64,000 bases of DNA from Fidelibacterota bacterium (lineage in GTDB: Bacteria > Fidelibacterota > UBA8477 > JABMPR01): positions 1 through 64,000 of the forward strand of contig JABMQQ010000174.1 of the NCBI GenBank assembly GCA_013202495.1, written 5' to 3'. The notes beneath the pieces were generated by a model. The model made no database searches. It saw nothing but the letters and a program-made list of their open reading frames with translations, and was not told where the DNA came from. How positions within the stretch are numbered: the first letter of the stretch is position 1; each line of letters starts with the position of its first letter. Below are positions 1-64,000 of the stretch, one piece after another. The translations under genes and the position numbers were made by a program.

Positions 1-41
1 GACCAATGAAACTGAATATGATCCTGCTTATGCAGCCTAAA

Positions 42-1007
42 TCACTTAACTTTAACTACAGTACCTTTGTTAGGCAGTTGACTACCCTCAAATCCAGCGT
101 GTGGTATGTATTTGTTCGATCTAATTAATGTTGAATCTTGCATTCTTGAGAAACTTGCATCGAATCGAATTGTGTCGAAAACCATTATTTCAAAATCGTC
201 ATCACAATCTGTAAAAAACCAAGTGAAAAAGCATCGTGCCCACGTGTTATGATCTACTGTAGTAGCGAAGTACTGCATGTTTATTATGTCACTACTGCTA
301 CCATATTCCAGTAAATCCAATTCATCACTCAGATGACTATTATATATGCTTACTGAGCTTTGATTGGTGGGAGTAGAATTCCATGTACCAAAGTCATTAA
401 AGGAATAAACGCTTACGGGTGAAGGGATACTGTCGTGATCGATGGTAAGCCAATTACCAGAGAACTCGAATGTCTTGTCTCCATAGATGTATACACTACC
501 TGAAACATTCCAGAATTGACTGACTTCAGTCGGCTGGACCCAAGATACTGTATCTCCTCTTGCGTGACTCGCAGGATAAGTCCCGGCTTCAGCTGCTCTT
601 GTAATTATTTCAACAGATAGATTGGTTAGCATCCAATCACCAACAATATCTGAGTGAAATACATCAAGAGTGAGAGGACTGCTATCAGAGATGTTACCTT
701 CACGGTCTAAAGCACGAACAACAATCACATAGTCGTTGCTTTGATCAAGGGTGTCAGTAAACCAAAGCAACTCGTACGGTTCTTGGGAATCGGTTTGATT
801 TGTATTATTTCCATTTACCCAAAGCTCAAGATGATCAACACCACTTGGATCAGATGCCATGCAAATAATATTTACTGTACCAGTGACAATAGCATTCGGT
901 GTAGGTGAGATAATAGAGATAGAAGGGCCGATGGCGTCAGGTTCACCACAAGATGTTAAATACACTCCGGTAAGTATCACCAGAAAAATATTTACTCGTT
1001 GCTTCAT
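42..1007 (-). CDS. Predicted lipoprotein with Ig-like (Big-type) domain; likely integron-cassette cargo
   Basis: ORF 42..1097; internal ATG at 1007 gives MKQRVNIFLVILTGVYLTSCGEP lipobox; PSISIISPTPNAIVTGTVNIICMASDPSGVDHLELWVNG Ig-like motif; attC-like core just upstream. Confidence 0.75.
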   Translation of the reverse strand: MKQRVNIFLVILTGVYLTSCGEPDAIGPSISIISPTPNAIVTGTVNIICMASDPSGVDHLELWVNGNNTNQTDSQEPYELLWFTDTLDQSNDYVIVVRALDREGNISDSSPLTLDVFHSDIVGDWMLTNLSVEIITRAAEAGTYPASHARGDTVSWVQPTEVSQFWNVSGSVYIYGDKTFEFSGNWLTIDHDSIPSPVSVYSFNDFGTWNSTPTNQSSVSIYNSHLSDELDLLEYGSSSDIINMQYFATTVDHNTWARCFFTWFFTDCDDDFEIMVFDTIRFDASFSRMQDSTLIRSNKYIPHAGFEGSQLPNKGTVVKVK

Positions 1008-1068
1008 CGAATCTCCGATCTGCCTAACGCCTCTAGGCTCTCGCTGCTTCCCGAAACAGACTCGCACA

Positions 1069-2589
1069 TCATCGCAAATAAACCATCTTAACAACACTCG
1101 AGTACTCTCCGGCTTGGAGCCTCGCGAAGTACATACCTCCTGCTACTTGGTGTCCGTCCTGGTTTGTTCCGTCCCAGCTAACCCGGTAGACACCTGGTGC
1201 TTGTGACTGAATGACATGTGTCTTTACTTCTCGTCCAACGACATCGTAGATAATCAGTGAGACTTCTGACATTTCTGGTAGATCATACTCGATGGTTGTT
1301 GAGGGGTTGAAGGGGTTTGGGTATGCAGATCTTAGAAGGGGCTCTATAGGTTGTAATCTCTGATCTAAATTTACAGATACAGAATTGTCCCACAAACATA
1401 CATGCGAATATAGCTCACTATAAATGCCATTCTCAAACATGATAAGTTTGCCATCATGCATGACACATTGGAGAGATGAACAGCTAAGGTTAAGTCTGAA
1501 TGGCAACGCTTCTTCTTGTCCCAGAAGGTCACCTCGAGGGCTAATTCTCTGTACAATCACACTATCATCATTACAATAATAAATGACCCCTGCGCCTTCA
1601 GGTGGAAAATAGGTTGATGTATAGGGTGTGTCGGTTTGAATTTGATAAATTTGCTCCATTTCACCCATCTCCCCATAATTACTAATGCTGTGGAGCCAAC
1701 TTTCACTATCTAGAGTGTCAACGGTAGTGCGATAGGATAGTATAATGGTACCATCGTTTTGCAAGAATACATCTTCGGGGTCAATATCCACCCATAGATC
1801 TCCAGAAATAGTCCTAAAGGTTTGTGGCTCTTCCAAAGGAAGGCCATCTGTTCCGAGACGAAGAATTTTCAGCCTGCCAATTTCTGTAAAATTTGGAAGA
1901 ACAATGGACTCCTCTGCCCATAATATCAGACTAAGGCCTGCTACTGAATTATGTGTATCTAACCTTTTGGAACTCTGGATAAATATTGAGGTATCTTCCG
2001 GCTCGAGATGGTATATCTGAAAGCTTTCTCCAATCAATTCATCAGCATTGAAACGCTGTCCATATATTCCTGATTGGCCAAGATTATTTGTCCCAGACCC
2101 GTAATACATGAATTGGTCAACTGAAAGCTCAAGCGTGTTCCAGCTAAATGGACCAGTGGAACTATCTATCAGAATCAACTCATCTCCCTGAGGGAACTCA
2201 GGTCCATTTACTTGCTGGCTTCGATAGCTTGTGACCCAACTGCTATCCTGCCTACCTACATGGGTATAGAGTAAGCTAAGATTCTCTTCATTTCCTACGA
2301 TAAGTGGGCGATATCTGTTACCAGCAGTACTATTCGTAAAACTCCATAATTCACCTGACGGTCTTGCGAGGGAGTCCAAGAAAGTAAAATACATTTTTGT
2401 AGAATCGATATTAGGTTCAGATCCAGGGGGACCACTCATCCATAAACGCATATAGGTTAGACTTATTTCACCCTGATTATCAATATGGAGATTGTGATTA
2501 TAATAATTCTCAACCAAAAGTGCTTCATTTAGTAACTGAGAGTTTGCAACCAGTGGAAAAAGAATGAGAGAAATTAGTAATAGTCGCAT
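1069..2589 (-). CDS. Secreted protein with T9SS-type C-terminal sorting domain
   Basis: Signal peptide; SAYPNPFNPSTTIEYDLPEMSEVSLIIYDVVGREV...GGMYFARLQAGEYSSVVKMVYLR. Confidence 0.85.
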   Translation of the reverse strand: MRLLLISLILFPLVANSQLLNEALLVENYYNHNLHIDNQGEISLTYMRLWMSGPPGSEPNIDSTKMYFTFLDSLARPSGELWSFTNSTAGNRYRPLIVGNEENLSLLYTHVGRQDSSWVTSYRSQQVNGPEFPQGDELILIDSSTGPFSWNTLELSVDQFMYYGSGTNNLGQSGIYGQRFNADELIGESFQIYHLEPEDTSIFIQSSKRLDTHNSVAGLSLILWAEESIVLPNFTEIGRLKILRLGTDGLPLEEPQTFRTISGDLWVDIDPEDVFLQNDGTIILSYRTTVDTLDSESWLHSISNYGEMGEMEQIYQIQTDTPYTSTYFPPEGAGVIYYCNDDSVIVQRISPRGDLLGQEEALPFRLNLSCSSLQCVMHDGKLIMFENGIYSELYSHVCLWDNSVSVNLDQRLQPIEPLLRSAYPNPFNPSTTIEYDLPEMSEVSLIIYDVVGREVKTHVIQSQAPGVYRVSWDGTNQDGHQVAGGMYFARLQAGEYSSVVKMVYLR

Positions 2590-2720
2590 ATACCCCCCCT
2601 TATCTAAACAATTATTGCCCCCTAAGGACTTGTATCTATTATAGTCACTAGTTTTCTAATTCTGAGTGACAATTAAATAACACCCCACCCTCTCGCTGCT
2701 TCATGAAGCAGACTCGCAAA

Positions 2721-5700
2721 TCATCGCAGATAAACCATCTTAACAACACTCGAGTACTCACCAGCACTTAGTCTAGCGAAATAGACACCAGTGTTGACCT
2801 GCTGGCCTTCGTTGTTAGTTCCATTCCAAATAACAGCATAGGATCCTGGTGATTGCGACACGGAGGTCATATTCCAGACTTCGCGCCCAGATATGTCGTA
2901 GATGACTAGTGATACATCCGCGTGCTCAGGGAGTTCATACTGTACTGTAGTGGTGGGATTGAAGGGGTTCGGATAGTTTTGATGCAAGGTATAGTATTGA
3001 GGTAACAATTTGTTCTCTACTGATGTTAGGCATGGTCCGTTGTCTATAATTTGTTGTTGAGTTGGGTTAACCATATTACCTGCAATATCATAGTTACCAT
3101 CCAATCCATTTGAACTCAGCAACTCGTAAAGGCCGCATAATGTATTAAGCACGACATTGTCCCTGATAGAGAGATGCCCACCTACAGAATTGAGGCCACT
3201 CAAGCCATCTAGATTTGTGAGAACGAGATTGTCCCTAACAGAAAGTTGACCACCTACAGAAGTAAGACTGGTCAAGCCATTTAGATTTGTGATTGCGATA
3301 TTGTTCCTAATAGACAGATTACCACCCATAGATTCAAGATTGCTAAGACTATCCAAGTTTGTGATTGCGGCATTGCCATTTATAAACAAGTTACCACTCA
3401 CTGATGTAATATTGAACAAGCCATCCAGGTTCGCGAGTGCTTCATTACCGGTTACATACAAATAGCCCAAGGCACTAAGATTACTCAAGCCATTGAGGTT
3501 TGTGAGTGCGACATTGTCCTCTAATCTCAAACCATTGACAGAAGTAAGATTGCTCAGACCATCTAGATTTGTAAGTGTGACATTGTCCTGAACAAACATA
3601 TTGTTACCCACAGAAGAAAGACTGCTCAAGCCATTCAGGTTTGTAAGTAGGTCATTGTATCTTACTCTCAGATCACCACCTACAGAAGTAAGGGTTGAAA
3701 GTGGTTCTAAGCTAACAATGTCAGGACCTTGGATTGTTAGGTTACCTACAATGAAAGTGCCTGCAAATGAATTTACTTCTGCTTGAGTGCTTAGAAATAC
3801 GTCCGTTCCACATGGTCCCCCATCAATAATTTGCTGTTGAGTTATGTGAATCAAATTTCCAGACGCATCGAAGCTGCCAACCAATCCATCTGAACTCAGT
3901 AAAGGATATAGACCACAAAAATAATTAAGCGCGGTATTGTCGCTCACTTGCAGTCTATCACCCACATAGGTAATACTGCTCAGTCCGTCCAGATTTGTGA
4001 GTGATGCATTATCGCTCACTTCGAGCCTATCAGCCACAGAAGTAATACTGCTTAGTCCATCCAGATTTGCGAGTGTTGCATTATCACTCACATCCAGCCT
4101 ATCGAACACAGAAGTAATATTGCCCAGGCCATCAAGATTTGTCAGTGAGGGATTATCCCTCACTTCGATCCGATCACCTACAGAAGTAATGTTACTCAAG
4201 CCATCCAAATTTGTGAGTGATGTATTATGACGCACCACGAGTCTATCACCCACAGAAGTAATACTGTTCAAACCATTCAGATTTATGAGTGATGTATGAT
4301 GACCCACATACAGCGCATCACCCACAGAAGTAATACTGTTCAAGCCAGACAGGGTATTGAGTGCTGGATTACTCGATATAGACAGACCACCCACATAAGT
4401 AATATTACTTAAACCTTCTACGTTTGTGAGTGATCCATTCCCACTCACTAGCAGGTAACCGCCTACATAAGTAACGTTGCTCAGCCCATCTAGATTTGTA
4501 GGTAAATTATTGTCAGAAATAATTAGATCCTCCCCTACATAGCTCAGGTTGATAAGGCCATCCAGATTTGTGAGAGAAGAATTGTCTGATACATATAGAT
4601 TCCCACCCACAGAATCAAGGTTACTGAGTCCATCTAGAGTCCCAAGGTTGTCTACCTCTACAATTATTAGATGACCCCCAACAGATGACAGATTGATTAG
4701 TCCATCTAAATTTTCAAGAGACCTATGATTCCATATATTCAGTCTCTCACCGACAGAATTAAGGTTACTGAGTCCATCGAGATTTGCAAGGTCTATGCAG
4801 GTTGTAACAAATAGATCTCCTCCAACAGAGTATAAATTGCTCAACCCATCCAGGTTGGGAAGTGCGATATTGGCATCTATTATCAGATCACCACTCACAA
4901 AAGTGATATTATGTAAACTGTCTATGCTTGTGAGTATGTGATTTTCCGAAACATCTAGATCCCCACCTATAAAAGACAGGCTACTCAACCCATCCATATT
5001 TGTGAGGGATTGGTTGTCTTCTACGTGAAGCCCTCCTACAGAAGTCAGACTACTGAGACCATCCATTTGTGCTATCGAGCCATTGCCGTAAATGGACAAA
5101 CGACCACCTACAGATGAAAGAGATGCGAGACCATCTAAGTTTATGAGTGATGGATTGTTTTCTACACTGAGATCGTATTCCACAGATGTAATATTGCTCA
5201 AGCCACCAATATTATTAAGCACGTCATTAGAGAATATATTCAGCTCACCTAGAGAAGTAATATTACTCAGACCATCTAGGTTTGTGAGCGTAGAATTCCC
5301 AGATAGAACTATATCATATGCCACAGAATCTATATTGCTCAGACCATCTAGGCTAGTGAGGGCACTATTGTTCCTAATATAAAGGAAATCAATTGACATA
5401 AGGTTGCTCAAGCCGTCAAGATCTGTGAGTAAGTCATTGTCAGATATATTCAAAACATTCAAAGAATCAATGTTGCCTATACCGATCAGGTTTGTGAGTA
5501 AGTCATTGTCCATGACAGTTAGCTCATTTGCGAAACTTAGATTGCTCAAGCCACTTATGTCTGTGAGTAGGGAATTACTTGTAATTTGTAACCCCTGACC
5601 GATAGAATCTAGATTACTGAAGCAATCAAGATTTGTGATCTGGCTGTTACTAGAAATATCTAGAACCCAAGTTACAAATTCAAGATTGCTCAGACCATTC

Positions 5701-6389
5701 AGATCTGCTAGTACGGCATTGCCAGTAACACTTAAACTGCCACCCACAGAAGAAATACTTTCAAATCCATTTAGATTGGGGAGTGCATGATTATCCGATA
5801 TGGCCAAAGACCCACTCACAGACCTAACGTTTTCGAGAGCTGTCAGGTCTGTGAGTGCCTCATTGCCAAGTACAGTCAGATTCCCGCCAACAGATTCCAA
5901 ATTAATAAGACCATCCATATTTGTGAGTAGATCGTTGTATTCAACCTCGAGGTCACCACGAACAGATGCAATATCGTTCAAGCCATCTAGATCTGTGAGC
6001 GCTGGATTAAGTCTAATCTCTAGGTTACCGCGCACAGAGTCAAGATTACTCAAACCATCTAAGCTTACGAGTGCATCATTACGATATACATGTAGTCTAC
6101 CCCCGACGTAAGTAATATTGACCAAACCATCGACATTGGAGAGAATATCATTGTTTCGTACACTTAAATCCCCTCCCACTGAATCAAGAGTAAGAAGGGG
6201 GGATAAATCAACTATATCAGAGCCTCGAATACTTAGCCCGCCAGTTATAGAGTTTCCTGCAAATAGTTCTACATCCGCCTGCGAATACAGAGACACGTCT
6301 CCTTCAATAACTTGGGCACTACTAACTGAAAACAGACCAAACAGAATGATTTTTGCAAAAGCCTTTGTGACACTTTTAAATTGACTCAT
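2721..6389 (-). CDS. Giant secreted LRR/receptor-L-like repeat protein with T9SS-type CTD
   Basis: Dozens of ~23-24 aa repeats (LxNLDGLSNITSVGGxLxVxDN); CTD at the end. Confidence 0.9.
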   Translation of the reverse strand: MSQFKSVTKAFAKIILFGLFSVSSAQVIEGDVSLYSQADVELFAGNSITGGLSIRGSDIVDLSPLLTLDSVGGDLSVRNNDILSNVDGLVNITYVGGRLHVYRNDALVSLDGLSNLDSVRGNLEIRLNPALTDLDGLNDIASVRGDLEVEYNDLLTNMDGLINLESVGGNLTVLGNEALTDLTALENVRSVSGSLAISDNHALPNLNGFESISSVGGSLSVTGNAVLADLNGLSNLEFVTWVLDISSNSQITNLDCFSNLDSIGQGLQITSNSLLTDISGLSNLSFANELTVMDNDLLTNLIGIGNIDSLNVLNISDNDLLTDLDGLSNLMSIDFLYIRNNSALTSLDGLSNIDSVAYDIVLSGNSTLTNLDGLSNITSLGELNIFSNDVLNNIGGLSNITSVEYDLSVENNPSLINLDGLASLSSVGGRLSIYGNGSIAQMDGLSSLTSVGGLHVEDNQSLTNMDGLSSLSFIGGDLDVSENHILTSIDSLHNITFVSGDLIIDANIALPNLDGLSNLYSVGGDLFVTTCIDLANLDGLSNLNSVGERLNIWNHRSLENLDGLINLSSVGGHLIIVEVDNLGTLDGLSNLDSVGGNLYVSDNSSLTNLDGLINLSYVGEDLIISDNNLPTNLDGLSNVTYVGGYLLVSGNGSLTNVEGLSNITYVGGLSISSNPALNTLSGLNSITSVGDALYVGHHTSLINLNGLNSITSVGDRLVVRHNTSLTNLDGLSNITSVGDRIEVRDNPSLTNLDGLGNITSVFDRLDVSDNATLANLDGLSSITSVADRLEVSDNASLTNLDGLSSITYVGDRLQVSDNTALNYFCGLYPLLSSDGLVGSFDASGNLIHITQQQIIDGGPCGTDVFLSTQAEVNSFAGTFIVGNLTIQGPDIVSLEPLSTLTSVGGDLRVRYNDLLTNLNGLSSLSSVGNNMFVQDNVTLTNLDGLSNLTSVNGLRLEDNVALTNLNGLSNLSALGYLYVTGNEALANLDGLFNITSVSGNLFINGNAAITNLDSLSNLESMGGNLSIRNNIAITNLNGLTSLTSVGGQLSVRDNLVLTNLDGLSGLNSVGGHLSIRDNVVLNTLCGLYELLSSNGLDGNYDIAGNMVNPTQQQIIDNGPCLTSVENKLLPQYYTLHQNYPNPFNPTTTVQYELPEHADVSLVIYDISGREVWNMTSVSQSPGSYAVIWNGTNNEGQQVNTGVYFARLSAGEYSSVVKMVYLR

Positions 6390-6446
6390 AAGTCCTCTAT
6401 GAATTGATTAGATTTAGTAGTGAGCTATCCTGTATAACTAAATTAG

Positions 6447-9400
6447 CTACTTCAAATACAACATCTTAACAACGCTCGAATATTCCCCCGCCTCGAGCCT
6501 CGCGAAATACATACCGGCAGCAACGTTGTGCCCCTCTTCATTTAGTCCGTTCCAAATAGCCGTATATTTTCCTGGCGCTTGAGTCCCAGAAACGATTGTC
6601 TGCATTTCTCTTCCTGAAACATCATAGACAATCAATTCGACTTTGGAGTAATTGCTTAACTCATATGCGAGAGTCGTGCTTGGGTTAAATGGATTTGGAT
6701 AGTTTTGAGACAATACAGTACTGTAAGGTGTGTAGACTCCTTGGCCTATTGAAACAGGAGCGTATCCCTGGTTAGCAAGGACTATCAACTCGTCTGTCAG
6801 TGTAGAAATATAAACTAATGAGTCTTGACTTGATATGGCTCCAATACCCCCCAGAAAATTTGCCCCACCAGTAATCAGTGGATCACGCAGATCCGATACA
6901 TCTATTGCTATAACCCCGCTTTTCTCACCTGGAGTTACATTCGATGTTCCTAAGTATAGGTTGTTTCCATCAGCATAACCAATATCCGGTTGAAAGCCTA
7001 AATCCAGCTCTGAATAAAGTTTTGTGTGTGTACCATCTTCGGCCCATTCGTAAGTAGAAAGCCTGGTATTTTTCGAAAGAGTGAAGAAAGCAGCATTACT
7101 GATGGCTATCACTTCTCCATCCAAAACTGAATGATTTATCACTTCTGGAACTTCTAGGGATGTGAGGCTGACTGAGAAAATCTCGTTTTCTGTGGCAATG
7201 ATAGCCATGTTATCAAGCACCTTAACTTCAGGGGTACTAGAGGTAGGTACCTCCAAATCGCCCAAAAGCTCAATATTGTAGCGAGAGCTAACATCCAGAA
7301 ATTGGATATGCCCCTCTTCAGATCCAACAACTGCTATGTCATTCTTGACATCCAAGGCGAAGCCATCGGAGGAGACTCCAAGATCAGCACCTCCAAGCAT
7401 ATATATATATGTTTCGCCTAACCCGATCGCTCTAAATGTACCGTTTGCGCTCATGACATATGCGTAGTCCCCCTCCCGAGCAACTGCCACTGCATCATAA
7501 TCAAAATCAAATTCTCTTTCTGAGATATTACCAGGACGGGATATATCTAGGTTAATTATCCCTGCATCATCTGCTGCAATAAGGGCATGTGTACCTTCAA
7601 TTGCCATATCTCTTGCATGGAAAGGTCCTCCACGTTGATCCAGGAGATTATAATGACCTGGACCCATAACATTGAAATTCCCAAATTCGGATATGAAGAG
7701 ATAAGAACCTGAGCTGGCAACATCACTTAATCCTTCGACTTGGATCGTGCCCTCAGAGTAGGGATTTGCTAAATCCTCACAATTTACCACCTCAATTGCC
7801 TCAGTAGTTGTTAAATAGCTTCTATATCCTGTAACATGAACGTTTCCGAACATGGGTTCACCGAAGTACTCCCAAGAGGTCAATTCCTGTACTTGTTGAA
7901 GGTTTTGGATATCAATAATTTTAAATCCATCAATCGAGGCCAGATATATTTCTTCATTGTAAAACTGAATATCTGTGATCTCGAACGCAGTTATGGAATT
8001 ACTGAGTAGGATGGGATCACCAGGGTCCGAGACATCGTATATGTATAGAATGCCATCACCACCGCATGCCAACAACGTATCCTGAATCTCCACAGCAAAA
8101 CTCATTTCCCACTCATTTATTAATGAGCCATGTTCAAAAGGAGCAGCTGGATCACTGATGTCAATCACTCTGCACCCCATACCTCCAGAGGCTAGATAGG
8201 CGTAGTCTCCTCGCACAGCTACGTCCATGGCTTCACCCTCTCCCATATAATTTCCTACAACTTGGGGGTCTTCCTCATCACTAATATCCAAGATGAATAG
8301 GCCGTCTAGTTCAGCTGCAACGAAAGCATTATCTCCATCTATAAAAACATCAATCATGTGCATGCCCAGGTGAGTATTTGAAACCACCTCAGGGTATTCA
8401 GGCTCACTAATATTTACTATAGTCATTCCCATTCCATCAGCGAGATATACTCTATCCCCTTCCAGTGTCATTGCCAAACCCTCTCCTGGTGTGGAACAGT
8501 AACCGACCGTGCTTAGGTTCACCCCCAGAGATAACTCTATCAGGCTTGTACCTTGTATGGGACTACTTGCTAGAAGGACATTGGTTCTTGTTATGGCGAT
8601 GTCTTGTATTTGCTCTAGGTTTGGTATGGATATTGGGGATGCAGTAGCGAGAGAATCCTGAAGGTTGTATATATCGAGATGACCGTCTTCAACAGATAGG
8701 TATAAATTATCACCCTCTATAAACATGGCTGAAACTGGTGTATGGGTGTAGATGGTTTCAACGACATGGATTGAATCCGGGGAGCTAATATCAACAATAT
8801 CAATTGTCATATTATCTCTCGCTAAAAACAGACTTTCCTCCCAGTAGGCAAGGTCAACGACCGCACTTCTATTGAAGTCCATGTGAATGTGCTCATGAAG
8901 ATCCGAATCGAGGTCAAAGTAATAGACACCACCATTACACTTAGCAACGAGTACGGATTCTCCGAGAACTACCTTCTCCAGTTGTCCATCTGGAGTTCCA
9001 ACGAAACCTGCGACCACAGGGTTATGATAATCTGTAATATCCAGGACATATACCCTTCCATCTTCTGCACCGGCAATCAGGATGTCATCGCGGGAATCTA
9101 AGCTTACGATCGCTCCACCTGGATTCAGAGTTGATACTCGTCCTATCGTCGATGTGTTGTTTATAGCTATGGTGGAAATCCCAGCATCTCCCTCAGCAGT
9201 ATAGAGAGCTCTGCGCCCACATGTTAGATCAAGGATTGCTCCTCTACATGTTACATTCGTTGTAAGCGTGATATTATTAGGATTGTGGGTCTGATATACC
9301 CCCAGAATATTACCTTCGCTGATAAATGCGTAAACATCATAACTCTCCACACATCGCTGTGAGGAGTATCCCCAATCACCTAGAAATTGAAGGTTCGAAT

Positions 9401-9509
9401 CCGGAAAATCATAGGTATCGCTTGAGTTGTGGCTTGTTTGAGCAGTCGCCTGATTGCTTGAAATCAGTACTACACAAATGAGCAAAGATCTGATTAACTT
9501 CTTATTCAC
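6447..9509 (-). CDS. Secreted LVIVD-repeat beta-propeller protein with T9SS-type CTD
   Basis: Repeated VxDISDPxxPxxVG and DxAYLA motifs; CTD NYPNPFNPSTTLAYELS...VVKMLYLK; GTG start likely. Confidence 0.85.
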   Translation of the reverse strand: MNKKLIRSLLICVVLISSNQATAQTSHNSSDTYDFPDSNLQFLGDWGYSSQRCVESYDVYAFISEGNILGVYQTHNPNNITLTTNVTCRGAILDLTCGRRALYTAEGDAGISTIAINNTSTIGRVSTLNPGGAIVSLDSRDDILIAGAEDGRVYVLDITDYHNPVVAGFVGTPDGQLEKVVLGESVLVAKCNGGVYYFDLDSDLHEHIHMDFNRSAVVDLAYWEESLFLARDNMTIDIVDISSPDSIHVVETIYTHTPVSAMFIEGDNLYLSVEDGHLDIYNLQDSLATASPISIPNLEQIQDIAITRTNVLLASSPIQGTSLIELSLGVNLSTVGYCSTPGEGLAMTLEGDRVYLADGMGMTIVNISEPEYPEVVSNTHLGMHMIDVFIDGDNAFVAAELDGLFILDISDEEDPQVVGNYMGEGEAMDVAVRGDYAYLASGGMGCRVIDISDPAAPFEHGSLINEWEMSFAVEIQDTLLACGGDGILYIYDVSDPGDPILLSNSITAFEITDIQFYNEEIYLASIDGFKIIDIQNLQQVQELTSWEYFGEPMFGNVHVTGYRSYLTTTEAIEVVNCEDLANPYSEGTIQVEGLSDVASSGSYLFISEFGNFNVMGPGHYNLLDQRGGPFHARDMAIEGTHALIAADDAGIINLDISRPGNISEREFDFDYDAVAVAREGDYAYVMSANGTFRAIGLGETYIYMLGGADLGVSSDGFALDVKNDIAVVGSEEGHIQFLDVSSRYNIELLGDLEVPTSSTPEVKVLDNMAIIATENEIFSVSLTSLEVPEVINHSVLDGEVIAISNAAFFTLSKNTRLSTYEWAEDGTHTKLYSELDLGFQPDIGYADGNNLYLGTSNVTPGEKSGVIAIDVSDLRDPLITGGANFLGGIGAISSQDSLVYISTLTDELIVLANQGYAPVSIGQGVYTPYSTVLSQNYPNPFNPSTTLAYELSNYSKVELIVYDVSGREMQTIVSGTQAPGKYTAIWNGLNEEGHNVAAGMYFARLEAGEYSSVVKMLYLK

Positions 9510-9585
9510 TGGTCACCCCCATAAAGCTTTTTAGTAGTTCTCACCACATTTAACTACAACGATGAGAAGCTAAGTTAATATAGTA

Positions 9586-12255
9586 TCATTTCAAGTAAAC
9601 CATCTTCAAAACACTCGCATACTCTTTAGTCTGAAGGCGTGCGAAGTACATACCGCCGCTTACTTTAACACCAGTATCGTCAGTTCCGTTCCACCGTGTT
9701 TCATAGTATCCGCCTGGTTGAGTTTCGTTCACTAGAGTCTGTATAATCCGCCCCCTGACGTCGTAGATGATGAGTGTGACCTTTGCAAGCTGCGGTAACT
9801 CGTAATTTATTGTAGTGCTCGGGTTGAAGGGATTCGGATAGGCGTTGTACAATCGAAACTTGGAGATTATGTCGTTTGAATGGTTAGACAATGTTAAAAT
9901 AAAAGATAGATGGTTTGATTGAATTGAGTTCAAAGTATCTGACCCAACAACGGCATGAACCTGCCATTGATATGCTCCTCCTGCCTCGAAAAATTCTTCA
10001 CCGAGAAAGACATGAAAAGTATCAACGAGATCTGTAACTGCTGTGTCTCTTGTAGGACCAATTATATGCAGCGAATAGTTCACCAATTCTACGGAATTTA
10101 TTGAGGCATTTTCCCACTTAAACGTAACAAATGCCGTGTCCAGTAGAGCACTATCCGGTGGGCTAGTCAAATTGAAGTTCTGTAGAGGACTTATTGGCGG
10201 AATCGCATACTCAAATGATCCCATATCTGGGTTTGACCCCACATATTCAGTTGAATCAAGATCAAAGAGTGTTTGTAATCCATATTGGAAAAATGAGGTT
10301 CCGGCATTAATAGCAGGTGAATCATCGTTGAGTGAGTAATTCATTGGAGGATCCCAAAATGATGGGGGAGTGTCAATGTTGCCTTCACTTATGTTAATGG
10401 TACCATTGTTGTTGGTGACAACATTTGTAGAGTCCATAAGTATATTTGTATACGCTATGGTTACATGGCTATCTGATGAGCTGAGGTCGGTAGTGATTTC
10501 AACCTGACTAGGTTCGTTGCCCCAAACAATGGAATTAACCACGACAGGGCGAGCGGTCATATAAGTGTAGATTCCTCCACCCAATTCAGCTGCTGTATTG
10601 TCTGCAATCACACAATGAATCAATTTAGGGGTTGATAGGCGGATGCTAAAACCACCCCCTCGATTACCTGAATTTCCAATGATAAGACAGCGCCAAAAGT
10701 TGATATTGGATTGATCTTTTAGGTGAAAGCCACCTCCAAAAGTAGCGGCCTGATTGTCTCGTATGACAGTATTTATCATTTTCGCGTTAGAGTGTTCTCT
10801 TGCGTACACACCACCCCCAACATCAGCTGATACGTTGTTGGCTATGATAGTGTTTCTTATTATTGGAGAAGCTTCCTCCAGATACAATCCCGCTCCTCCT
10901 CCTGTACCACAAGTGTTTGATATGATCCTAAGTTCATCAAATATAGGATCCGCAAACCGGCAATCGATACCTCCACCCCGAGCGGTGAAACCATTCTGCA
11001 AGGTGAGCCCACATATGATTGTCGATGTATCTATAACTGTACCGTATATCCGAATTACTGAGCCGAGCATTCCACCATCCAAAATTGTGGAACTTATGTA
11101 TGATGTGTCACCAGTAAGGAAATATCGTGAAGCAACAATTAGATTTTTATCCTGAATGTCCAAATTCTCGGTATACAGGCCAGGATCAACGATGATTGTA
11201 TCGTTGGACCATGCGAAATCTATAGTATGCGACAAGCTCGCGAAGGGGTTGATTTCCGATCCAGACCCCGTGGTGTCGGAACCATGGGTGGCGACATAAA
11301 AGGTTGTGCTCAAGCGGGGACCCGGTGAACCAAGAGCATGTTCAAAAGCTCCCATATCAGGTTCACTATCGACAGGTTGTGGTCTATGGTTACCCTGGAT
11401 GTCAAAGGGGGCAGCATTTAATTGATTCCCTCCGCCAATACATGGGGAATACGAGGCCAGGCTAAAATTACTTGCAGAAGGGTATATAAATGAAGGATTG
11501 GAACTAATATTACCCGCACCCGGGAAAATGCCTCCCTGGATATTAGAATAGGTCACGCTCAGCCCGGCGTTGTTTGAAAATAATGGTGTCCAGTTGTCCC
11601 AAATGATACAATTTGTGATAATTGCATTTTGTCCACGAACTACTGAACCACCTGAAGTGCTTGCTGCAGAATTACCGTAGAAGACTGTATTTGAAATATC
11701 AACAGTTGCCCCATCACCCACAAAAACACCACCGCCTTGGACGGACCAATTCTCCTGGACAATACAATTCTTCATTACCAGATTAGCACCGGATCCAGTC
11801 AAGTACACTGCACCTCCATCTTGTTGCGAGTCATTGTTTTTTAATATGCAGTTTGTAATTGTGAGCTGGCCACATCCCTCCCTCATTTTCACACCACCTC
11901 CGTATCCGTCTAAAACATTGTGACCATCCTGTATCGTGAGACCAAATAGGTTTATGATTCCGCAATTAACGGTCACAACTGCAGCACTATTGTTTACTCC
12001 AGCGATAATGGTTTCAAGGTAATGATTTCCTGGATCAAGAAGGTCTTGTGATGCAATGGTTAGGGTCTGGTTTAACTCAGTGCTCACAAATTCGCCATAA
12101 GTTCCAGGTGCTAAAATGATCGTGTCACCGGGGGTAGCCATATTAACAGCTAGCTGAATTGTACTGCGCTCAGAAGGTACATGAATAATATCAGCTTTAG
12201 CTATGCCCATCATCACGATAGACGCTAGAATTGAGGAAATCAGTTTTTTAATCAT
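9586..12255 (-). CDS. Secreted right-handed beta-helix (Pmp/DUF1565-like) protein with T9SS-type CTD
   Basis: STIQLAVNMATPGDTIILAPGTYGE and GGGVxxxxxSNxxxxNTVIxDNxAxxxGGG repeats; CTD. Confidence 0.85.
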   Translation of the reverse strand: MIKKLISSILASIVMMGIAKADIIHVPSERSTIQLAVNMATPGDTIILAPGTYGEFVSTELNQTLTIASQDLLDPGNHYLETIIAGVNNSAAVVTVNCGIINLFGLTIQDGHNVLDGYGGGVKMREGCGQLTITNCILKNNDSQQDGGAVYLTGSGANLVMKNCIVQENWSVQGGGVFVGDGATVDISNTVFYGNSAASTSGGSVVRGQNAIITNCIIWDNWTPLFSNNAGLSVTYSNIQGGIFPGAGNISSNPSFIYPSASNFSLASYSPCIGGGNQLNAAPFDIQGNHRPQPVDSEPDMGAFEHALGSPGPRLSTTFYVATHGSDTTGSGSEINPFASLSHTIDFAWSNDTIIVDPGLYTENLDIQDKNLIVASRYFLTGDTSYISSTILDGGMLGSVIRIYGTVIDTSTIICGLTLQNGFTARGGGIDCRFADPIFDELRIISNTCGTGGGAGLYLEEASPIIRNTIIANNVSADVGGGVYAREHSNAKMINTVIRDNQAATFGGGFHLKDQSNINFWRCLIIGNSGNRGGGFSIRLSTPKLIHCVIADNTAAELGGGIYTYMTARPVVVNSIVWGNEPSQVEITTDLSSSDSHVTIAYTNILMDSTNVVTNNNGTINISEGNIDTPPSFWDPPMNYSLNDDSPAINAGTSFFQYGLQTLFDLDSTEYVGSNPDMGSFEYAIPPISPLQNFNLTSPPDSALLDTAFVTFKWENASINSVELVNYSLHIIGPTRDTAVTDLVDTFHVFLGEEFFEAGGAYQWQVHAVVGSDTLNSIQSNHLSFILTLSNHSNDIISKFRLYNAYPNPFNPSTTINYELPQLAKVTLIIYDVRGRIIQTLVNETQPGGYYETRWNGTDDTGVKVSGGMYFARLQTKEYASVLKMVYLK

Positions 12256-12577
12256 TAGGTCATCCTATTAAAGTCTATGAGAATTTTACAACAATTTCCA
12301 CGATAACTGAAAATTTACTCTTCCCTTTAAGAACCGATTTTTCTAAACAAGTCGATTCACCGATTTTCTACCACATTTGAATGCATCATAATTAAGTCGA
12401 TCCAGTTATATATTTCGGTGCTTTACAGACCAGTATAACATGTACTTTGCATTGTACTCCCCGCGCAGTGTGTTAGTTCTTACTCAAATATAGCACTGAT
12501 AGAAATTTCTACCCAATTGCAGTTTCCATCAACCAAGCCGCTGTGTGTGAGTCTGATTAAATACCTTACTGGCAGTA

Positions 12578-13927
12578 TCATTTTAAAAGGACAATTTTTC
12601 TAGAAAACAAATTGTAGGCATCAGTAAACTGAACCACATACACGCCAGAACTCATTTCTAATCCATGTGAATTGGTACCATCCCAGTGATGATTATATGT
12701 GCCTACATTTTTATTCACTATAGTCTCTATCACCAAATTTCCGTTAATGTCAAATATTGAGATGTTAATCTCAGTCCTGGTACTCACGCTATATTTGGCA
12801 TTGACGTTGGAATTAAACGGATTAGGGTAAGCATTGATAATCCCAAAATTTGCCGGGCGGATGGCTTCATGATCAACTGCCCCTCCCCGTATATGGAGTG
12901 AGTCCTTTGCCCACCAGATTTCACGCCCACCTTCCACCTCATGCTCCCAAAAAACCGCTACTGTATCGTATGAAAGAATTGAACATTCCGGATTAAAATC
13001 ATTTCCGGGAAGATTTGAAATATTAGCGATCAATTCTATACCTGAGAGGCCATAGGCATATATTTCACTATTTCCTTCTATTGAATCACATTCATAAAAT
13101 ACTAGCCAATCTTCTACAACTCTTGCCACAGGTACGGGCACGGTGAGAAGGGCTGGCTTTGTGGCATTTTGGATTTGAATCGAGGTCCAGTCATCTAGTA
13201 CCACACTCCATGTGGTATCCTCGAATGATTGATACGCCAGACCACCCATAGTACCAAACCTGGGGTATTTATTTATCATTCCGCTCGAATATCTATTAAT
13301 GCTGTAAGGTGGATTACTGATGCTCCTTGATGCAACAAAGATAGATGTAGTGTCTTGTATCTGCTTTTCATAAGCGACTACCCAGAATGAGCCATATGCC
13401 TCAGGATTCAGATCGGGGTTTGATATATTCCCGACATCTACAACTGCTGATTCTTGATTATTTAGATTCAGATAAACTAAATTTGTGTCCTGAACATAGA
13501 CGAGGATAGAATTTCCTAATGAGGGTTGAGTAGAGTTTTGATTGGCATTTGTAATACTTTCTGTGCTACCATCTGCTTCAGAATAATACTTCAATATCCA
13601 GTTGCCATTTTCTCTTGCTTGCCACACGAGATCTCCATGAACATTTATATCTGGATTCAGCAGCGAATCGTTTGAGGAAGCAATTAATTCAGGACTCTCC
13701 AGAATTGGCCATACGATCATTCGATAAATAGAAAATCCAGTTGAATCATTTCGATTCTCCCAACACATATAGAATTGAGATCCGTTATCGAAATAATCCT
13801 CGCTTATCTCATAATTTATGTTCACTCCAGGAATCGAAACAAGCGAATGTGGCACAAAGTTCATTTGGGTATACCCTTGAGTTGCTAATACACCTAAGAG
13901 TAACCAATTTGAATATGTGTTTTTCAT
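12578..13927 (-). CDS. Secreted propeller-like protein with CTD; paralogue of 41530..42918
   Basis: INAYPNPFNSNVNAKYSVSTRTEINISIFDINGNLV...; shared VFWEH...E(I/L)WWAKD motif with 41530..42918. Confidence 0.75.
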   Translation of the reverse strand: MKNTYSNWLLLGVLATQGYTQMNFVPHSLVSIPGVNINYEISEDYFDNGSQFYMCWENRNDSTGFSIYRMIVWPILESPELIASSNDSLLNPDINVHGDLVWQARENGNWILKYYSEADGSTESITNANQNSTQPSLGNSILVYVQDTNLVYLNLNNQESAVVDVGNISNPDLNPEAYGSFWVVAYEKQIQDTTSIFVASRSISNPPYSINRYSSGMINKYPRFGTMGGLAYQSFEDTTWSVVLDDWTSIQIQNATKPALLTVPVPVARVVEDWLVFYECDSIEGNSEIYAYGLSGIELIANISNLPGNDFNPECSILSYDTVAVFWEHEVEGGREIWWAKDSLHIRGGAVDHEAIRPANFGIINAYPNPFNSNVNAKYSVSTRTEINISIFDINGNLVIETIVNKNVGTYNHHWDGTNSHGLEMSSGVYVVQFTDAYNLFSRKIVLLK

Positions 13928-14002
13928 ATGCCCCCCTTTAAAGATTGTCTAACCTCTTAGGCTGATCAATTGAAATGCGCATCAGAAGTGTTGTACAATT
14001 AG

Positions 14003-14024
14003 CCCCTGACTTTAGTCAGGGGCA
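14003..14024 (-). terminator. Hairpin downstream of 14048..17074
   Basis: Perfect inverted repeat gcccctgac-ttta-gtcaggggc; no strong T-tract, so terminator role is tentative. Confidence 0.5.
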
Positions 14025-14047
14025 TTAGAGTGAGTGAAGAGTACTGT

Positions 14048-17000
14048 TTACTTCAAAAACAGCATCTTGATCACATCACTATTGTCCCCGGCTTCCAATC
14101 TCGCAAAGTAGATACCCGTGTTTATACTCAGACCATCAGCGGTTTTCCCATCCCAATTCACTTTGTAATAACCCGCATTTTGAGGTCCAGATTTTAAAGT
14201 TCTTACTCTTTTGCCTCTAATGTCATAAATGATGAGCGAGATGTTTGAGTCCTCAGGCAAATCATAATTAATTGTCGTGTTTGGGTTAAAAGGATTGGGA
14301 TAATTTTGACTCAGAATAAATCTTGTCGGAATTGCTGAATCATGAGTCGATACAGCTCCAGCTACATCTACATGTGCGGAAATGTTCTCAATGACGTGAT
14401 TTGAGTTAAATTTCATATATTCGAGTGTCACATCAGTTCGGGTACCGATTTCATTATTTTCACTGAGTGTGAAATTTACCGATAATAGCTGACCAGATTC
14501 CCCTTCCGGATTTGCTCCAACCCCAATAAAGCGGATACGTCCCGCCTCCTCATCGATATGGAATGACTTCATAAATCCATTAAGGTGTGAGGGCCACTGG
14601 AATGGATCTCCGGTATCAATGATCATTTTTGAAGGATCATATTGTAACTCACCTTCAAATGAGAAAATATTGCTTCCATTAGACAAGTTGAAAGGAATTG
14701 TCAGTGAAGCGTTTGGTATTGCTTCTTGATCAATAGTTTCTATTACCCCTGAAGCTAAAAACCCATCGCTTGGATAAACTGGCAAAGAACTCTCTAATTG
14801 AACTAAATATCGCAAAACAAATGAGGCATCCATACCGTCCACTATACCGTCAGCGTACACATCAGCGTTGGCGAGCTCCTGGCATTCCAGATAACTATCA
14901 TCTAAAGCATGGATTAGGATGTCTGAAGCATCAAGTGCCTCTATCGTATCGTTTCCGTCAACATCGCCCCAAATGGGAGGATTTACGATAGTTACAAAAC
15001 CGCCAGAACTGAATACATCTTCATTCGAGTTAAATTTTGCATATTCAACATTTATTGGTATTTCTGTGCAGAGCTCTGCGTCAGTTGAAAATTCCAAATA
15101 GCAAAACACCCCAGCTCCTGTAATTTCCTCAACCCCAGCAAAGGCTGTGTAAATCACGCCTTCAGACTCGTTGAATTGATTTGACCATCCCAGAGCTTCA
15201 GACATGGTCCCAGTTGTTTCAACACCAATAAAAGTTAGACCAGGTGAATATCCAGAAAAGTTTAACTCTGCAGAGCGGTAGTTTACACTATCATACACTA
15301 CAACATTTACTGGGACGAGGACACTCTCCCCTACGACACCATGAGCTGATCCAACATTCACTTCTGTCAAGATTTCGGCATCAGCCCAGCCAAGAGCTGC
15401 AAATCGACTCGATACTTCCTCAGCACTGAGTAACCCTTCATAAACCTGTAGATCATCTATTGAACCGTCGAAGTAATTCAGTGTGGGTGTGGGTAGACCA
15501 CCAACTCTGATTGTTGAGGCGAGGCTGTTACCTAAGTTTTCTGTCACAACCTGATCAATGAAAACTAACTCTCCATTCACATATATTTTCTGCTCATCAT
15601 TATTCGCATCCCATACCGCAACAATATCAGCCCACTCACCTTGTACAAGGACTGGACCTGTGACTATTTCATATCGTGATGCTATAGGATCTTGTGTGTC
15701 ATCTCTCCAGGTTAAACGTAATGAACCATCATTATCCGCAGAGAGGAACATGCGTACAGCTGTGCTTTGAGAGGTGGATTCATAATAAATCGCACTATGA
15801 TTTGGTGTAGGATTCCATTTAAGTGTCACTGCGATACTTACTTCAGACGCCTCCGCTAAACTTGCACTCGTTGGCACTTCAATGACATCTTCAACACTTG
15901 AAAGTGATACAGCCTGATTTTGGTTCCCAAAATAGTCCATAGCCGTAAAATCAACATTACCAACCGCTGCGCCATCGTTCCCATTTCCACTCGCATCATT
16001 TGCATTACCATTAAAAGGATATGAAGCAATCAGGCCGTCAACTAATGAATCTTCGTTTTGGAGAAAAAGATCCCCATGACCAATCTTCCATGTTGTTGAA
16101 GAATTATTTCCCGTAAACCAGATCTTGTACTGGTCAGGTGCTACTTCAACCGTCGTGGGTCCCGCGACGATGATATCATTCCAAGATTCTTGAGGACCCG
16201 GCAGTATGTAAGGGTTACCAGGATCTTTTTGCCAGTCGATACCGTTGTCAGATGTAGCAAATCCCACCCTTTGATGCATATCACCACCACGCCCAGTATA
16301 AGTCATTAGATATCCACCATCCTGTTTTTTAATAACGGATGGGAGAGTCACTCCCTGGGCTTCCCAAGCAAGCTCGGGATCCTTTTGCATGACTGGGTTG
16401 TTCTCATAATCATCCCAAATTACACCATCTGTAGAGTACGAAAGACCAATCCCAACAGTCCCTGCATCATCTATTCCGATTGAATACATCATATAAATAT
16501 CGTCTTGTTTAACGACATTTGGAGAGGATACGTATGCTGAATTCCAAGTCCCCTGTCCACCTGGGACAATGATGGGGTTATCCGGGTATTTGGACCAAGA
16601 GATGCCATCTTCGCTGGTTGCCAATCCTATTCGATGTACTCCGTCTCCCCCAAGCCCTGTGTACCACATCTTGTATCCTGAATCATCCTTGAGAACAGTA
16701 AATTTTATCATGTCCGAGTCAAATTCCCCACTGTTTCCCACACCCATCACAGGAGCATTCATGGAATTCCACTCAACACCATCCACTGACGTTGCATATC
16801 CAATTTCTCGTGGGTTGCCTGGCCGACGTCCAATGTACCACATTTTATATCCTGAAGAATCGCTATGGACATTAGGACTCACAACCGCTAGACCATCCCA
16901 TGATGATGATCCACCTCCCCTAAATACTGGATTCTGTGGATTATCCTCATACTCGCCCAATGCAAATAGAAAGGAGGTAAAGGATAGCAGTAGCACCAAC

Positions 17001-17074
17001 TTATGCAAATTTTTGGTTCGCTGATACAAGTTTACAAAGTAGTATGTTTGAAATAGATTCTTCATTTCCATCAC
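14048..17074 (-). CDS. Secreted multidomain protein: GH43-like propeller, LamG, cohesin-like, dockerin-like, cohesin-like, T9SS-type CTD
   Basis: SGYKMWYIGRRP / GYKMWYTGLGG propeller; LamG segment; GDVDGNDTIEALDASDILIHAL...ADVYADGIVDGMDASFVLRYLV dockerin-like pair between two cohesin-like segments. Confidence 0.75.
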   Translation of the reverse strand: MMEMKNLFQTYYFVNLYQRTKNLHKLVLLLSFTSFLFALGEYEDNPQNPVFRGGGSSSWDGLAVVSPNVHSDSSGYKMWYIGRRPGNPREIGYATSVDGVEWNSMNAPVMGVGNSGEFDSDMIKFTVLKDDSGYKMWYTGLGGDGVHRIGLATSEDGISWSKYPDNPIIVPGGQGTWNSAYVSSPNVVKQDDIYMMYSIGIDDAGTVGIGLSYSTDGVIWDDYENNPVMQKDPELAWEAQGVTLPSVIKKQDGGYLMTYTGRGGDMHQRVGFATSDNGIDWQKDPGNPYILPGPQESWNDIIVAGPTTVEVAPDQYKIWFTGNNSSTTWKIGHGDLFLQNEDSLVDGLIASYPFNGNANDASGNGNDGAAVGNVDFTAMDYFGNQNQAVSLSSVEDVIEVPTSASLAEASEVSIAVTLKWNPTPNHSAIYYESTSQSTAVRMFLSADNDGSLRLTWRDDTQDPIASRYEIVTGPVLVQGEWADIVAVWDANNDEQKIYVNGELVFIDQVVTENLGNSLASTIRVGGLPTPTLNYFDGSIDDLQVYEGLLSAEEVSSRFAALGWADAEILTEVNVGSAHGVVGESVLVPVNVVVYDSVNYRSAELNFSGYSPGLTFIGVETTGTMSEALGWSNQFNESEGVIYTAFAGVEEITGAGVFCYLEFSTDAELCTEIPINVEYAKFNSNEDVFSSGGFVTIVNPPIWGDVDGNDTIEALDASDILIHALDDSYLECQELANADVYADGIVDGMDASFVLRYLVQLESSLPVYPSDGFLASGVIETIDQEAIPNASLTIPFNLSNGSNIFSFEGELQYDPSKMIIDTGDPFQWPSHLNGFMKSFHIDEEAGRIRFIGVGANPEGESGQLLSVNFTLSENNEIGTRTDVTLEYMKFNSNHVIENISAHVDVAGAVSTHDSAIPTRFILSQNYPNPFNPNTTINYDLPEDSNISLIIYDIRGKRVRTLKSGPQNAGYYKVNWDGKTADGLSINTGIYFARLEAGDNSDVIKMLFLK

Positions 17075-17088
17075 CCCAATTGTTGTTT

Positions 17089-18606
17089 TCAGTCCCCTGA
17101 TTTCAGGTTCGTGATAAATCGTGTTTTATCAATAATTACGGAATAACTCAGATCAAGATTTTCGCCCAATTTGGTTTTTGAATAGCCATACTGTTGGTAT
17201 AAATATTCCAATGTCTTCTTCTCAATTAATTCAAGCATGAAATCCCATTTTTTTCCAGAATGCTCACCAATAAACTGTTGTAGTTGGGACGAGATAACCT
17301 CTGAATTGGCATCAAAATCAAATGCTCTAATATTTGGGATTTTTAGACCCCTCTTGGCCATTCTTTTGGCCATGGAATAATAGGTAGGCCGGGCTAGCTC
17401 CAACCTCTTGAATGATGGCTCACCTATACCCGTGTGAAGGAAGTGATATAATATTACATTATATCGCACTATATCCTTTATGGTCTCCCAATCTTTCTTC
17501 AGGGCAAACTCGAATGTTCTTCTCCCATTTCCATCCTGGCCAGGCTTCGGCTGTAAGCTTGAAATGTATTTTGAATTCGCTACGTATGTTTTAAGCCATA
17601 TGGGATTAATAGGGAATCCCTCTTCAACATATTGGTTAACCGAGTTTACTGCTTGTGTATGGTATTGAATTATCTCATCTGAGTCAGATCCGATATACTC
17701 ATGAATCTCGGCGAGAAACTGAGCATACTGCGGTTCAAAACATATAATCGAGTATTTTTGAGCTGTTTCAAAACCTTCACTGAAATACTGAAGTGCACGT
17801 TCATATTCACCTGTTTCAAAGAATAGATGTCCTAGATTTCCAGAAATGAGAGCAGAGAAATAGGGAGTCTCCATCTGATACTTGTGCTCTTGAAAGTAGT
17901 CGATTGAGGCTTGTGCATTTTCTGTATAATACAGGGTCAGTCCAATAGAATTTTGAACAGCCCATTTGATGAACTTATACTCTTTTTCTTCTGCTAAGGT
18001 GATAGCCTGATCAAAATAGTCTAGAGCATCATCCATCCTCTTTTTTGTGTAGGAGACCAGACCAATATTGAAAGCTGATAAACCCTGCTGGACGAAAAGA
18101 TCCTTTTCGCTAAAAGCCTTGAAGTGTCCGATTAAATTGGGAGTAACATCTAACTTGTCCCTTTTCACAATCAGAAGATCGATCAAATAGTTGAGCAGAA
18201 GCTTTAGTTTCTGAGACCTTGCATGTTGCAAGCCTTCGTAACAATAGTTGAGTGCAGTATCCTGGGCACTGAATAATGTGTGAAATTGAGCATACTCATA
18301 GCACACATATGCAAGAGGTTGAATGCTGAAGTTAGATTTGTCGAGAGTGACGGTCTTGGCCAATGAATATGCTTCAGCCAACAATGCATGAGCAGACCGA
18401 CAATCTCCAAGCAAGTGCAGGACCTTCGCCTGGCCTGCCAGAATAATTGATTTTAGTCCCGGTTCGAAGTTTTGATTTTTCTCAAACTCTTCGAAGAGTC
18501 GCTTCATACGTCCTGGGTGGATAATCTCCATCTGTTCAAGAAATTCAAAATACTCCACGTGGTGGATATGTTTTAGGGGGGCATATATAATTGGTGTTCG
18601 AACCAT
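17089..18606 (-). CDS. TPR protein with C-terminal Fis-type HTH-like segment (putative regulator)
   Basis: TPR repeats; C-terminus YLYQQYGYSKTKLGENLDLSYSVIIDKTRF; homologous along its length to 25867..27420. Confidence 0.65.
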   Translation of the reverse strand: MVRTPIIYAPLKHIHHVEYFEFLEQMEIIHPGRMKRLFEEFEKNQNFEPGLKSIILAGQAKVLHLLGDCRSAHALLAEAYSLAKTVTLDKSNFSIQPLAYVCYEYAQFHTLFSAQDTALNYCYEGLQHARSQKLKLLLNYLIDLLIVKRDKLDVTPNLIGHFKAFSEKDLFVQQGLSAFNIGLVSYTKKRMDDALDYFDQAITLAEEKEYKFIKWAVQNSIGLTLYYTENAQASIDYFQEHKYQMETPYFSALISGNLGHLFFETGEYERALQYFSEGFETAQKYSIICFEPQYAQFLAEIHEYIGSDSDEIIQYHTQAVNSVNQYVEEGFPINPIWLKTYVANSKYISSLQPKPGQDGNGRRTFEFALKKDWETIKDIVRYNVILYHFLHTGIGEPSFKRLELARPTYYSMAKRMAKRGLKIPNIRAFDFDANSEVISSQLQQFIGEHSGKKWDFMLELIEKKTLEYLYQQYGYSKTKLGENLDLSYSVIIDKTRFITNLKSGD

Positions 18607-18743
18607 AACAATTCAATACTATTAATATATAATAGAGTGTTATCAATCTATACGCGCAGAATATAAATTATTCAATGTACTCATAACAACATATTTTATA
18701 TGTTTATTCATATATTGTGATATATTTCGTCTCATTAAGAGGT

Positions 18744-18881
18744 AATTGTAGGAGCGAGGCTTATGAGAACAAAAACCTGGGGTAATGTTCCGATCTTCTC
18801 ATGAGCCTTAGAGAATATTCCAGAATCATTGCATGCATCATGTGCTTCCTCGTGTGCGTCCACCATGAGCCTTTGTTAGGC
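18744..18881 (-). repeat. Putative degenerate attC site downstream of 18899..19570
   Basis: Minus strand starts GCCTAACAAAGGCTCATG and later has CATAAGCC; the GTTRRRY end is not evident. Confidence 0.4.
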
Positions 18882-18898
18882 ATTGCTTTTCTGTAATA

Positions 18899-19570
18899 TC
18901 AAAGAATTAGCCCCCACTCCATAATGTAAAACCCCTCTCTGGAAAAGACTTCAGAATCAGGTGTGCGAGGTGCTTGTTCATCACCATCATATTCCCTAAC
19001 TACATACCATATCCGGTTGATAATATCTGGCTCTATATCACAATCAATTGTGACCATTTGCTCGAGTATTTCAGAATATTGAGGGTAGATAATGTATTGG
19101 TTGTGCTCTTTTAATAGTGGCAACCAATGATCCAAAAAGTCCTGGATTTCTACTTCGTTGAATTTGAGTGTTTGAAGCTCATTCTCAAAAAAAGATGCTA
19201 GCTCAGGCTTTTCTACAATCCAGCCCTCGTCATATTGGCAGAAATCCGGAGTTTTACACTCATAGAATAAAAAGGTAAATTTGTTGTCTATTAAACCTTC
19301 TTCAGTGACGTGAGTTGACCAACCACCATTGTACAAGGGCTCTGAGACAATTACACGCCCGCCATTAGGAAAAGTTAATCGCACATTTAAATCAATCTCA
19401 CTCTCAGGGTAAATGTAAATATTTGGTTTATACGCTATAATTGAGTCACCTGGATTAATTGATGTGTCAATCGGAACTGCGTCAATATCCGACTCAGACT
19501 CTTCAGGAGAGGAGCATCCTATTGACATAAACAGAATAACCGTAATCATTAGAAATATCTTTAACTTCAT
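18899..19570 (-). CDS. Predicted lipoprotein, integron-cassette cargo
   Basis: Start taken at MKLKIFLMITVILFMSIGCSSPEE; the upstream part of the tracked ORF lies in the attC-like site. Confidence 0.75.
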   Translation of the reverse strand: MKLKIFLMITVILFMSIGCSSPEESESDIDAVPIDTSINPGDSIIAYKPNIYIYPESEIDLNVRLTFPNGGRVIVSEPLYNGGWSTHVTEEGLIDNKFTFLFYECKTPDFCQYDEGWIVEKPELASFFENELQTLKFNEVEIQDFLDHWLPLLKEHNQYIIYPQYSEILEQMVTIDCDIEPDIINRIWYVVREYDGDEQAPRTPDSEVFSREGFYIMEWGLIL

Positions 19571-19596
19571 TAATCTCCCATCGATTATTGGCGTTT

Positions 19597-19723
19597 GTCT
19601 AACGCCGTAGGTTTGAGCTGCTTTATGAGAAACGGTCAAAACAGCCAGGTTACCTTGTGTACTTAATTTCAATTTATGTGTCCCCCCTTCGTTCTGTGAA
19701 TCAGCTCAATGCCTTTGTTAGCT
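19597..19723 (-). repeat. attC-like recombination site
   Basis: Minus strand AGCTAAC-AAAGGCA-TTGAGCTG ... CAGCTCAA-ACCTACGGC-GTTAGAC; outer core sites and perfect 8-bp inner L pair. Confidence 0.75.
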
Positions 19724-19846
19724 TGAATCAGCCTGTTAATATTCTTCAATGGCTAGAGGTTCAATAACGATGACTTTTTGTGAGACAGTACCCATATTTT
19801 GCTCATACTCAATTTTGTTTCTCACCTCATCAGCAGATGCGGTCCC

Positions 19847-20707
19847 TCACCAATTTTGAGTAAAATCGAGTGTATCAGACTCTGCGTCGTCTATGAATGG
19901 TTGAACCTGAATAGCAATATCATAGTTCGTAATATTATTGTTCCTAAACGTGGGTGATCCTGAAAAAATATAAATGGCATTTTCAAAATTGGAGATTGTA
20001 TTATTTTGAAAAAATGATGAGTCATCATGACTGTTGTAGATGCCTCTGTACATCTTCTCATCTGAACCGATCATGTTATTTTGAACTAGTAATCCACTTG
20101 AAAGAGAAAAGAACTGGCTTAGGATTGTATTGTCAATTATTAATCCCGTTGAATACATATAATTTATATTGTTAAAAATACTTGTCTGAAGTAGAGTAGA
20201 ATCACAATCTTCAAGTGCAATGTGCCGAATTTCGCAATTAATGATTGATGGTGAATAGTCGGATATCTCAACATAACCTAAGCCGGTAACCCACTCCAGT
20301 TCAACTCGCTGATCTGATTCACTATCCCCTTCAAAGGTCATCGAGGGTTTTTCCCCTTCAACCTCGTTGAAATGTATTGGTGAATTCTCTTCCCCTACTG
20401 CAATGAACTCACCTTTAATTGTGATAATTGGGGGGCGGGTCATATCACCAGCAGGATTGGGGACTAAAACAGTGCCAGCTGTATGCTCAATCTTTGTCCC
20501 AGGTAAAATGATTAAAGTTGAGTTTCCCTCGAAGATTAGGTCTCTAGAAATCTCAATAACATCCTCACCACTACCGCCCCAGGTAATAGTTTGGTTTTCG
20601 AATATTATCGGTGAGGTATAGGGTGGTTCATCATGACTTTCGAATAAACCACACGAAAACATAGAAAGAATTATTAGTTGTCCAGCAAAGATTCTTTTGA
20701 GAGTCAT
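19847..20707 (-). CDS. Predicted lipoprotein, beta-helix-like, integron-cassette cargo
   Basis: MTLKRIFAGQLIILSMFSCGLFES lipobox; SPSIINCEIRHIALEDCDS..NNTISNF beta-helix pattern; GGAGG RBS. Confidence 0.75.
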   Translation of the reverse strand: MTLKRIFAGQLIILSMFSCGLFESHDEPPYTSPIIFENQTITWGGSGEDVIEISRDLIFEGNSTLIILPGTKIEHTAGTVLVPNPAGDMTRPPIITIKGEFIAVGEENSPIHFNEVEGEKPSMTFEGDSESDQRVELEWVTGLGYVEISDYSPSIINCEIRHIALEDCDSTLLQTSIFNNINYMYSTGLIIDNTILSQFFSLSSGLLVQNNMIGSDEKMYRGIYNSHDDSSFFQNNTISNFENAIYIFSGSPTFRNNNITNYDIAIQVQPFIDDAESDTLDFTQNW

Positions 20708-20723
20708 GTTTCCTCCGTTTTCA

Positions 20724-20739
20724 AGCTAACGCGTCAACT
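20724..20739 (-). repeat. attC right-end core (GCGTTAGCT) upstream of 19847..20707
   Basis: Minus strand AAGTTGACGCGTTAGCTTGAA; TTAGCT complements the AGCTAA at the cassette's other end. Confidence 0.5.
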
Positions 20740-20805
20740 TGAACGATACTAGAATACTCAAACACTGGTTCTCCCCCATATTTCTACGAGTCTTCATATT
20801 ACTTC

Positions 20806-21240
20806 TTAAAAGGATGTGAAAGTGTACTCGGTTCCTGGATCGGGGTTCAGTTCAGTTAATATTAGATTCTGATTCTCTAGCGAATAGGAATATTTATCAT
20901 CCATTAGGTACAGGTAAGAAGCCCCAGAGCATGCCATTTCAGTACAGCTAAATCCTGATATTGAGAGTGTATTGTTCTCGTTAATTTCATACTCACCAGA
21001 ACAAGCATTGCAAGCATTCTGACTATTTAGTACACCACTCTCTTCAAATTCAAGCCAATGGTCATCTGGTAGACTAGACAGACTATTTGAATCCACGGAC
21101 AACCCCTTTGAATTTATGTACGATATGAGTCTCCAAGTTTCACCCTCAATTTCTGTCTCAAATTGATTTGAGTCATCGCTCTGACATGAGCAAAGAAACA
21201 TCATAAGTACTATCAGTGATAATTTAGCGCTCCAATTCAA
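20806..21240 (-). CDS. Predicted META/HslJ-like lipoprotein
   Basis: LIVLMMFLCSCQSDD lipobox; ETWRLISYINSKG...SLPDDHWLEFEESGVLNSQNACNACSGEYEINENNTLSISGFSCTEMACSG; TTG start. Confidence 0.6.
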   Translation of the reverse strand: MNWSAKLSLIVLMMFLCSCQSDDSNQFETEIEGETWRLISYINSKGLSVDSNSLSSLPDDHWLEFEESGVLNSQNACNACSGEYEINENNTLSISGFSCTEMACSGASYLYLMDDKYSYSLENQNLILTELNPDPGTEYTFTSF

Positions 21241-21292
21241 CTTTAACCTTTCCTAGCTTCACATTACCTGTCTCAATCAGCGTTTCATCGCT

Positions 21293-21739
21293 TTACTCTA
21301 TTTGAAATTGCTTTGAGTAGAGATCTCCAATACGCAATCGAAACGTTCCAACATCCTCAAACCATTCCGCTGGTAGATTATATTCAAAATATTCACCCGT
21401 TTGAACTGAGTCCACGAGTGTGGGACAAAGATAAGACATATAAAAAAACCATTGATCCTCTGACCAATCTCCATCTACTTTCTGCTGATAAAACATTTCT
21501 AAATATCCTCCACAGCGTAGACCGAAATTGAAAATGTCCTCAGAGTCGTTGTCTATCCTTACAGAAATTGTGTCAGAGGATAGATAATTTATTTTCGTCG
21601 TTGACAAGCGTACGGCATCTCGATCTGCACTCGGTTCAGAACAATATCCTAGGATAATTATTAGCGCTACTGCTAAACCACGGTAATTAGACCATTTAGT
21701 ATTTATCCAGGCAACACATATGTTCTGTATTTTTATCAT
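21293..21739 (-). CDS. Hypothetical secreted/lipoprotein
   Basis: ORF with hydrophobic N-terminus (GLAVALIIILGYCSEPSAD). Confidence 0.55.
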   Translation of the reverse strand: MIKIQNICVAWINTKWSNYRGLAVALIIILGYCSEPSADRDAVRLSTTKINYLSSDTISVRIDNDSEDIFNFGLRCGGYLEMFYQQKVDGDWSEDQWFFYMSYLCPTLVDSVQTGEYFEYNLPAEWFEDVGTFRLRIGDLYSKQFQIE

Positions 21740-22300
21740 CGTTTGAAATACTCCTACTCACATCATTTTAGGCAAACGACATGCCATTGATATCCGTGTT
21801 TATGGAAAAGGTATTCAGCATCAAGGAGTAGTCTCTTCGCGTTGAGGAATAATATTCTGAATAAATTTTATTTGTGCGTATCTAATACTAATTAGTCCTG
21901 GAGAACCCTCAGGAATCTGAAACTATAGTCAGCAATCTGAAACATAATAATCGATTTTTGATATTTTACCGCTCCATTTTACCAATGGGATAGTCTGCTT
22001 TATGTCGAGTGAGCGGAAAACTACCTGATGTCAACTGTATTAGTGAGGGCTAGAGTACATAGAAGATGACCATTTTGAAAGAGCCCTAAAAATCAGGGCT
22101 TCAGGTACATATATCTAGTCCAACTTTTGGGGGGCAGGTCACCGGAAACTTTTCATTAAATTTGAAAAGATACTTCGGAAGTAAAGATGAACAGAGATAC
22201 AAGATTAAAACTCTTATTTAAAATTCAAAAATCTTTCATTTAAAATGGGAGTCGATATCAACCCCACGGTTAAGGTGTTTCCCAAAATGATTCAAGATGG

Positions 22301-22681
22301 CTATTTCGAAGCCTGAACATATTCATCTAAAATATCTATTAGAGTCTGGCGTAAGATTGGCTTAGTAAAGAATTCAGACGAACCAGCCTTGATCGAAGCC
22401 TCCCGGAAATGTGGAAATGCATTTGCTGTTATGGTAATTATGCAGCTAATCTCTGGATAGGTTTGACGCATATATTTAATCAGATTTAAGCCATCTTCTT
22501 CACCAGGTAACGAAATATCGATAATTGCCAGCTTAAAAGCCTGCTTCGAAAGAGTTTCTTTTGCTCTTGAAACTGTTGGGACTACACACAAATCATATTG
22601 CTCTTCCAGAATAAACCTATAAAATTGTTCTGAACCAATATCATCCTCAACAATCAATATTTTGGGTTTAGTCTTAGACAT
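22301..22681 (-). CDS. Stand-alone response-regulator receiver protein
   Basis: PKILIVEDDIGSEQFYRFILEE...LAIIDISLPGEEDGLNLIKYMR...TKPI. Confidence 0.9.
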   Translation of the reverse strand: MSKTKPKILIVEDDIGSEQFYRFILEEQYDLCVVPTVSRAKETLSKQAFKLAIIDISLPGEEDGLNLIKYMRQTYPEISCIITITANAFPHFREASIKAGSSEFFTKPILRQTLIDILDEYVQASK

Positions 22682-24737
22682 GATCGTTTCTCTTATACTT
22701 TTGAAACATTAGCGTGAAAGTAGTTCCAACACCCTTTTTACTTTCCAGCTTAAGATCAATACTATTTAACTCAAGATACTGTTTGGTGAGAGCCAGTCCT
22801 AGTCCAATCCCCTGGAAATTCTTGGTAAAGCCCTCACTTTCCTGGGTATAGGGTTGAAAGATCCGATTTTTATAGTCCTCAGAGATTCCAATCCCGGAAT
22901 CGATAATTGAAAGTTTAACCTGACCATTTTTATGACCCAGTCTAAGTTCAATCTGACCTTCAAAGGTAAACTTGATGGCATTGTCAGTAAGATTGAGAAT
23001 GGCCTGATGAACACAGTAATCATCGGCAAAAATTATTGCTTCTTCTTTACTAGGAAGATATATCAAGTCCAGGTTCTTTTCATCGGATCGATCCTTGAGT
23101 TCATTAACCACTGCCCGGATAATCGAAGATAAGTCCAGCTTACGTTTTTGGACCTTAATAGTCCCTGCACTTAATTGTGCTATGTTCAATATAGAGTCAA
23201 CTGTATGCATTAAGCGATTACCTGAACTGGTAATATAGCCAAAGATAGATTGATCTTTCTCGCTAACAGTCTCACTATATCGTTCTTTTAATATATCAGA
23301 AAATCCAACTATGCTGTTGAGCGGTGTACGAATCTCGTGAGAAATATTTGCGATAAATTGGTCTTTGACCTGATTCGCACTCATTGTTTCCTCATATAGC
23401 TGGGAATTTTGAATAGCAATTGCAGTTAAATCAGCAAGGTTTACAAGAAAAGCCAGATCGTCTTCCCAGAATTCATCTTCGCCATATTTGGATAACAGAA
23501 TAGCTCCGATAGCAACATGGTCTATTTTCAAAGGAGCACACATCAAAGATTCTGGTTCTACAGGTGTACCCGGAACCTGCTTGCCAATATTTGTCAAATC
23601 AATCCTATTTACAATTTTCGCATTTCTTTCTTGAACAACTTGACCCGTTAAACCTTCTCCAACTTTCAATTTAAAATCCATAACCTTATCAATATATTTT
23701 GCATTTGAAGCCAAAGGTTTTAAATATTCCCCGCCTTTCTCAAGGATGAAAAGTGTGACACTATTGGCTTCGAACATTTCTTTTGCGATATCAATACATC
23801 GGTTTACTACAAACTTTGAATCCAGGCTATTTGTGAGAGCATGGCTGGCTTCATTAATTCCTTTTATTTTGCTAACATAGTACCTAAACTTTTCTTCGGT
23901 TTCCTTATCCTCGGTGATATCTTTGGATACCCCCATCACACCCATTTGATTCCCATCCTTATCCTTCAAAATAGACGCAGATAATAGAGAAGGAAAAATG
24001 TCACCATTTTTTCTTTTGTTTAGGATTTCTTGAACATGATGTCCATTCAATACTGTCTGTTTATGAACTTTCAATCCTTCCTTTGGATTAGCATAAAGCA
24101 GATTGACATGTTTCCCTATTACTTCACTCCGATTATACCCAAAAGTTTCTTCTGCTGATGTATTAAATTCTGTTATCTTCCGTTTATTATCCACTGCGAT
24201 GATCATATCCAAGGAACTCTCAATCAGATTGTTGGCATAATCCCGTGTAGATCTAATCTCTTCCTCTGCCAGCTTGCGCTCGGTGATATCATGGATTGAC
24301 CCCACCAGGAACTTTTCCCCGGTATCTGTAACGAAACGATTCTTCCTTGTAATGATGGTCCGCGTGAAGTTGTTCACGGTTAGCGTCTCTTCGCGCAGGT
24401 CGGGTATACCAGTATCGAGAACCTGCCTGTCAATTGCAAGGAACTGGTGTCTCTCATGTGCAGGAACGTTTTCCGCAAGCGTAAGGCCGATCACGTTCTT
24501 CTCATTCAGACCGAATACATCGAGGAAAGCACTATTGGCCAGGGTGATGCGATGATCGTTGTCCTTGACAAAAATTGGATCCCCAACCGTTTCGATAATG
24601 TGTTTTATGCGTACATTTTCGTTGCGCTGCAAGGTATCTTCTCGTTTGCGCTCACCGGGAGTTTCTTCCGCTATGCTCTTACGCAAAGATTCAAGCTCTT
24701 CAATTAGCTCAGGTTTGGTTTTCAGGTGATCATTCAT
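22674..24737 (-). CDS. PAS-PAS-GAF sensor histidine kinase
   Basis: PAS boxes, GAF, FIANISHEIRTPLNSIVGFSDIL HisKA, HATPase; 8-nt overlap with the receiver gene. Confidence 0.92.
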   Translation of the reverse strand: MNDHLKTKPELIEELESLRKSIAEETPGERKREDTLQRNENVRIKHIIETVGDPIFVKDNDHRITLANSAFLDVFGLNEKNVIGLTLAENVPAHERHQFLAIDRQVLDTGIPDLREETLTVNNFTRTIITRKNRFVTDTGEKFLVGSIHDITERKLAEEEIRSTRDYANNLIESSLDMIIAVDNKRKITEFNTSAEETFGYNRSEVIGKHVNLLYANPKEGLKVHKQTVLNGHHVQEILNKRKNGDIFPSLLSASILKDKDGNQMGVMGVSKDITEDKETEEKFRYYVSKIKGINEASHALTNSLDSKFVVNRCIDIAKEMFEANSVTLFILEKGGEYLKPLASNAKYIDKVMDFKLKVGEGLTGQVVQERNAKIVNRIDLTNIGKQVPGTPVEPESLMCAPLKIDHVAIGAILLSKYGEDEFWEDDLAFLVNLADLTAIAIQNSQLYEETMSANQVKDQFIANISHEIRTPLNSIVGFSDILKERYSETVSEKDQSIFGYITSSGNRLMHTVDSILNIAQLSAGTIKVQKRKLDLSSIIRAVVNELKDRSDEKNLDLIYLPSKEEAIIFADDYCVHQAILNLTDNAIKFTFEGQIELRLGHKNGQVKLSIIDSGIGISEDYKNRIFQPYTQESEGFTKNFQGIGLGLALTKQYLELNSIDLKLESKKGVGTTFTLMFQKYKRNDHV

Positions 24738-25081
24738 GACACGCTCCCCATATCAATAAGATCTTCAGACACTAAATAAATGATGATTGCCACAATATTA
24801 AGCTTTGTAAAGATTAAAACATTCTCCCTAAGGTCAAGCTCCCAATTACCGACACGAGCGATCCGTTGGGCTTCTGCCAGGCTCGTGAGGGCAAAGAGTA
24901 TATGGGCGAACGGTGTAAGACGTTCATAATTCAGTCCGAATTTGGCGAATATCGTTTCAACCTGCTCGCCTATCATCCAGATCCTGAGGTTAAGAAGGAG
25001 CTGGACGTCCGTTTCAAGCAAACTGTCCTCGAATTGGCAAAAGTAACCAGGTTTATCTTTTAGAGAGCTGGTCCGACTCAC
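24734..25081 (-). pseudogene. PAS-domain remnant
   Basis: SLAEAQRIARVGNWELDLRENVL is a PAS N-terminus that stops after a few residues; flanked by unrelated sequence. Confidence 0.5.
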
Positions 25082-25323
25082 AGTCCTTGATCATGCAACT
25101 CCCCCAAGCCCATTTAGAGAATTTCTCAGAACTTCCCTGGTTTTGCATGATGCTAGATTTGTAATTCAACAAGATTTGCTCCCCGCATTTCATTGCTATA
25201 TGAATTGCTACTGAATGTAATGGAATATACCCAAATATTCAATCTAATACATCTTGCTTACAATTCTTTCTATTGTATTTGCTATGTGTTTTATGATATG
25301 CTTATATTTGAACTTCTATTAAC

Positions 25324-25339
25324 TGTGCATATATGCACA
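25324..25339. promoter_or_regulatory. Perfect 16-bp palindrome upstream of the 25356 operon
   Basis: TGTGCATATATGCACA, 16 bp before the ATG. Confidence 0.5.
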
Positions 25340-25355
25340 AACGAAAGGAGCTCGC

Positions 25356-25853
25356 ATGAAGCGAACACACGTTACGCTGTTGTTGCTTGTCGTCGTCTTT
25401 TTTTTAGGATGCGAAAGTAACCTAACTCAACCCAGGCAATCTGAACCTCAACTAAATGAATCCCTCACGGGGTTTCTGGCCAAGGATCCGGTTATTGTGG
25501 CCAAACTAGATTCCATCATCCCTTCCGGGACAAAGTATGGACTCCCTGACGACACCACCACCTACACAGCTACAGGTGGTGAGCAGATCCCTGCAGGTGG
25601 CTGGGTAGAGAATGACAAGGATCTGTCCTATGAAATTCACATTTATTCAGAAATGAAGGTGACTTTCGGGAATTTTGACTCAGTCACCATTGATTATCCT
25701 ACAAATCTAGATTATCTTGACAACTCAGATACCTGGGTTAGTCTTACTACTAGCAAGAAGGTTGGTGCTAAAGCAGTAAGGACAGGGAGTTTCGGGAGTG
25801 CATTCCTAACTCGCTCTGGTTATGGTGAATACGATGAGGAAAACGAAGACTAA
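25356..25853 (+). CDS. Small predicted lipoprotein
   Basis: MKRTHVTLLLLVVVFFLGCESN lipobox; AGGAG RBS. Confidence 0.75.
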   Translation: MKRTHVTLLLLVVVFFLGCESNLTQPRQSEPQLNESLTGFLAKDPVIVAKLDSIIPSGTKYGLPDDTTTYTATGGEQIPAGGWVENDKDLSYEIHIYSEMKVTFGNFDSVTIDYPTNLDYLDNSDTWVSLTTSKKVGAKAVRTGSFGSAFLTRSGYGEYDEENED

Positions 25854-25866
25854 AAGTGGTTAATAA

Positions 25867-27420
25867 TTGAAAAAAGTTGAAAATGGAACGCCTCTCGCAA
25901 TTGAGGCGTTCCACACAAAAGAATATACTCTATTTATAAGCCAGATCGGCTTTGCTCATCCCGGTCAGATGAAGGTAATTTTTGCCCAACCAGGATCTTT
26001 AGAGACGGCTAATCATCAGCTAAAATCAGTGATGTTAGCTGGTAGAGCGAAAATAGCTTCACTGGAAGGTAATTTTCCTCAAGCGAGTAATCTTTTTGAT
26101 AGTGCATTTGATCTAGCTAGCAAAGACATAAGGACTGATGATTCAGCCAAAACAAGATCCATACTTGCCTATATTCACTTTGAGTATGGATTATTCTTTA
26201 AAAAACTCCATTCCCCTGATCTAGCTCGCCAACAATTCAAGCAAGCACTGCTGTTAACCTCCTCCAAAAAGCTTAAACTTCTCATCGATTATTATCTTGA
26301 AGTTCTGGCGATAGAAAGAGGTTTAAAAAGCGATTTAAGTAAACTGATCAAGTTGGTAGATCGGTTTAATAGTGACAATCTATCTGTCATGTATATTCTT
26401 GGTTTGCAGAAACTTGGTAGTTTGTCGTCAAGTCGGAGAAACCTAAGTGATGCAGAGCGTTATTACAAAGAAGCTCTATATCTTGCAGAACAGAATAATC
26501 TTCAATATCTGATATGGGCAGTTAAGAACTCGATCGGACTTCTGCTACACAAGCAGAAAAAATTTCAAGCTGCTATTGACCACTATGAAGGCTTTATTGA
26601 TTCCGTTGAAAGTCATTATCTCAAATCAATTGTAATCAAAAGCCTAGCATTGCGATATAGGGTTTTAGGTAAGGAGAGCCAAGCCATCGAGCTTTGCAAA
26701 GAGGGTTTGGAGTACTCACAGACACATGGTGTTCTCTCTACCATCCCTACCTATGCAACTCTTATTGGTGATCTCATTGTTGATTATACAGATACACCCC
26801 AAGAAGCCTACCATTACTATAAGATTGGATATGATGAATCCTTGCGTCAGCAGGAAGCCGGTCTGCCCATCACAGGACCACGACTTCGAGCAGTAAAAAA
26901 ATACACAGAGTACCTCGCTTCATACCTTCCCGAGGATTTCAATAAAATATCCGTGGCCAATTACTTTGATTGGGCACACAACAAAACCTGGGTCAAAATC
27001 CAGGACCTCTTCCACTACAATCTGTTTGTCTATCACTTCATCCACACTGGTATAGGTAAAGCTACTTTTAAGCTCCTCGATATGGTGCCCGGAACATTTT
27101 ACTCACTATCAAAGAGGATGCGGGACCTACGAGGAATATCATTTCCCAATCTTCGCGATGCTGATATGACCCTCCCGCCAGATCTGTACATTGATCAGCT
27201 ACAGAAGTACGTTCAACTTCATAGGGATAAGACGTTCAAGGCTATGACAGAGCAGTTTGAAAATGATATCTATGAATTCTTATTCAAAGAAAGTGGCTAC
27301 AACAAGAAAAGTCTATCCGAAGCTTTAGATCTCAGTTATTCGGTTGTCCTACAGAAAACAAAAGCCTTCACACAGGCTTCTGAAGCATATCAACAACCTC
27401 GTCTGGAAGCCCCTCGCTAA
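25867..27420 (+). CDS. TPR protein with C-terminal Fis-type HTH-like segment; paralogue of 17089..18606
   Basis: FLFKESGYNKKSLSEALDLSYSVVLQKTKAF; shared (Y/F)HF(L/I)HTGIG segment; TTG start. Confidence 0.65.
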   Translation: MKKVENGTPLAIEAFHTKEYTLFISQIGFAHPGQMKVIFAQPGSLETANHQLKSVMLAGRAKIASLEGNFPQASNLFDSAFDLASKDIRTDDSAKTRSILAYIHFEYGLFFKKLHSPDLARQQFKQALLLTSSKKLKLLIDYYLEVLAIERGLKSDLSKLIKLVDRFNSDNLSVMYILGLQKLGSLSSSRRNLSDAERYYKEALYLAEQNNLQYLIWAVKNSIGLLLHKQKKFQAAIDHYEGFIDSVESHYLKSIVIKSLALRYRVLGKESQAIELCKEGLEYSQTHGVLSTIPTYATLIGDLIVDYTDTPQEAYHYYKIGYDESLRQQEAGLPITGPRLRAVKKYTEYLASYLPEDFNKISVANYFDWAHNKTWVKIQDLFHYNLFVYHFIHTGIGKATFKLLDMVPGTFYSLSKRMRDLRGISFPNLRDADMTLPPDLYIDQLQKYVQLHRDKTFKAMTEQFENDIYEFLFKESGYNKKSLSEALDLSYSVVLQKTKAFTQASEAYQQPRLEAPR

Positions 27421-27512
27421 AAATTCTGTTAAATTTAGATTAAAATCAGTTTATCCTTCTATATCTTTATCTTATATTAAGATATAGGATTTATTTCCTG
27501 TAAAGATAATCG

Positions 27513-27566
27513 CCAGGGGGCTCACACGTTCGGTCTAGAGCTCCTTTCGTGTAAATAACCCCCTGG
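27513..27566. terminator. Inverted repeat downstream of 25867..27420
   Basis: CCAGGGGG ... CCCCCTGG with inner CACACG/CGTGT. Confidence 0.5.
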
Positions 27567-27664
27567 ATGATCTAAGGCAATCTAAGCCCATTGCAAGAAA
27601 TGTCCACGAGAGAATATTTTGGAGAAGAAATCTAATAATAGCTCTAAGATGGGGAAATAATTCA

Positions 27665-27949
27665 ATGACATATCCGTTTCAAAATGTTGATGAAGCTGGC
27701 AAAAGATCCGTCTGGAATAGAGGACTGGCGATTGATGATTATGATTCAAATGTCTGGAGACATGATAGTTGTGGTGCTGTGATAAAATATTCTGAGCATG
27801 GTAACACCGCATCAAAACATGGCTGGGAGATTGACCACATCAAACCATCTGCTAAAGGTGGTTCTGATGATCTGTCTAATCTACAACCTCTGCAGTGGGA
27901 GAATAATAGACATAAGGCTGACAATTGGCCAGATTGGCAATGTGCCTAG
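27665..27949 (+). CDS. HNH endonuclease
   Basis: GWEIDHIKPSAKGGSDDLSNLQPLQWENNRHKAD. Confidence 0.85.
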   Translation: MTYPFQNVDEAGKRSVWNRGLAIDDYDSNVWRHDSCGAVIKYSEHGNTASKHGWEIDHIKPSAKGGSDDLSNLQPLQWENNRHKADNWPDWQCA

Positions 27950-28022
27950 CTAAAGGAACAGAACTTGTTTACAGCAATCACGAATTCAGATGAATTCACC
28001 AATTGCTTGAAGGAAGACTAGA

Positions 28023-28274
28023 ATGGTTAAGAAAAGAGATACCGTTACTTATGAGTTAAAGGATGGGAACAGGGTTGTTTACGTCGGGACAACAAATGAC
28101 CCGGACCGTCGAGAGCAAGAGCATAAAGACCAGGGTAAGAAGTTTGGTCATATGAATGTAACATCTCGGAAGATGACTGATGATGGTGCAAAGAAGAAGG
28201 AGTCTGAAAAACTTGCCACCTATCGCAAAAATCAAGGCAAGAATCCCAAGTATAACAAAGATTCTGACGGGTAA
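28023..28274 (+). CDS. Small GIY-YIG-like nuclease
   Basis: VTYELKDGNRVVYVGTTNDPDRREQEHKDQGKKFGHM. Confidence 0.65.
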   Translation: MVKKRDTVTYELKDGNRVVYVGTTNDPDRREQEHKDQGKKFGHMNVTSRKMTDDGAKKKESEKLATYRKNQGKNPKYNKDSDG

Positions 28275-28313
28275 TTCTGATTCAACAATCAATTTAAATT
28301 GGAGGAAACAAAT

Positions 28314-28463
28314 ATGGCAGTAAAACACACACCAACCGGGATCGTTCACAACGGAACCAAAGGTGGCAAGACTGGATGTGGCGTAAATACTAAAGACCAT
28401 ATGAGTCACTGGGCAAATACACACACTAAAATCACTTGTGACAAGAACGGGTGTAAGAACTAA
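28314..28463 (+). CDS. 49-aa Cys-containing protein, not in ORF track
   Basis: GGAGGAAA RBS then MAVKHTPTGIVHNGTKGGKTGCGVNTKDHMSHWANTHTKITCDKNGCKN*. Confidence 0.6.
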   Translation: MAVKHTPTGIVHNGTKGGKTGCGVNTKDHMSHWANTHTKITCDKNGCKN

Positions 28464-28477
28464 GAGGCTTTAGTCTA

Positions 28478-28528
28478 ATCAGGTCTTACTTGAAACAATT
28501 GCATTCTGTAAAGTGGGTAAGACCTGAT
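28478..28528. terminator. 12-bp perfect inverted repeat (hairpin)
   Basis: ATCAGGTCTTAC - 27 nt - GTAAGACCTGAT after the 28314 ORF. Confidence 0.5.
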
Positions 28529-28581
28529 CGTTTACATGGTGTTAAGCGATGTTATGTCGAGTGGTCGCTCCACCTCTTTTC

Positions 28582-31306
28582 CTAACTTTGATACAATAGA
28601 TCAATGTTTGCGACACCAGGAATGAGGAGCCACTCAAAAGCTTCTTCACTTGAAATTTTCTTGTTCAAAAACAGGATATAAGCTTCCGCAAAAGCATAAT
28701 GTGGAACTAATGTTACTTTTTGAGATCCATTCGCTTGTACCTTAGAAAATGTATCGAACTCTGGTTTTCCTAAGGTGATAAGATGCTCGTCAGAAAAACT
28801 TACAGCTTTTGTGAATACATCGAATGCTTCATCCTTGTCAATTGTTGCATCGTCTTTCTGCTTTGTCTTACACTCAAGCAAAGCCTGCTTATCTCCAAAC
28901 GATATTGAGAAATCGGGGACCCCTTTTCTTCTACCATCGTCAAGTTGAATAACTTCCCAACCAAACATTTTCATCATTTCTTCGACTACTTCTTCATATT
29001 CATGACCGCGCGCAGAATAAGACCTCTCAATCAATTCCTTAATCCCAACTTCAGCAGCTTTCCCCTCATGAAGAATTTTCCAATACTCATTTATTTTCTC
29101 AAAATACCTTCCGACAGCCTCCACAAGACCTTTCGCTCGGTCAAGGCTATCAACCCTTTTGGCTATTTTTGCTAAACTAGATTTTAGCAGTTGATTTGGG
29201 TCACTTAATCCCACTTCTGCTAAAGCCATGGCTCGTTGTCGTCCAAAACCTGGTACACTAAAAGATTTGGCCGCCACTACTATGTCAAGTGCCTCCACTG
29301 AAACTCCATACCGTATTTGATTTGAGTATATCAATAAGGATGAGCCAAAGGCTTTATCGACACCAGAATCAGCTGAAGTAACAATCTTGGATAATCCAAC
29401 TATCACCCATGAAACATCTGAAGCAAGAGTCTGGAATTGACCGTAGCTTATAGAAGGGAGGTCGCGTCTGAGTTTTCGTTCACTAATACCCTTAGCCCAT
29501 TGATCCAATCCATACGCAGCATTGACTACTCTATCATAGATTGGTGAGCTCATGGCAGGGATTAACAAATTGGATTGATTCACACTTTTCCATGCGATTG
29601 TCTCTGGTTGGTTTCTTCGTGCAAATGGTAAATGTCTTTGTTTGGTACTTACATCGAATTCTGCTGAGGAACAGATAGCATGTAAAAGAGGGATACCAAG
29701 CAAACCCTCTTCAGTTTTCTCGTTATTTAACCTTAATACATTAATAAGAGAAACACCAGTTGCCGGCAACAAGCCGGATCCTGAAATAGCAGTTCCTAAT
29801 GGAGTTGAGACCAGCCTTGTGCTTTGTTCAACTAGCAGCTTATTCTCTATTAACCATTGAACTGCTTCAGCAACTAAAGGTGGAACATCCTCAGTTTTCT
29901 TTGGATTATGTTCAAGGTGTTGGTGCCACCAAAATGAGCTGGCATAAAAATTATTAAGGCTATCTTCCGTGTTGCATATACCGCTAGAGATCAAATTCAG
30001 AACCGATTTCCTAATGCTTTTGGAGAATAGCTTTGAGGATATTCTTTCCGCAGGAAGTGTTAAGTAGTTTTTTGCTTGAATAAACTCTGTTCTACTTCCG
30101 GTAATCAGGACGGAGAGACCTTTATCATCAAGACCTAATCTCCCCGCACGTCCAGACATGTTGAGAAATTCTGAGTGTGCAATCCATTCTGAAACCCATC
30201 TTCTGTAGAATGAATCAAAGACTACAGTACGTATTGGGAAATTTACTCCTGCCGCAAGAGTTGGGGTTGAAAATACTACATCTAGATGACCTTTTCGTAA
30301 GGCTTCTTCAACGACCTCTCTCTTCAAAACTTAGATCCCCAGAGTGAAAAGCTGTCCTCCGTTCACATGTCTCTTTTAGTATTCCTACTGTTATAGTCAA
30401 CTCACTGAATAATTCTATTTGCTCTCCCACTATAATCGCGGATATATCTTTTTCTCTTGTTCCAGAGAAACCCTGGGCTAACTCAATTGCTCTGGGCTTC
30501 GTCATTGTAAAAACCAAAATAGGACCCAGCTTTAAATTCAACAAATTATTCACTACATGGATAGTATCGTTTACTACATGTGCATTCTCTTGATCTTCAA
30601 ATAATTCGTCTTGACCGTAGAGATTGTGAAAGAGTCGCCCTTCGTTCCATATCTCTTGTCTTAGTGGCACATCCCGATGTGAGATTTTTATCCCCTTACA
30701 ATTAAACCAAGTTGATAGTTCATCAACATTGGGGACAGTGGCAGTTAATCCAATAAATTGAGCCGGAGATCCCATTCTAATTATAGTGCAAAGTATTTCT
30801 ATTTCAGAACCGCGAGAAACGTCTGATAATATCTGAATCTCGTCAGCAATCACTACTTTCCCTTCGAATGAAAAATTACTTGAGGTTGTAATTAAAGACA
30901 AATATTTCTCATATGTTGAGACTAATATTCCATTGTCCCAATCACCATCGACATGATCACCCGTAGCAATGGAGACATCAAACAACTTTTCTAATTCATC
31001 TCTAAATACTGTCTTGAAATAATTGTATTTTTCCTCAGCCAATGCTCGATGCGACACTAAATAAACTGTTTTCTTGCCTTCAAGAGCCCCAAGAATTGCT
31101 GCAATCTCACCAATAGTAGTTTTACCAGATGAAGTAGGTGCTGAGACAACCATGCTACTCCCTTTACCCAGCCCAGATTCAATAGCCTTTGATTGAACTC
31201 TAGTAAAAGATTCCCAGCCCAATTTTTGGTAGACACTTAAAACCTCTTCATTTATTCCAAATGTGCTAGCTTCTTTGAAATCCATTACCCTATCCCCAAT
31301 TGCCAC
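28582..31306 (-). pseudogene. SKI2/Hel308-like helicase with HhH and C-terminal PD-(D/E)XK-like nuclease, split by a frameshift
   Basis: 30308..31306 has VSAPTSSGKTTIGEIAA, VIADEIQ, GLTATVPN and ends FHSGDLSFEERGR*; 28582..30327 resumes EVVEEALRKGHLDVVFSTPTLAAGVNFP...NMSGRAGR and ends with GVPDFSISFGDKQALLECKTK. Confidence 0.8.
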
Positions 31307-31379
31307 CTATAGCTATAATCAATGCTAAAGCTCTTTACACAAATTTGCCGTTATAGCTTCTATTGGCTTATCAATACTA

Positions 31380-31808
31380 TCATTTCTTCTTTACAGTGAA
31401 TTTAGTTGTTAATAGTGTAGTTTTTCCAGATAAACTGAGTGATGTTTGATCAAATGGAAAGCTATTCACGTATTCCGTATTTTCAGGTGGTTTGTGTTTG
31501 AAAATCATTGCCGCTTCACATCTATCTCTACTCGTTGAGGACACACTACCAAAATTATAGCAAAGTATCTCATCTTGTTTCAGATGTGTTCTCCACTTAG
31601 CTAATTTCTCGTGATCCTCAATACGTTTATGAACGTTTTTAGATTCCCCAATGTATACCAGTTTTTTTAAAGTTACTGTTCCTCCCTTTTTGTCATGGGT
31701 GCAAGTATAGACGCAGTAGATTCCTGATTCAGATGGGATTCCACCCTTCTTCACTTCTCGCCAATATCCTTTGAAAATAATGTTATATTTTTGTGCTGAC
31801 ATTTTCAC
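31380..31808 (-). CDS. GIY-YIG domain protein
   Basis: SGIYCVYTCTHDKKGGTVTLKKLVYIGESKNVHKRIEDHE. Confidence 0.8.
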   Translation of the reverse strand: MKMSAQKYNIIFKGYWREVKKGGIPSESGIYCVYTCTHDKKGGTVTLKKLVYIGESKNVHKRIEDHEKLAKWRTHLKQDEILCYNFGSVSSTSRDRCEAAMIFKHKPPENTEYVNSFPFDQTSLSLSGKTTLLTTKFTVKKK

Positions 31809-31844
31809 TCTCCAATTACACTTCGTCCTTTTAGCGCTTTAACT

Positions 31845-32000
31845 TTACTTATCTGGAACCCATTTCGTCTCTGTTGTTGTGATTGTCCCAGTTCCTCCAC
31901 ATTGTGAACAACGCATAACACCTGGGTGGTGTGTGGGTTGTTTACCTGAACCTCTACAAGCTGGACACGCCATTTGCTTAGTGATTGTCTTCCACGCCAT
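31845..32000 (-). CDS. Small DnaJ-type zinc-finger protein
   Basis: From MAWKTITKQ: CPACRGSG ... CSQCGGTG. Confidence 0.65.
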   Translation of the reverse strand: MAWKTITKQMACPACRGSGKQPTHHPGVMRCSQCGGTGTITTTETKWVPDK

Positions 32001-32004
32001 AAAT

Positions 32005-32139
32005 CTATGGCCGGTAAGTTGTATTATGACAGTTCGGACATGGTGGCAATGTATCGGTATTGTCATCTAGCTTTACTTGTTGATTACACTTAGTACAATA
32101 ATATGTACCTTTACCTGGTTTTTCACCTGTCTTGGACAT
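32005..32139 (-). CDS. 44-aa zinc-ribbon protein, not in ORF track
   Basis: MSKTGEKPGKGTYYCTKCNQQVKLDDNTDTLPPCPNCHNTTYRP*; two CxxC pairs. Confidence 0.7.
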   Translation of the reverse strand: MSKTGEKPGKGTYYCTKCNQQVKLDDNTDTLPPCPNCHNTTYRP

Positions 32140-32163
32140 CTTATTATCCCCTTATCTTTGTGT

Positions 32164-32394
32164 TTATAGTATTACACCTACTATTGAAGCTATCACAATA
32201 TTTGCAATTTGAACTTTGAACCACTTCATTGACCATAGTTGGTTAAAGGTCCAGGCTACCCAAATTGTAGCAACGATTCCCATGGCGACATCATTCCACC
32301 ATCCAAGTAGTATTAGACTCGAGTAAATGGCACATTGCCATAGATATTTATTCATTCCCACCTCAATGATCATATTTCGACTGCAATTGCCCAT
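32164..32394 (-). CDS. Small membrane protein
   Basis: Two hydrophobic segments in a 76-aa ORF. Confidence 0.5.
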   Translation of the reverse strand: MGNCSRNMIIEVGMNKYLWQCAIYSSLILLGWWNDVAMGIVATIWVAWTFNQLWSMKWFKVQIANIVIASIVGVIL

Positions 32395-32520
32395 AATGTA
32401 TCTTATTACATTCTGTTTACAAATATTATATAATGTTATGAAAGGCTACTGAGATTATTAAGCTTGGATAAGTGAGGTGCTGTTAATCTGCTTTATGTCG
32501 AGTAAGGGTAAAATGATGTC

Positions 32521-33321
32521 CTAATCAAAAAGTGATGGATCAGCAGTTTTGGGATGGAAGGTGCCGATGATCAGGAACGGGTTTGTACCAGTAAAGTGAT
32601 GTGCTTGTGTCGTGCCTAGGAAAAGATACAAATCCTTGGTCTTTGCGAAATCATCCCAGTATTTCTTCTTTACATCTGCACAAGCTTTATCCTCATCACC
32701 ATCATACTTCTCTAGCATTCTCCAGTACAACCGTCCAATTTCCCAGTCCTCGATCATGAGTCTACTGATATTTCCCTCATCATCTTTAAAAACGTACTTA
32801 AACTTATATGGTAACTTTGAGACTATCTTGAAAGGTCCCGTTTCAAACAAATCAGTCTGGTTAAACTGAGCTAGTTTCTTGGGGTCCCACTCTCGATCCA
32901 CCTTTGATATAGTCATACCTAATAGTTTTGTGGGCTTGAAAACTGCTAAAGACACAAGCTTTGATGGATCTCTAGCATCAGCGACCAATGAGTCTCTATT
33001 AGTATAGATATTGTTCAGTACTAATTCTTTTCTAGTTGTCCATGTGCCATTTTCGGTTCCGATTTTATCCCCTAACTCAATTTTCTCCCAATTCAAAACC
33101 TTGTGGCTCTCGGGTCGAGGATCAGATGAGTTATTCTCAATGTCAGCAATTATCCATTGATATTTTTTATACTGCTTGTCAAAATCCAATTTGCGAAAGG
33201 GAATTGGATATAGCCGAATCCAATCGCCGTTTTCAGTTAATCCAGCGGTACACACCAATTCACTATACTTAGTGCTTATAGTGGGGTAGGTCTTTACCGC
33301 GATGAGGATTTTTTTCTTCAA
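32521..33321 (-). CDS. Dual-OB (DuOB)-like domain protein
   Basis: ILIAVKTYPTISTKYSELVCTAGLTENGDWIRLYPIPFRKLDFDKQYKKYQWI...DPRPES; family recognised from memory. Confidence 0.6.
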   Translation of the reverse strand: MKKKILIAVKTYPTISTKYSELVCTAGLTENGDWIRLYPIPFRKLDFDKQYKKYQWIIADIENNSSDPRPESHKVLNWEKIELGDKIGTENGTWTTRKELVLNNIYTNRDSLVADARDPSKLVSLAVFKPTKLLGMTISKVDREWDPKKLAQFNQTDLFETGPFKIVSKLPYKFKYVFKDDEGNISRLMIEDWEIGRLYWRMLEKYDGDEDKACADVKKKYWDDFAKTKDLYLFLGTTQAHHFTGTNPFLIIGTFHPKTADPSLFD

Positions 33322-33329
33322 GAAGTATG

Positions 33330-34211
33330 CTATATGTAGGATACACTAAAAGGGGTGAGTGAGCTCTCTATAAGCCTATTTATAACTCGACTACGGTGGC
33401 AGTAGGTGTGATCATACTCGAAGCAGGTGATCGCCACACGCTTATGCTTAGCAAATTCACTCAATATTTTTTGTAAGCTATCTGGTTCATCCTGTAAGAC
33501 AGTATTCTCATATTCAGTGAATAAACGATTATAGTCGTCTAACGTGTTCAAGTCAGCCCGTTTGTTGGAAGTAATTCCAAGCTCCGGAATATGTAAATAT
33601 TCAATGTTTAGCTTCTCAAGTGCGTTCCTGAGTTGATTTTTTGAAAATCCATATTTCATACTCAATGCATTTTTCCGAACGTCAACAAGCATTTGGATAT
33701 TGTTTTGAACAAGCTGATTTAAGTAGTGGTCAAAGCTCTTACTCTCGTAGCCAATTGAATAAATACCAGGTTTAGTATCATTCGGTCTTTCTTCCTCGAC
33801 TTTGGCTATTTGATCTGCAGATAGAATCGAACTAAGAATCTCGCTATTGATAGCGAAATAGGGGTATTCACAATAGACACGGTTTATCAGTTCATTGCCC
33901 TTAAGGTTTCCATAACTAATAATGAGCTTTCGAAGAGACCTTCTGTCATCAGGATTCAGCATTGAGAAATAATCAACATCATCGTCCTTCTTCCAATCGT
34001 CTTGATCAGCAAGAATTCCGTACTTAGTCAAAGTCCGTTTGTCGGCATAGGACTGGAAGGAAAAACAGCCGTATTTGTATGGGACGAAGTCATAGGCCGG
34101 TTTTTCCTGACCCTGAACAAAAAGAAATAAATACTTTTGGAGATCCGTATTCATGACTTTACCACCAAATTTCTGGATTATTGCCAGGATTATTTTTCTA
34201 CGGTAATACAT
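33330..34211 (-). CDS. DUF488 protein with N-terminal wHTH/SocA(Panacea)-like domain
   Basis: IYSIGYESKSFDHYLNQLVQNNIQMLVDVRKNALSMKYGFSK...ITCFEYDHTYCHRSRVINRL; 8 bp from the next gene. Confidence 0.8.
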   Translation of the reverse strand: MYYRRKIILAIIQKFGGKVMNTDLQKYLFLFVQGQEKPAYDFVPYKYGCFSFQSYADKRTLTKYGILADQDDWKKDDDVDYFSMLNPDDRRSLRKLIISYGNLKGNELINRVYCEYPYFAINSEILSSILSADQIAKVEEERPNDTKPGIYSIGYESKSFDHYLNQLVQNNIQMLVDVRKNALSMKYGFSKNQLRNALEKLNIEYLHIPELGITSNKRADLNTLDDYNRLFTEYENTVLQDEPDSLQKILSEFAKHKRVAITCFEYDHTYCHRSRVINRLIESSLTPFSVSYI

Positions 34212-34299
34212 AACTATTATTTTCTCATCGCTTTAAATTATTCAGCACTAAAGATACGAGGTAGGTCATTGAATTCAAACATACTAACTCTGTTTACAT

Positions 34300-34728
34300 T
34301 CACACACTTAGATTTTCATATATAGTACGCCTTAGCGCTTTGACTGCAAAAGCTGCCATTATTTCAAGTTCTTCCTCATGTTCTTCAGGGACATCTAGTA
34401 GAACTTTATCATTCCATGGATCACCTACATGGACCCATTTATTTCGGTATTTTCTAATTTTATGAAGGTCTAATTTTAGAGTATCTTCGATGGAGGATTG
34501 ATTAATTAACTCAAAAAGACTTTCACGGGACTTTTCCGCATATTCTGACCTTAGATAGGTCTCAATTCCAGCAACAGCCGTTAATATTGCACCTAAATGC
34601 GCTTCTCCGACATAAGCCATATCACATTCACGAACAATCGCGGAGCACCATTCAGAGAGGATTACACCACCCTGTAGCAATTCATCATCTAGAGAGCATA
34701 ACCACTCCCAACGATCAGTTTTATTCAT
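34300..34728 (-). CDS. HEPN-like small protein
   Basis: Helical protein with RKYRNKWVHVGDPW (RX4H). Confidence 0.5.
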   Translation of the reverse strand: MNKTDRWEWLCSLDDELLQGGVILSEWCSAIVRECDMAYVGEAHLGAILTAVAGIETYLRSEYAEKSRESLFELINQSSIEDTLKLDLHKIRKYRNKWVHVGDPWNDKVLLDVPEEHEEELEIMAAFAVKALRRTIYENLSV

Positions 34729-34762
34729 TTGCTATCTACCTCTACCATTTAAATGCTCATTA

Positions 34763-35332
34763 CTACTCATTAAATGAAGAATATGAAATTTTACGCCCCA
34801 ATAATTTCAAGTTATCAATATTGGGGATGGATACCTCTGGATGTATGGAGTTGATGATGAAGTCCTCTCTAAGTTGCATTAGCAATCTTCCCAGGGCATT
34901 TGTACCAATATAATGATCATCTTTCAAGGCTGCTCCCCAGATCTTACCATCAGGCGCTTCCTCAACTATTGGCAAATCTTTAGTGAGTAACAAAACTCTT
35001 GAGAAATTTTCCCAGTTTTGAATTAGCTTAATCTCTATGCACATTTTCATTATTGAAAATTGTATTCTCTTCCAGTCATCCCGCGTATCCCCATAATACT
35101 TTTTGCTTTTCATTTTTGCAGTCATTGGACTGTTTTGATCAAGTATTATCTTTTGAACATCAGGCTTGTGTGGGTATCTCAGTGATTGATATAATGCTTC
35201 AGATGTTTTTACTGGAATTCCATTGACGACCAGAGGGTAGCCTGGAGCCATATTCGATAAACCACCATATTTACCCTTGGTTGCTTTAAATACGGCACAC
35301 TCCCCATTTTTATATTTTCTAATCGAGCTCAA
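34763..35332 (-). CDS. NADAR-family protein
   Basis: GGLSNMAPGYPLVVNGIPVKTSEALYQSLRYPHKPDVQKIILDQNSPMTAKMKSKKY...RDDW...VEEAPDGKIWG...GTNALGRLLMQLRED. Confidence 0.85.
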   Translation of the reverse strand: MSSIRKYKNGECAVFKATKGKYGGLSNMAPGYPLVVNGIPVKTSEALYQSLRYPHKPDVQKIILDQNSPMTAKMKSKKYYGDTRDDWKRIQFSIMKMCIEIKLIQNWENFSRVLLLTKDLPIVEEAPDGKIWGAALKDDHYIGTNALGRLLMQLREDFIINSIHPEVSIPNIDNLKLLGRKISYSSFNE

Positions 35333-35335
35333 TTT

Positions 35336-36376
35336 CTACAACCCTCTGTTGGCAACAGGGAATAATGGATACCAACCATTTGCCTCCCACCAATAGACCA
35401 AAGGACAGGTATTCGAAACATTTCTCCATGTGAATGCGTGACTCCCTGCACCAAATGTCTTATAACTGGGTGGCACAAGCCCCAAAGGTCTTATTGGTCT
35501 ACTTATATGCTCAATACGATTGATAATTTCGATACCCTTTTCTAAAATTATCCATTCATACTTTACCCTATTTTCAGGAGAAGAAAAGAAAGCTTCCACC
35601 CGTGGTGTTTCAGGCGACCTATATGCAAATTCTTCATTTCTATCCGCATTAGTCAATGTTTGGAGGTATTCATCAAATATTTCATGATCAGACCTTTTTA
35701 CAGGAAATGCATTATTAAAACTTGGGTTGGGATTATAATAATTTATCCTTGGATGATTCTCTATTTCTTCGAAACGAATCCAATCAATTTGCCTAACAAA
35801 ATCACGACTAAATTCGTTCAATAAACTAAACTTTGTATTTGCGAAACCCCAGGAATGTAAGAAGAAACTAAGATTGATAAGTTTCTTCTCCTGACCCAGG
35901 AAGTTTTCAACGCCGAATTCACTTATCAGGGGGATAATATCCCTTTTAAAGCTTCCTCCTGAGGCGAACACATCATCTAAGTATACCCAGTATTTTGCTT
36001 TGCTATTGCCCTTTTTTATGTCAACTCCATACTCAGACTTTGTAAGGTCATTGAGAAATTCTAACAATACTGATTGGCTCTTATGATCAGCTTGCAAATT
36101 TAAAAAGTGTGATTGTTGAAGAAAGGTGATCGTTTCGTCGAAGCCATATTTGTTTGTGAGAAATTCTAAAGATTCTTTTAATCCTGATATAGCATCTGGT
36201 TTTGATAAATAGGATTTTGGCAGGATGTTAAGCAGTTCCTCAAGTAAGAATTTTCTGTCATTAACCTCGAATTGATTAGCCCATGTTAAAATTCGATTTA
36301 TATCGATCCTAATTCCATCATTACTTCGGTAATCATGCAATATGTCAGCTATTTTATTGGCAGTATTTTCCATCAA
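35336..36376 (-). CDS. Phosphoribosyltransferase-like protein (possible conflict-system PRTase)
   Basis: KYWVYLDDVFASGGSFKRDI resembles a PRPP-binding DDxxxxGGS loop; 3 bp upstream of NADAR gene. Confidence 0.55.
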   Translation of the reverse strand: MMENTANKIADILHDYRSNDGIRIDINRILTWANQFEVNDRKFLLEELLNILPKSYLSKPDAISGLKESLEFLTNKYGFDETITFLQQSHFLNLQADHKSQSVLLEFLNDLTKSEYGVDIKKGNSKAKYWVYLDDVFASGGSFKRDIIPLISEFGVENFLGQEKKLINLSFFLHSWGFANTKFSLLNEFSRDFVRQIDWIRFEEIENHPRINYYNPNPSFNNAFPVKRSDHEIFDEYLQTLTNADRNEEFAYRSPETPRVEAFFSSPENRVKYEWIILEKGIEIINRIEHISRPIRPLGLVPPSYKTFGAGSHAFTWRNVSNTCPLVYWWEANGWYPLFPVANRGL

Positions 36377-36382
36377 AAATCC

Positions 36383-37264
36383 TTATTCATCAACCAGTTT
36401 TTGCGAATGTGTTACCAACTCTTTAAAATCACTTTCTTTAATGATTCGAATATTCTGTCCTTCAGATATCAGAAGCTCTGCCTTGCGATGTTTTGAACTT
36501 TTCTCACTACCAGCCAGCCGTGATATGTCTTGATCTCCCACAACCAATAGACTTGTCTTTTTATTCACACCAGAATTTACTGTGCATCCAATTTTCGCCG
36601 CTAATTCGACAGCTTCTCTACGGGGAATTTCTAAGGCTCCTGTAAATACCAGGACTTCACCATACAATTCACCATCGTGATTGCCCTCTACATTCCTAGC
36701 AGAGTGATAAGATTTCTTTGTTGGATCTATAGGCTTATTAACTCGTCCTACCCATGACTCAATATCTAAACCGGTGGTTTCGATTGCTGCTAGAAGGACC
36801 ATCCCAGCTGCCTTGGCATCTTCAAGAGCGTCATGGTGTTTAAATTCGTATCCAATCTTTTTACAGACATCTGCAAGACCATATCCGCGCCATCTGCAGT
36901 CCTCCCATGTTCGCCTAGCAACCTTGGCAGAGTCTAGCCACACGCTATCATATTCCTCAAGACTGTACTTATTTAATGCTCTTCCTATGGCGACTCTATC
37001 AAAATGAGTATGACAAACACAAATGGCATTGTTCAGGAAACTTCCTAAAATAATACCTATTTCGGGGATAGTTGGAGCCCCGATAACATCAGTTTCAGAT
37101 ATTCCATGAATTCCAACATTGATAGGGCTGAAATAATCACCGGGGTTAATTAACGATGACCATTCTTCAACCAATTTACCATCTACATATTTAGCAATAC
37201 CAATCTGACAAATAGAAGCCATATCTGCATTTGCGGTTTCAACATCAATTGCTATAAAATTCAC
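36383..37264 (-). CDS. DEDDh exonuclease fused to BRCT
   Basis: FIAIDVETANADMASICQIGIAKY...HHDALEDAKAAG; BRCT GEVLVFTGALEIPRREAVELAAKIGCTVNSGVNKKTSLLVVGD. Confidence 0.9.
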   Translation of the reverse strand: MNFIAIDVETANADMASICQIGIAKYVDGKLVEEWSSLINPGDYFSPINVGIHGISETDVIGAPTIPEIGIILGSFLNNAICVCHTHFDRVAIGRALNKYSLEEYDSVWLDSAKVARRTWEDCRWRGYGLADVCKKIGYEFKHHDALEDAKAAGMVLLAAIETTGLDIESWVGRVNKPIDPTKKSYHSARNVEGNHDGELYGEVLVFTGALEIPRREAVELAAKIGCTVNSGVNKKTSLLVVGDQDISRLAGSEKSSKHRKAELLISEGQNIRIIKESDFKELVTHSQKLVDE

Positions 37265-37274
37265 GTCTTAATCC

Positions 37275-37754
37275 TTAAGATTGAGCTTTACCAAGTTTAG
37301 TGATATCGTTGGTATAAGTCACTTTCATACCGGTTCTAGAACAGAAGAGGTCACGTTCTTCCGACACATCAACATTTAAATCTTCGTCACGCAGCCCTTG
37401 CCATTGAGCTAGATAATGTAATGACCCATATTTTTCATTCTTTTGTGTTGGTTTCTCTGTGCCGCCTTTCCAATTAAGAACAGGTAGTTCACCATTCTTT
37501 GCTTTCCTGGCTATTTCAGGATCTTTCAACGCAAGTTTTCTCCCAACCTCCCAGGAAGCGATCAACCCTTTATCTGGACCTTTCCAAAGTTCTTCCCAAG
37601 AAATTTTTCCTCGTATTGGTTTCTGAGTTGATCTATAAATTTGCATAGTCATAATAGGGTCTCCTGGATGGTCTAATGCCATCAAATTTGGGACAAGGAT
37701 GCTTTTTATCCCAGGGCTGTAGAGTCGTCGAACTACGGTCAGGGCATCGGCCAT
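37275..37754 (-). CDS. Hypothetical protein
   Basis: ORF overlapping 37739..38836 by 16 nt. Confidence 0.45.
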   Translation of the reverse strand: MADALTVVRRLYSPGIKSILVPNLMALDHPGDPIMTMQIYRSTQKPIRGKISWEELWKGPDKGLIASWEVGRKLALKDPEIARKAKNGELPVLNWKGGTEKPTQKNEKYGSLHYLAQWQGLRDEDLNVDVSEERDLFCSRTGMKVTYTNDITKLGKAQS

Positions 37755-38836
37755 CCTTTTGCTAACCCCTCAGCAACAATTTTATCAATAGTTTTTGAAT
37801 CTAGATCATATTTGGCGGCAATTAATCGATCAGCTGCTCGTCCTTCATAGCCATCGTCCTGAGCTTTAACCAATTCATAGAATATTTTCTTCTTTTTATT
37901 AACCGAAATGGTTATTGCTTCAAACTTCTTAGGGGCAAGACCTGTTGCGTTCCCAACAGTAATTTTCATTTCGTGTTGACTGTAATCGCCAGTTGTGACA
38001 TGATCTGATTTTGACCAGTTGCCATATGGAGCCCAGACAACTCTTCCTGCAGTGAAGCCTCTGCCAATATCAGATTCTGGTAAATAGTATAAAAGCAATA
38101 TGGCATTATGGGGTCTCTCAATTTTTTGTTTCTCAATTACCTTCTCACTGATACTCATTAATTGTTTTGAATCTAGAACAGATTCAACTATGATTTTAAT
38201 CGCAAACCTTGCAACATCTTTAAAACTGTCATTCTCGACTTTAACAATTTCATACGGTAAAACTGAATTAATTTTTTGTGCTTTCTTCTTTTTCCGTGGA
38301 TTTAATAAAGGAGCGTAAACATAGCCAATTGCGTTGGATTCACCGATTGTCTTTTGACCTAAATTGAATATTGCATACCAATTATCCTTTAAATAAAAAG
38401 CCTTCACGTCCTGACCTTGCTTGAGCTTTGAAACAATTTTCGAGTTAGATTCGCGTTTTTCTCTTACATTCACATTAGTGTAAGGTGCTTTGACTATGCC
38501 CCAATCGCTTGTCTTAATTCCAGACAACACCTCATTTTTTCTTACCCACCCAGTTGTGATTACTGTAGAATCTGAGAGTACGTTAACTTTGCACCAATCT
38601 GATGGGCTTTCTTTTGTTTCAAGTATTTCTAATTTTGTGTTTAACCTTGCCTTCAAGAGAACGTCTGAATTGTTAACTATCGACTTAGGGTTTTGTGCTG
38701 GTGATTTTGTTACAGAAAAATGATTGACAATATAGACTTCACCAGGTTGTGGACCTGCATTTTCAACATTACAGCGGATCAAGTTTAAGACTAATAATAT
38801 GGATAATAGTAGTATTGGTCTTTGCATTATTGACAT
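37739..38836 (-). CDS. Lipoprotein with SH3-like repeats
   Basis: LLILLVLNLIRCNVE-type lipobox; VNVREKRESNSKIVSKLKQGQDVKAFYLKDNWYAIF. Confidence 0.65.
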   Translation of the reverse strand: MSIMQRPILLLSILLVLNLIRCNVENAGPQPGEVYIVNHFSVTKSPAQNPKSIVNNSDVLLKARLNTKLEILETKESPSDWCKVNVLSDSTVITTGWVRKNEVLSGIKTSDWGIVKAPYTNVNVREKRESNSKIVSKLKQGQDVKAFYLKDNWYAIFNLGQKTIGESNAIGYVYAPLLNPRKKKKAQKINSVLPYEIVKVENDSFKDVARFAIKIIVESVLDSKQLMSISEKVIEKQKIERPHNAILLLYYLPESDIGRGFTAGRVVWAPYGNWSKSDHVTTGDYSQHEMKITVGNATGLAPKKFEAITISVNKKKKIFYELVKAQDDGYEGRAADRLIAAKYDLDSKTIDKIVAEGLAKGWPMP

Positions 38837-38907
38837 TCCTTATGCTGCTAATTTGATCTTTATATACCTAGCGCCCCGCGCTTTAGTTGCATTCTAAAAC
38901 AGCTTTA

Positions 38908-39321
38908 TCATATTGAATCACTTTTATGAGTGCCTCTGATTTCATCTGAATTCATTCTCTTGAATATTAAATAATAGATAATATCGTACAAAGTCAGCAC
39001 TATCCAGCCAACGACATTAAATGCAACAGCAAACAGAAACCAACCAACATAAAGAGCTATTTTTAGCATGAAAAATGTGATACTGATACCAATATTCATA
39101 ACGATCATCAACATCGTCACTAGAATCCCAATTATTGCCCCATCAACCCCCTTGCCCCAGGATTGCCGAATGTATAACCCTTTAATACCAGTTCTCAGGC
39201 TAAAGCCTTTTGCTCCAACTGATCCAAACTTAGTTCTTATAGATGGAGATGCACCCGACTTGCTCAGATTGAGTCCAAGACCAGACCCTAGATTCATTCT
39301 TCGTTGGATTCTAAAACTCAT
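38908..39321 (-). CDS. DUF4236 membrane protein
   Basis: MSFRIQRRMNLGSGLGLNLSKSGASPSIRTKFGSVGAKGFSLRTGIKGLYIR. Confidence 0.8.
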   Translation of the reverse strand: MSFRIQRRMNLGSGLGLNLSKSGASPSIRTKFGSVGAKGFSLRTGIKGLYIRQSWGKGVDGAIIGILVTMLMIVMNIGISITFFMLKIALYVGWFLFAVAFNVVGWIVLTLYDIIYYLIFKRMNSDEIRGTHKSDSI

Positions 39322-39386
39322 GGTTTAACCCCCAATTACTGGGTACGACTTGTAACTACATTCTAAACCTGTTTGTGAGGTGTGGG

Positions 39387-39974
39387 TCAAGTAGCTGATT
39401 CTCCACCGCCTTCTAGATTTGGTGTTTCGAGGTTTAATAGTAATAATTCTTCCTGGAGTGTCTTTCCCGGCTCCATTATGATAGCCCAACTTTCCTTGAT
39501 TTCTACTCTATAGTCAATATCTGGATTTCTAACATGAGCTAGGTCATGGTGAGAGGCCGCAAATAGAAGAAATTGGTGAAAGGCTGCCCGAGATTCAGGC
39601 ATTAGGAAAAGACAATTATTTCGCCACCAATCTTCCGCTTGTTCTATCATTGGCTCCAACAGCCCTGGCTTGTGTACAAATCGCACAATACTTGACCAAA
39701 TAGCAAACGCTTTTTGATGAGTATCTAATTTCCGGTCAAGTGAAGTCACCATAAGTTCACGTCTAAATTTCACATTTGCGAAGTATGATTGTGTATAGAA
39801 GGTTATTAATCCTCCAATTATCATCGCCAATAATGGTATGAATATTTGGAAACCACCAATATATGAATACAGAATAATTAGTAATGTCCATCCGATATTT
39901 ATTATCAAAAGCAACTTTGACTTGAACAAACCTAGGAGTTGTTGTTTTAGTTTCGCCTTATCAATCCACTTCAC
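39387..39974 (-). CDS. Hypothetical membrane protein
   Basis: Two N-terminal TM segments. Confidence 0.55.
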   Translation of the reverse strand: MKWIDKAKLKQQLLGLFKSKLLLIINIGWTLLIILYSYIGGFQIFIPLLAMIIGGLITFYTQSYFANVKFRRELMVTSLDRKLDTHQKAFAIWSSIVRFVHKPGLLEPMIEQAEDWWRNNCLFLMPESRAAFHQFLLFAASHHDLAHVRNPDIDYRVEIKESWAIIMEPGKTLQEELLLLNLETPNLEGGGESAT

Positions 39975-40073
39975 ACCCTAATCCTCCATATCTCTAACAC
40001 CTATACTATACTCTCAATTTTTCACACTCGTCTATCGCCTGGATATCCTCAGGCTCATACCTATGCTCCATTA

Positions 40074-40841
40074 TCAGAAATAAAACGACAATCCTAGCAT
40101 CGCTTTCGATGTCAGGTATGCTCTGGGTGACGAAGATTCTGCTTTTGTTACAGAAGAAACGACCCCGTCAATATTGGTTGTCGTCTCATGCTTAGATTCA
40201 GAGTAGCGAAAAGTCATTGAAGTATTGTATTCAACAGTTATGCTCAAAGGTTTTGCGACCCTCCATTCCATCCCAACAATCCCTCTGATACCAAGCCCAG
40301 CACTCCAATATGAAGTGTCTTCTATTCTAATGGGGTTCTCGTATTCAACATATCGGCTACGCACATTCCTGATGTTGTGCGAGAACGACCCGGAAATAGA
40401 AGGACCCCCTCCCCAATACCAGCTAACAGTGCTTGCCGATTGTGTATGTCTCAGATTGTACCGTCCGATGCTTATGCTAAACTGGTTCCTAGAATCTACC
40501 CTTGTGTTTGTTTCATCATAGGAGCTGTCAGGATCATAGAAAAAATATTGTGATTCAGAATCTCTTGTATCCTCAGACCACCCACCATCAAGTGTAAGTG
40601 AGTAACGAATTTCTTTCTCTGGTGATTCAAATCTTTTGTACGATAATGTTTTGCCATCAAATGATGCAAACCTGAACGCTTCAATGTACTGCAGTTGGAT
40701 AGCATGGGTCAACTCAGGTGATTTTGTGCAGGTCTCGGTAGAATCTGGCCAGAGTAGTGTGTTATTTTCCTTTTGTAATTGGTTGTCCTGCCCTAGGAGG
40801 GCTACTACGATTATTAGTAATATCACTACAATCTTTTTCAT
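40074..40841 (-). CDS. Predicted outer-membrane beta-barrel protein
   Basis: Signal peptide, alternating strands, terminal ...MLGLSFYF. Confidence 0.6.
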   Translation of the reverse strand: MKKIVVILLIIVVALLGQDNQLQKENNTLLWPDSTETCTKSPELTHAIQLQYIEAFRFASFDGKTLSYKRFESPEKEIRYSLTLDGGWSEDTRDSESQYFFYDPDSSYDETNTRVDSRNQFSISIGRYNLRHTQSASTVSWYWGGGPSISGSFSHNIRNVRSRYVEYENPIRIEDTSYWSAGLGIRGIVGMEWRVAKPLSITVEYNTSMTFRYSESKHETTTNIDGVVSSVTKAESSSPRAYLTSKAMLGLSFYF

Positions 40842-40853
40842 GTTTGCTCTCTT

Positions 40854-41213
40854 CTATTTAATTTTGGTATCTCGTTGGAGAATTCCTGAAAGATGACCAG
40901 GGTATGTTGAATCCAGCGTGGCAATATTTTGCATATAGAACTGATATTTGATCGGTTCACCATCGTAAATCTCAAGACCATACAACTCTGAGAGAGATCC
41001 CTCAAGGTCTATTATTTGGATCTCCAAAGCCTTAGGGTAGTCTTCTTCTAGAAGGTAATTAATGGTTAGCAGATTAGCATTTGCATGACTATCAGCTACT
41101 AACTCATGTGTGGTTAGAAAATATCCCCAACCCAAGTACAATGTGACTGCTGCTGTGATGATGATTGTTAAACAATAACCGACGATATGCTTTACTTTTG
41201 TCATGATTACCAT
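40854..41213 (-). CDS. Hypothetical single-TM protein
   Basis: N-terminal TM segment. Confidence 0.5.
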   Translation of the reverse strand: MVIMTKVKHIVGYCLTIIITAAVTLYLGWGYFLTTHELVADSHANANLLTINYLLEEDYPKALEIQIIDLEGSLSELYGLEIYDGEPIKYQFYMQNIATLDSTYPGHLSGILQRDTKIK

Positions 41214-41216
41214 CCA

Positions 41217-41510
41217 CTACTTCGTTTGCTCAATAGTCATAACCTCACCACACTTCGGACAACCATCCCTAACAATCCAAGGCACAACATTTGATGAATT
41301 GCATTCAGGGCATCTGTTCAGAAAACTTGGTGTAACATCAGGATCATCGACAAACATCCCACCATGGAATTCTATAGGAACTTCGACTAAGGATTTGCAT
41401 CCTAGACAGTGCCTGGTATCGACCGTAGCAATAGGTGCTCTATCGGGCTCGTCCCAGACTTCTGCTGTATAGCCACAGGCGTTGCATTTGTATTTTAAAA
41501 TTTCGCTAAT
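41217..41510 (-). CDS. 97-codon zinc-ribbon protein with apparent ATT start, not in ORF track
   Basis: ggggcaatc-ATT: ISEILKYKCNACGYTAEVWDEPDRAPIATVDTRHCLGCKSLVEVPIEFHGGMFVDDPDVTPSFLNRCPECNSSNVVPWIVRDGCPKCGEVMTIEQTK*; four CxxC pairs. Confidence 0.65.
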   Translation of the reverse strand: MSEILKYKCNACGYTAEVWDEPDRAPIATVDTRHCLGCKSLVEVPIEFHGGMFVDDPDVTPSFLNRCPECNSSNVVPWIVRDGCPKCGEVMTIEQTK

Positions 41511-41529
41511 GATTGCCCCAGTTCGTACT

Positions 41530-42918
41530 CTATCTCAATACTACCACTTTTCGCGTAGCTGATTGGTGACCTGATCGGACTTCCATCAGATACACACCAT
41601 TCTGTACAAGTCTACCAGATGAACTCAATCCACTCCATGAAACTGAATGGACACCGGGTTCGGTGTGTTTAAGCGATCGCGAGAAAACTAGACGACCGGC
41701 TATATCATAAATTGAAAGTTGAACATTTCCGCGTTCTAGTAGTGAATATTCGAGTGTTGTGTTGGGATTGAAAGGTGATGGGTACACACGGTTAATCATA
41801 ATTGATTGTGGCAACTCTGGTTCTGGATTTATCGCTCCAGGGTCGACCTTGTCTTTTGCCCACCACAGTTCACTACCAGTTTCTGTTTGGTGCTCCCAGA
41901 AAACAGTTATTGAATCACCCCAAGTGAAAGTAACAACCGGTGAAGTATCATTACCTGGCATATCTGATATGTTTATTGGGTTACCATACCACACTGGCAA
42001 AAAGTAAACATCTAAATCATCCTGAAATGAATCACTTACAGCTACAACAAAATCTTGACCAATGTCACGCGCAACAAGCCAGTAACCAGTATAAAATGCT
42101 GGATTTGTGAGATTATATCCACTATTCGAAGATGTATCCGCTGCTGCGGGGAAAAAGGGATCAGTATTAATCACTATATGCCAATATCCATCCATAAATA
42201 TTTCATATGAACAGCCCCAGCTTGAACCTAAAGTTGGATTGCGAGATGGGTACTGTGAGCTAATAACTTCAATTTGCGGATCATCCTCGTCATGTTCCAT
42301 TATTAGATATTTAATCTGGGCACTATCAACAGGACCAGATTCATAGATTAGAGCCACTTCCCAATTCGTCCCATACCTCTGATTGAAAATCGCTGGGCTA
42401 CGGCATTCAGCTGTATCAACTACGATCGGATTCATTGCGGCATCGTCCATATCTTTAAATAAAAGATCACCATCTTCTACCCATGACAACCAAAAACCAT
42501 GTGGTGCCGGTTGACTTGGGTTATTCAGGGAGTCTTGTAGGAGAATAGGAGTTGTGCCACCTCCTACACCATGTTGAGACCAAAACTCACCATCAAATCG
42601 GTCAAAGTATACGTACCCCTCCTCATTCACGGCGAGGTTAGTGATAAGAGAATCGCTTTGGTAGACCAAGGCAGGTTCATGGAGTTCCATAGCTACTTGC
42701 ATCAGATAGATGGAATAGGTACCATCCTGGATATTTACCCATGACAAATAACTATCATTACTGTAATCGAAGTATGTTCCAAGAGTAGCATCTGTATTCT
42801 GCCCTGGTATGGTTATAAGTGGAGCTTTTGTAAAGGAAACTCCCTGCGCAAACAATGATCCCATTAGTAGAATAGTGACTATTGCCAGTTTAATGAGTAT
42901 ACTTGTTGGTTTTGCCAT
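41530..42918 (-). CDS. Secreted propeller-like protein with CTD
   Basis: RVYPSPFNPNTTLEYSLLERGNVQLSIYDIAGRLVFSRSL. Confidence 0.75.
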   Translation of the reverse strand: MAKPTSILIKLAIVTILLMGSLFAQGVSFTKAPLITIPGQNTDATLGTYFDYSNDSYLSWVNIQDGTYSIYLMQVAMELHEPALVYQSDSLITNLAVNEEGYVYFDRFDGEFWSQHGVGGGTTPILLQDSLNNPSQPAPHGFWLSWVEDGDLLFKDMDDAAMNPIVVDTAECRSPAIFNQRYGTNWEVALIYESGPVDSAQIKYLIMEHDEDDPQIEVISSQYPSRNPTLGSSWGCSYEIFMDGYWHIVINTDPFFPAAADTSSNSGYNLTNPAFYTGYWLVARDIGQDFVVAVSDSFQDDLDVYFLPVWYGNPINISDMPGNDTSPVVTFTWGDSITVFWEHQTETGSELWWAKDKVDPGAINPEPELPQSIMINRVYPSPFNPNTTLEYSLLERGNVQLSIYDIAGRLVFSRSLKHTEPGVHSVSWSGLSSSGRLVQNGVYLMEVRSGHQSATRKVVVLR

Positions 42919-43019
42919 GGATTGCCCCCAATCTGCCTGAATCTAGTCAGAATGAGCACAGTATCAAAAGATTTGGGGCACCATCTTTATGGTTCAACTC
43001 TGTGACAGTTTTTCTGTCA

Positions 43020-44009
43020 CTACTGAATTGTAACATCCAATGTATTCGAGCCAATTGAGCCAATCCACAATCTACCATCCCCAATATATCTGTTATCCAA
43101 GCCAATATTGTGAGGGCCGGCATATTTCATATCGGCTGTATAGCTTCCATCAGGAATAAAGGGATAACCCTTAAGTTGAATTGTATGCTCAATACGATTG
43201 CCACTCTCTATGAGGGAGAACCAGTCAACCTCCCAACTATCGTAGGGTTCTGGTGGCTCCACCAATTTATACTGAGAATACAGGTATATCGGATGACCAG
43301 GGATACTGGTATCCCACAAGTCAGGACCGTTAGTGTAATAATGAAACAGAGCGCTGCCCATCTTTGTAGGGTCTAAAATATAGAGATCATCCTGATCATT
43401 ATTGCTAATGCGAATACGATATTCAACCGTGGAGGTATCTGAATTGTCCAGAACTTGGAATGATATTAACTGAATCTTTAAACCAGCGTGAAATAAATCC
43501 TGTGTGAGCAGAGCATCTTTGATGTCAGGATCACTTCTGATATCTTCGTCACCCCGCCAAGCTTTTGAAATATGCATTACGTCTGCTGGATAACTACCCA
43601 CATCCATCTCATCCATATATGGTCCAGCTGGAGCTAGTGAAAGCAACCCACTGTGTAGGGCACCTACATAAACCCGGGTTCCACCTGAAACTACCACAAA
43701 AGGTTTTTGACTTAAGACGGGAGTAAATTGATAGAATCCTTCATCATAGTTTTCAAAAAAATGACTCTTGTCTTCTTTCAAATAGATGCAGTGAGAGGAA
43801 TAATCATAAAAATCAATATCACTACTGGACACCCAAGCTTCATCCTTTAGAGCAAGACTGCCTATATCCACTTCGGAAGCTTCATGCTCTGAAATGTCAG
43901 AATCAGCTAAAAAATAAATTTCAAATGAATTGTTATCTGACTTGGGTTCAGAGCATGAGAAAATCAATAAACTCAACGATATAATTGCTAATGTTGCTTG
44001 TATTTTCAT
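43020..44009 (-). CDS. Predicted lipoprotein
   Basis: MKIQATLAIISLSLLIFSCSEPKSD lipobox. Confidence 0.7.
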   Translation of the reverse strand: MKIQATLAIISLSLLIFSCSEPKSDNNSFEIYFLADSDISEHEASEVDIGSLALKDEAWVSSSDIDFYDYSSHCIYLKEDKSHFFENYDEGFYQFTPVLSQKPFVVVSGGTRVYVGALHSGLLSLAPAGPYMDEMDVGSYPADVMHISKAWRGDEDIRSDPDIKDALLTQDLFHAGLKIQLISFQVLDNSDTSTVEYRIRISNNDQDDLYILDPTKMGSALFHYYTNGPDLWDTSIPGHPIYLYSQYKLVEPPEPYDSWEVDWFSLIESGNRIEHTIQLKGYPFIPDGSYTADMKYAGPHNIGLDNRYIGDGRLWIGSIGSNTLDVTIQ

Positions 44010-44082
44010 TGGATGTGTCCCCCTCGACTAAAGTTGAATCAACCTGCCTGAAATCTAGCTCCATTGAGCAGTTTATCAAAAG

Positions 44083-44114
44083 AAAAGCCCCCAGGAACCG
44101 AAGTTCCCGAGGGC
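44083..44114 (-). terminator. Terminator-like hairpin downstream of 44238..45842
   Basis: aagcccccaggaac-cgaa-gttcccgagggctt. Confidence 0.55.
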
Positions 44115-44237
44115 TTGGGGGGATGATAATGTAGTTGAGTGCTTTAATAATCAAAAGTTCAATTTCCACCAATCCTTGATGAGTTTCTTTGAATACACGT
44201 CTTCAAGTTTCTTTCCATTCTTGTCTCAATTATCGGT

Positions 44238-45842
44238 CTACGGTTTTTTCGATACCATCTTTGCGTGCCACATATCAATAATTTTATTCTCAGTTGCACT
44301 TGGGAATCGGTTTTGTACACCTTTGACTTGTACTATTTCATTCCCCTGCGGATTTATTTCGACCGTAAGTATTTTTTCTTTATTACAGGAAACCGAGACT
44401 ATTGCAGAATTCTTTGAAGCACATCGAGCAGCATAACTTTCAACACAATGGTGTAACTTTTGGCTTTCTTCAAATAGTTGTTTCCCAGAGGTTAGTTCAA
44501 GAAAACTCCAATTCTTGTAGTATTCATCTACATAATCCCAATTCCAGCCATGAGAACTCCAATAATAATCAATCCATGGAGAATCTCTGTTTTCAATATA
44601 CTGCTGACTTGCAAAAAGAGTTCTTCCAGATGTCCTACCACTCCAAGTAAAACTTTGATCATTATGTCTGTCTTCTGTGAATCTGTGCATTGCCCATTCT
44701 AGGATCAGATCTGCATCGTCTTCAGTGAGATCATCACGATGTTTCATGAGCCACAGCACAGTACTTTCCCAAAATACTTTGTATTCGGTATCTATGGATG
44801 TTTCCGTAGGATCTTCTATGTAGGCAGCATTTCTAGATATTCGATTGAATTCAACTAACGACCCACCAAGGCACATGATCTTAGAATATATTGCAGCTTG
44901 GACAGGTGAAAGTCCTTCTGGTGCGTCCAAAAGATGTTTTGTGAATTGCTTCCCAATAGACCAATTGAAGAGAGGGGCAGCCTTTTTAATACTTCCTCCC
45001 TGGGCTAGGATAATGTAAAATATTAACCACTTGTATCTCACAGCTGAGAATGGCACAGTCCATTCGGACATTAAGAATTTGGGTGTTGGGTATATTTCGA
45101 ATAAGTGCCTCACAAAATGGAGGAAAACATCTGAACCGATGGGTTTTACCCATGTCTTAGGACTTCTCACCCAGAATGGAGAAAGTAGTAAGCATAAAAG
45201 GAATGGACTGTCGTACAGGTTGTTATTGTATTGTTGATAGCGCTCTTCTTCAAACCCACCAAGATTAAGATTCTCAGGAATTTGTTGTTCAACCTCTTCG
45301 TTGTTTGCTAAATCAAATATTATCTGGAGATCATCTTTATCTTTAGATAAGGGTAGATCATTTGGATCAAACCACCCATCTATTAATCCCTTGATATGTT
45401 TTGCTAGATGACCTTCGATTTTTTGGGCTGCCCCAGGCATTCCCCCTTCTTGCATTTTATCCGGAATTATATCCTTAATCGGGTCACCATCACCCGATAT
45501 TGGCCAACCAATCTTTTCGAATGCAGTTGTAAATTGATTATCCTGGTGAATTGCAGTCAGGTGTGCCCAAGTTTTGTAAATGGCATAATCAGTTGGAGAA
45601 GCGGGCTCATCGATATCCCAATAGTAATCACCGTAATAATTATCACGTTCGTATTCCTCAGGAGATATCAGGTGATCATCAGAAACTTCTGCCCAGCGAT
45701 TACGTCGGTATCGTTGAGTGTGTTCACCTGACCTAAGCGGCCGATGCCAATTTATTACTTTTTTCCCATCGGATTTCTGTTTCATAGCATTATCCTTGTC
45801 GTAAAGGCTCAATTTAATCTTACTGTGAAACAATAATAGCAT
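44238..45842 (-). CDS. PcfJ-like protein
   Basis: QLFEESQKLHHCVESYAARCASKNSAIVSVSCNKEKILTVEI; real start likely MKQKSDGKK. Confidence 0.75.
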   Translation of the reverse strand: MLLLFHSKIKLSLYDKDNAMKQKSDGKKVINWHRPLRSGEHTQRYRRNRWAEVSDDHLISPEEYERDNYYGDYYWDIDEPASPTDYAIYKTWAHLTAIHQDNQFTTAFEKIGWPISGDGDPIKDIIPDKMQEGGMPGAAQKIEGHLAKHIKGLIDGWFDPNDLPLSKDKDDLQIIFDLANNEEVEQQIPENLNLGGFEEERYQQYNNNLYDSPFLLCLLLSPFWVRSPKTWVKPIGSDVFLHFVRHLFEIYPTPKFLMSEWTVPFSAVRYKWLIFYIILAQGGSIKKAAPLFNWSIGKQFTKHLLDAPEGLSPVQAAIYSKIMCLGGSLVEFNRISRNAAYIEDPTETSIDTEYKVFWESTVLWLMKHRDDLTEDDADLILEWAMHRFTEDRHNDQSFTWSGRTSGRTLFASQQYIENRDSPWIDYYWSSHGWNWDYVDEYYKNWSFLELTSGKQLFEESQKLHHCVESYAARCASKNSAIVSVSCNKEKILTVEINPQGNEIVQVKGVQNRFPSATENKIIDMWHAKMVSKKP

Positions 45843-45849
45843 TAGAAGT

Positions 45850-46235
45850 CTGGCAGGCTTTGATCAGCTGAGGTCTAACTCAGCTACCCTGCAAGACGGC
45901 CTCGAGTTTGCCCTTTCGGGTCACGATATTCCCGCCAGTCTGTCGCCAGATAATTGCGCACAGGAGTTACCTGCATTGCATCCCAAGCGAAACGCTCAAT
46001 TGCTTGAGTCGCCCCTCGGTGTACGATTAAGTCCTGGGAGGCTCTTGAAACCTCCGTGACTTGAAATACCGATCCATGACTTATCTCATGATTAAACCAT
46101 CCTTGTATCCTAGCGTTACCGCCAGTGCCTCTTTGGGCGATAGCGAAACCACTTGGCCTCGCTTGTCAGATGTATACATCTGATAGGAATACCCTACGTG
46201 TGCGCCTTGAATATTGCACATTTCCGTAGGACCAG
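45850..46235 (-). ncRNA. Candidate large structured RNA, family unassigned
   Basis: Multiple perfect hairpins; four GNRA loops on the minus strand (GCGA 45939-45950, GAAA 45911-45920, GCAA 45995-46008, GUAA 46110-46125); two-part helix 46193-46230; nested helices 45853-45892. Confidence 0.5.
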
Positions 46236-46409
46236 AGATGAGTAGTTTTTCCTCAGCTTAAGGAACGCCTACTCTCTTCTAATGCTAATTATAATCTTCT
46301 GATTGTTATTCTTATTCCAGGAAATATGGGATATTGAAAACCCACCGGTGAGCTGGATGCTTACGGTAGATAATAGCAACTATCTGCGAATCAGTATCAA
46401 GATTAAATT

Positions 46410-49019
46410 CTAGGGACTATACCTCAGTACAACTCCATCATCGCATACACCCCATCCACTATTAGAATCAGTGAAGGTAATCTTATTTATTTGTGAGGAG
46501 CTTGGATTTAAATGTTCTGTCAAATTAGATCCATTCCAGTAAAGCATTTCATAATTTCCAGCAAACCAAATGTCATCTTGATTTAGAGCTTCAATACTAC
46601 GTATGGGATTAAAATCAAATGTCTCAAAATATGAATAATCCCATACCGAACCATCCCAATGAGCTATTTCCCAATATCCGAACAACCCATCACCACCGAT
46701 CCATATATTGGATGAAGTCGAGCCCCAAATTGAATACCCTGTTCCCTGTTCGTCTGATAATAAACTCCAAGATACACCATTATAATGATAACTCTCTGCA
46801 TCATTCGTAATAGCCCACCCAGATGTTGAATTATTCATATTAATATCATTTATCCTATCACTGCCCATACTTAATGTTGTCCAACTTGTCCCATTGAAGA
46901 AGTAAATTTCACTATTTCCGGCAACCCAGATTGAATCAGAACTAACAAAATCCATATCATAGCATACTGATGTGGGGTATCCAGCTTCCTGGACCCAGAA
47001 ACCTGATGTGTTATGCCAAACACCTCCTTCACCTGATATCCAGATATCATTGGTAGCGACTACACCGACACCACCCAATCGTTCTGTAGTTGGAGAATCC
47101 TGTTCTGATAACGATGATCCATCCCATTTATAGATTTTTCCTGAGTCACCCACTACATAAGCAAAATTATCATTCAGCGCACTTACACCGTATAAATCCA
47201 CCGATACAGATGCAAACACTCCCCAGGTTCCGGGAGCATTCAATGTTGTAGCTGACACCGTATTACTTCCTGTTGTCTGTCCTATGGCATCCTCAACAAA
47301 TATGCGATAGTAATAAGTTGTTTCATCGGCAAGGTCATCATCTATATGATCCAGAGTGTAACGATTTACAATTTGTGAAATAAGTGTGGAACTTTCAGAT
47401 ACACTTGCTTCGTCTGATCGATACAGATTATAAGCAAAGAAATCATCATCAGTGTTCATTTCCCAATCAAGTAGTATTGAACTGGTAGTTATCTCAGTTG
47501 CATCATTCATTATCACAGCAGAAGGTGGTAAATCTGCTCCAACACTCATATAAATCTCCGCATAACCAGTTCCACCATTTGAGCTGACAGTTACTGTTCC
47601 ACTATAATCACCAGTTGATAATCCATCCCTTGTAATTGAAACATTCACAGTGCCATACCCTGATCCTGAAGATGGACTGGTCGTAATCCACTCCTGATTG
47701 TCTGAAACAGACCAGTCAAGATCGCCTGTACCGGCATTGGCAACGTTAAATGGCATAATCGATTCTGATGTCCCAAAATCAAGGTAACTAGGAGCAATCG
47801 AAAGTGATGGTTCATCAGGGATTACCATAGAGAGATTGATATTCTGATTACCTCCATCAGAAGTGATGGTTACGGTTCCAGTATAATCTCCTGGTGATAG
47901 CCCAAGTCGATCCACCGTAATCACTACTTCATCTGTCTCTGACTCAGTCGTACCGGAAACGGGCAAGCATGAGATCCAGGATTTATCGTTACTAATATTC
48001 CAACTTAACATTCCTGAACCGGTGTTCGTTATATAACACTTTTCCTCAAGAGAGTTTGAGCCGAAATCAACGCTTGCAGGATAGGCGGATAATTGGGGAC
48101 TACTTGGATCTGGAATGGTCATCATCACATCCACAGTTTCACTATTTGAGTTGGATGTCATAGTGATTGTTTCAAAATAATTGCCATATGCTAACCCACT
48201 GCGATTCACAGTTACGGTTAAAACATCAGTTTCTGTAGAAGCAGAGCCCGATGTCGGAGTTACTGTTAGCCAACCGGCACTATAAACAGCGTTATAGGTG
48301 AGTTCACCAATACCGCCATTCGAAACTGTAAAAGTGAGATTATCGGTTGATGTACCGAAGCTCAAACTATTATTTGAGAGAATCAACACGGGGCCTTCAA
48401 CATTCGTTGTGACCTGAATACTAGAACTACCACCATTGGACGTAATAGCGATTGTTTCTGTATAATCCCCGGCACTTAAGCCTGATCGATCAACAGATAC
48501 TATCACAGATGACTGTTCATCAGCAATATTACCATTCGCAGGATTAACTGAGATCCAATCCGAATTTTCAACAACTGACCACTCTAGGGTTCCTTCTCCA
48601 GAATTGATAATAGTAAATGGTAATGAGCTTGAAGTGGATCCAAAGTCCAGGGTAGTTATTGAAACTGATAACTCAGGTGTAACTACCGTTAGTTGTAAAT
48701 CGGCTGTAGCTGTCTCACCAGCTACTATATGAACCGTTGTTGTATTGATAGAATATCCTGTTTTGGCTGCTTGCAGAGTATAATCCCCAGGTTCAACCCC
48801 CTCGATCTTAAAGCTACCATTAGTATCAGTAATTTTAGATGAAGTAATTGGTTCAGTGGTAATTGTAACCCCAACAAGAGGTTGTGAGGTCGCTGCATCA
48901 TATATAATCCCCTCTATTGAGCCGGTTGTTTTCGCCTCAGTTGGGGGTTCGCAAGTAATTAATATTGTTCCAATTAGTGTTGCACTAATTGCAAGAAGAG
49001 CCGTCCGTATTATTCGCAT
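46410..49019 (-). CDS. Large lipoprotein: carboxypeptidase-regulatory-like, four BACON-like repeats, FN3-like, propeller-like
   Basis: Four ~95-aa repeats (LDFG...L.W.V....WI...P.SG......V.VDRSGLS.GDY..T..I.SNGG). Confidence 0.75.
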   Translation of the reverse strand: MRIIRTALLAISATLIGTILITCEPPTEAKTTGSIEGIIYDAATSQPLVGVTITTEPITSSKITDTNGSFKIEGVEPGDYTLQAAKTGYSINTTTVHIVAGETATADLQLTVVTPELSVSITTLDFGSTSSSLPFTIINSGEGTLEWSVVENSDWISVNPANGNIADEQSSVIVSVDRSGLSAGDYTETIAITSNGGSSSIQVTTNVEGPVLILSNNSLSFGTSTDNLTFTVSNGGIGELTYNAVYSAGWLTVTPTSGSASTETDVLTVTVNRSGLAYGNYFETITMTSNSNSETVDVMMTIPDPSSPQLSAYPASVDFGSNSLEEKCYITNTGSGMLSWNISNDKSWISCLPVSGTTESETDEVVITVDRLGLSPGDYTGTVTITSDGGNQNINLSMVIPDEPSLSIAPSYLDFGTSESIMPFNVANAGTGDLDWSVSDNQEWITTSPSSGSGYGTVNVSITRDGLSTGDYSGTVTVSSNGGTGYAEIYMSVGADLPPSAVIMNDATEITTSSILLDWEMNTDDDFFAYNLYRSDEASVSESSTLISQIVNRYTLDHIDDDLADETTYYYRIFVEDAIGQTTGSNTVSATTLNAPGTWGVFASVSVDLYGVSALNDNFAYVVGDSGKIYKWDGSSLSEQDSPTTERLGGVGVVATNDIWISGEGGVWHNTSGFWVQEAGYPTSVCYDMDFVSSDSIWVAGNSEIYFFNGTSWTTLSMGSDRINDINMNNSTSGWAITNDAESYHYNGVSWSLLSDEQGTGYSIWGSTSSNIWIGGDGLFGYWEIAHWDGSVWDYSYFETFDFNPIRSIEALNQDDIWFAGNYEMLYWNGSNLTEHLNPSSSQINKITFTDSNSGWGVCDDGVVLRYSP

Positions 49020-49027
49020 AATAACCC

Positions 49028-49936
49028 CTAGAAATAAAATTTAAGTGTGACTTGGGTTGAAGTGCCATCGTAGCAGGCTAATAGATCAGAATCTTTTACA
49101 GGGAGTGTTGATGCATATTTCTTTGCTCCAGGAGCCGTCAGTGCATCAAAGATATTGTACCCATATATACCACTGGTTAACAATCCAGAGAGTATCCCAA
49201 TGGTGTATGAACGGTTTGACCAATCGTTATAAAAATTACGATTGTCAATATCCCGCTCAGTCTCAGCCTTTTGAGTGTAAGAATCGCTCATATAGAATGA
49301 TACAAAGGTTGCTGCTCCTGCTGATGCAGTGCTGATCAGGAGTCTTGATCCCTTATGTCTTTCACCCTTGTAGCGCTGTCCCCAACCAGGAAGAAGTACT
49401 GATCTCCAGACTGGTGCAAATCCATAGCCTTGCATGATTATCGTATCTGGATTTAGTCCGGGTTTGGGAATCTTAAAAAGTACCCAATACTGGTACTCCA
49501 GTCCCTGACCAGTTTTAACTGATTGCCAGAACTCTTCCTCTTTTCTTAAACCGCGGATTGCTTTTGAAGTACCAGTTCGAATTACCTCGCGAATGAAATC
49601 GTCACTTATTTCAAATTCAGGAATTCCGGACGTTGTTTGTATTGTCTCAGAGGTTTCCGTTGTTGACTCAATACTGACATTGAATGTCCCTTCTTCAACA
49701 AGTTGTTGTAGAATACTACTCACTGCATTTTCCTGAGCGTGTTGCAATGATGTATTGCTACTACCCATTCCTGAATAGTAACGGAAGACTTGACCCTTTG
49801 GAGCTTCATTTACCCATTCTGGTTTTTTGTCCGCAGACGAATCAACAATCTTCCACTGGCTGTAGCCAGTAATAGTGGCAAGTATTAGTAACAGTGATAG
49901 AAAAGATGGTATCTTTGACATTGTAACCTCTAGCAT
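49028..49936 (-). CDS. LPP20-like / DUF5683-like envelope protein
   Basis: PEWVNEAPKGQVFRYYSGMGSSNTSLQHAQENA; RSVLLPGWGQRYKGERHKG. Confidence 0.6.
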   Translation of the reverse strand: MLEVTMSKIPSFLSLLLILATITGYSQWKIVDSSADKKPEWVNEAPKGQVFRYYSGMGSSNTSLQHAQENAVSSILQQLVEEGTFNVSIESTTETSETIQTTSGIPEFEISDDFIREVIRTGTSKAIRGLRKEEEFWQSVKTGQGLEYQYWVLFKIPKPGLNPDTIIMQGYGFAPVWRSVLLPGWGQRYKGERHKGSRLLISTASAGAATFVSFYMSDSYTQKAETERDIDNRNFYNDWSNRSYTIGILSGLLTSGIYGYNIFDALTAPGAKKYASTLPVKDSDLLACYDGTSTQVTLKFYF

Positions 49937-49990
49937 AAAATTAAACTTGAGGTCGGCAGAGAGATGCCCCTAAGACCATCAAGTGTAATT

Positions 49991-50106
49991 CGCTAAAACA
50001 ACAGATTGACTTTTACTCCGTAGAGTGATCTCAGGGAACAAAGATTGTCCACTGATTTCTACGGAGCCTAGACTGAGGTTAGCCTAGATTTTCTGTTGCT
50101 TTAGCG
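49991..50106. other. Nested inverted-repeat structure (structured RNA or DNA hairpin)
   Basis: 49991-50005 cgctaaaacaacaga / 50092-50106 tctgttgctttagcg (one mismatch); 50016-50024 ctccgtaga / 50058-50066 tctacggag (perfect). Confidence 0.6.
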
Positions 50107-50137
50107 GGCAGAAATTACCTGTCAGTATAGATTTAGG

Positions 50138-50163
50138 CAAGATTATTGTTTTCTAGCCAGTTT
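50138..50163 (+). repeat. 26-bp direct repeat, copy 1
   Basis: caagattattgttttctagccagttt; identical at 51545-51570. Confidence 0.95.
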
Positions 50164-50448
50164 CAAGGGATTGATAATGAATCAAGTACTGGAATTGAGG
50201 ATATTATTGCTAGTCAGTTTTTTTAAGCACAATTTTATGTGGGAGACAACTCCAGTTTCTGATCAATAAAATCATGATGCCCTATACTTTAATTCGAAAA
50301 TTGATCGCTAATATGTGTGTAAACATTTCCATTGTGTGGCAGGATTGGAGCATTATTTTTCGATTATTCGCAATGACACGGTATTCAACATAGAGAGCAG
50401 TTAGATCCTGCTATTTTAGAATTCATAATTCCTAGGGAGGTAGATATT

Positions 50449-51159
50449 ATGCCAAGACGAGAACAAGCTGTCACAATAATCAATTCATATACAGGTTTGG
50501 CAACTGCTTCAGCAGTTATTCCTGTCCCCGTGGCTGATGTTGTAGCTATCACCGGATTGCAAGTTACCATGATCATCCACCTGGGGAATGCATACGGTAA
50601 AACGATTAGTCGCCATACGGCAAGAAGCTTTGTGTTGGCAGCATTGGCAGGCAGCGCAGGAATGTTTCTATTTTCACTCATTAAAACGATTCCTGGAGTA
50701 GGATCAATTATTGGTGGTGTATCGCAAATGGCAATTGCGGGAACGATTACATATTCTTTAGGTTTAGCAGTGAAATATATGTTAGATCATGATAAAGATC
50801 TTAATAAAGATGAGTTTGGTGACGCAATTAGTAAATTGGATCCTGAAGAGTTGAAAAAAAAGAAGGAAGAATTGAAACAAAAACTCATTAAAACAAAAGC
50901 TGCCCAAAAAGCTATCAGATTTCGAGCTGAGCCTGAAAAATTTACAGATAATATGATTTTTCGATTCAATCTGTCACAATACAGTGATGCTACATTACGG
51001 ATTCGCAATTTAGGTTTGGATCCAATATTCGAATCACAGATTGAAAAGAGCCGAACTAAATTTACGTACGATCCACAAAATTTAATTACCGGGAAATATT
51101 TCGCGTACCTTGAATGTGAGGATCTCATTCCAATCCAACTTGAAATTGAAAAGGTGTAA
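50449..51159 (+). CDS. DUF697-like membrane-associated protein
   Basis: INSYTGLATASAVIPVPVADVVAITGLQVTMIIHLGNAYGKTIS. Confidence 0.7.
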   Translation: MPRREQAVTIINSYTGLATASAVIPVPVADVVAITGLQVTMIIHLGNAYGKTISRHTARSFVLAALAGSAGMFLFSLIKTIPGVGSIIGGVSQMAIAGTITYSLGLAVKYMLDHDKDLNKDEFGDAISKLDPEELKKKKEELKQKLIKTKAAQKAIRFRAEPEKFTDNMIFRFNLSQYSDATLRIRNLGLDPIFESQIEKSRTKFTYDPQNLITGKYFAYLECEDLIPIQLEIEKV

Positions 51160-51161
51160 AC

Positions 51162-51383
51162 ATGTGCATGGATATTGTTTCAGTCAAAGATGACATGGCT
51201 TACTGTATGACATGCCAGGATTATTATTATATAAAGGACCTTTTGAACAACATATATACTAGACCAGTCTCACAACTGTCAAAACTAGATGATTCAATAG
51301 AAGATGAGGAGCCTAAATCTGATCATAACTCAGGGTTAGAAGATGACGCAAATGAGTTTTTAGATCTTACTGATGGAGTTTAA
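51162..51383 (+). CDS. Small acidic CxxC protein
   Basis: Starts 2 bp after 50449..51159; acidic C-terminus. Confidence 0.5.
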   Translation: MCMDIVSVKDDMAYCMTCQDYYYIKDLLNNIYTRPVSQLSKLDDSIEDEEPKSDHNSGLEDDANEFLDLTDGV

Positions 51384-51544
51384 CAATCATCATCAAAAAA
51401 ATACCGGCTCACTGATTATTGAGCTTTGGATTTAGTCCCTGTTTTTTATTTAATTGGAATTATTTCTGAAAATATTTGAAAGCTTACATCAATCTTAATT
51501 TCCATTTATTGGTGATGGAATACTCACCTCGAGGTGGTTTTTAT

Positions 51545-51570
51545 CAAGATTATTGTTTTCTAGCCAGTTT
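51545..51570 (+). repeat. 26-bp direct repeat, copy 2
   Basis: Identical to 50138-50163. Confidence 0.95.
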
Positions 51571-51715
51571 AGGATGAAAAATGCCCTAACAGGATGGACG
51601 AGGAAGCGATGATTTAAATTTCAGGTGTTTGGGTATGGCTGCTAAACTAATTTTAGATTGAGTAAATGATGCTTTAAGTGACTGTATATATTATTAGTTA
51701 GAGTGAAGATATCGC

Positions 51716-51744
51716 TTGACAAATGCTCAAAAGTGCAGTATACT
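51716..51744 (+). promoter_or_regulatory. Sigma70-type promoter
   Basis: TTGACA - 17 nt - TATACT. Confidence 0.8.
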
Positions 51745-51848
51745 ATATTATAGGGAAGAACGTAAAACTTCCCTCACCGAACGAAATAGAAACCCCTCGA
51801 AACCAAAGACGACGAAACAGCCCCAGGGCTAAATTTTTAATATACGCG

Positions 51849-51890
51849 CCGGGACGTTTTTTCCCGGACTTACCATCCCGCTAGGGGTGG
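51849..51890 (+). promoter_or_regulatory. Two hairpins in the leader upstream of the replication genes
   Basis: CCGGGA-cgttttt-TCCCGG and CCATCCC-GCTA-GGGGTGG. Confidence 0.6.
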
Positions 51891-51911
51891 CGTTACAACC
51901 TGAGGCATCTA

Positions 51912-52193
51912 ATGCAACAACAACAAATACAAACCACAGAGTTCTTTCTGGCAGCTTTTCTACATTCAGAAGGAATAACTCTCACGGGACATTCCCGTGA
52001 TCAAAAAAGATCCACCTTCGCCTTCTCTGGTGAGGGTGTCAATGATCTTGCACTATCATTTTACAATCAAACTGCACAAACGAATGTGGCGACTTTCGCT
52101 GCATCAATCCGTCAGCTGAAAAGCATCATGTACGGAACAACAACTCTACAACCTGACAACGAATATGAAAGACTTTCAAGCACTACGGTCTGA
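51912..52193 (+). CDS. Small DUF5659-like protein
   Basis: TTEFFLAAFLHSEGITLTGHSRDQKRSTFAFSGEGVNDLALSFYNQ. Confidence 0.6.
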   Translation: MQQQQIQTTEFFLAAFLHSEGITLTGHSRDQKRSTFAFSGEGVNDLALSFYNQTAQTNVATFAASIRQLKSIMYGTTTLQPDNEYERLSSTTV

Positions 52194-54357
52194 CGTCTTT
52201 GATGCAGTTGTTACCAGGGTCGATACATACGCACTTCAACAATTAAACGGATCTTATCATAGGCAGGATTCTGATCTAACCTTAAAAATTTACCAGGATG
52301 ATTCCAACACAGTGGGAGCATATCTCATTGGGACTAATGGACAGGTTAAATCTGGTGTAATAGATATTGATATTAATAAGGATGCTCTTCTCCGTTACCC
52401 CCGCGAGGAGTTTGATCCTCTGCTCAAGCAGCAAACCCTTCAAATCCAATCGGTTCTAGAATCGCACAGTATTTCCTCTGTGATAGAGGACAGCGGTAAT
52501 AAGGGCTATCATTTATGGCTATTTATGGAGGGATCTGTCTCGGCTGGAGATATGCTTTATACGCTTCAATCGCTGCAGAATGAATTCACTCTGGTGGATG
52601 AACGTCTTCATTGGGAATTATTTCCAAAACAGGGTGGATTGGAGCGAGCACCTTTCGGTAATCTAATCAAGCTTCCCTTTCAATATCATCGTGTGAGTGA
52701 AAAACGGTGCATGTTCGTGGATAGTAAGTTTGAAGTTTATTATCCTGACACTCTTCCACTTAATGATGTTTCAATTATTCGTTCAGCTCCCAAGACAACA
52801 GCAGTTAATGGGCTCCATGCAGGCAAATCAATAAAAAGTGATCTAAAACCATTCAATATGGAGCTCATGTTCGAAAAGTGTCAGGTGTTGCGCCGCACTT
52901 CCGAGGTAAAAGGGCCTGGCATATTGGAGGGAACGGCAGGTCATAGGGAAAGGCTCTTCCTGGCATCCCAGATGGTACCTTTTGGTGAAACGGGTCGCGC
53001 AAGAGTCCATGAGATCCTTGCAATGGTTGATGACTATGACGAGAATATCACAAATTATCAATTAGACAGCGTTACTGTCCCACCCCAGACCTGCGAGATC
53101 ATGTGTGGGAGTCAAAAATGTGCAAATATCAGTAAGGCTGAAGGAAAATCACCTATCAAGTTTGGTTATATGGATGATCTCTTCGTTTTCCTGGAGAAAC
53201 AGACTAGCTCCTTTGCTTATCTGGATCGCAGGGACGAACATCTCTACTTCGTGGATTCTGAAAAGAAGCTGGATATCATACTGGCTGATGCCGAACAGAA
53301 GCCAGCCAAGAAATCAGTTTTGAAAGTGATCTTTGATCCCTCGCAGGATCTAACGGTTGATAAAAAGGCTAAAACCATCAATCTCTTCAGACCAACTGAC
53401 TATATGGTGGGTGGGAAAACTATGAGGGTCATTGATTTGGCTGTTGATACTCCTTGTATTAACAATTTACTTTCAAATCTGATCCCAGTTAATGCAGAGA
53501 GAGACCGTTTCCTAAATTGGTTAGCCGGTATCATGCAGACAAAGGCCAAGCAATTGACAGCCTGGGTATTCATGGGTCAACCTGGAGCTGGTAAGAATGT
53601 GCTTCTAGACCATGTCTTGAAACCCTTGTTTGGTGAGAAACAGGCTATCAAGGTTGAAGATGAGCAACTGAAGAACCCGTTTAATGGGTGGCTACAGAAT
53701 GCCATCCTGATTGCATTCAATGAAGTGGCTCATGACAATCGTACCCGCAATTCAATCAATAGTAAGGTTAAAGCGATCATCACTGATAACGATATCATGA
53801 TAAATGAGAAGAATGTGAAAGTCTTTACCATCGATAATCATGCAAATGCGCTCTTCTTTAGTAATAATGAAATACCCGTGTTGATCGAGGAGAATGATAG
53901 ACGTTTTAATGTGGTCAGGACTGGCGGGAATATGCGTAAGCAGGGCTGGTTTTCAGATCCTGAGCAGTTCTTTGCTGAGATGAAAACAGAGCTAGGTACG
54001 TTTGCAGAATATCTCATCAATTATAATTATGATCCTATCCTGGCTAAAACGGTGATCAGTAATGGTGTCAAAGAAGCTCTCGTTGATATAGGTATGACGA
54101 GATATGCTGAATTTAGTTCACACTTGAAACGCAATGACGTGGACTGGTTTGTAGAGAATATGGATAGCGCATTTCCTGCCAGCAATATCAAAACACTGGG
54201 TCTAAATGGATCAATTGCGAAAGATAGTGCACTCTTGGCGTTTAGAGAGATCTACCAGGATGACAGAGTAACTAAGTCCAAATTGACCAAGGAGTTAAAA
54301 CTTCATGGAATCCGTCCCGGTGAGATTAATGGCAAGAAAGTATATCGCTGGGACTAA
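52165..54357 (+). CDS. AEP primase (TOTE-primase-like) fused to DUF5906/P4-type SF3-like helicase
   Basis: VIDIDINKD, SSVIEDSGNKGYHLWLF, ELFPKQGG...GNLIKLPFQYH; GQPGAGKNVLLDHVLKPLFG...ALFFSNNEIPVLIEENDRRFNVV. Confidence 0.8.
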   Translation: MKDFQALRSDVFDAVVTRVDTYALQQLNGSYHRQDSDLTLKIYQDDSNTVGAYLIGTNGQVKSGVIDIDINKDALLRYPREEFDPLLKQQTLQIQSVLESHSISSVIEDSGNKGYHLWLFMEGSVSAGDMLYTLQSLQNEFTLVDERLHWELFPKQGGLERAPFGNLIKLPFQYHRVSEKRCMFVDSKFEVYYPDTLPLNDVSIIRSAPKTTAVNGLHAGKSIKSDLKPFNMELMFEKCQVLRRTSEVKGPGILEGTAGHRERLFLASQMVPFGETGRARVHEILAMVDDYDENITNYQLDSVTVPPQTCEIMCGSQKCANISKAEGKSPIKFGYMDDLFVFLEKQTSSFAYLDRRDEHLYFVDSEKKLDIILADAEQKPAKKSVLKVIFDPSQDLTVDKKAKTINLFRPTDYMVGGKTMRVIDLAVDTPCINNLLSNLIPVNAERDRFLNWLAGIMQTKAKQLTAWVFMGQPGAGKNVLLDHVLKPLFGEKQAIKVEDEQLKNPFNGWLQNAILIAFNEVAHDNRTRNSINSKVKAIITDNDIMINEKNVKVFTIDNHANALFFSNNEIPVLIEENDRRFNVVRTGGNMRKQGWFSDPEQFFAEMKTELGTFAEYLINYNYDPILAKTVISNGVKEALVDIGMTRYAEFSSHLKRNDVDWFVENMDSAFPASNIKTLGLNGSIAKDSALLAFREIYQDDRVTKSKLTKELKLHGIRPGEINGKKVYRWD

Positions 54358-54359
54358 AA

Positions 54360-54587
54360 GCGACTTTGGTGCGACTTACATGCGACTTTTAAATCGACTC
54401 TATCCCTTACTGGGTAAGGCTTTAGGCGACTTATCGACTTTTCAGTCTCTTTGGGTTAAAAATAATAATATATACACCCCACTCCTGTCAGCTCCTAGTT
54501 GGTTTAAAAAGTCGAAAAGTCGGATGAACCCTTATATAGCTTCATTTAGAGGCTTTTAAAAGTCGCACCTAACCCGCATGAAAGTCG
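54360..54587. repeat. Iteron-like array: six CGACT then four AGTCG
   Basis: CGACT at 54361, 54372, 54383, 54395, 54427, 54435; AGTCG at 54510, 54518, 54561, 54583. Confidence 0.75.
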
Positions 54588-54619
54588 GGTTTCAAATAAA
54601 TAAGTGAGGAGGAATCACA

Positions 54620-54841
54620 ATGAAATATTTTACACCAAAACACACGGTAGGCTCTCCCTACCAGGACTCACCGGGACCAATTCCTGGCGATAAAGAGAAA
54701 CTGATTAAACAACTCGAAGACTATAAGAAAATGAAAAAAGACAAACTGGGGAGGATATTCTCTCCTTTAACCAGACCTCAAGAGCAGGCTCTGGCAGAAT
54801 TAACCAAAAATAATAATCATGTATATAGTACAAAATTGTAG
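54620..54841 (+). CDS. Small hypothetical protein
   Basis: GAGGAGG RBS; same-strand cluster. Confidence 0.5.
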   Translation: MKYFTPKHTVGSPYQDSPGPIPGDKEKLIKQLEDYKKMKKDKLGRIFSPLTRPQEQALAELTKNNNHVYSTKL

Positions 54842-55043
54842 CCCAGGACAAATTATAAATCTGGACCACGTAGCCAGTATAAACTGGGACAAAGGATTAT
54901 CAGTAGAATTTATAATGGTCAACGGCCAAACACTTACCTGGCAATACGGTAATGTAGACTACCAGATGGAAGATCTGGAAGCAGTCACCAGACTGCTGTA
55001 TGATACTGATATTCTTGTTTCAGTTGAGCTGGACCAGGAATAG
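54819..55043 (+). CDS. Small hypothetical protein
   Basis: Overlaps preceding ORF by 23 nt. Confidence 0.5.
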   Translation: MYIVQNCSPGQIINLDHVASINWDKGLSVEFIMVNGQTLTWQYGNVDYQMEDLEAVTRLLYDTDILVSVELDQE

Positions 55044-55046
55044 ATC

Positions 55047-55256
55047 ATGGTACTAGTAAGATACCAATGCTGCATATGTGGCGAAAATATTGACAAGGAT
55101 TCACAGTTTGATCCTTGTGGTGTGTCCATCTTTTCAAACCTCGATAAGGACGAAAATGATCAGCTCGAAGCTATGTTCTTCTGTCATTACGACTGCTTTC
55201 GTGGTTCGATGGATTTAGGCGTCCGTATGCACTTGAATCTTGAAGATCAAGAGTAG
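55047..55256 (+). CDS. Small Cys-rich (possible zinc-binding) protein
   Basis: YQCCICGENIDKDSQFDPCG...FFCHYDCF. Confidence 0.55.
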   Translation: MVLVRYQCCICGENIDKDSQFDPCGVSIFSNLDKDENDQLEAMFFCHYDCFRGSMDLGVRMHLNLEDQE

Positions 55257-55588
55257 TCATCTGGGGCGGATTTAACGGTCCGCCCTTTTTGCAAAGTAGA
55301 CAAGTAAAAACAAAGCCGTAGTGAACTATTGCTGTAAACCACCGCGACTTACTAGAGTTCACTGGTGTCCACCATTTTTTTGTAAAATTTGCATTAATGA
55401 GATTGATAGTGAACTATTAAACAATAGTTGGTGCTGTGTAGGGGATTAATGTGATTTAGAACAGAGACAAGCGTTGGTTTCTGCTATAATGCTTCTTGAT
55501 ATGAGAATATGTTAAGATACCTTACAATTGGAAAACCTCATTGGGGCATAGAAGAGCAAGTAGAAACGGTTTCTTAAAGGAGTGGAGT

Positions 55589-56776
55589 ATGACTATTAAG
55601 TTTACCCGTATCTGGTATAAAAGAACTTCTACAAATTGTAGTAAGTTTCTTTTCGCTCTTACCTTTTTCTTACATTCCATTGCTAACGCCACTCCAACTG
55701 AAACAGCTTTTGATTCAATCCCTGGAATGATTATAGAATTACAGAATAAGTACCCGTATAAGGTCACTGCAATTTCTGAAGAAAGTGGCGATTTGGTCCT
55801 ATTGCAGAAATATAATGATACTCAGGATATTATTACATATTTCGATTCAGATGGCGTAGAAGAATGGCAGAAGATTGTTAAATATGTAAAAGAACCTCGA
55901 ATCGATATTGCAAAAGATGGATCATATTTCATGTTAAAGTCACCTGGTAAATATATAGTATTTGATTCAACGGGCACTGAGATCCATACTTTTAACAAGT
56001 ATTGGGCTGGTTATCAGCTATCTCCGACTGGAGATTTTGTTATTGAACATGTTACAGAAAAAATGGACCAACTACAATACTACACGCGTGAGGGCGTTCT
56101 TATTGTACCTGATGTACCTACATCCATAAAGGACAGGCGATCAGTTTACACGTTTACAGCTACTGGCAATATTGTTGGATTTATACCACCAGGTCGCAAA
56201 ACGCTGGGGGGTATCTACCTCTATAATCCACATCGCAACAATTTCCTATGGTACTTGGAGACTCTAATTCCAGATGGTCTCTACCATGGATTCCCCAATC
56301 AAAATGTTTCTGTTGGTAGTCATAATATTGCGATGTTAATCCAAAATAGAAAAAGCTCCCAAGTGTCGATACTGGATATAAATACTAAGGAAATCAAAAT
56401 CATTCAACTATCCGCATTAAAGAAAAATGCTGGTATCAGAGAGCAACCAACCTTTAGTAAAATAATGTATGATGAGTGGTCAGAGTTACTCACACTTGCC
56501 TATAGGCAATCTTTAGTTATATATAATATCAGAAGTGAAGAAATGGTGGTGAACATAGAAGGACATGGATATATGACTTGGCGAAAACAGCATTATCTAA
56601 ATGAAAACTTAGTTCTGTTCTCTAGCCCTTTGCCTCGGGATAATCATCGTATAGAGTTAATAAATATCGATAAAAAAACATTCAGCATCTTTCAGGGAAA
56701 TCATTTATCCAGCGCTGGTCAATTCTCAGCCATGTACTTAAAAAACAAAAATCAGATTAAGGTATACAGCCGCTAA
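55589..56776 (+). CDS. Secreted WD/propeller-like protein
   Basis: Start taken at MTIKFTRIW with GGAG RBS; signal peptide. Confidence 0.6.
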   Translation: MTIKFTRIWYKRTSTNCSKFLFALTFFLHSIANATPTETAFDSIPGMIIELQNKYPYKVTAISEESGDLVLLQKYNDTQDIITYFDSDGVEEWQKIVKYVKEPRIDIAKDGSYFMLKSPGKYIVFDSTGTEIHTFNKYWAGYQLSPTGDFVIEHVTEKMDQLQYYTREGVLIVPDVPTSIKDRRSVYTFTATGNIVGFIPPGRKTLGGIYLYNPHRNNFLWYLETLIPDGLYHGFPNQNVSVGSHNIAMLIQNRKSSQVSILDINTKEIKIIQLSALKKNAGIREQPTFSKIMYDEWSELLTLAYRQSLVIYNIRSEEMVVNIEGHGYMTWRKQHYLNENLVLFSSPLPRDNHRIELINIDKKTFSIFQGNHLSSAGQFSAMYLKNKNQIKVYSR

Positions 56777-56785
56777 GAAACTTCT

Positions 56786-57138
56786 TTACCCTGACTCCAC
56801 GAACTCCAGACCATTCATTAGATAAGCATCGCTTTCATCAATCCAAACTTCAATAGTTCTACCCGTAGCACAAATTTCACATGCTGCACAGTGCCCCAGT
56901 GAATCTCTTAAGGCTTCTATCCTATTGACAGTGATTCCCTCAATTTCGAGGTAAGCTCTCACTATTTCACTCCAGGTTTCATCATCACTGGAGCTCCCCC
57001 ATAAGTATTCCACACATTGCATCTCCCTAAATACATAGAGTACTTCAGTGTCTTCTGTTTCATCTGTGTATTCAGTGTCTTCATTGAACAGATCACATCC
57101 AACCAACACGGTGATAAACAAAGCCAATAATAATTTCA
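56786..57138 (-). CDS. Small predicted lipoprotein
   Basis: MKLLLALFITVLVGCDLFNED; GGGGGCA leader. Confidence 0.65.
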
Positions 57139-57405
57139 TAATGCCCCCATTAAATCGATCTTCCGGATTTACGATATGGGACCCTATCCCCGTCATATAT
57201 AATGTATGTGGTACCCTGACCGACCACAAAGGTTCCTTTTCGTTTCTGGGACAGAATCGCTTTTGCTAAAATTTTTTATATTTTTTTTGAGGAAGTTACT
57301 ATACCAAATTCAACATTTAGGGTGATTATTTGGACTGCATTACAGGTGGCTTTACACGTCGCTCGTAAAATAGTGTAAATCTCTAGCTTAATTGTATATT
57401 TAAGC

Positions 57406-59334
57406 ATGGGGGCATCTCTCAAAGCAACAATCATAGCAGTCGTACTTACTCTGATAGTCCAGGTGGCTATCGCTGATGATCTCAAAGGAAAGATTAGTGG
57501 CTCTATCACAGATGGAGATACCGGCGAACCAATTATTGGGGCAAATGTGATTGCTACTGGAACTAATTTTGGCGCAGCAACAGATCTAGAAGGTGAATAC
57601 TCTATTGTAAATCTTGATCCGGGTATTTATAGCCTCACTGTGAGTATGATTGGGTATGCCAGAACAGATATCCATGATGTAAAAGTACTCCCCGGTGTTG
57701 AGACCCCCGTTAACGCCGTGTTACCAGTTGAGATATTAAGAAGTGGTGGTGGTGATGTTGTTCAGGCTCATAGCATTTCATCACTTCCCTCTCATCTGCC
57801 ATCCCGTGTTGATTCAGTGTATATGATTGCCGATACGGCAAATAGAGGCAAATACACTGTTCCAATTTATGTGGTAAATGCTACTGAAACAGCCTGGAGA
57901 ATACCTACCGTTGATTGGACTGCCTGGATTACACCTGTTGTGAGTAAAGGAGGAGAGACCTTTGAGTACATCGCAAATAGGAGTGCTTTCTGTGGAAATT
58001 CTGCATTTGGGAGTACAATTCCTAAGAATAGCTATGAGATATACAAGCAACCGTACAGAAGTCAGACATCTGTTACCGATTCAATTCATTATACCGTTCG
58101 GCTAACCGAGCCTATCAGAAATCACCAAGAAGGTAAGTTTCTCCATATTACATCATCCCAATATCCTGGAACGATTTCTGATCATGATATAAACGATACA
58201 TGGTGGGGCAGAGATCATATAGCTAGTCTAACTCAGCAGGAGTTGTGGGATCTGCTTCATGATAGAGTCAGCATACCATCGAAATACGAACTTAAAGCAA
58301 AATTAGGTGCTATTAGACGAATAAGTCTTTACCGCGATCTGCGTTGGTTACGGGGTTTTGATAAGTTGAAGTATAGGTATTACATTTATAGATACGGTGA
58401 TCAACTAGCAAGGAAACTGTATCTACGTGCCGTTGAAGCAAAAATCAAATTGTACTATATGAAGCGGATTGAAAAGGAACTTGACCTGAAGAATTTCCCC
58501 TTAAAAGATCAGCATGCTTATGACTACCAAATGGTCAGGTTAATGAAAGATCAACTTATAAATGAGAACCGTCAGGCTAGTAGCTATAATCAACAAGCAG
58601 AGCTACTTCGTGCTCAAGGCTTGACAAGTAAAAACGAATATTTGCGAGCTTCTGCTGTTGGAGCGATTCTTCAACCTTCTGATGAATATGACCGATATGA
58701 GCTACTATATGATTTACTAAAATCTGATTCCTCCATCCATGTCAAAACCCAGGCCTTGAAGACAATAGCAAACAGGCAAGTAGTTCCAACAGGTGATACA
58801 TTAAGAAACCTGCTGGCCGAGGTTGCCACTTTCAATAATCCAGAGCTGCGAGCCGCTGGCTATTACCTTCTTCCACAGAAAAGTGATAGTGTTATGCAAA
58901 GGTTTGTGGAATCTTATGTGATTAAGCAGATCGAGGTAGAAATAGAAAGGAATATCCCTCTACTAATATTCAACCTTTCCACTCTAGATTCTCTCAGCGA
59001 AAAATCTATTCAGCTTCTAAACGATTATGCTACTGTAAGAGATGTTAATACGCGTAGGTATGTTGCGAACACGGTAGTGAAGCACCTAGAAAAGCTCTTT
59101 GATAGGGATTTGGAACAACACTCATCATCCGGAAACTTAATAATTATTCTGGGAAGATTGAGTTTAGATGATGAATTAAGGGTCCAACAAGGTGCTCTTC
59201 GTGTTCATCGTTTTGGATTACATGATGATAGGATCATGAACATCCTTTTAATGGCTCAGGATGATATGAAGTCTGATTTTCCCGATAACATCTCCAAAAA
59301 AATTCAAAAGTTTAAAATCAGGTATTCTAAGTAG
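57406..59334 (+). CDS. Secreted protein with N-terminal CarboxypepD_reg-like domain and helical C-terminal half
   Basis: ISGSITDGDTGEPIIGANVIATGTNFGAATDLEGEYSIVNLDPGIYSLTVSMIGY. Confidence 0.7.
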   Translation: MGASLKATIIAVVLTLIVQVAIADDLKGKISGSITDGDTGEPIIGANVIATGTNFGAATDLEGEYSIVNLDPGIYSLTVSMIGYARTDIHDVKVLPGVETPVNAVLPVEILRSGGGDVVQAHSISSLPSHLPSRVDSVYMIADTANRGKYTVPIYVVNATETAWRIPTVDWTAWITPVVSKGGETFEYIANRSAFCGNSAFGSTIPKNSYEIYKQPYRSQTSVTDSIHYTVRLTEPIRNHQEGKFLHITSSQYPGTISDHDINDTWWGRDHIASLTQQELWDLLHDRVSIPSKYELKAKLGAIRRISLYRDLRWLRGFDKLKYRYYIYRYGDQLARKLYLRAVEAKIKLYYMKRIEKELDLKNFPLKDQHAYDYQMVRLMKDQLINENRQASSYNQQAELLRAQGLTSKNEYLRASAVGAILQPSDEYDRYELLYDLLKSDSSIHVKTQALKTIANRQVVPTGDTLRNLLAEVATFNNPELRAAGYYLLPQKSDSVMQRFVESYVIKQIEVEIERNIPLLIFNLSTLDSLSEKSIQLLNDYATVRDVNTRRYVANTVVKHLEKLFDRDLEQHSSSGNLIIILGRLSLDDELRVQQGALRVHRFGLHDDRIMNILLMAQDDMKSDFPDNISKKIQKFKIRYSK

Positions 59335-59394
59335 GGTTAAAAAGAGAATGCATAAGCACTCTCTTCTTTACGGGTCCATCTGTTGTTTCGCGAA

Positions 59395-60108
59395 CTAATT
59401 GCGATCTCCATCATCATCAAAATCACTCGGAGTGATCCGATCAGTCAGTGCTTCCAATTCAGTTCTAGCAGTTTTGGCAATGATCAGTATCTCTTTTGTG
59501 GCGATACCCGACATCCCAAGCCTTACTTCTGCCCACCGGTAACCATTCTTCTTAACATCTTCAAGTTCAAAGGTGGTGTTCACAGCCACAGCTGGTAGGT
59601 TTGATCGTTGTAACTTCTTCTTGTGACCATTCCAGTGCTTAATACTGGTCGGTGATAGATTCATGATGAGAGGTTTAATCTCACCATTCAACTCAGCCAG
59701 AATGAGCAAACGGACCTTCGGTTTACAGGCTCCACCGATTACTGCATGTTCACAATGGTTACATGATTCTGATATAGGATCACTTCCAACCGGCCTACCA
59801 TCGATCCCTGAACAAGCAGGAACTTCCTCACCTTCTTTCCAGAAAGCCCTGATAGATTGCTCTGCGAATACTACTGCAGTGAGCTTGTTACCTGGTATCT
59901 CAATTTCCTGAGAATCATCACTTAAGTAACTTTCTCCGGTATGGATATACATACGGTGCTTCCCGTTGTCTTTGTGCTCTACTCGTACACGCGGGAGTTC
60001 AAAGCCCGAGGTTTCAGTATGCAGATCATCAAGCTCTTCGCTTAAATCCCAGCCAGCTTCACTTAAAGCCTGTTTAACGGCATCGGTTTCTATTAATTGA
60101 TTTTCCAT
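59395..60108 (-). CDS. Phage/element-type DNA-metabolism protein (possibly ssDNA-binding)
   Basis: SGIDGRPVGSDPISESCNHCEHAV; adjacent to RecB-like nuclease. Confidence 0.45.
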   Translation of the reverse strand: MENQLIETDAVKQALSEAGWDLSEELDDLHTETSGFELPRVRVEHKDNGKHRMYIHTGESYLSDDSQEIEIPGNKLTAVVFAEQSIRAFWKEGEEVPACSGIDGRPVGSDPISESCNHCEHAVIGGACKPKVRLLILAELNGEIKPLIMNLSPTSIKHWNGHKKKLQRSNLPAVAVNTTFELEDVKKNGYRWAEVRLGMSGIATKEILIIAKTARTELEALTDRITPSDFDDDGDRN

Positions 60109-60123
60109 TCTATTCCTTTCTGG

Positions 60124-61038
60124 CTATTCAGCCATTTCTAATTCATTAAGAAGTTCATGAGCTTGCTCAGCATCCTTTTCAGGCACTTTATCATTCCGAC
60201 TTACACAGTGCATAGCATAGGTACAAAACGAACAACTCGCTGTATTTGGGTAGTACCAGGGCTTTACCATTGCTGATAGCTGTGCCCTAATCTCATGTCT
60301 GAAAGCACGCAAGTCTTGGAGACTCTTAGATGTCATTATGAAAGGGTCACCCTTCTCATCACCGATCTCTTTGCCAGGAACTTTCCGCTTGTAGACTTCG
60401 TGCGCTCGAAGGAAGTATATACCTGCTCGTGAAACCAGTAGATTAGGTCTAATCCACATATTATCAACAAGCAGCTCTCCGAACTTTAATGCGTATGAGT
60501 ACAGCGTAAGCTGCAGATCATTGGGGATAGCATACTGATTGGGTCTCATCTTACTTGACTTGAAATCTATCAGAGAAATCGTCCCATCAACATTCTTACG
60601 CACCTGATCTATGGTCCCTGTAAACAAGTATCCAAGGATTTTCACTCTAAATTGAACTTCTGAGAACAACACGACAGCATCTTTGTTGTATTCCTTGCTG
60701 CGATAGTTCTCAAGAATCTCAACACCGTTAGCCTTTAGAGCTTCAATTTCCTTCGCCATATCACGCTTCCAACGAACAGGAATATGTTCCTCATCTGAGG
60801 CGTACAGATAGTAATTAAGCGCCTTAGTATAGAGAGCTCGGAGGTCTCCCTTCCATTCGCCGGAGTGAAGCCAGCTTAACACCAGATGCAAGGCACTTCC
60901 ATGAACTGTGCCTGGATATCTGAAAGCTGGTTCCAACTTATCAATGTGCCTATATTTGTACATGAGCGGGCAGCTAAGCCAGGTCTTCAAAGTGCTCTGA
61001 CGAAGTTCGATGGTATTCAGAATCTCTTGCTTGGTCAT
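60124..61038 (-). CDS. Cas4/RecB-like PD-(D/E)XK nuclease
   Basis: GTIDQVRKNVDGTISLIDFKSSK; Cys motifs WLSCPLMYKYR and ASCSFCTYAMHC. Confidence 0.85.
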   Translation of the reverse strand: MTKQEILNTIELRQSTLKTWLSCPLMYKYRHIDKLEPAFRYPGTVHGSALHLVLSWLHSGEWKGDLRALYTKALNYYLYASDEEHIPVRWKRDMAKEIEALKANGVEILENYRSKEYNKDAVVLFSEVQFRVKILGYLFTGTIDQVRKNVDGTISLIDFKSSKMRPNQYAIPNDLQLTLYSYALKFGELLVDNMWIRPNLLVSRAGIYFLRAHEVYKRKVPGKEIGDEKGDPFIMTSKSLQDLRAFRHEIRAQLSAMVKPWYYPNTASCSFCTYAMHCVSRNDKVPEKDAEQAHELLNELEMAE

Positions 61039-61153
61039 GATTCATCCTTTTTTCGCCCTTCAAAGAGCTTTGACAGTATCGCATACAGTATGTATAACGA
61101 GTTTTCGATTAGTGTTTTGATACGCTCAAAGTTTCTCATATTGTTTCTCCTTT

Positions 61154-61867
61154 CTAATTTTGCATGAGACAATCATGAAGAGCCAGGTGACGTTCCATGA
61201 TGGATTGTGGTGGTGCAGTCTTTAGACTTTCTGTGCAAGCATTGTAGAAAGACCACAAATTGCGGTCTTCAAAAGCATCGTGAGTAGGTTTTAACCACTC
61301 CTTTTTCACAACAGGGATCTGTCTTGGAGTAATAATCCCACGACCATAGATCAACCCTAGCATCCGATAAGCTTCATCATCAGACATTGGGATCTGTTGC
61401 ATGATACTTACATCTTGTTTGATCTGATTAAAGTTGGCTCTTGATTTGAAAATTGCAGATAGTGCAAGGGTTTCAATATCTGATACCACCTTTGATGTGT
61501 GTTTTCGTAAGATTTTTAGATCCCCACTTAGCATCAAATTATCACAAACGAAGACACTCGATCCCGTTACTATCCCAATCGACATACTACGATCATAGCT
61601 GTTTCTGAATCCGATTGATAATCCTAAATCAGCATGTCCATTTTTAAAGGTATGCAAACCGAACATCTTTTGCCCATCTCTGGCTAGTCCAAGCTGTGTA
61701 TTTACGAGTTCATTTTCTGGTAGCATATCTGACGCCATGGAACTTAGCATGTTAGCGAGATCTGCATGTGCTACCGGTTTGTACGTTCTTGTTTCTTTTG
61801 GAAGTGGAATTGAAGCTAACTCATCCAGAGTAGCTGATTCCGCTCCGCAATGGAGTAGTAAACCCAT
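61154..61867 (-). CDS. DUF932-like protein
   Basis: FGLHTFKNGHADLGLSIGFRNSYDRSMSIGIVTGSSVFVCDNLMLSGD. Confidence 0.7.
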   Translation of the reverse strand: MGLLLHCGAESATLDELASIPLPKETRTYKPVAHADLANMLSSMASDMLPENELVNTQLGLARDGQKMFGLHTFKNGHADLGLSIGFRNSYDRSMSIGIVTGSSVFVCDNLMLSGDLKILRKHTSKVVSDIETLALSAIFKSRANFNQIKQDVSIMQQIPMSDDEAYRMLGLIYGRGIITPRQIPVVKKEWLKPTHDAFEDRNLWSFYNACTESLKTAPPQSIMERHLALHDCLMQN

Positions 61868-61973
61868 ATTTCACCTCATTTTTTGATTGTTGATTAAGGG
61901 GCAGGAAGCCTGCCTCTAGTCTTCTTATTCCACAAAAATCGGGAATAAGAACCATAGAAAGGAGATCCTAACT

Positions 61974-62429
61974 ATGGAATCAAAACTGAGTGACATTCCT
62001 GATAACATCATCAGGGAGGAGTTTGTAAATAGGTTTCAACTAAAGAGCGGAGACTTGATTAAGAACGCTACTTCAGCAGCGAATCACTTAAGAGCCTTCC
62101 TCTCTGATCAGCCAAGAGACGTGGAACACTTTGTAGTGATATTTATGAATAATCAGAATAAGGTGATCACTACGGAGATTGTGGCTTCAGGTACGATTAA
62201 TAGTTCTGCAGTATACCCGAGACAGATTGCAATTAAGGCATTGGAAAAGGAAGCCACTAATATCATCCTGGCTCATAATCATCCAAGTGGTGAGACCATG
62301 CCAAGCAGTTCTGACAGAGCAGTTACAAGTAAATTAAAAACGGCTTTAGGCTCGCTTGATATCGAAATCCTGGACCACATCATTATAGGTGAAGATCATT
62401 ATAGCTTTGCAGATGCAGGTGTCTTATGA
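61974..62429 (+). CDS. RadC-like JAB/MPN protein
   Basis: AHNHPSGETMPSSSDRAVTSKLKTALGSLDIEILDHIIIGEDHYSF. Confidence 0.9.
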   Translation: MESKLSDIPDNIIREEFVNRFQLKSGDLIKNATSAANHLRAFLSDQPRDVEHFVVIFMNNQNKVITTEIVASGTINSSAVYPRQIAIKALEKEATNIILAHNHPSGETMPSSSDRAVTSKLKTALGSLDIEILDHIIIGEDHYSFADAGVL

Positions 62430-63025
62430 ACAGCCAATGGATCATGAGTTTTGAGAAGTTGATGACTGAAGGGCAAGTCAAAGGACTTCACGCTGTGTTG
62501 GAATCGGCTGCTATAGTAGCAAAATTAAAAGCGAGACAGGGACCTGTACGTGATCAATGTATCATTGAGCTTGCTTTAGGAACTGGTCTAAGAGTGAGTG
62601 AGATTAGTCAATTGAAACTGGAAGACATCGATCTCAAGCGTGGAGGGAACTCTCTGATTGTACGACACGGGAAAGGTGATAAGCAGCGCCTTGTCAAGTT
62701 CAGCTCAAAGCTAAAGAACTTGATCCTAGAATACATCGAGTATCGGACCAATGACTCAGAGTACATCTTTCCATCTGAGCGTCAGGACTTCATGAGTTCA
62801 AATGGGATACAGAAAGTGTTCAAAAAGTGGTCGAAGAAAGCTGGATTGCCCGCACGTTACAGTATTCATTCCTGTCGACACTATTATGCAACAGCACTCT
62901 TGAAAGTCTCAAAGAACTTGAGGCTGGTACAAATGCAATGTGGCCACTCATCACCTCAGACAACCACGGTATACGCTCAGGTCCTAGATTCTGAGATTGA
63001 TGAAGCTGTTGAGAAACTAGTGTGA
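62426..63025 (+). CDS. Tyrosine recombinase catalytic-domain protein
   Basis: GTGLRVSEI, HSCRHYYAT, CGHSS, VYAQV catalytic pattern; 199 aa; overlaps RadC gene by 4 nt. Confidence 0.85.
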   Translation: MNSQWIMSFEKLMTEGQVKGLHAVLESAAIVAKLKARQGPVRDQCIIELALGTGLRVSEISQLKLEDIDLKRGGNSLIVRHGKGDKQRLVKFSSKLKNLILEYIEYRTNDSEYIFPSERQDFMSSNGIQKVFKKWSKKAGLPARYSIHSCRHYYATALLKVSKNLRLVQMQCGHSSPQTTTVYAQVLDSEIDEAVEKLV

Positions 63026-63163
63026 TTAACTGAAAGGGATCAAATCTGATCCTTTTCTTTAACTATACTCGAATTGGCTAGATTTCTATGTGGATTGGAT
63101 AGATTACCATGCATATCTTGGAAGAACTGGATAGATAATCAAAGAAATGTGCCCAATTAGCTA

Positions 63164-64000
63164 ATGTTTGAGTCCAAATCATCATACAATAACCCTTTGG
63201 CAGATCGGATTGCTCATTCTGCCAACCTTCTAGAATCATTTGCCACCGAAATGATTCAAAAGAAGCAACCACGTCTCGTAAAAATTGGAAAAGGTCTGCT
63301 TCGCACCATATTCCCCATGATAAATTTTGTGGAAGAAATGGGCGATTTATTAAGACATAAAGGGATCCACACCGGCGGTAGTCCTGAAGAACAAGCTAGC
63401 CATTTGCTTCTAAGTTTGATTGAAGATGTCCATCAATTTTCAACAGAGTATCATTCAGAGCAGCTTAACACAAATGATAAGCTGCCAACTTTATATGAGG
63501 AACCAATTGATAGAGTGGATTTGATTAATGCTGTTGAACAATCTGTAAAAGTGACTGATCTTTTGAATGATGTTATTAAAGACCCTAACTTGGCGGAAAT
63601 TTTTAAAATAGTCGTTCCTGAAGATTTTGAATGTGAATCAACAGAAGAACTTGAGAGGCTCAAAGCGTTTATTAGCTCATTTCAGACTAATATTAAAAAA
63701 AGAGTAAACGAAGATATTCCAGAGTTCATGTTTCAACTTATGGGTGAATATTGGGAGATCAGATTTGGGGATAACATCATCCGCTTAAAGGATTCTAAAG
63801 GTTTAAAATACATCAACTCATTGCTCAAAAATCCACACCAGCCAATAAGAGCTGATAGCTTAACAGCACCTCACGTTGCTGCGAGCAAAGTACGCGATGG
63901 AAACTTTTCTAACGAGGTATCAGAGAAAGCCTCACCTGCCTATACTTATACTCCTGACAAGACCTACACTGAAATGACAAATAAGATTCTCGAAATAGAG
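63164..64000 (+). CDS. Partial hypothetical protein running off the window
   Basis: Continuous reading frame MFESKSSYNNPLADRIAHSANLL...MGEYWEIRFGDNIIRLKDSKGLKYINSLLKNPHQPIRADSL... to 64000; absent from ORF track. Confidence 0.7.
   Translation, partial: MFESKSSYNNPLADRIAHSANLLESFATEMIQKKQPRLVKIGKGLLRTIFPMINFVEEMGDLLRHKGIHTGGSPEEQASHLLLSLIEDVHQFSTEYHSEQLNTNDKLPTLYEEPIDRVDLINAVEQSVKVTDLLNDVIKDPNLAEIFKIVVPEDFECESTEELERLKAFISSFQTNIKKRVNEDIPEFMFQLMGEYWEIRFGDNIIRLKDSKGLKYINSLLKNPHQPIRADSLTAPHVAASKVRDGNFSNEVSEKASPAYTYTPDKTYTEMTNKILEIE

Follow-up and report, generated by a model that had tools for sequence, protein, structure and literature searches.

Integron integrases (IntI) bind folded bottom strands of attC sites and move circular gene cassettes. 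In Vibrio and Xanthomonas, sedentary chromosomal integrons have an IntI of their own and numerous cassettes whose attC sites form one homogeneous family; their cassette open reading frames (ORFs) follow the attC direction and mostly encode proteins of unknown function. All of this is also seen in the system described here. An atypical order of intI and cassettes has been described for the Treponema integron (PMC3607928). Clusters of attC sites without an integron integrase are called CALINs in IntegronFinder, version 2 of which takes two attC sites as its default (PMC9024848); the present block is like a CALIN in having attC sites and cassettes with no intI among them.

We analyzed a stretch of 64,000 bp (the window), bases 1-64000 of contig C167 (67,452 bp), from a draft Candidatus Neomarinimicrobiota genome (3.95 Mb, 255 contigs, 86% complete). 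A preliminary description had read part of it as a CALIN-like cassette array without integrase. This holds locally, but the genome encodes an intact IntI on another contig, C30, and the window very probably carries a block of a sedentary chromosomal integron served by that integrase.

Genomes and attC models

The comparison set comprised 18 genomes of the same genus, one other of the family, three of the same order, and 17 others of the phylum. Rfam gave no match in the window at gathering thresholds, and we therefore built our own attC models. Model R1 was seeded with seven sites, namely the window site and similar sites from other contigs of the genome. Model R2 was made from R1 matches on 29 loci with the window site left out (51 rows, 31 distinct sequences) and is slightly circular, since its sites were gathered by R1, one of whose seven seeds was the window site. 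The threshold for IntI was the TIGR02249 cut-off of 265 bits.

A complete attC site and complementary cassette ends

The site at 19597-19723 is a genuine attC (Table 1). Read on the minus strand (19723-19597) it runs AGCTAAC AAAGGCA TTGAGCTG ... CAGCTCAA ACCTACGGC GTTAGAC, with all four of the boxes previously proposed for it. R2, from which it had been excluded, gives it 58.1 bits (E = 5.4e-13, 181 kb searched), far above the background score that would have spoken against the preliminary description; R1, with the site among its seeds, gives 93.9 bits, and nhmmer gives an E value of 5e-12. Its box geometry is unique within the window and did not arise in any of 30 dinucleotide-preserving shuffles. 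Across the attC sites, the R and L boxes pair, with 86% of cells matched in register and at most 51% when slid; the sites also have the unpaired extra base and variable center of an integron attC. Covariation among the seven seed sites was not above that of shuffles because these sites are too alike, and thermodynamic single-strand folding energy was not below that of shuffles and did not separate attC sites. A strict RYYYAAC/GTTRRRY pattern was discarded; it missed the true site, whose R'' box is AGCTAAC, and its sole match was a chance palindrome inside a gene.

The shared left end RCYAACAAAGG does occur three times, at 65-75, 18871-18881, and 19713-19723, though the positions first given for it spanned just part of each occurrence. 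Searched bare with up to two mismatches, the motif gave 11 matches against 9.7 expected, which is not above chance, so that it carries weight because of the full attC structure around it. Another type of attC left end, CTAACAAAG(G/C)TACTGTAG(T/A)TAAAG, was seen at L021:780, L024:2924, window position 75, L017:41, and L026:52, always on the minus strand; neither R1 nor R2 recognized its right half.

Three ORFs with cassette-type ends lie in the window (cassettes A, B, and C). The ends of cassette A, GTTAGCTTGAA (20730-20720) and TTCAAGCTAAC, are complementary over 11 nt, as the preliminary description had found; complementarity extends over 9 nt in cassette C and 7 of 9 positions in cassette B. 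Upstream of cassette A, an R'-like end at 20730 had no model match at E < 1, and the remainder of that attC is unrecognizable. The attC of cassette B is incomplete, with no covariance model match at E < 1 and an nhmmer match at 18880-18838 (E = 0.16). The left end of the cassette C site, CTAACAAAGGTACTGTAGTTAAAG, also occurs in the attC of a cassette on the intI contig C30.

We compared the ends of 37 cassettes of the genus that lie between consecutive attC sites, in this genome and in relatives. Each begins with nine bases that read as the reverse complement of the nine bases closing at its own R'' box. Matches at positions 1 to 9 were 1, 1, 1, 0.89, 0.84, 0.86, 0.81, 0.78, and 0.86; shuffled partners gave 0.30 to 0.43 at positions 5 to 9, and position 10 was at chance (0.24). 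This nine-base rule is the trace to be expected of circular intermediates recombined at G↓TT, and together with the complementary ends it supports the earlier proposal that the cassettes were once circular. We had considered the complementarity special to these cassettes but dropped the idea: the class 1 aadA7 cassette, used as a control, also has complementary ends (12 nt), and the property is therefore a general one of cassettes and nothing new. Of 68 ORFs between attC sites, 67 run in the attC direction.

All three cassette proteins have a signal sequence and, judged by eye, a plausible lipobox cysteine (SIGC, MFSC, LTSC), in agreement with the preliminary description. Its view of the cargo as lipoproteins is supported, but the block also seems to carry proteins tagged for the type 9 secretion system (T9SS). 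The cassette B protein had no relative among viral contigs and one distant match among plasmids.

Table 1. Features of the integron block, listed from its proximal end to the left contig end.
Feature	Position	Strand	Description
Cassette A start	20720..20730	-	G↓TTAGCTTGAA; 11 nt complementary to left end of own attC
Cassette A ORF	19847..20707	-	286-aa lipoprotein-like protein, without Pfam family
Complete attC of cassette A	19597..19723	-	R'' AGCTAAC, L'' TTGAGCTG, L' CAGCTCAA, R' GTTAGAC
Cassette B ORF	18899..19570	-	223-aa lipoprotein-like protein; Pfam, none above cut-off
Eroded attC of cassette B	18744..18881	-	R'' GCCTAAC and L'' GGCTCATG kept; L' CATAAGCC recognizable; R' lost
TPR protein	17089..18606	-	505 aa
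1008-aa protein	14048..17074	-	Laminin_G_3, cohesin, and dockerin domains plus T9SS C-terminal domain
Possible attC right-end remnant	13947..13964	-	CAGCCTAAGAGGTTAGAC; just upstream of next ORF; by eye, unscored by models
T9SS-tagged protein	12578..13927	-	449 aa
Possible eroded attC	12463..12574	-	Directly 3' of stop; R2 17.8 bits, E 0.11; nhmmer 12561-12523, E 0.1
T9SS-tagged beta-helix protein	9586..12255	-	889 aa
T9SS-tagged LVIVD/beta-propeller protein	6447..9509	-	1020 aa
T9SS-tagged receptor-L-domain protein	2721..6389	-	1222 aa; last 252 nt plus half-attC form the shared module
Eroded attC 3' half	2675..2718	-	Directly 3' of stop of 2721..6389; nhmmer 2718-2678, E 0.016
T9SS-tagged protein	1069..2589	-	506 aa; last 252 nt plus half-attC form the shared module
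attC 3' half	1022..1068	-	L', R' GTTAGGC; fused to stop of 1069..2589; 5' half missing; nhmmer 1065-1024, E 8e-6
Cassette C ORF	42..1007	-	321-aa lipoprotein-like protein, bacterial Ig domain (Big_7)
attC 5' half of cassette C	1..75	-	Cut by contig end; 9 nt complementary to cassette C start

Extent of the block

All main genes between about 20.73 kb and the left contig end lie on the minus strand. Two are lipoprotein cassettes, one encodes a TPR protein, six encode proteins with a T9SS C-terminal domain, and one encodes an Ig-domain lipoprotein. Partial attC sites follow the stops of four more genes than had been noted before, all on the same strand, which suggests that a cassette-derived array with eroded sites, longer than first reported, occupies this whole interval. 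These half-sites, with gene direction, are what suggests that the T9SS genes at 1.07 to 17.07 kb are cassettes. Of the partial sites, those at 12.5 and 18.8 kb (E = 0.1 to 0.2) are suggestive only, and the genes at 6.4 to 12.3 kb have no recognizable attC site after them. As a control, the reversed window gave nothing below an nhmmer E value of 3. A further half-site at 38912-38867 (nhmmer E = 0.06) was weak and was judged to be chance.

The proximal end of the block at 20.7 to 21.7 kb borders ordinary two-component genes and has neither intI nor attI. Neither the TPR gene nor the flanking histidine kinase gene has orthologues in the 18 same-genus genomes, and no orthologous locus, empty or occupied, was found in relatives. 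Distant members of the family of this TPR protein stand beside intI or attC in relatives G007, G009, and G013 and on contig C158 of the same genome. In addition to the TPR protein at 17089-18606, the window has a second of about 500 aa at 25867-27420.

Eight genes on six contigs share an arrangement in which the stop of a T9SS gene runs straight into an attC 3' half. The shared module of about 300 bp consists of a T9SS C-terminal tag and the half-site, and its passengers are mostly unrelated. Alignments among seven of these genes mostly begin some 252 nt ahead of the stop, which many of them cross into the half-site. The fused form occurs only in the window's genome; in same-genus relatives, tag and attC are separate matches. 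The tag and 3' half-attC might travel together as a module, with fused genes losing their excisable end and becoming fixed and passengers being swapped by homologous recombination at the tag. We regard this as rather unlikely; if true, the integron would provide proteins for surface display and afterwards fix them in the chromosome. A conserved protein domain would also give a sharp alignment start, and the swap is something that we infer. Synonymous-base sharing was rejected as a mark of the half-site genes because it is not specific (0.58 among their T9SS tags, 0.51 among other cassette-type tags; codon-usage expectation, 0.36). The 3.95-Mb genome has 149 matches to T9SS C-terminal domains, about 20 of them on attC-bearing contigs.

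Integrase and genome-wide distribution

No integron-type integrase is encoded in the window, as the preliminary description stated, or elsewhere on C167; the recombinase at 62426-63025 is XerC/D-like. The intact IntI on C30 (1032-2039, minus strand; 335 aa), an integron-type tyrosine recombinase with the extra domain of that family, scores 446.7 bits with TIGR02249 and aligns over 309 residues with the Vibrio IntI4 structure (2a3v). It shares 97% identity with the integrase of a Candidatus Neomarinimicrobiota genome from the Black Sea, which places the host in the Marinimicrobia (SAR406, Fidelibacterota). A candidate attI (...CCAGACCGGATAAACGTAG↓TTAGAAAG) follows IntI on the same strand, and after it comes a cassette with 9-nt complementary ends. 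An attI-like sequence ending in GTTAG was seen by eye just downstream of intI in this genome and in G012, G013, and G018. In relatives, too, intI faces the cassettes on one strand, most clearly on contig C51 of G007, where six attC sites lie downstream of intI.

The genome has 44 attC matches at E <= 1e-4 on about 25 contigs. Of the 18 genomes of the genus, 16 had R2 matches, as did the family's one further genome and two of the three that share the order; the 17 genomes searched elsewhere in the phylum, outside the order, had none.

Several further observations concern integrases and cargo. G015, of the same genus, has three integron integrases in one genome; the one on its contig C140 (14000-24000; 404 bits) is, unlike the others, arranged divergently in the usual way and has six attC sites. 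On C158 of the window's genome (locus L223, 18000-25352), an integrase-like frame fragment with an internal TAG (23695-23820) lies between a TPR gene and an attC and is possibly a decayed second intI. An array in G001 (C14:9000-21472) has small ORFs that by eye resemble PIN, Doc, and antitoxin genes, unlike the surface-protein cargo of the window's genome. At 61974-63025 of the window, a RadC-family gene is directly followed by the 199-aa XerC/D-like tyrosine recombinase, with a further recombinase at C167:66576; this region is possibly a separate integrated element.

Discussion

In our proposed explanation, the C30 IntI would recombine folded single-stranded attC bottom strands at G↓TT, so that circular cassettes with lipoproteins and T9SS-secreted proteins would be excised and inserted. 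Half-sites would be unable to fold, and genes ending in them would be fixed. Most attC sites of the block are eroded to halves, and the array is therefore probably frozen for the most part; only the cassette A site could still fold, perhaps together with sites past the left end of the contig. Its cargo, if expressed, would diversify the cell surface.

The tie between the block and C30 is one of site similarity only, the draft assembly being broken at attC sites, and an orphan CALIN in the strict sense, degraded and of separate origin, which no integrase now in the cell could use, would agree with the lack of intI in window and block and with the half or eroded state of most of its sites. However, C30 has an intact IntI next to a cassette whose attC shares its left end with the site at the left end of the window, for which reason we assign the block to an integron system. 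The complete window site, moreover, has R and L boxes that still pair and agrees with the family of sites in its own genome; an orphan array is therefore improbable. Chance or unrelated palindromes between lipoprotein genes, such as terminators or REP-like repeats, would be in keeping with a short box motif at chance level and a folding energy no lower than that of shuffles, but they are extremely hard to reconcile with the model scores, the nine-base end rule, the same-strand gene order, and the genome's IntI.

If the block does belong to the C30 integron system, it could be one piece, cut off by the assembly, of a single large contiguous integron starting at C30, and not a separate dispersed block. 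Many attC contigs are short and end inside an attC, as when repeats break an assembly, an artifact described for draft genomes (PMC9024848). Against contiguity, the proximal end of the block borders ordinary two-component genes, contig C204 has attC blocks that are 13 kb apart and face opposite ways, and attC sites lie in the interior of C88 and C239; the arrangement on these three contigs indicates that several separate blocks exist, and a single contiguous integron appears somewhat unlikely. Since attC repeats break assemblies, concluding that there is no integrase from a single contig of a draft genome is unsafe.

No integron paper on this phylum was found among open-licence literature, and an integron in Marinimicrobia is apparently undescribed in the literature searched. 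Our results add a well-supported chromosomal integron to a marine phylum, with an attC family confined in our sampling to one order, and the link of cassettes to lipoproteins and T9SS-secreted proteins offers a possible route to rapid surface change in uncultured ocean bacteria.

Compared with a CALIN, the block has one complete attC and partial ones, and intI lies on another contig of the genome. The order of intI toward cassettes resembles the atypical order of Treponema (PMC3607928), whereas host phylum and T9SS-tagged cargo differ from the Treponema denticola type. In contrast to the integrons of Vibrio and Xanthomonas, the host belongs to another phylum, the 44 site matches are spread over many contigs and do not form one proven contiguous array, half-sites are fused to gene ends, and the integrase reads toward the array. 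By mechanism, the system is an ordinary chromosomal integron, of a kind already known but in a host that has been little studied.

Follow-up and report, generated by a model that had tools for sequence, protein, structure and literature searches.

The window, that is, the whole stretch of 64,000 nucleotides that was analysed, carries four minus-strand ORFs at the coordinates given by the initial annotation, which had described them as tightly spaced, and the ORF list of the window reproduced both the 6 bp gap between the exonuclease and the PRTase and the 3 bp gap between the PRTase and the NADAR gene. The NADAR gene is separated by 34 bp from the HEPN-like ORF, which lies 88 bp from a DUF488 gene. 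With their neighbours, the features are the following:

37275..37754, minus strand: small protein, partner of the exonuclease, no family assigned; a 71% identical copy lies upstream of the second exonuclease
36383..37264, minus strand: DEDDh exonuclease with BRCT domain (PF00929, PF00533), a neighbour outside DS-32; second copy in the genome without DS-32
35336..36373, minus strand: PRTase-CE gene (DS32_1), from NF053875, PF24390, Foldseek matches to PRTases and a conserved loop
34763..35332, minus strand: NADAR gene (DS32_2), from NF053876, PF08719, YbiA (2b3w) and catalytic-type residues
34300..34728, minus strand: small ORF with an RX4H motif, a neighbour, with a sub-threshold HepT match
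33330-34211 and 32521-33321, minus strand: DUF488 gene and a second gene, neighbours, PADLOC candidate pair PDC-M19A/B

The PADLOC matches to PDC-M19A/B reach 374 and 380 bits for the DUF488 gene and the 32521-33321 gene, and the DS-32 pair sits among other defence-type genes in the window.

Further along the same stretch, a Hel308-like helicase (28582-31306), with a weak Mrr-type nuclease match at its C-terminus, is divided between two ORFs that overlap in different frames, pointing to a frameshift or an error in sequencing. A small protein with a GIY-YIG nuclease domain is encoded at 31380-31808, and a small ORF at 28023-28274 resembles it by eye.

Identity of the PRTase and NADAR genes

NCBIfam release 20 holds two equivalog models, NF053875 (DS32_1) and NF053876 (DS32_2), for DS-32, a system of two genes. 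Against the first model the PRTase reaches 288.2 bits (cut-off 250), and against the second the NADAR protein reaches 242.2 bits (cut-off 240), a narrow pass by about 2 bits. Judged from these profile matches, the PRTase-NADAR pair in the window is the DS-32 anti-phage system, already catalogued. The proposal that these genes belong to a conflict system is thus upheld, both of them passing anti-phage models, while the description of that system as new has to be dropped, since curated DS-32 models already cover both genes. The name DS-32 probably comes from DefensePredictor (PMC13092281), a link that we infer ourselves: the main text of that paper speaks of NADAR-domain proteins and, in a legend to validated systems, of a PRTase, and it gives neither the name DS-32 nor a mechanism. 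Our literature search found no published mechanism, activity, toxicity or structure for DS-32, and the name PRTase-CE was not found in any paper.

The PRTase has 345 amino acids counted from its ATG, the listed ORF opening one codon earlier at a TTG, and it matches the Pfam family PRTase-CE (PF24390) with 126.3 bits (cut-off 27). Its PRPP-type loop reads YLDDVFASGGS, and all 40 distinct PRTase sequences that cover the loop retain the pattern Y-x-DD-x3-(S/T)-G. At its final position the loop has S or T in seven of these, the window included, and K or R in the other 33, so that PRPP may not be the donor. The family is marked by an invariant block towards the C-terminus, around PLG, GxG, RN and WW. 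An AlphaFold2 model built from 14 sequences (mean pLDDT 71, with the C-terminal 55 residues below 50) was compared with the PDB by Foldseek, and the top 28 matches were all phosphoribosyltransferases, three of the chains being the Thermus protein TT0130, at a best E-value of only 4e-3; no significant relative emerged when the PDB was searched by sequence with the profile of the PRTase. The HMM and structure search that had been proposed for this ORF therefore gives PF24390 and DS32_1 above their cut-offs and, with modest significance, PRTases as the nearest solved folds, and the reading of the NADAR partner as PRTase-like is supported by the family match and the DDVFASGG loop, with weak support from the fold.

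The NADAR protein (189 amino acids) begins at a TTG, 3 bp past the PRTase stop, and its match to PF08719 (77.1 bits, cut-off 35.1) bears out the earlier identification. A PDB sequence search with its profile retrieved YbiA (2b3w) and the NADAR structure 8bau. The catalytic-type residues of the window protein are E45, R52 and E124, and among the DS-32 sequences covering these sites E45 is present in 38/38, R or K at position 52 in 38/38 and E124 in 39/39. By our own mapping, their counterparts in described NADARs would be E88, K95 and the catalytic acid, the residues that matter in DarT1-NADAR (PMC11543638), and a K-to-R change in NADAR is reported to retain hydrolysis in vitro. With the NADAR fold and the catalytic-type E, K/R and E present, the window protein falls into the YbiA-type NADAR superfamily. 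In score, DS-32 NADARs come close to or exceed the riboflavin-intermediate N-glycosidase model. A position near the active site, three residues ahead of the WG motif, is G in the window protein and D in 35 of 39 relatives.

Pairing and distribution of DS-32

A recurrent pairing of PRTase and NADAR, on which the initial annotation had made its proposal depend, was found throughout: a NADAR gene lies beside the PRTase gene in 41 of the 41 distinct PRTase sequences collected; the tally of 67 DS-32 loci counts some contigs twice. In the reverse direction, a PRTase is present at 35 of the 39 viral-contig loci found through their NADAR; among the other four, one (L061) starts too near the contig end to tell, and L073, L085 and L087 are without PRTase. 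The PRTase comes first in the relatives as in the window, and the annotated gaps between the two genes in the relatives are 1 to 5 bp.

Two of these PRTase-less NADARs are close to the DS-32 type and lie on large contigs of the viral collection, L073:3971-4612 (485 kb) and L085:3803-4564 (177 kb), the latter downstream of a gene that by eye resembles one for a DUF262 protein. Were they carried by phages, these NADARs could serve as antidotes.

Relatives of the PRTase occur in Bacteroidota (L002 and four further genomes), in a Klebsiella record, on Methylobacterium and Vibrio plasmids and on many prophage-type contigs, and none was found in the phage-record collection searched with the PRTase. 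In E. coli, a lambdoid prophage has two adjacent genes that bear the DS-32 names, and 62 of the 5,426 complete genomes of this species contain DNA resembling part of the NADAR gene. The window PRTase is 25-29% identical to the prophage forms and 54% identical to a Bacteroidetes form, and the DS-32 copy of the window is a divergent and fairly ordinary new member. Within its own phylum, DS-32 was detected in only one of 245 genomes, that of the window itself, and we therefore consider that it was probably acquired horizontally. In one Bacteroidota genome (L095:4411-8296), the DS-32 pair is followed by a pair that by eye looks Gabija-type, with an OLD-like ATPase and a UvrD-like helicase.

The neighbouring genes

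The initial annotation had seen in these genes a single four-gene system, in which a HEPN RNase and the DEDDh-BRCT exonuclease would serve as additional arms. The common strand and the tight gaps of 6, 3 and 34 bp would fit such an arrangement, and the exonuclease itself was correctly recognised, with 44.5 bits for PF00929 and 26.1 bits for the BRCT domain PF00533. However, a second exonuclease copy, 79% identical and with no DS-32 nearby, exists elsewhere in the genome (contig C204), and directly upstream of this copy lies a small gene 71% identical to the one at 37275-37754, for which the true start probably lies around 37652 (MTMQIYRS...). The other neighbour of the second copy is an ATPase gene, OLD-like by eye. 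Since the pair recurs in the genome with other neighbours, we take the exonuclease and the 37275-37754 gene to be a separate module. Relatives are found on 86 plasmid records, and both of the loci inspected (n=2) have other neighbours. The two places in the genome where this module of small protein and DEDDh-BRCT exonuclease lies are 36383-37754 in the window and L046:8285-9549.

Of the HEPN-like protein with an RX4H motif, the motif stands (RNKWVH) and the HEPN identity was not confirmed: the best curated match is HepT with 14.9 bits, below the cut-off of 60, the single-sequence fold model is poor (pLDDT 47.5), and Foldseek gave no fold match with this poor model. No relatives of the ORF were found in 245 genomes of the phylum, in viral contigs or in plasmids. 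At the first set of DS-32 loci there was no convincing relative of the HEPN-like protein, the exonuclease or the other window neighbours, and the same was true of four further Bacteroidota loci. The two proposed arms are thus missing at every other DS-32 locus examined. Given this comparative context, and an exonuclease module that occurs independently of DS-32, we rejected the four-gene system, which we regard as highly improbable.

Possible mechanism of the pair

Phosphoribosyltransferases form N-glycosidic bonds to ribose-5-phosphate. NADARs break such bonds, both the N-glycosidic ribose bonds of riboflavin-pathway intermediates (PMC9503650) and the N-glycosidic bond of ADP-ribosylated guanine (PMC11543638), and they are known as antitoxins in the DarT1-NADAR and YarT-YbiA pairs (PMC11125620). 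Because of these opposite chemistries, the strict pairing and the two precedents of NADAR antitoxin pairs, the best reading appears to us to be that PRTase-CE is the effector, acting through a toxic ribosyl product or a drain on PRPP, and that NADAR reverses or restrains it, a tentative reading to which we give slightly less than even confidence. Infection would trigger PRTase-CE, which would attach ribosyl-5-phosphate (or a similar group) by an N-glycosidic bond to a base, a nucleotide or nucleic acid, and growth or phage replication would stop, either through the adduct itself or, alternatively, through the PRPP wasted in making it. In uninfected cells NADAR, as reversing enzyme or antitoxin, would cut such N-glycosidic bonds. 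The computed basis comprises family membership, strict pairing and gene order, catalytic-type residues intact in both proteins, and an exonuclease module that occurs on its own; the donor, the acceptor, the toxicity, the direction of control and the trigger are what we infer from there. The K/R loop end of 33 of the 40 relatives (not of the window) would count against a PRTase effector, as would the window NADAR, which is barely over its cut-off and has a G replacing the D near the active site. The strict pairing leads to a plausible and testable idea, a ribosylation undone by NADAR.

The roles of the two proteins could also be reversed, and this is the main rival to the PRTase-effector reading. 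NADAR would then be the effector, an N-glycosidase destroying nucleotides or a cofactor precursor, and would be kept inactive by a PRTase-like protein that acts as a sensor by binding PRPP or nucleotides. The fully conserved NADAR active site, the fact that YbiA-type NADARs are riboflavin-intermediate N-glycosidases, and the K/R loop end in most PRTases, which would fit an altered and possibly non-catalytic site, would be in agreement with it. However, the NADARs described in pairs with a toxin are antitoxins, the DD pair of the PRTase is invariant, and a few large contigs carry NADAR without PRTase, which would be costly if it were freely toxic. We consider this reversal unlikely.

Fusions of NADAR to restriction subunits

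At a minority of DS-32 loci, all from the viral-contig collection, the NADAR gene, with the PRTase gene directly upstream, is fused to another gene:

L053:3995-6181, NADAR-HsdS
L054:3995-6121, NADAR-HsdS
L055, NADAR-HsdS
L058, NADAR-HsdS
L062, NADAR-HsdS
L059:3995-8023, NADAR-HmaB

At L053, L054/L055 and L058/L062, the open frame of NADAR runs on without a break to encode a type I specificity subunit (HsdS), the gene order at L053 being hsdM, PRTase, NADAR-hsdS, hsdR. At L059 a single open frame, located between hmaA and hmaC, likewise covers NADAR and the HmaB methylase. The fusions are thus of at least two types, each joining NADAR to a defence-system subunit that recognises or methylates DNA. 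In the window, E. coli and Bacteroidota pairs that were read, NADAR is unfused, and no restriction-modification system was recognised among the window neighbours scanned. Among the papers listed for NADAR and restriction, none mentions NADAR itself.

These fusions, by analogy with PrrC, raise the idea that DS-32 might guard restriction systems. PrrC is silenced by its linked type I enzyme and freed by a phage anti-restriction factor (PMC2610378). DS-32 would then be a PrrC-like back-up that fires when anti-restriction proteins disable restriction, with NADAR tied to the restriction complex, as the HsdS fusions (with hsdM before and hsdR after at L053), the HmaB fusion and the PrrC precedent would lead one to expect. 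Yet the fusions are a minority, the window pair is unfused, and the fusion may be a by-product of insertion. We give this guard role a low probability; it can be reconciled with a PRTase effector. Less probable still would be a new type of guard. NADAR would here act as antitoxin or sensor, could be incorporated into the type I or Hma subunit that recognises or methylates DNA, and would be displaced by phage anti-restriction proteins, which would free a PRTase toxin whose ribosylation, drawing on PRPP and not NAD+, would hit nucleotides or nucleic acids. If this were true, the copy in the window would be a divergent one that stands alone. The NADAR-HsdS and NADAR-HmaB fusions in any case offer a testable coupling of DS-32 to restriction systems.

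Comparison with known systems

DarT1-NADAR (DarTG1) resembles the window pair in its two-gene pairing and in the catalytic-type NADAR residues, which are kept in the window, but the partner here is PRTase-CE and not an ADP-ribosyltransferase, and the last NADAR strand carries a BC4488-type aspartate in that system, whereas DS-32 has the YbiA-type E124 in 39/39. The remark of the initial annotation that no DarT is present holds for the ORFs of 26-42 kb, among which none is visible. With no DarT nearby and another type of NADAR catalytic residue, DarTG1 was rejected. In YarT-YbiA (PMC11125620) a YbiA-type NADAR likewise stands next to a presumed toxin, but YarT is an ADP-ribosyltransferase and the pair has no PRTase.

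Weak homology, over residues 4-153 (E 6.6e-5), links the window PRTase to the type III retron PRTase effector (PADLOC PRTase_III-A). There was no reverse transcriptase among the ten neighbouring proteins scanned and no Rfam match in the window, and a type III retron was discarded, neither a reverse transcriptase nor a retron RNA being found. Related DS-32 loci that lie inside hsdMSR with NADAR fused to HsdS resemble the PrrC/EcoprrI guard, but no such linkage was seen in the window, and there is no relationship between the PRTase and the anticodon nuclease PrrC.

DS-32 itself agrees with the window in both genes, their order and their tight spacing, and both of its models are passed, the differences being a divergent PRTase and a NADAR that passes narrowly. 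With the pair identified as a catalogued system and the outside neighbours removed from it, experiments can centre on two genes.
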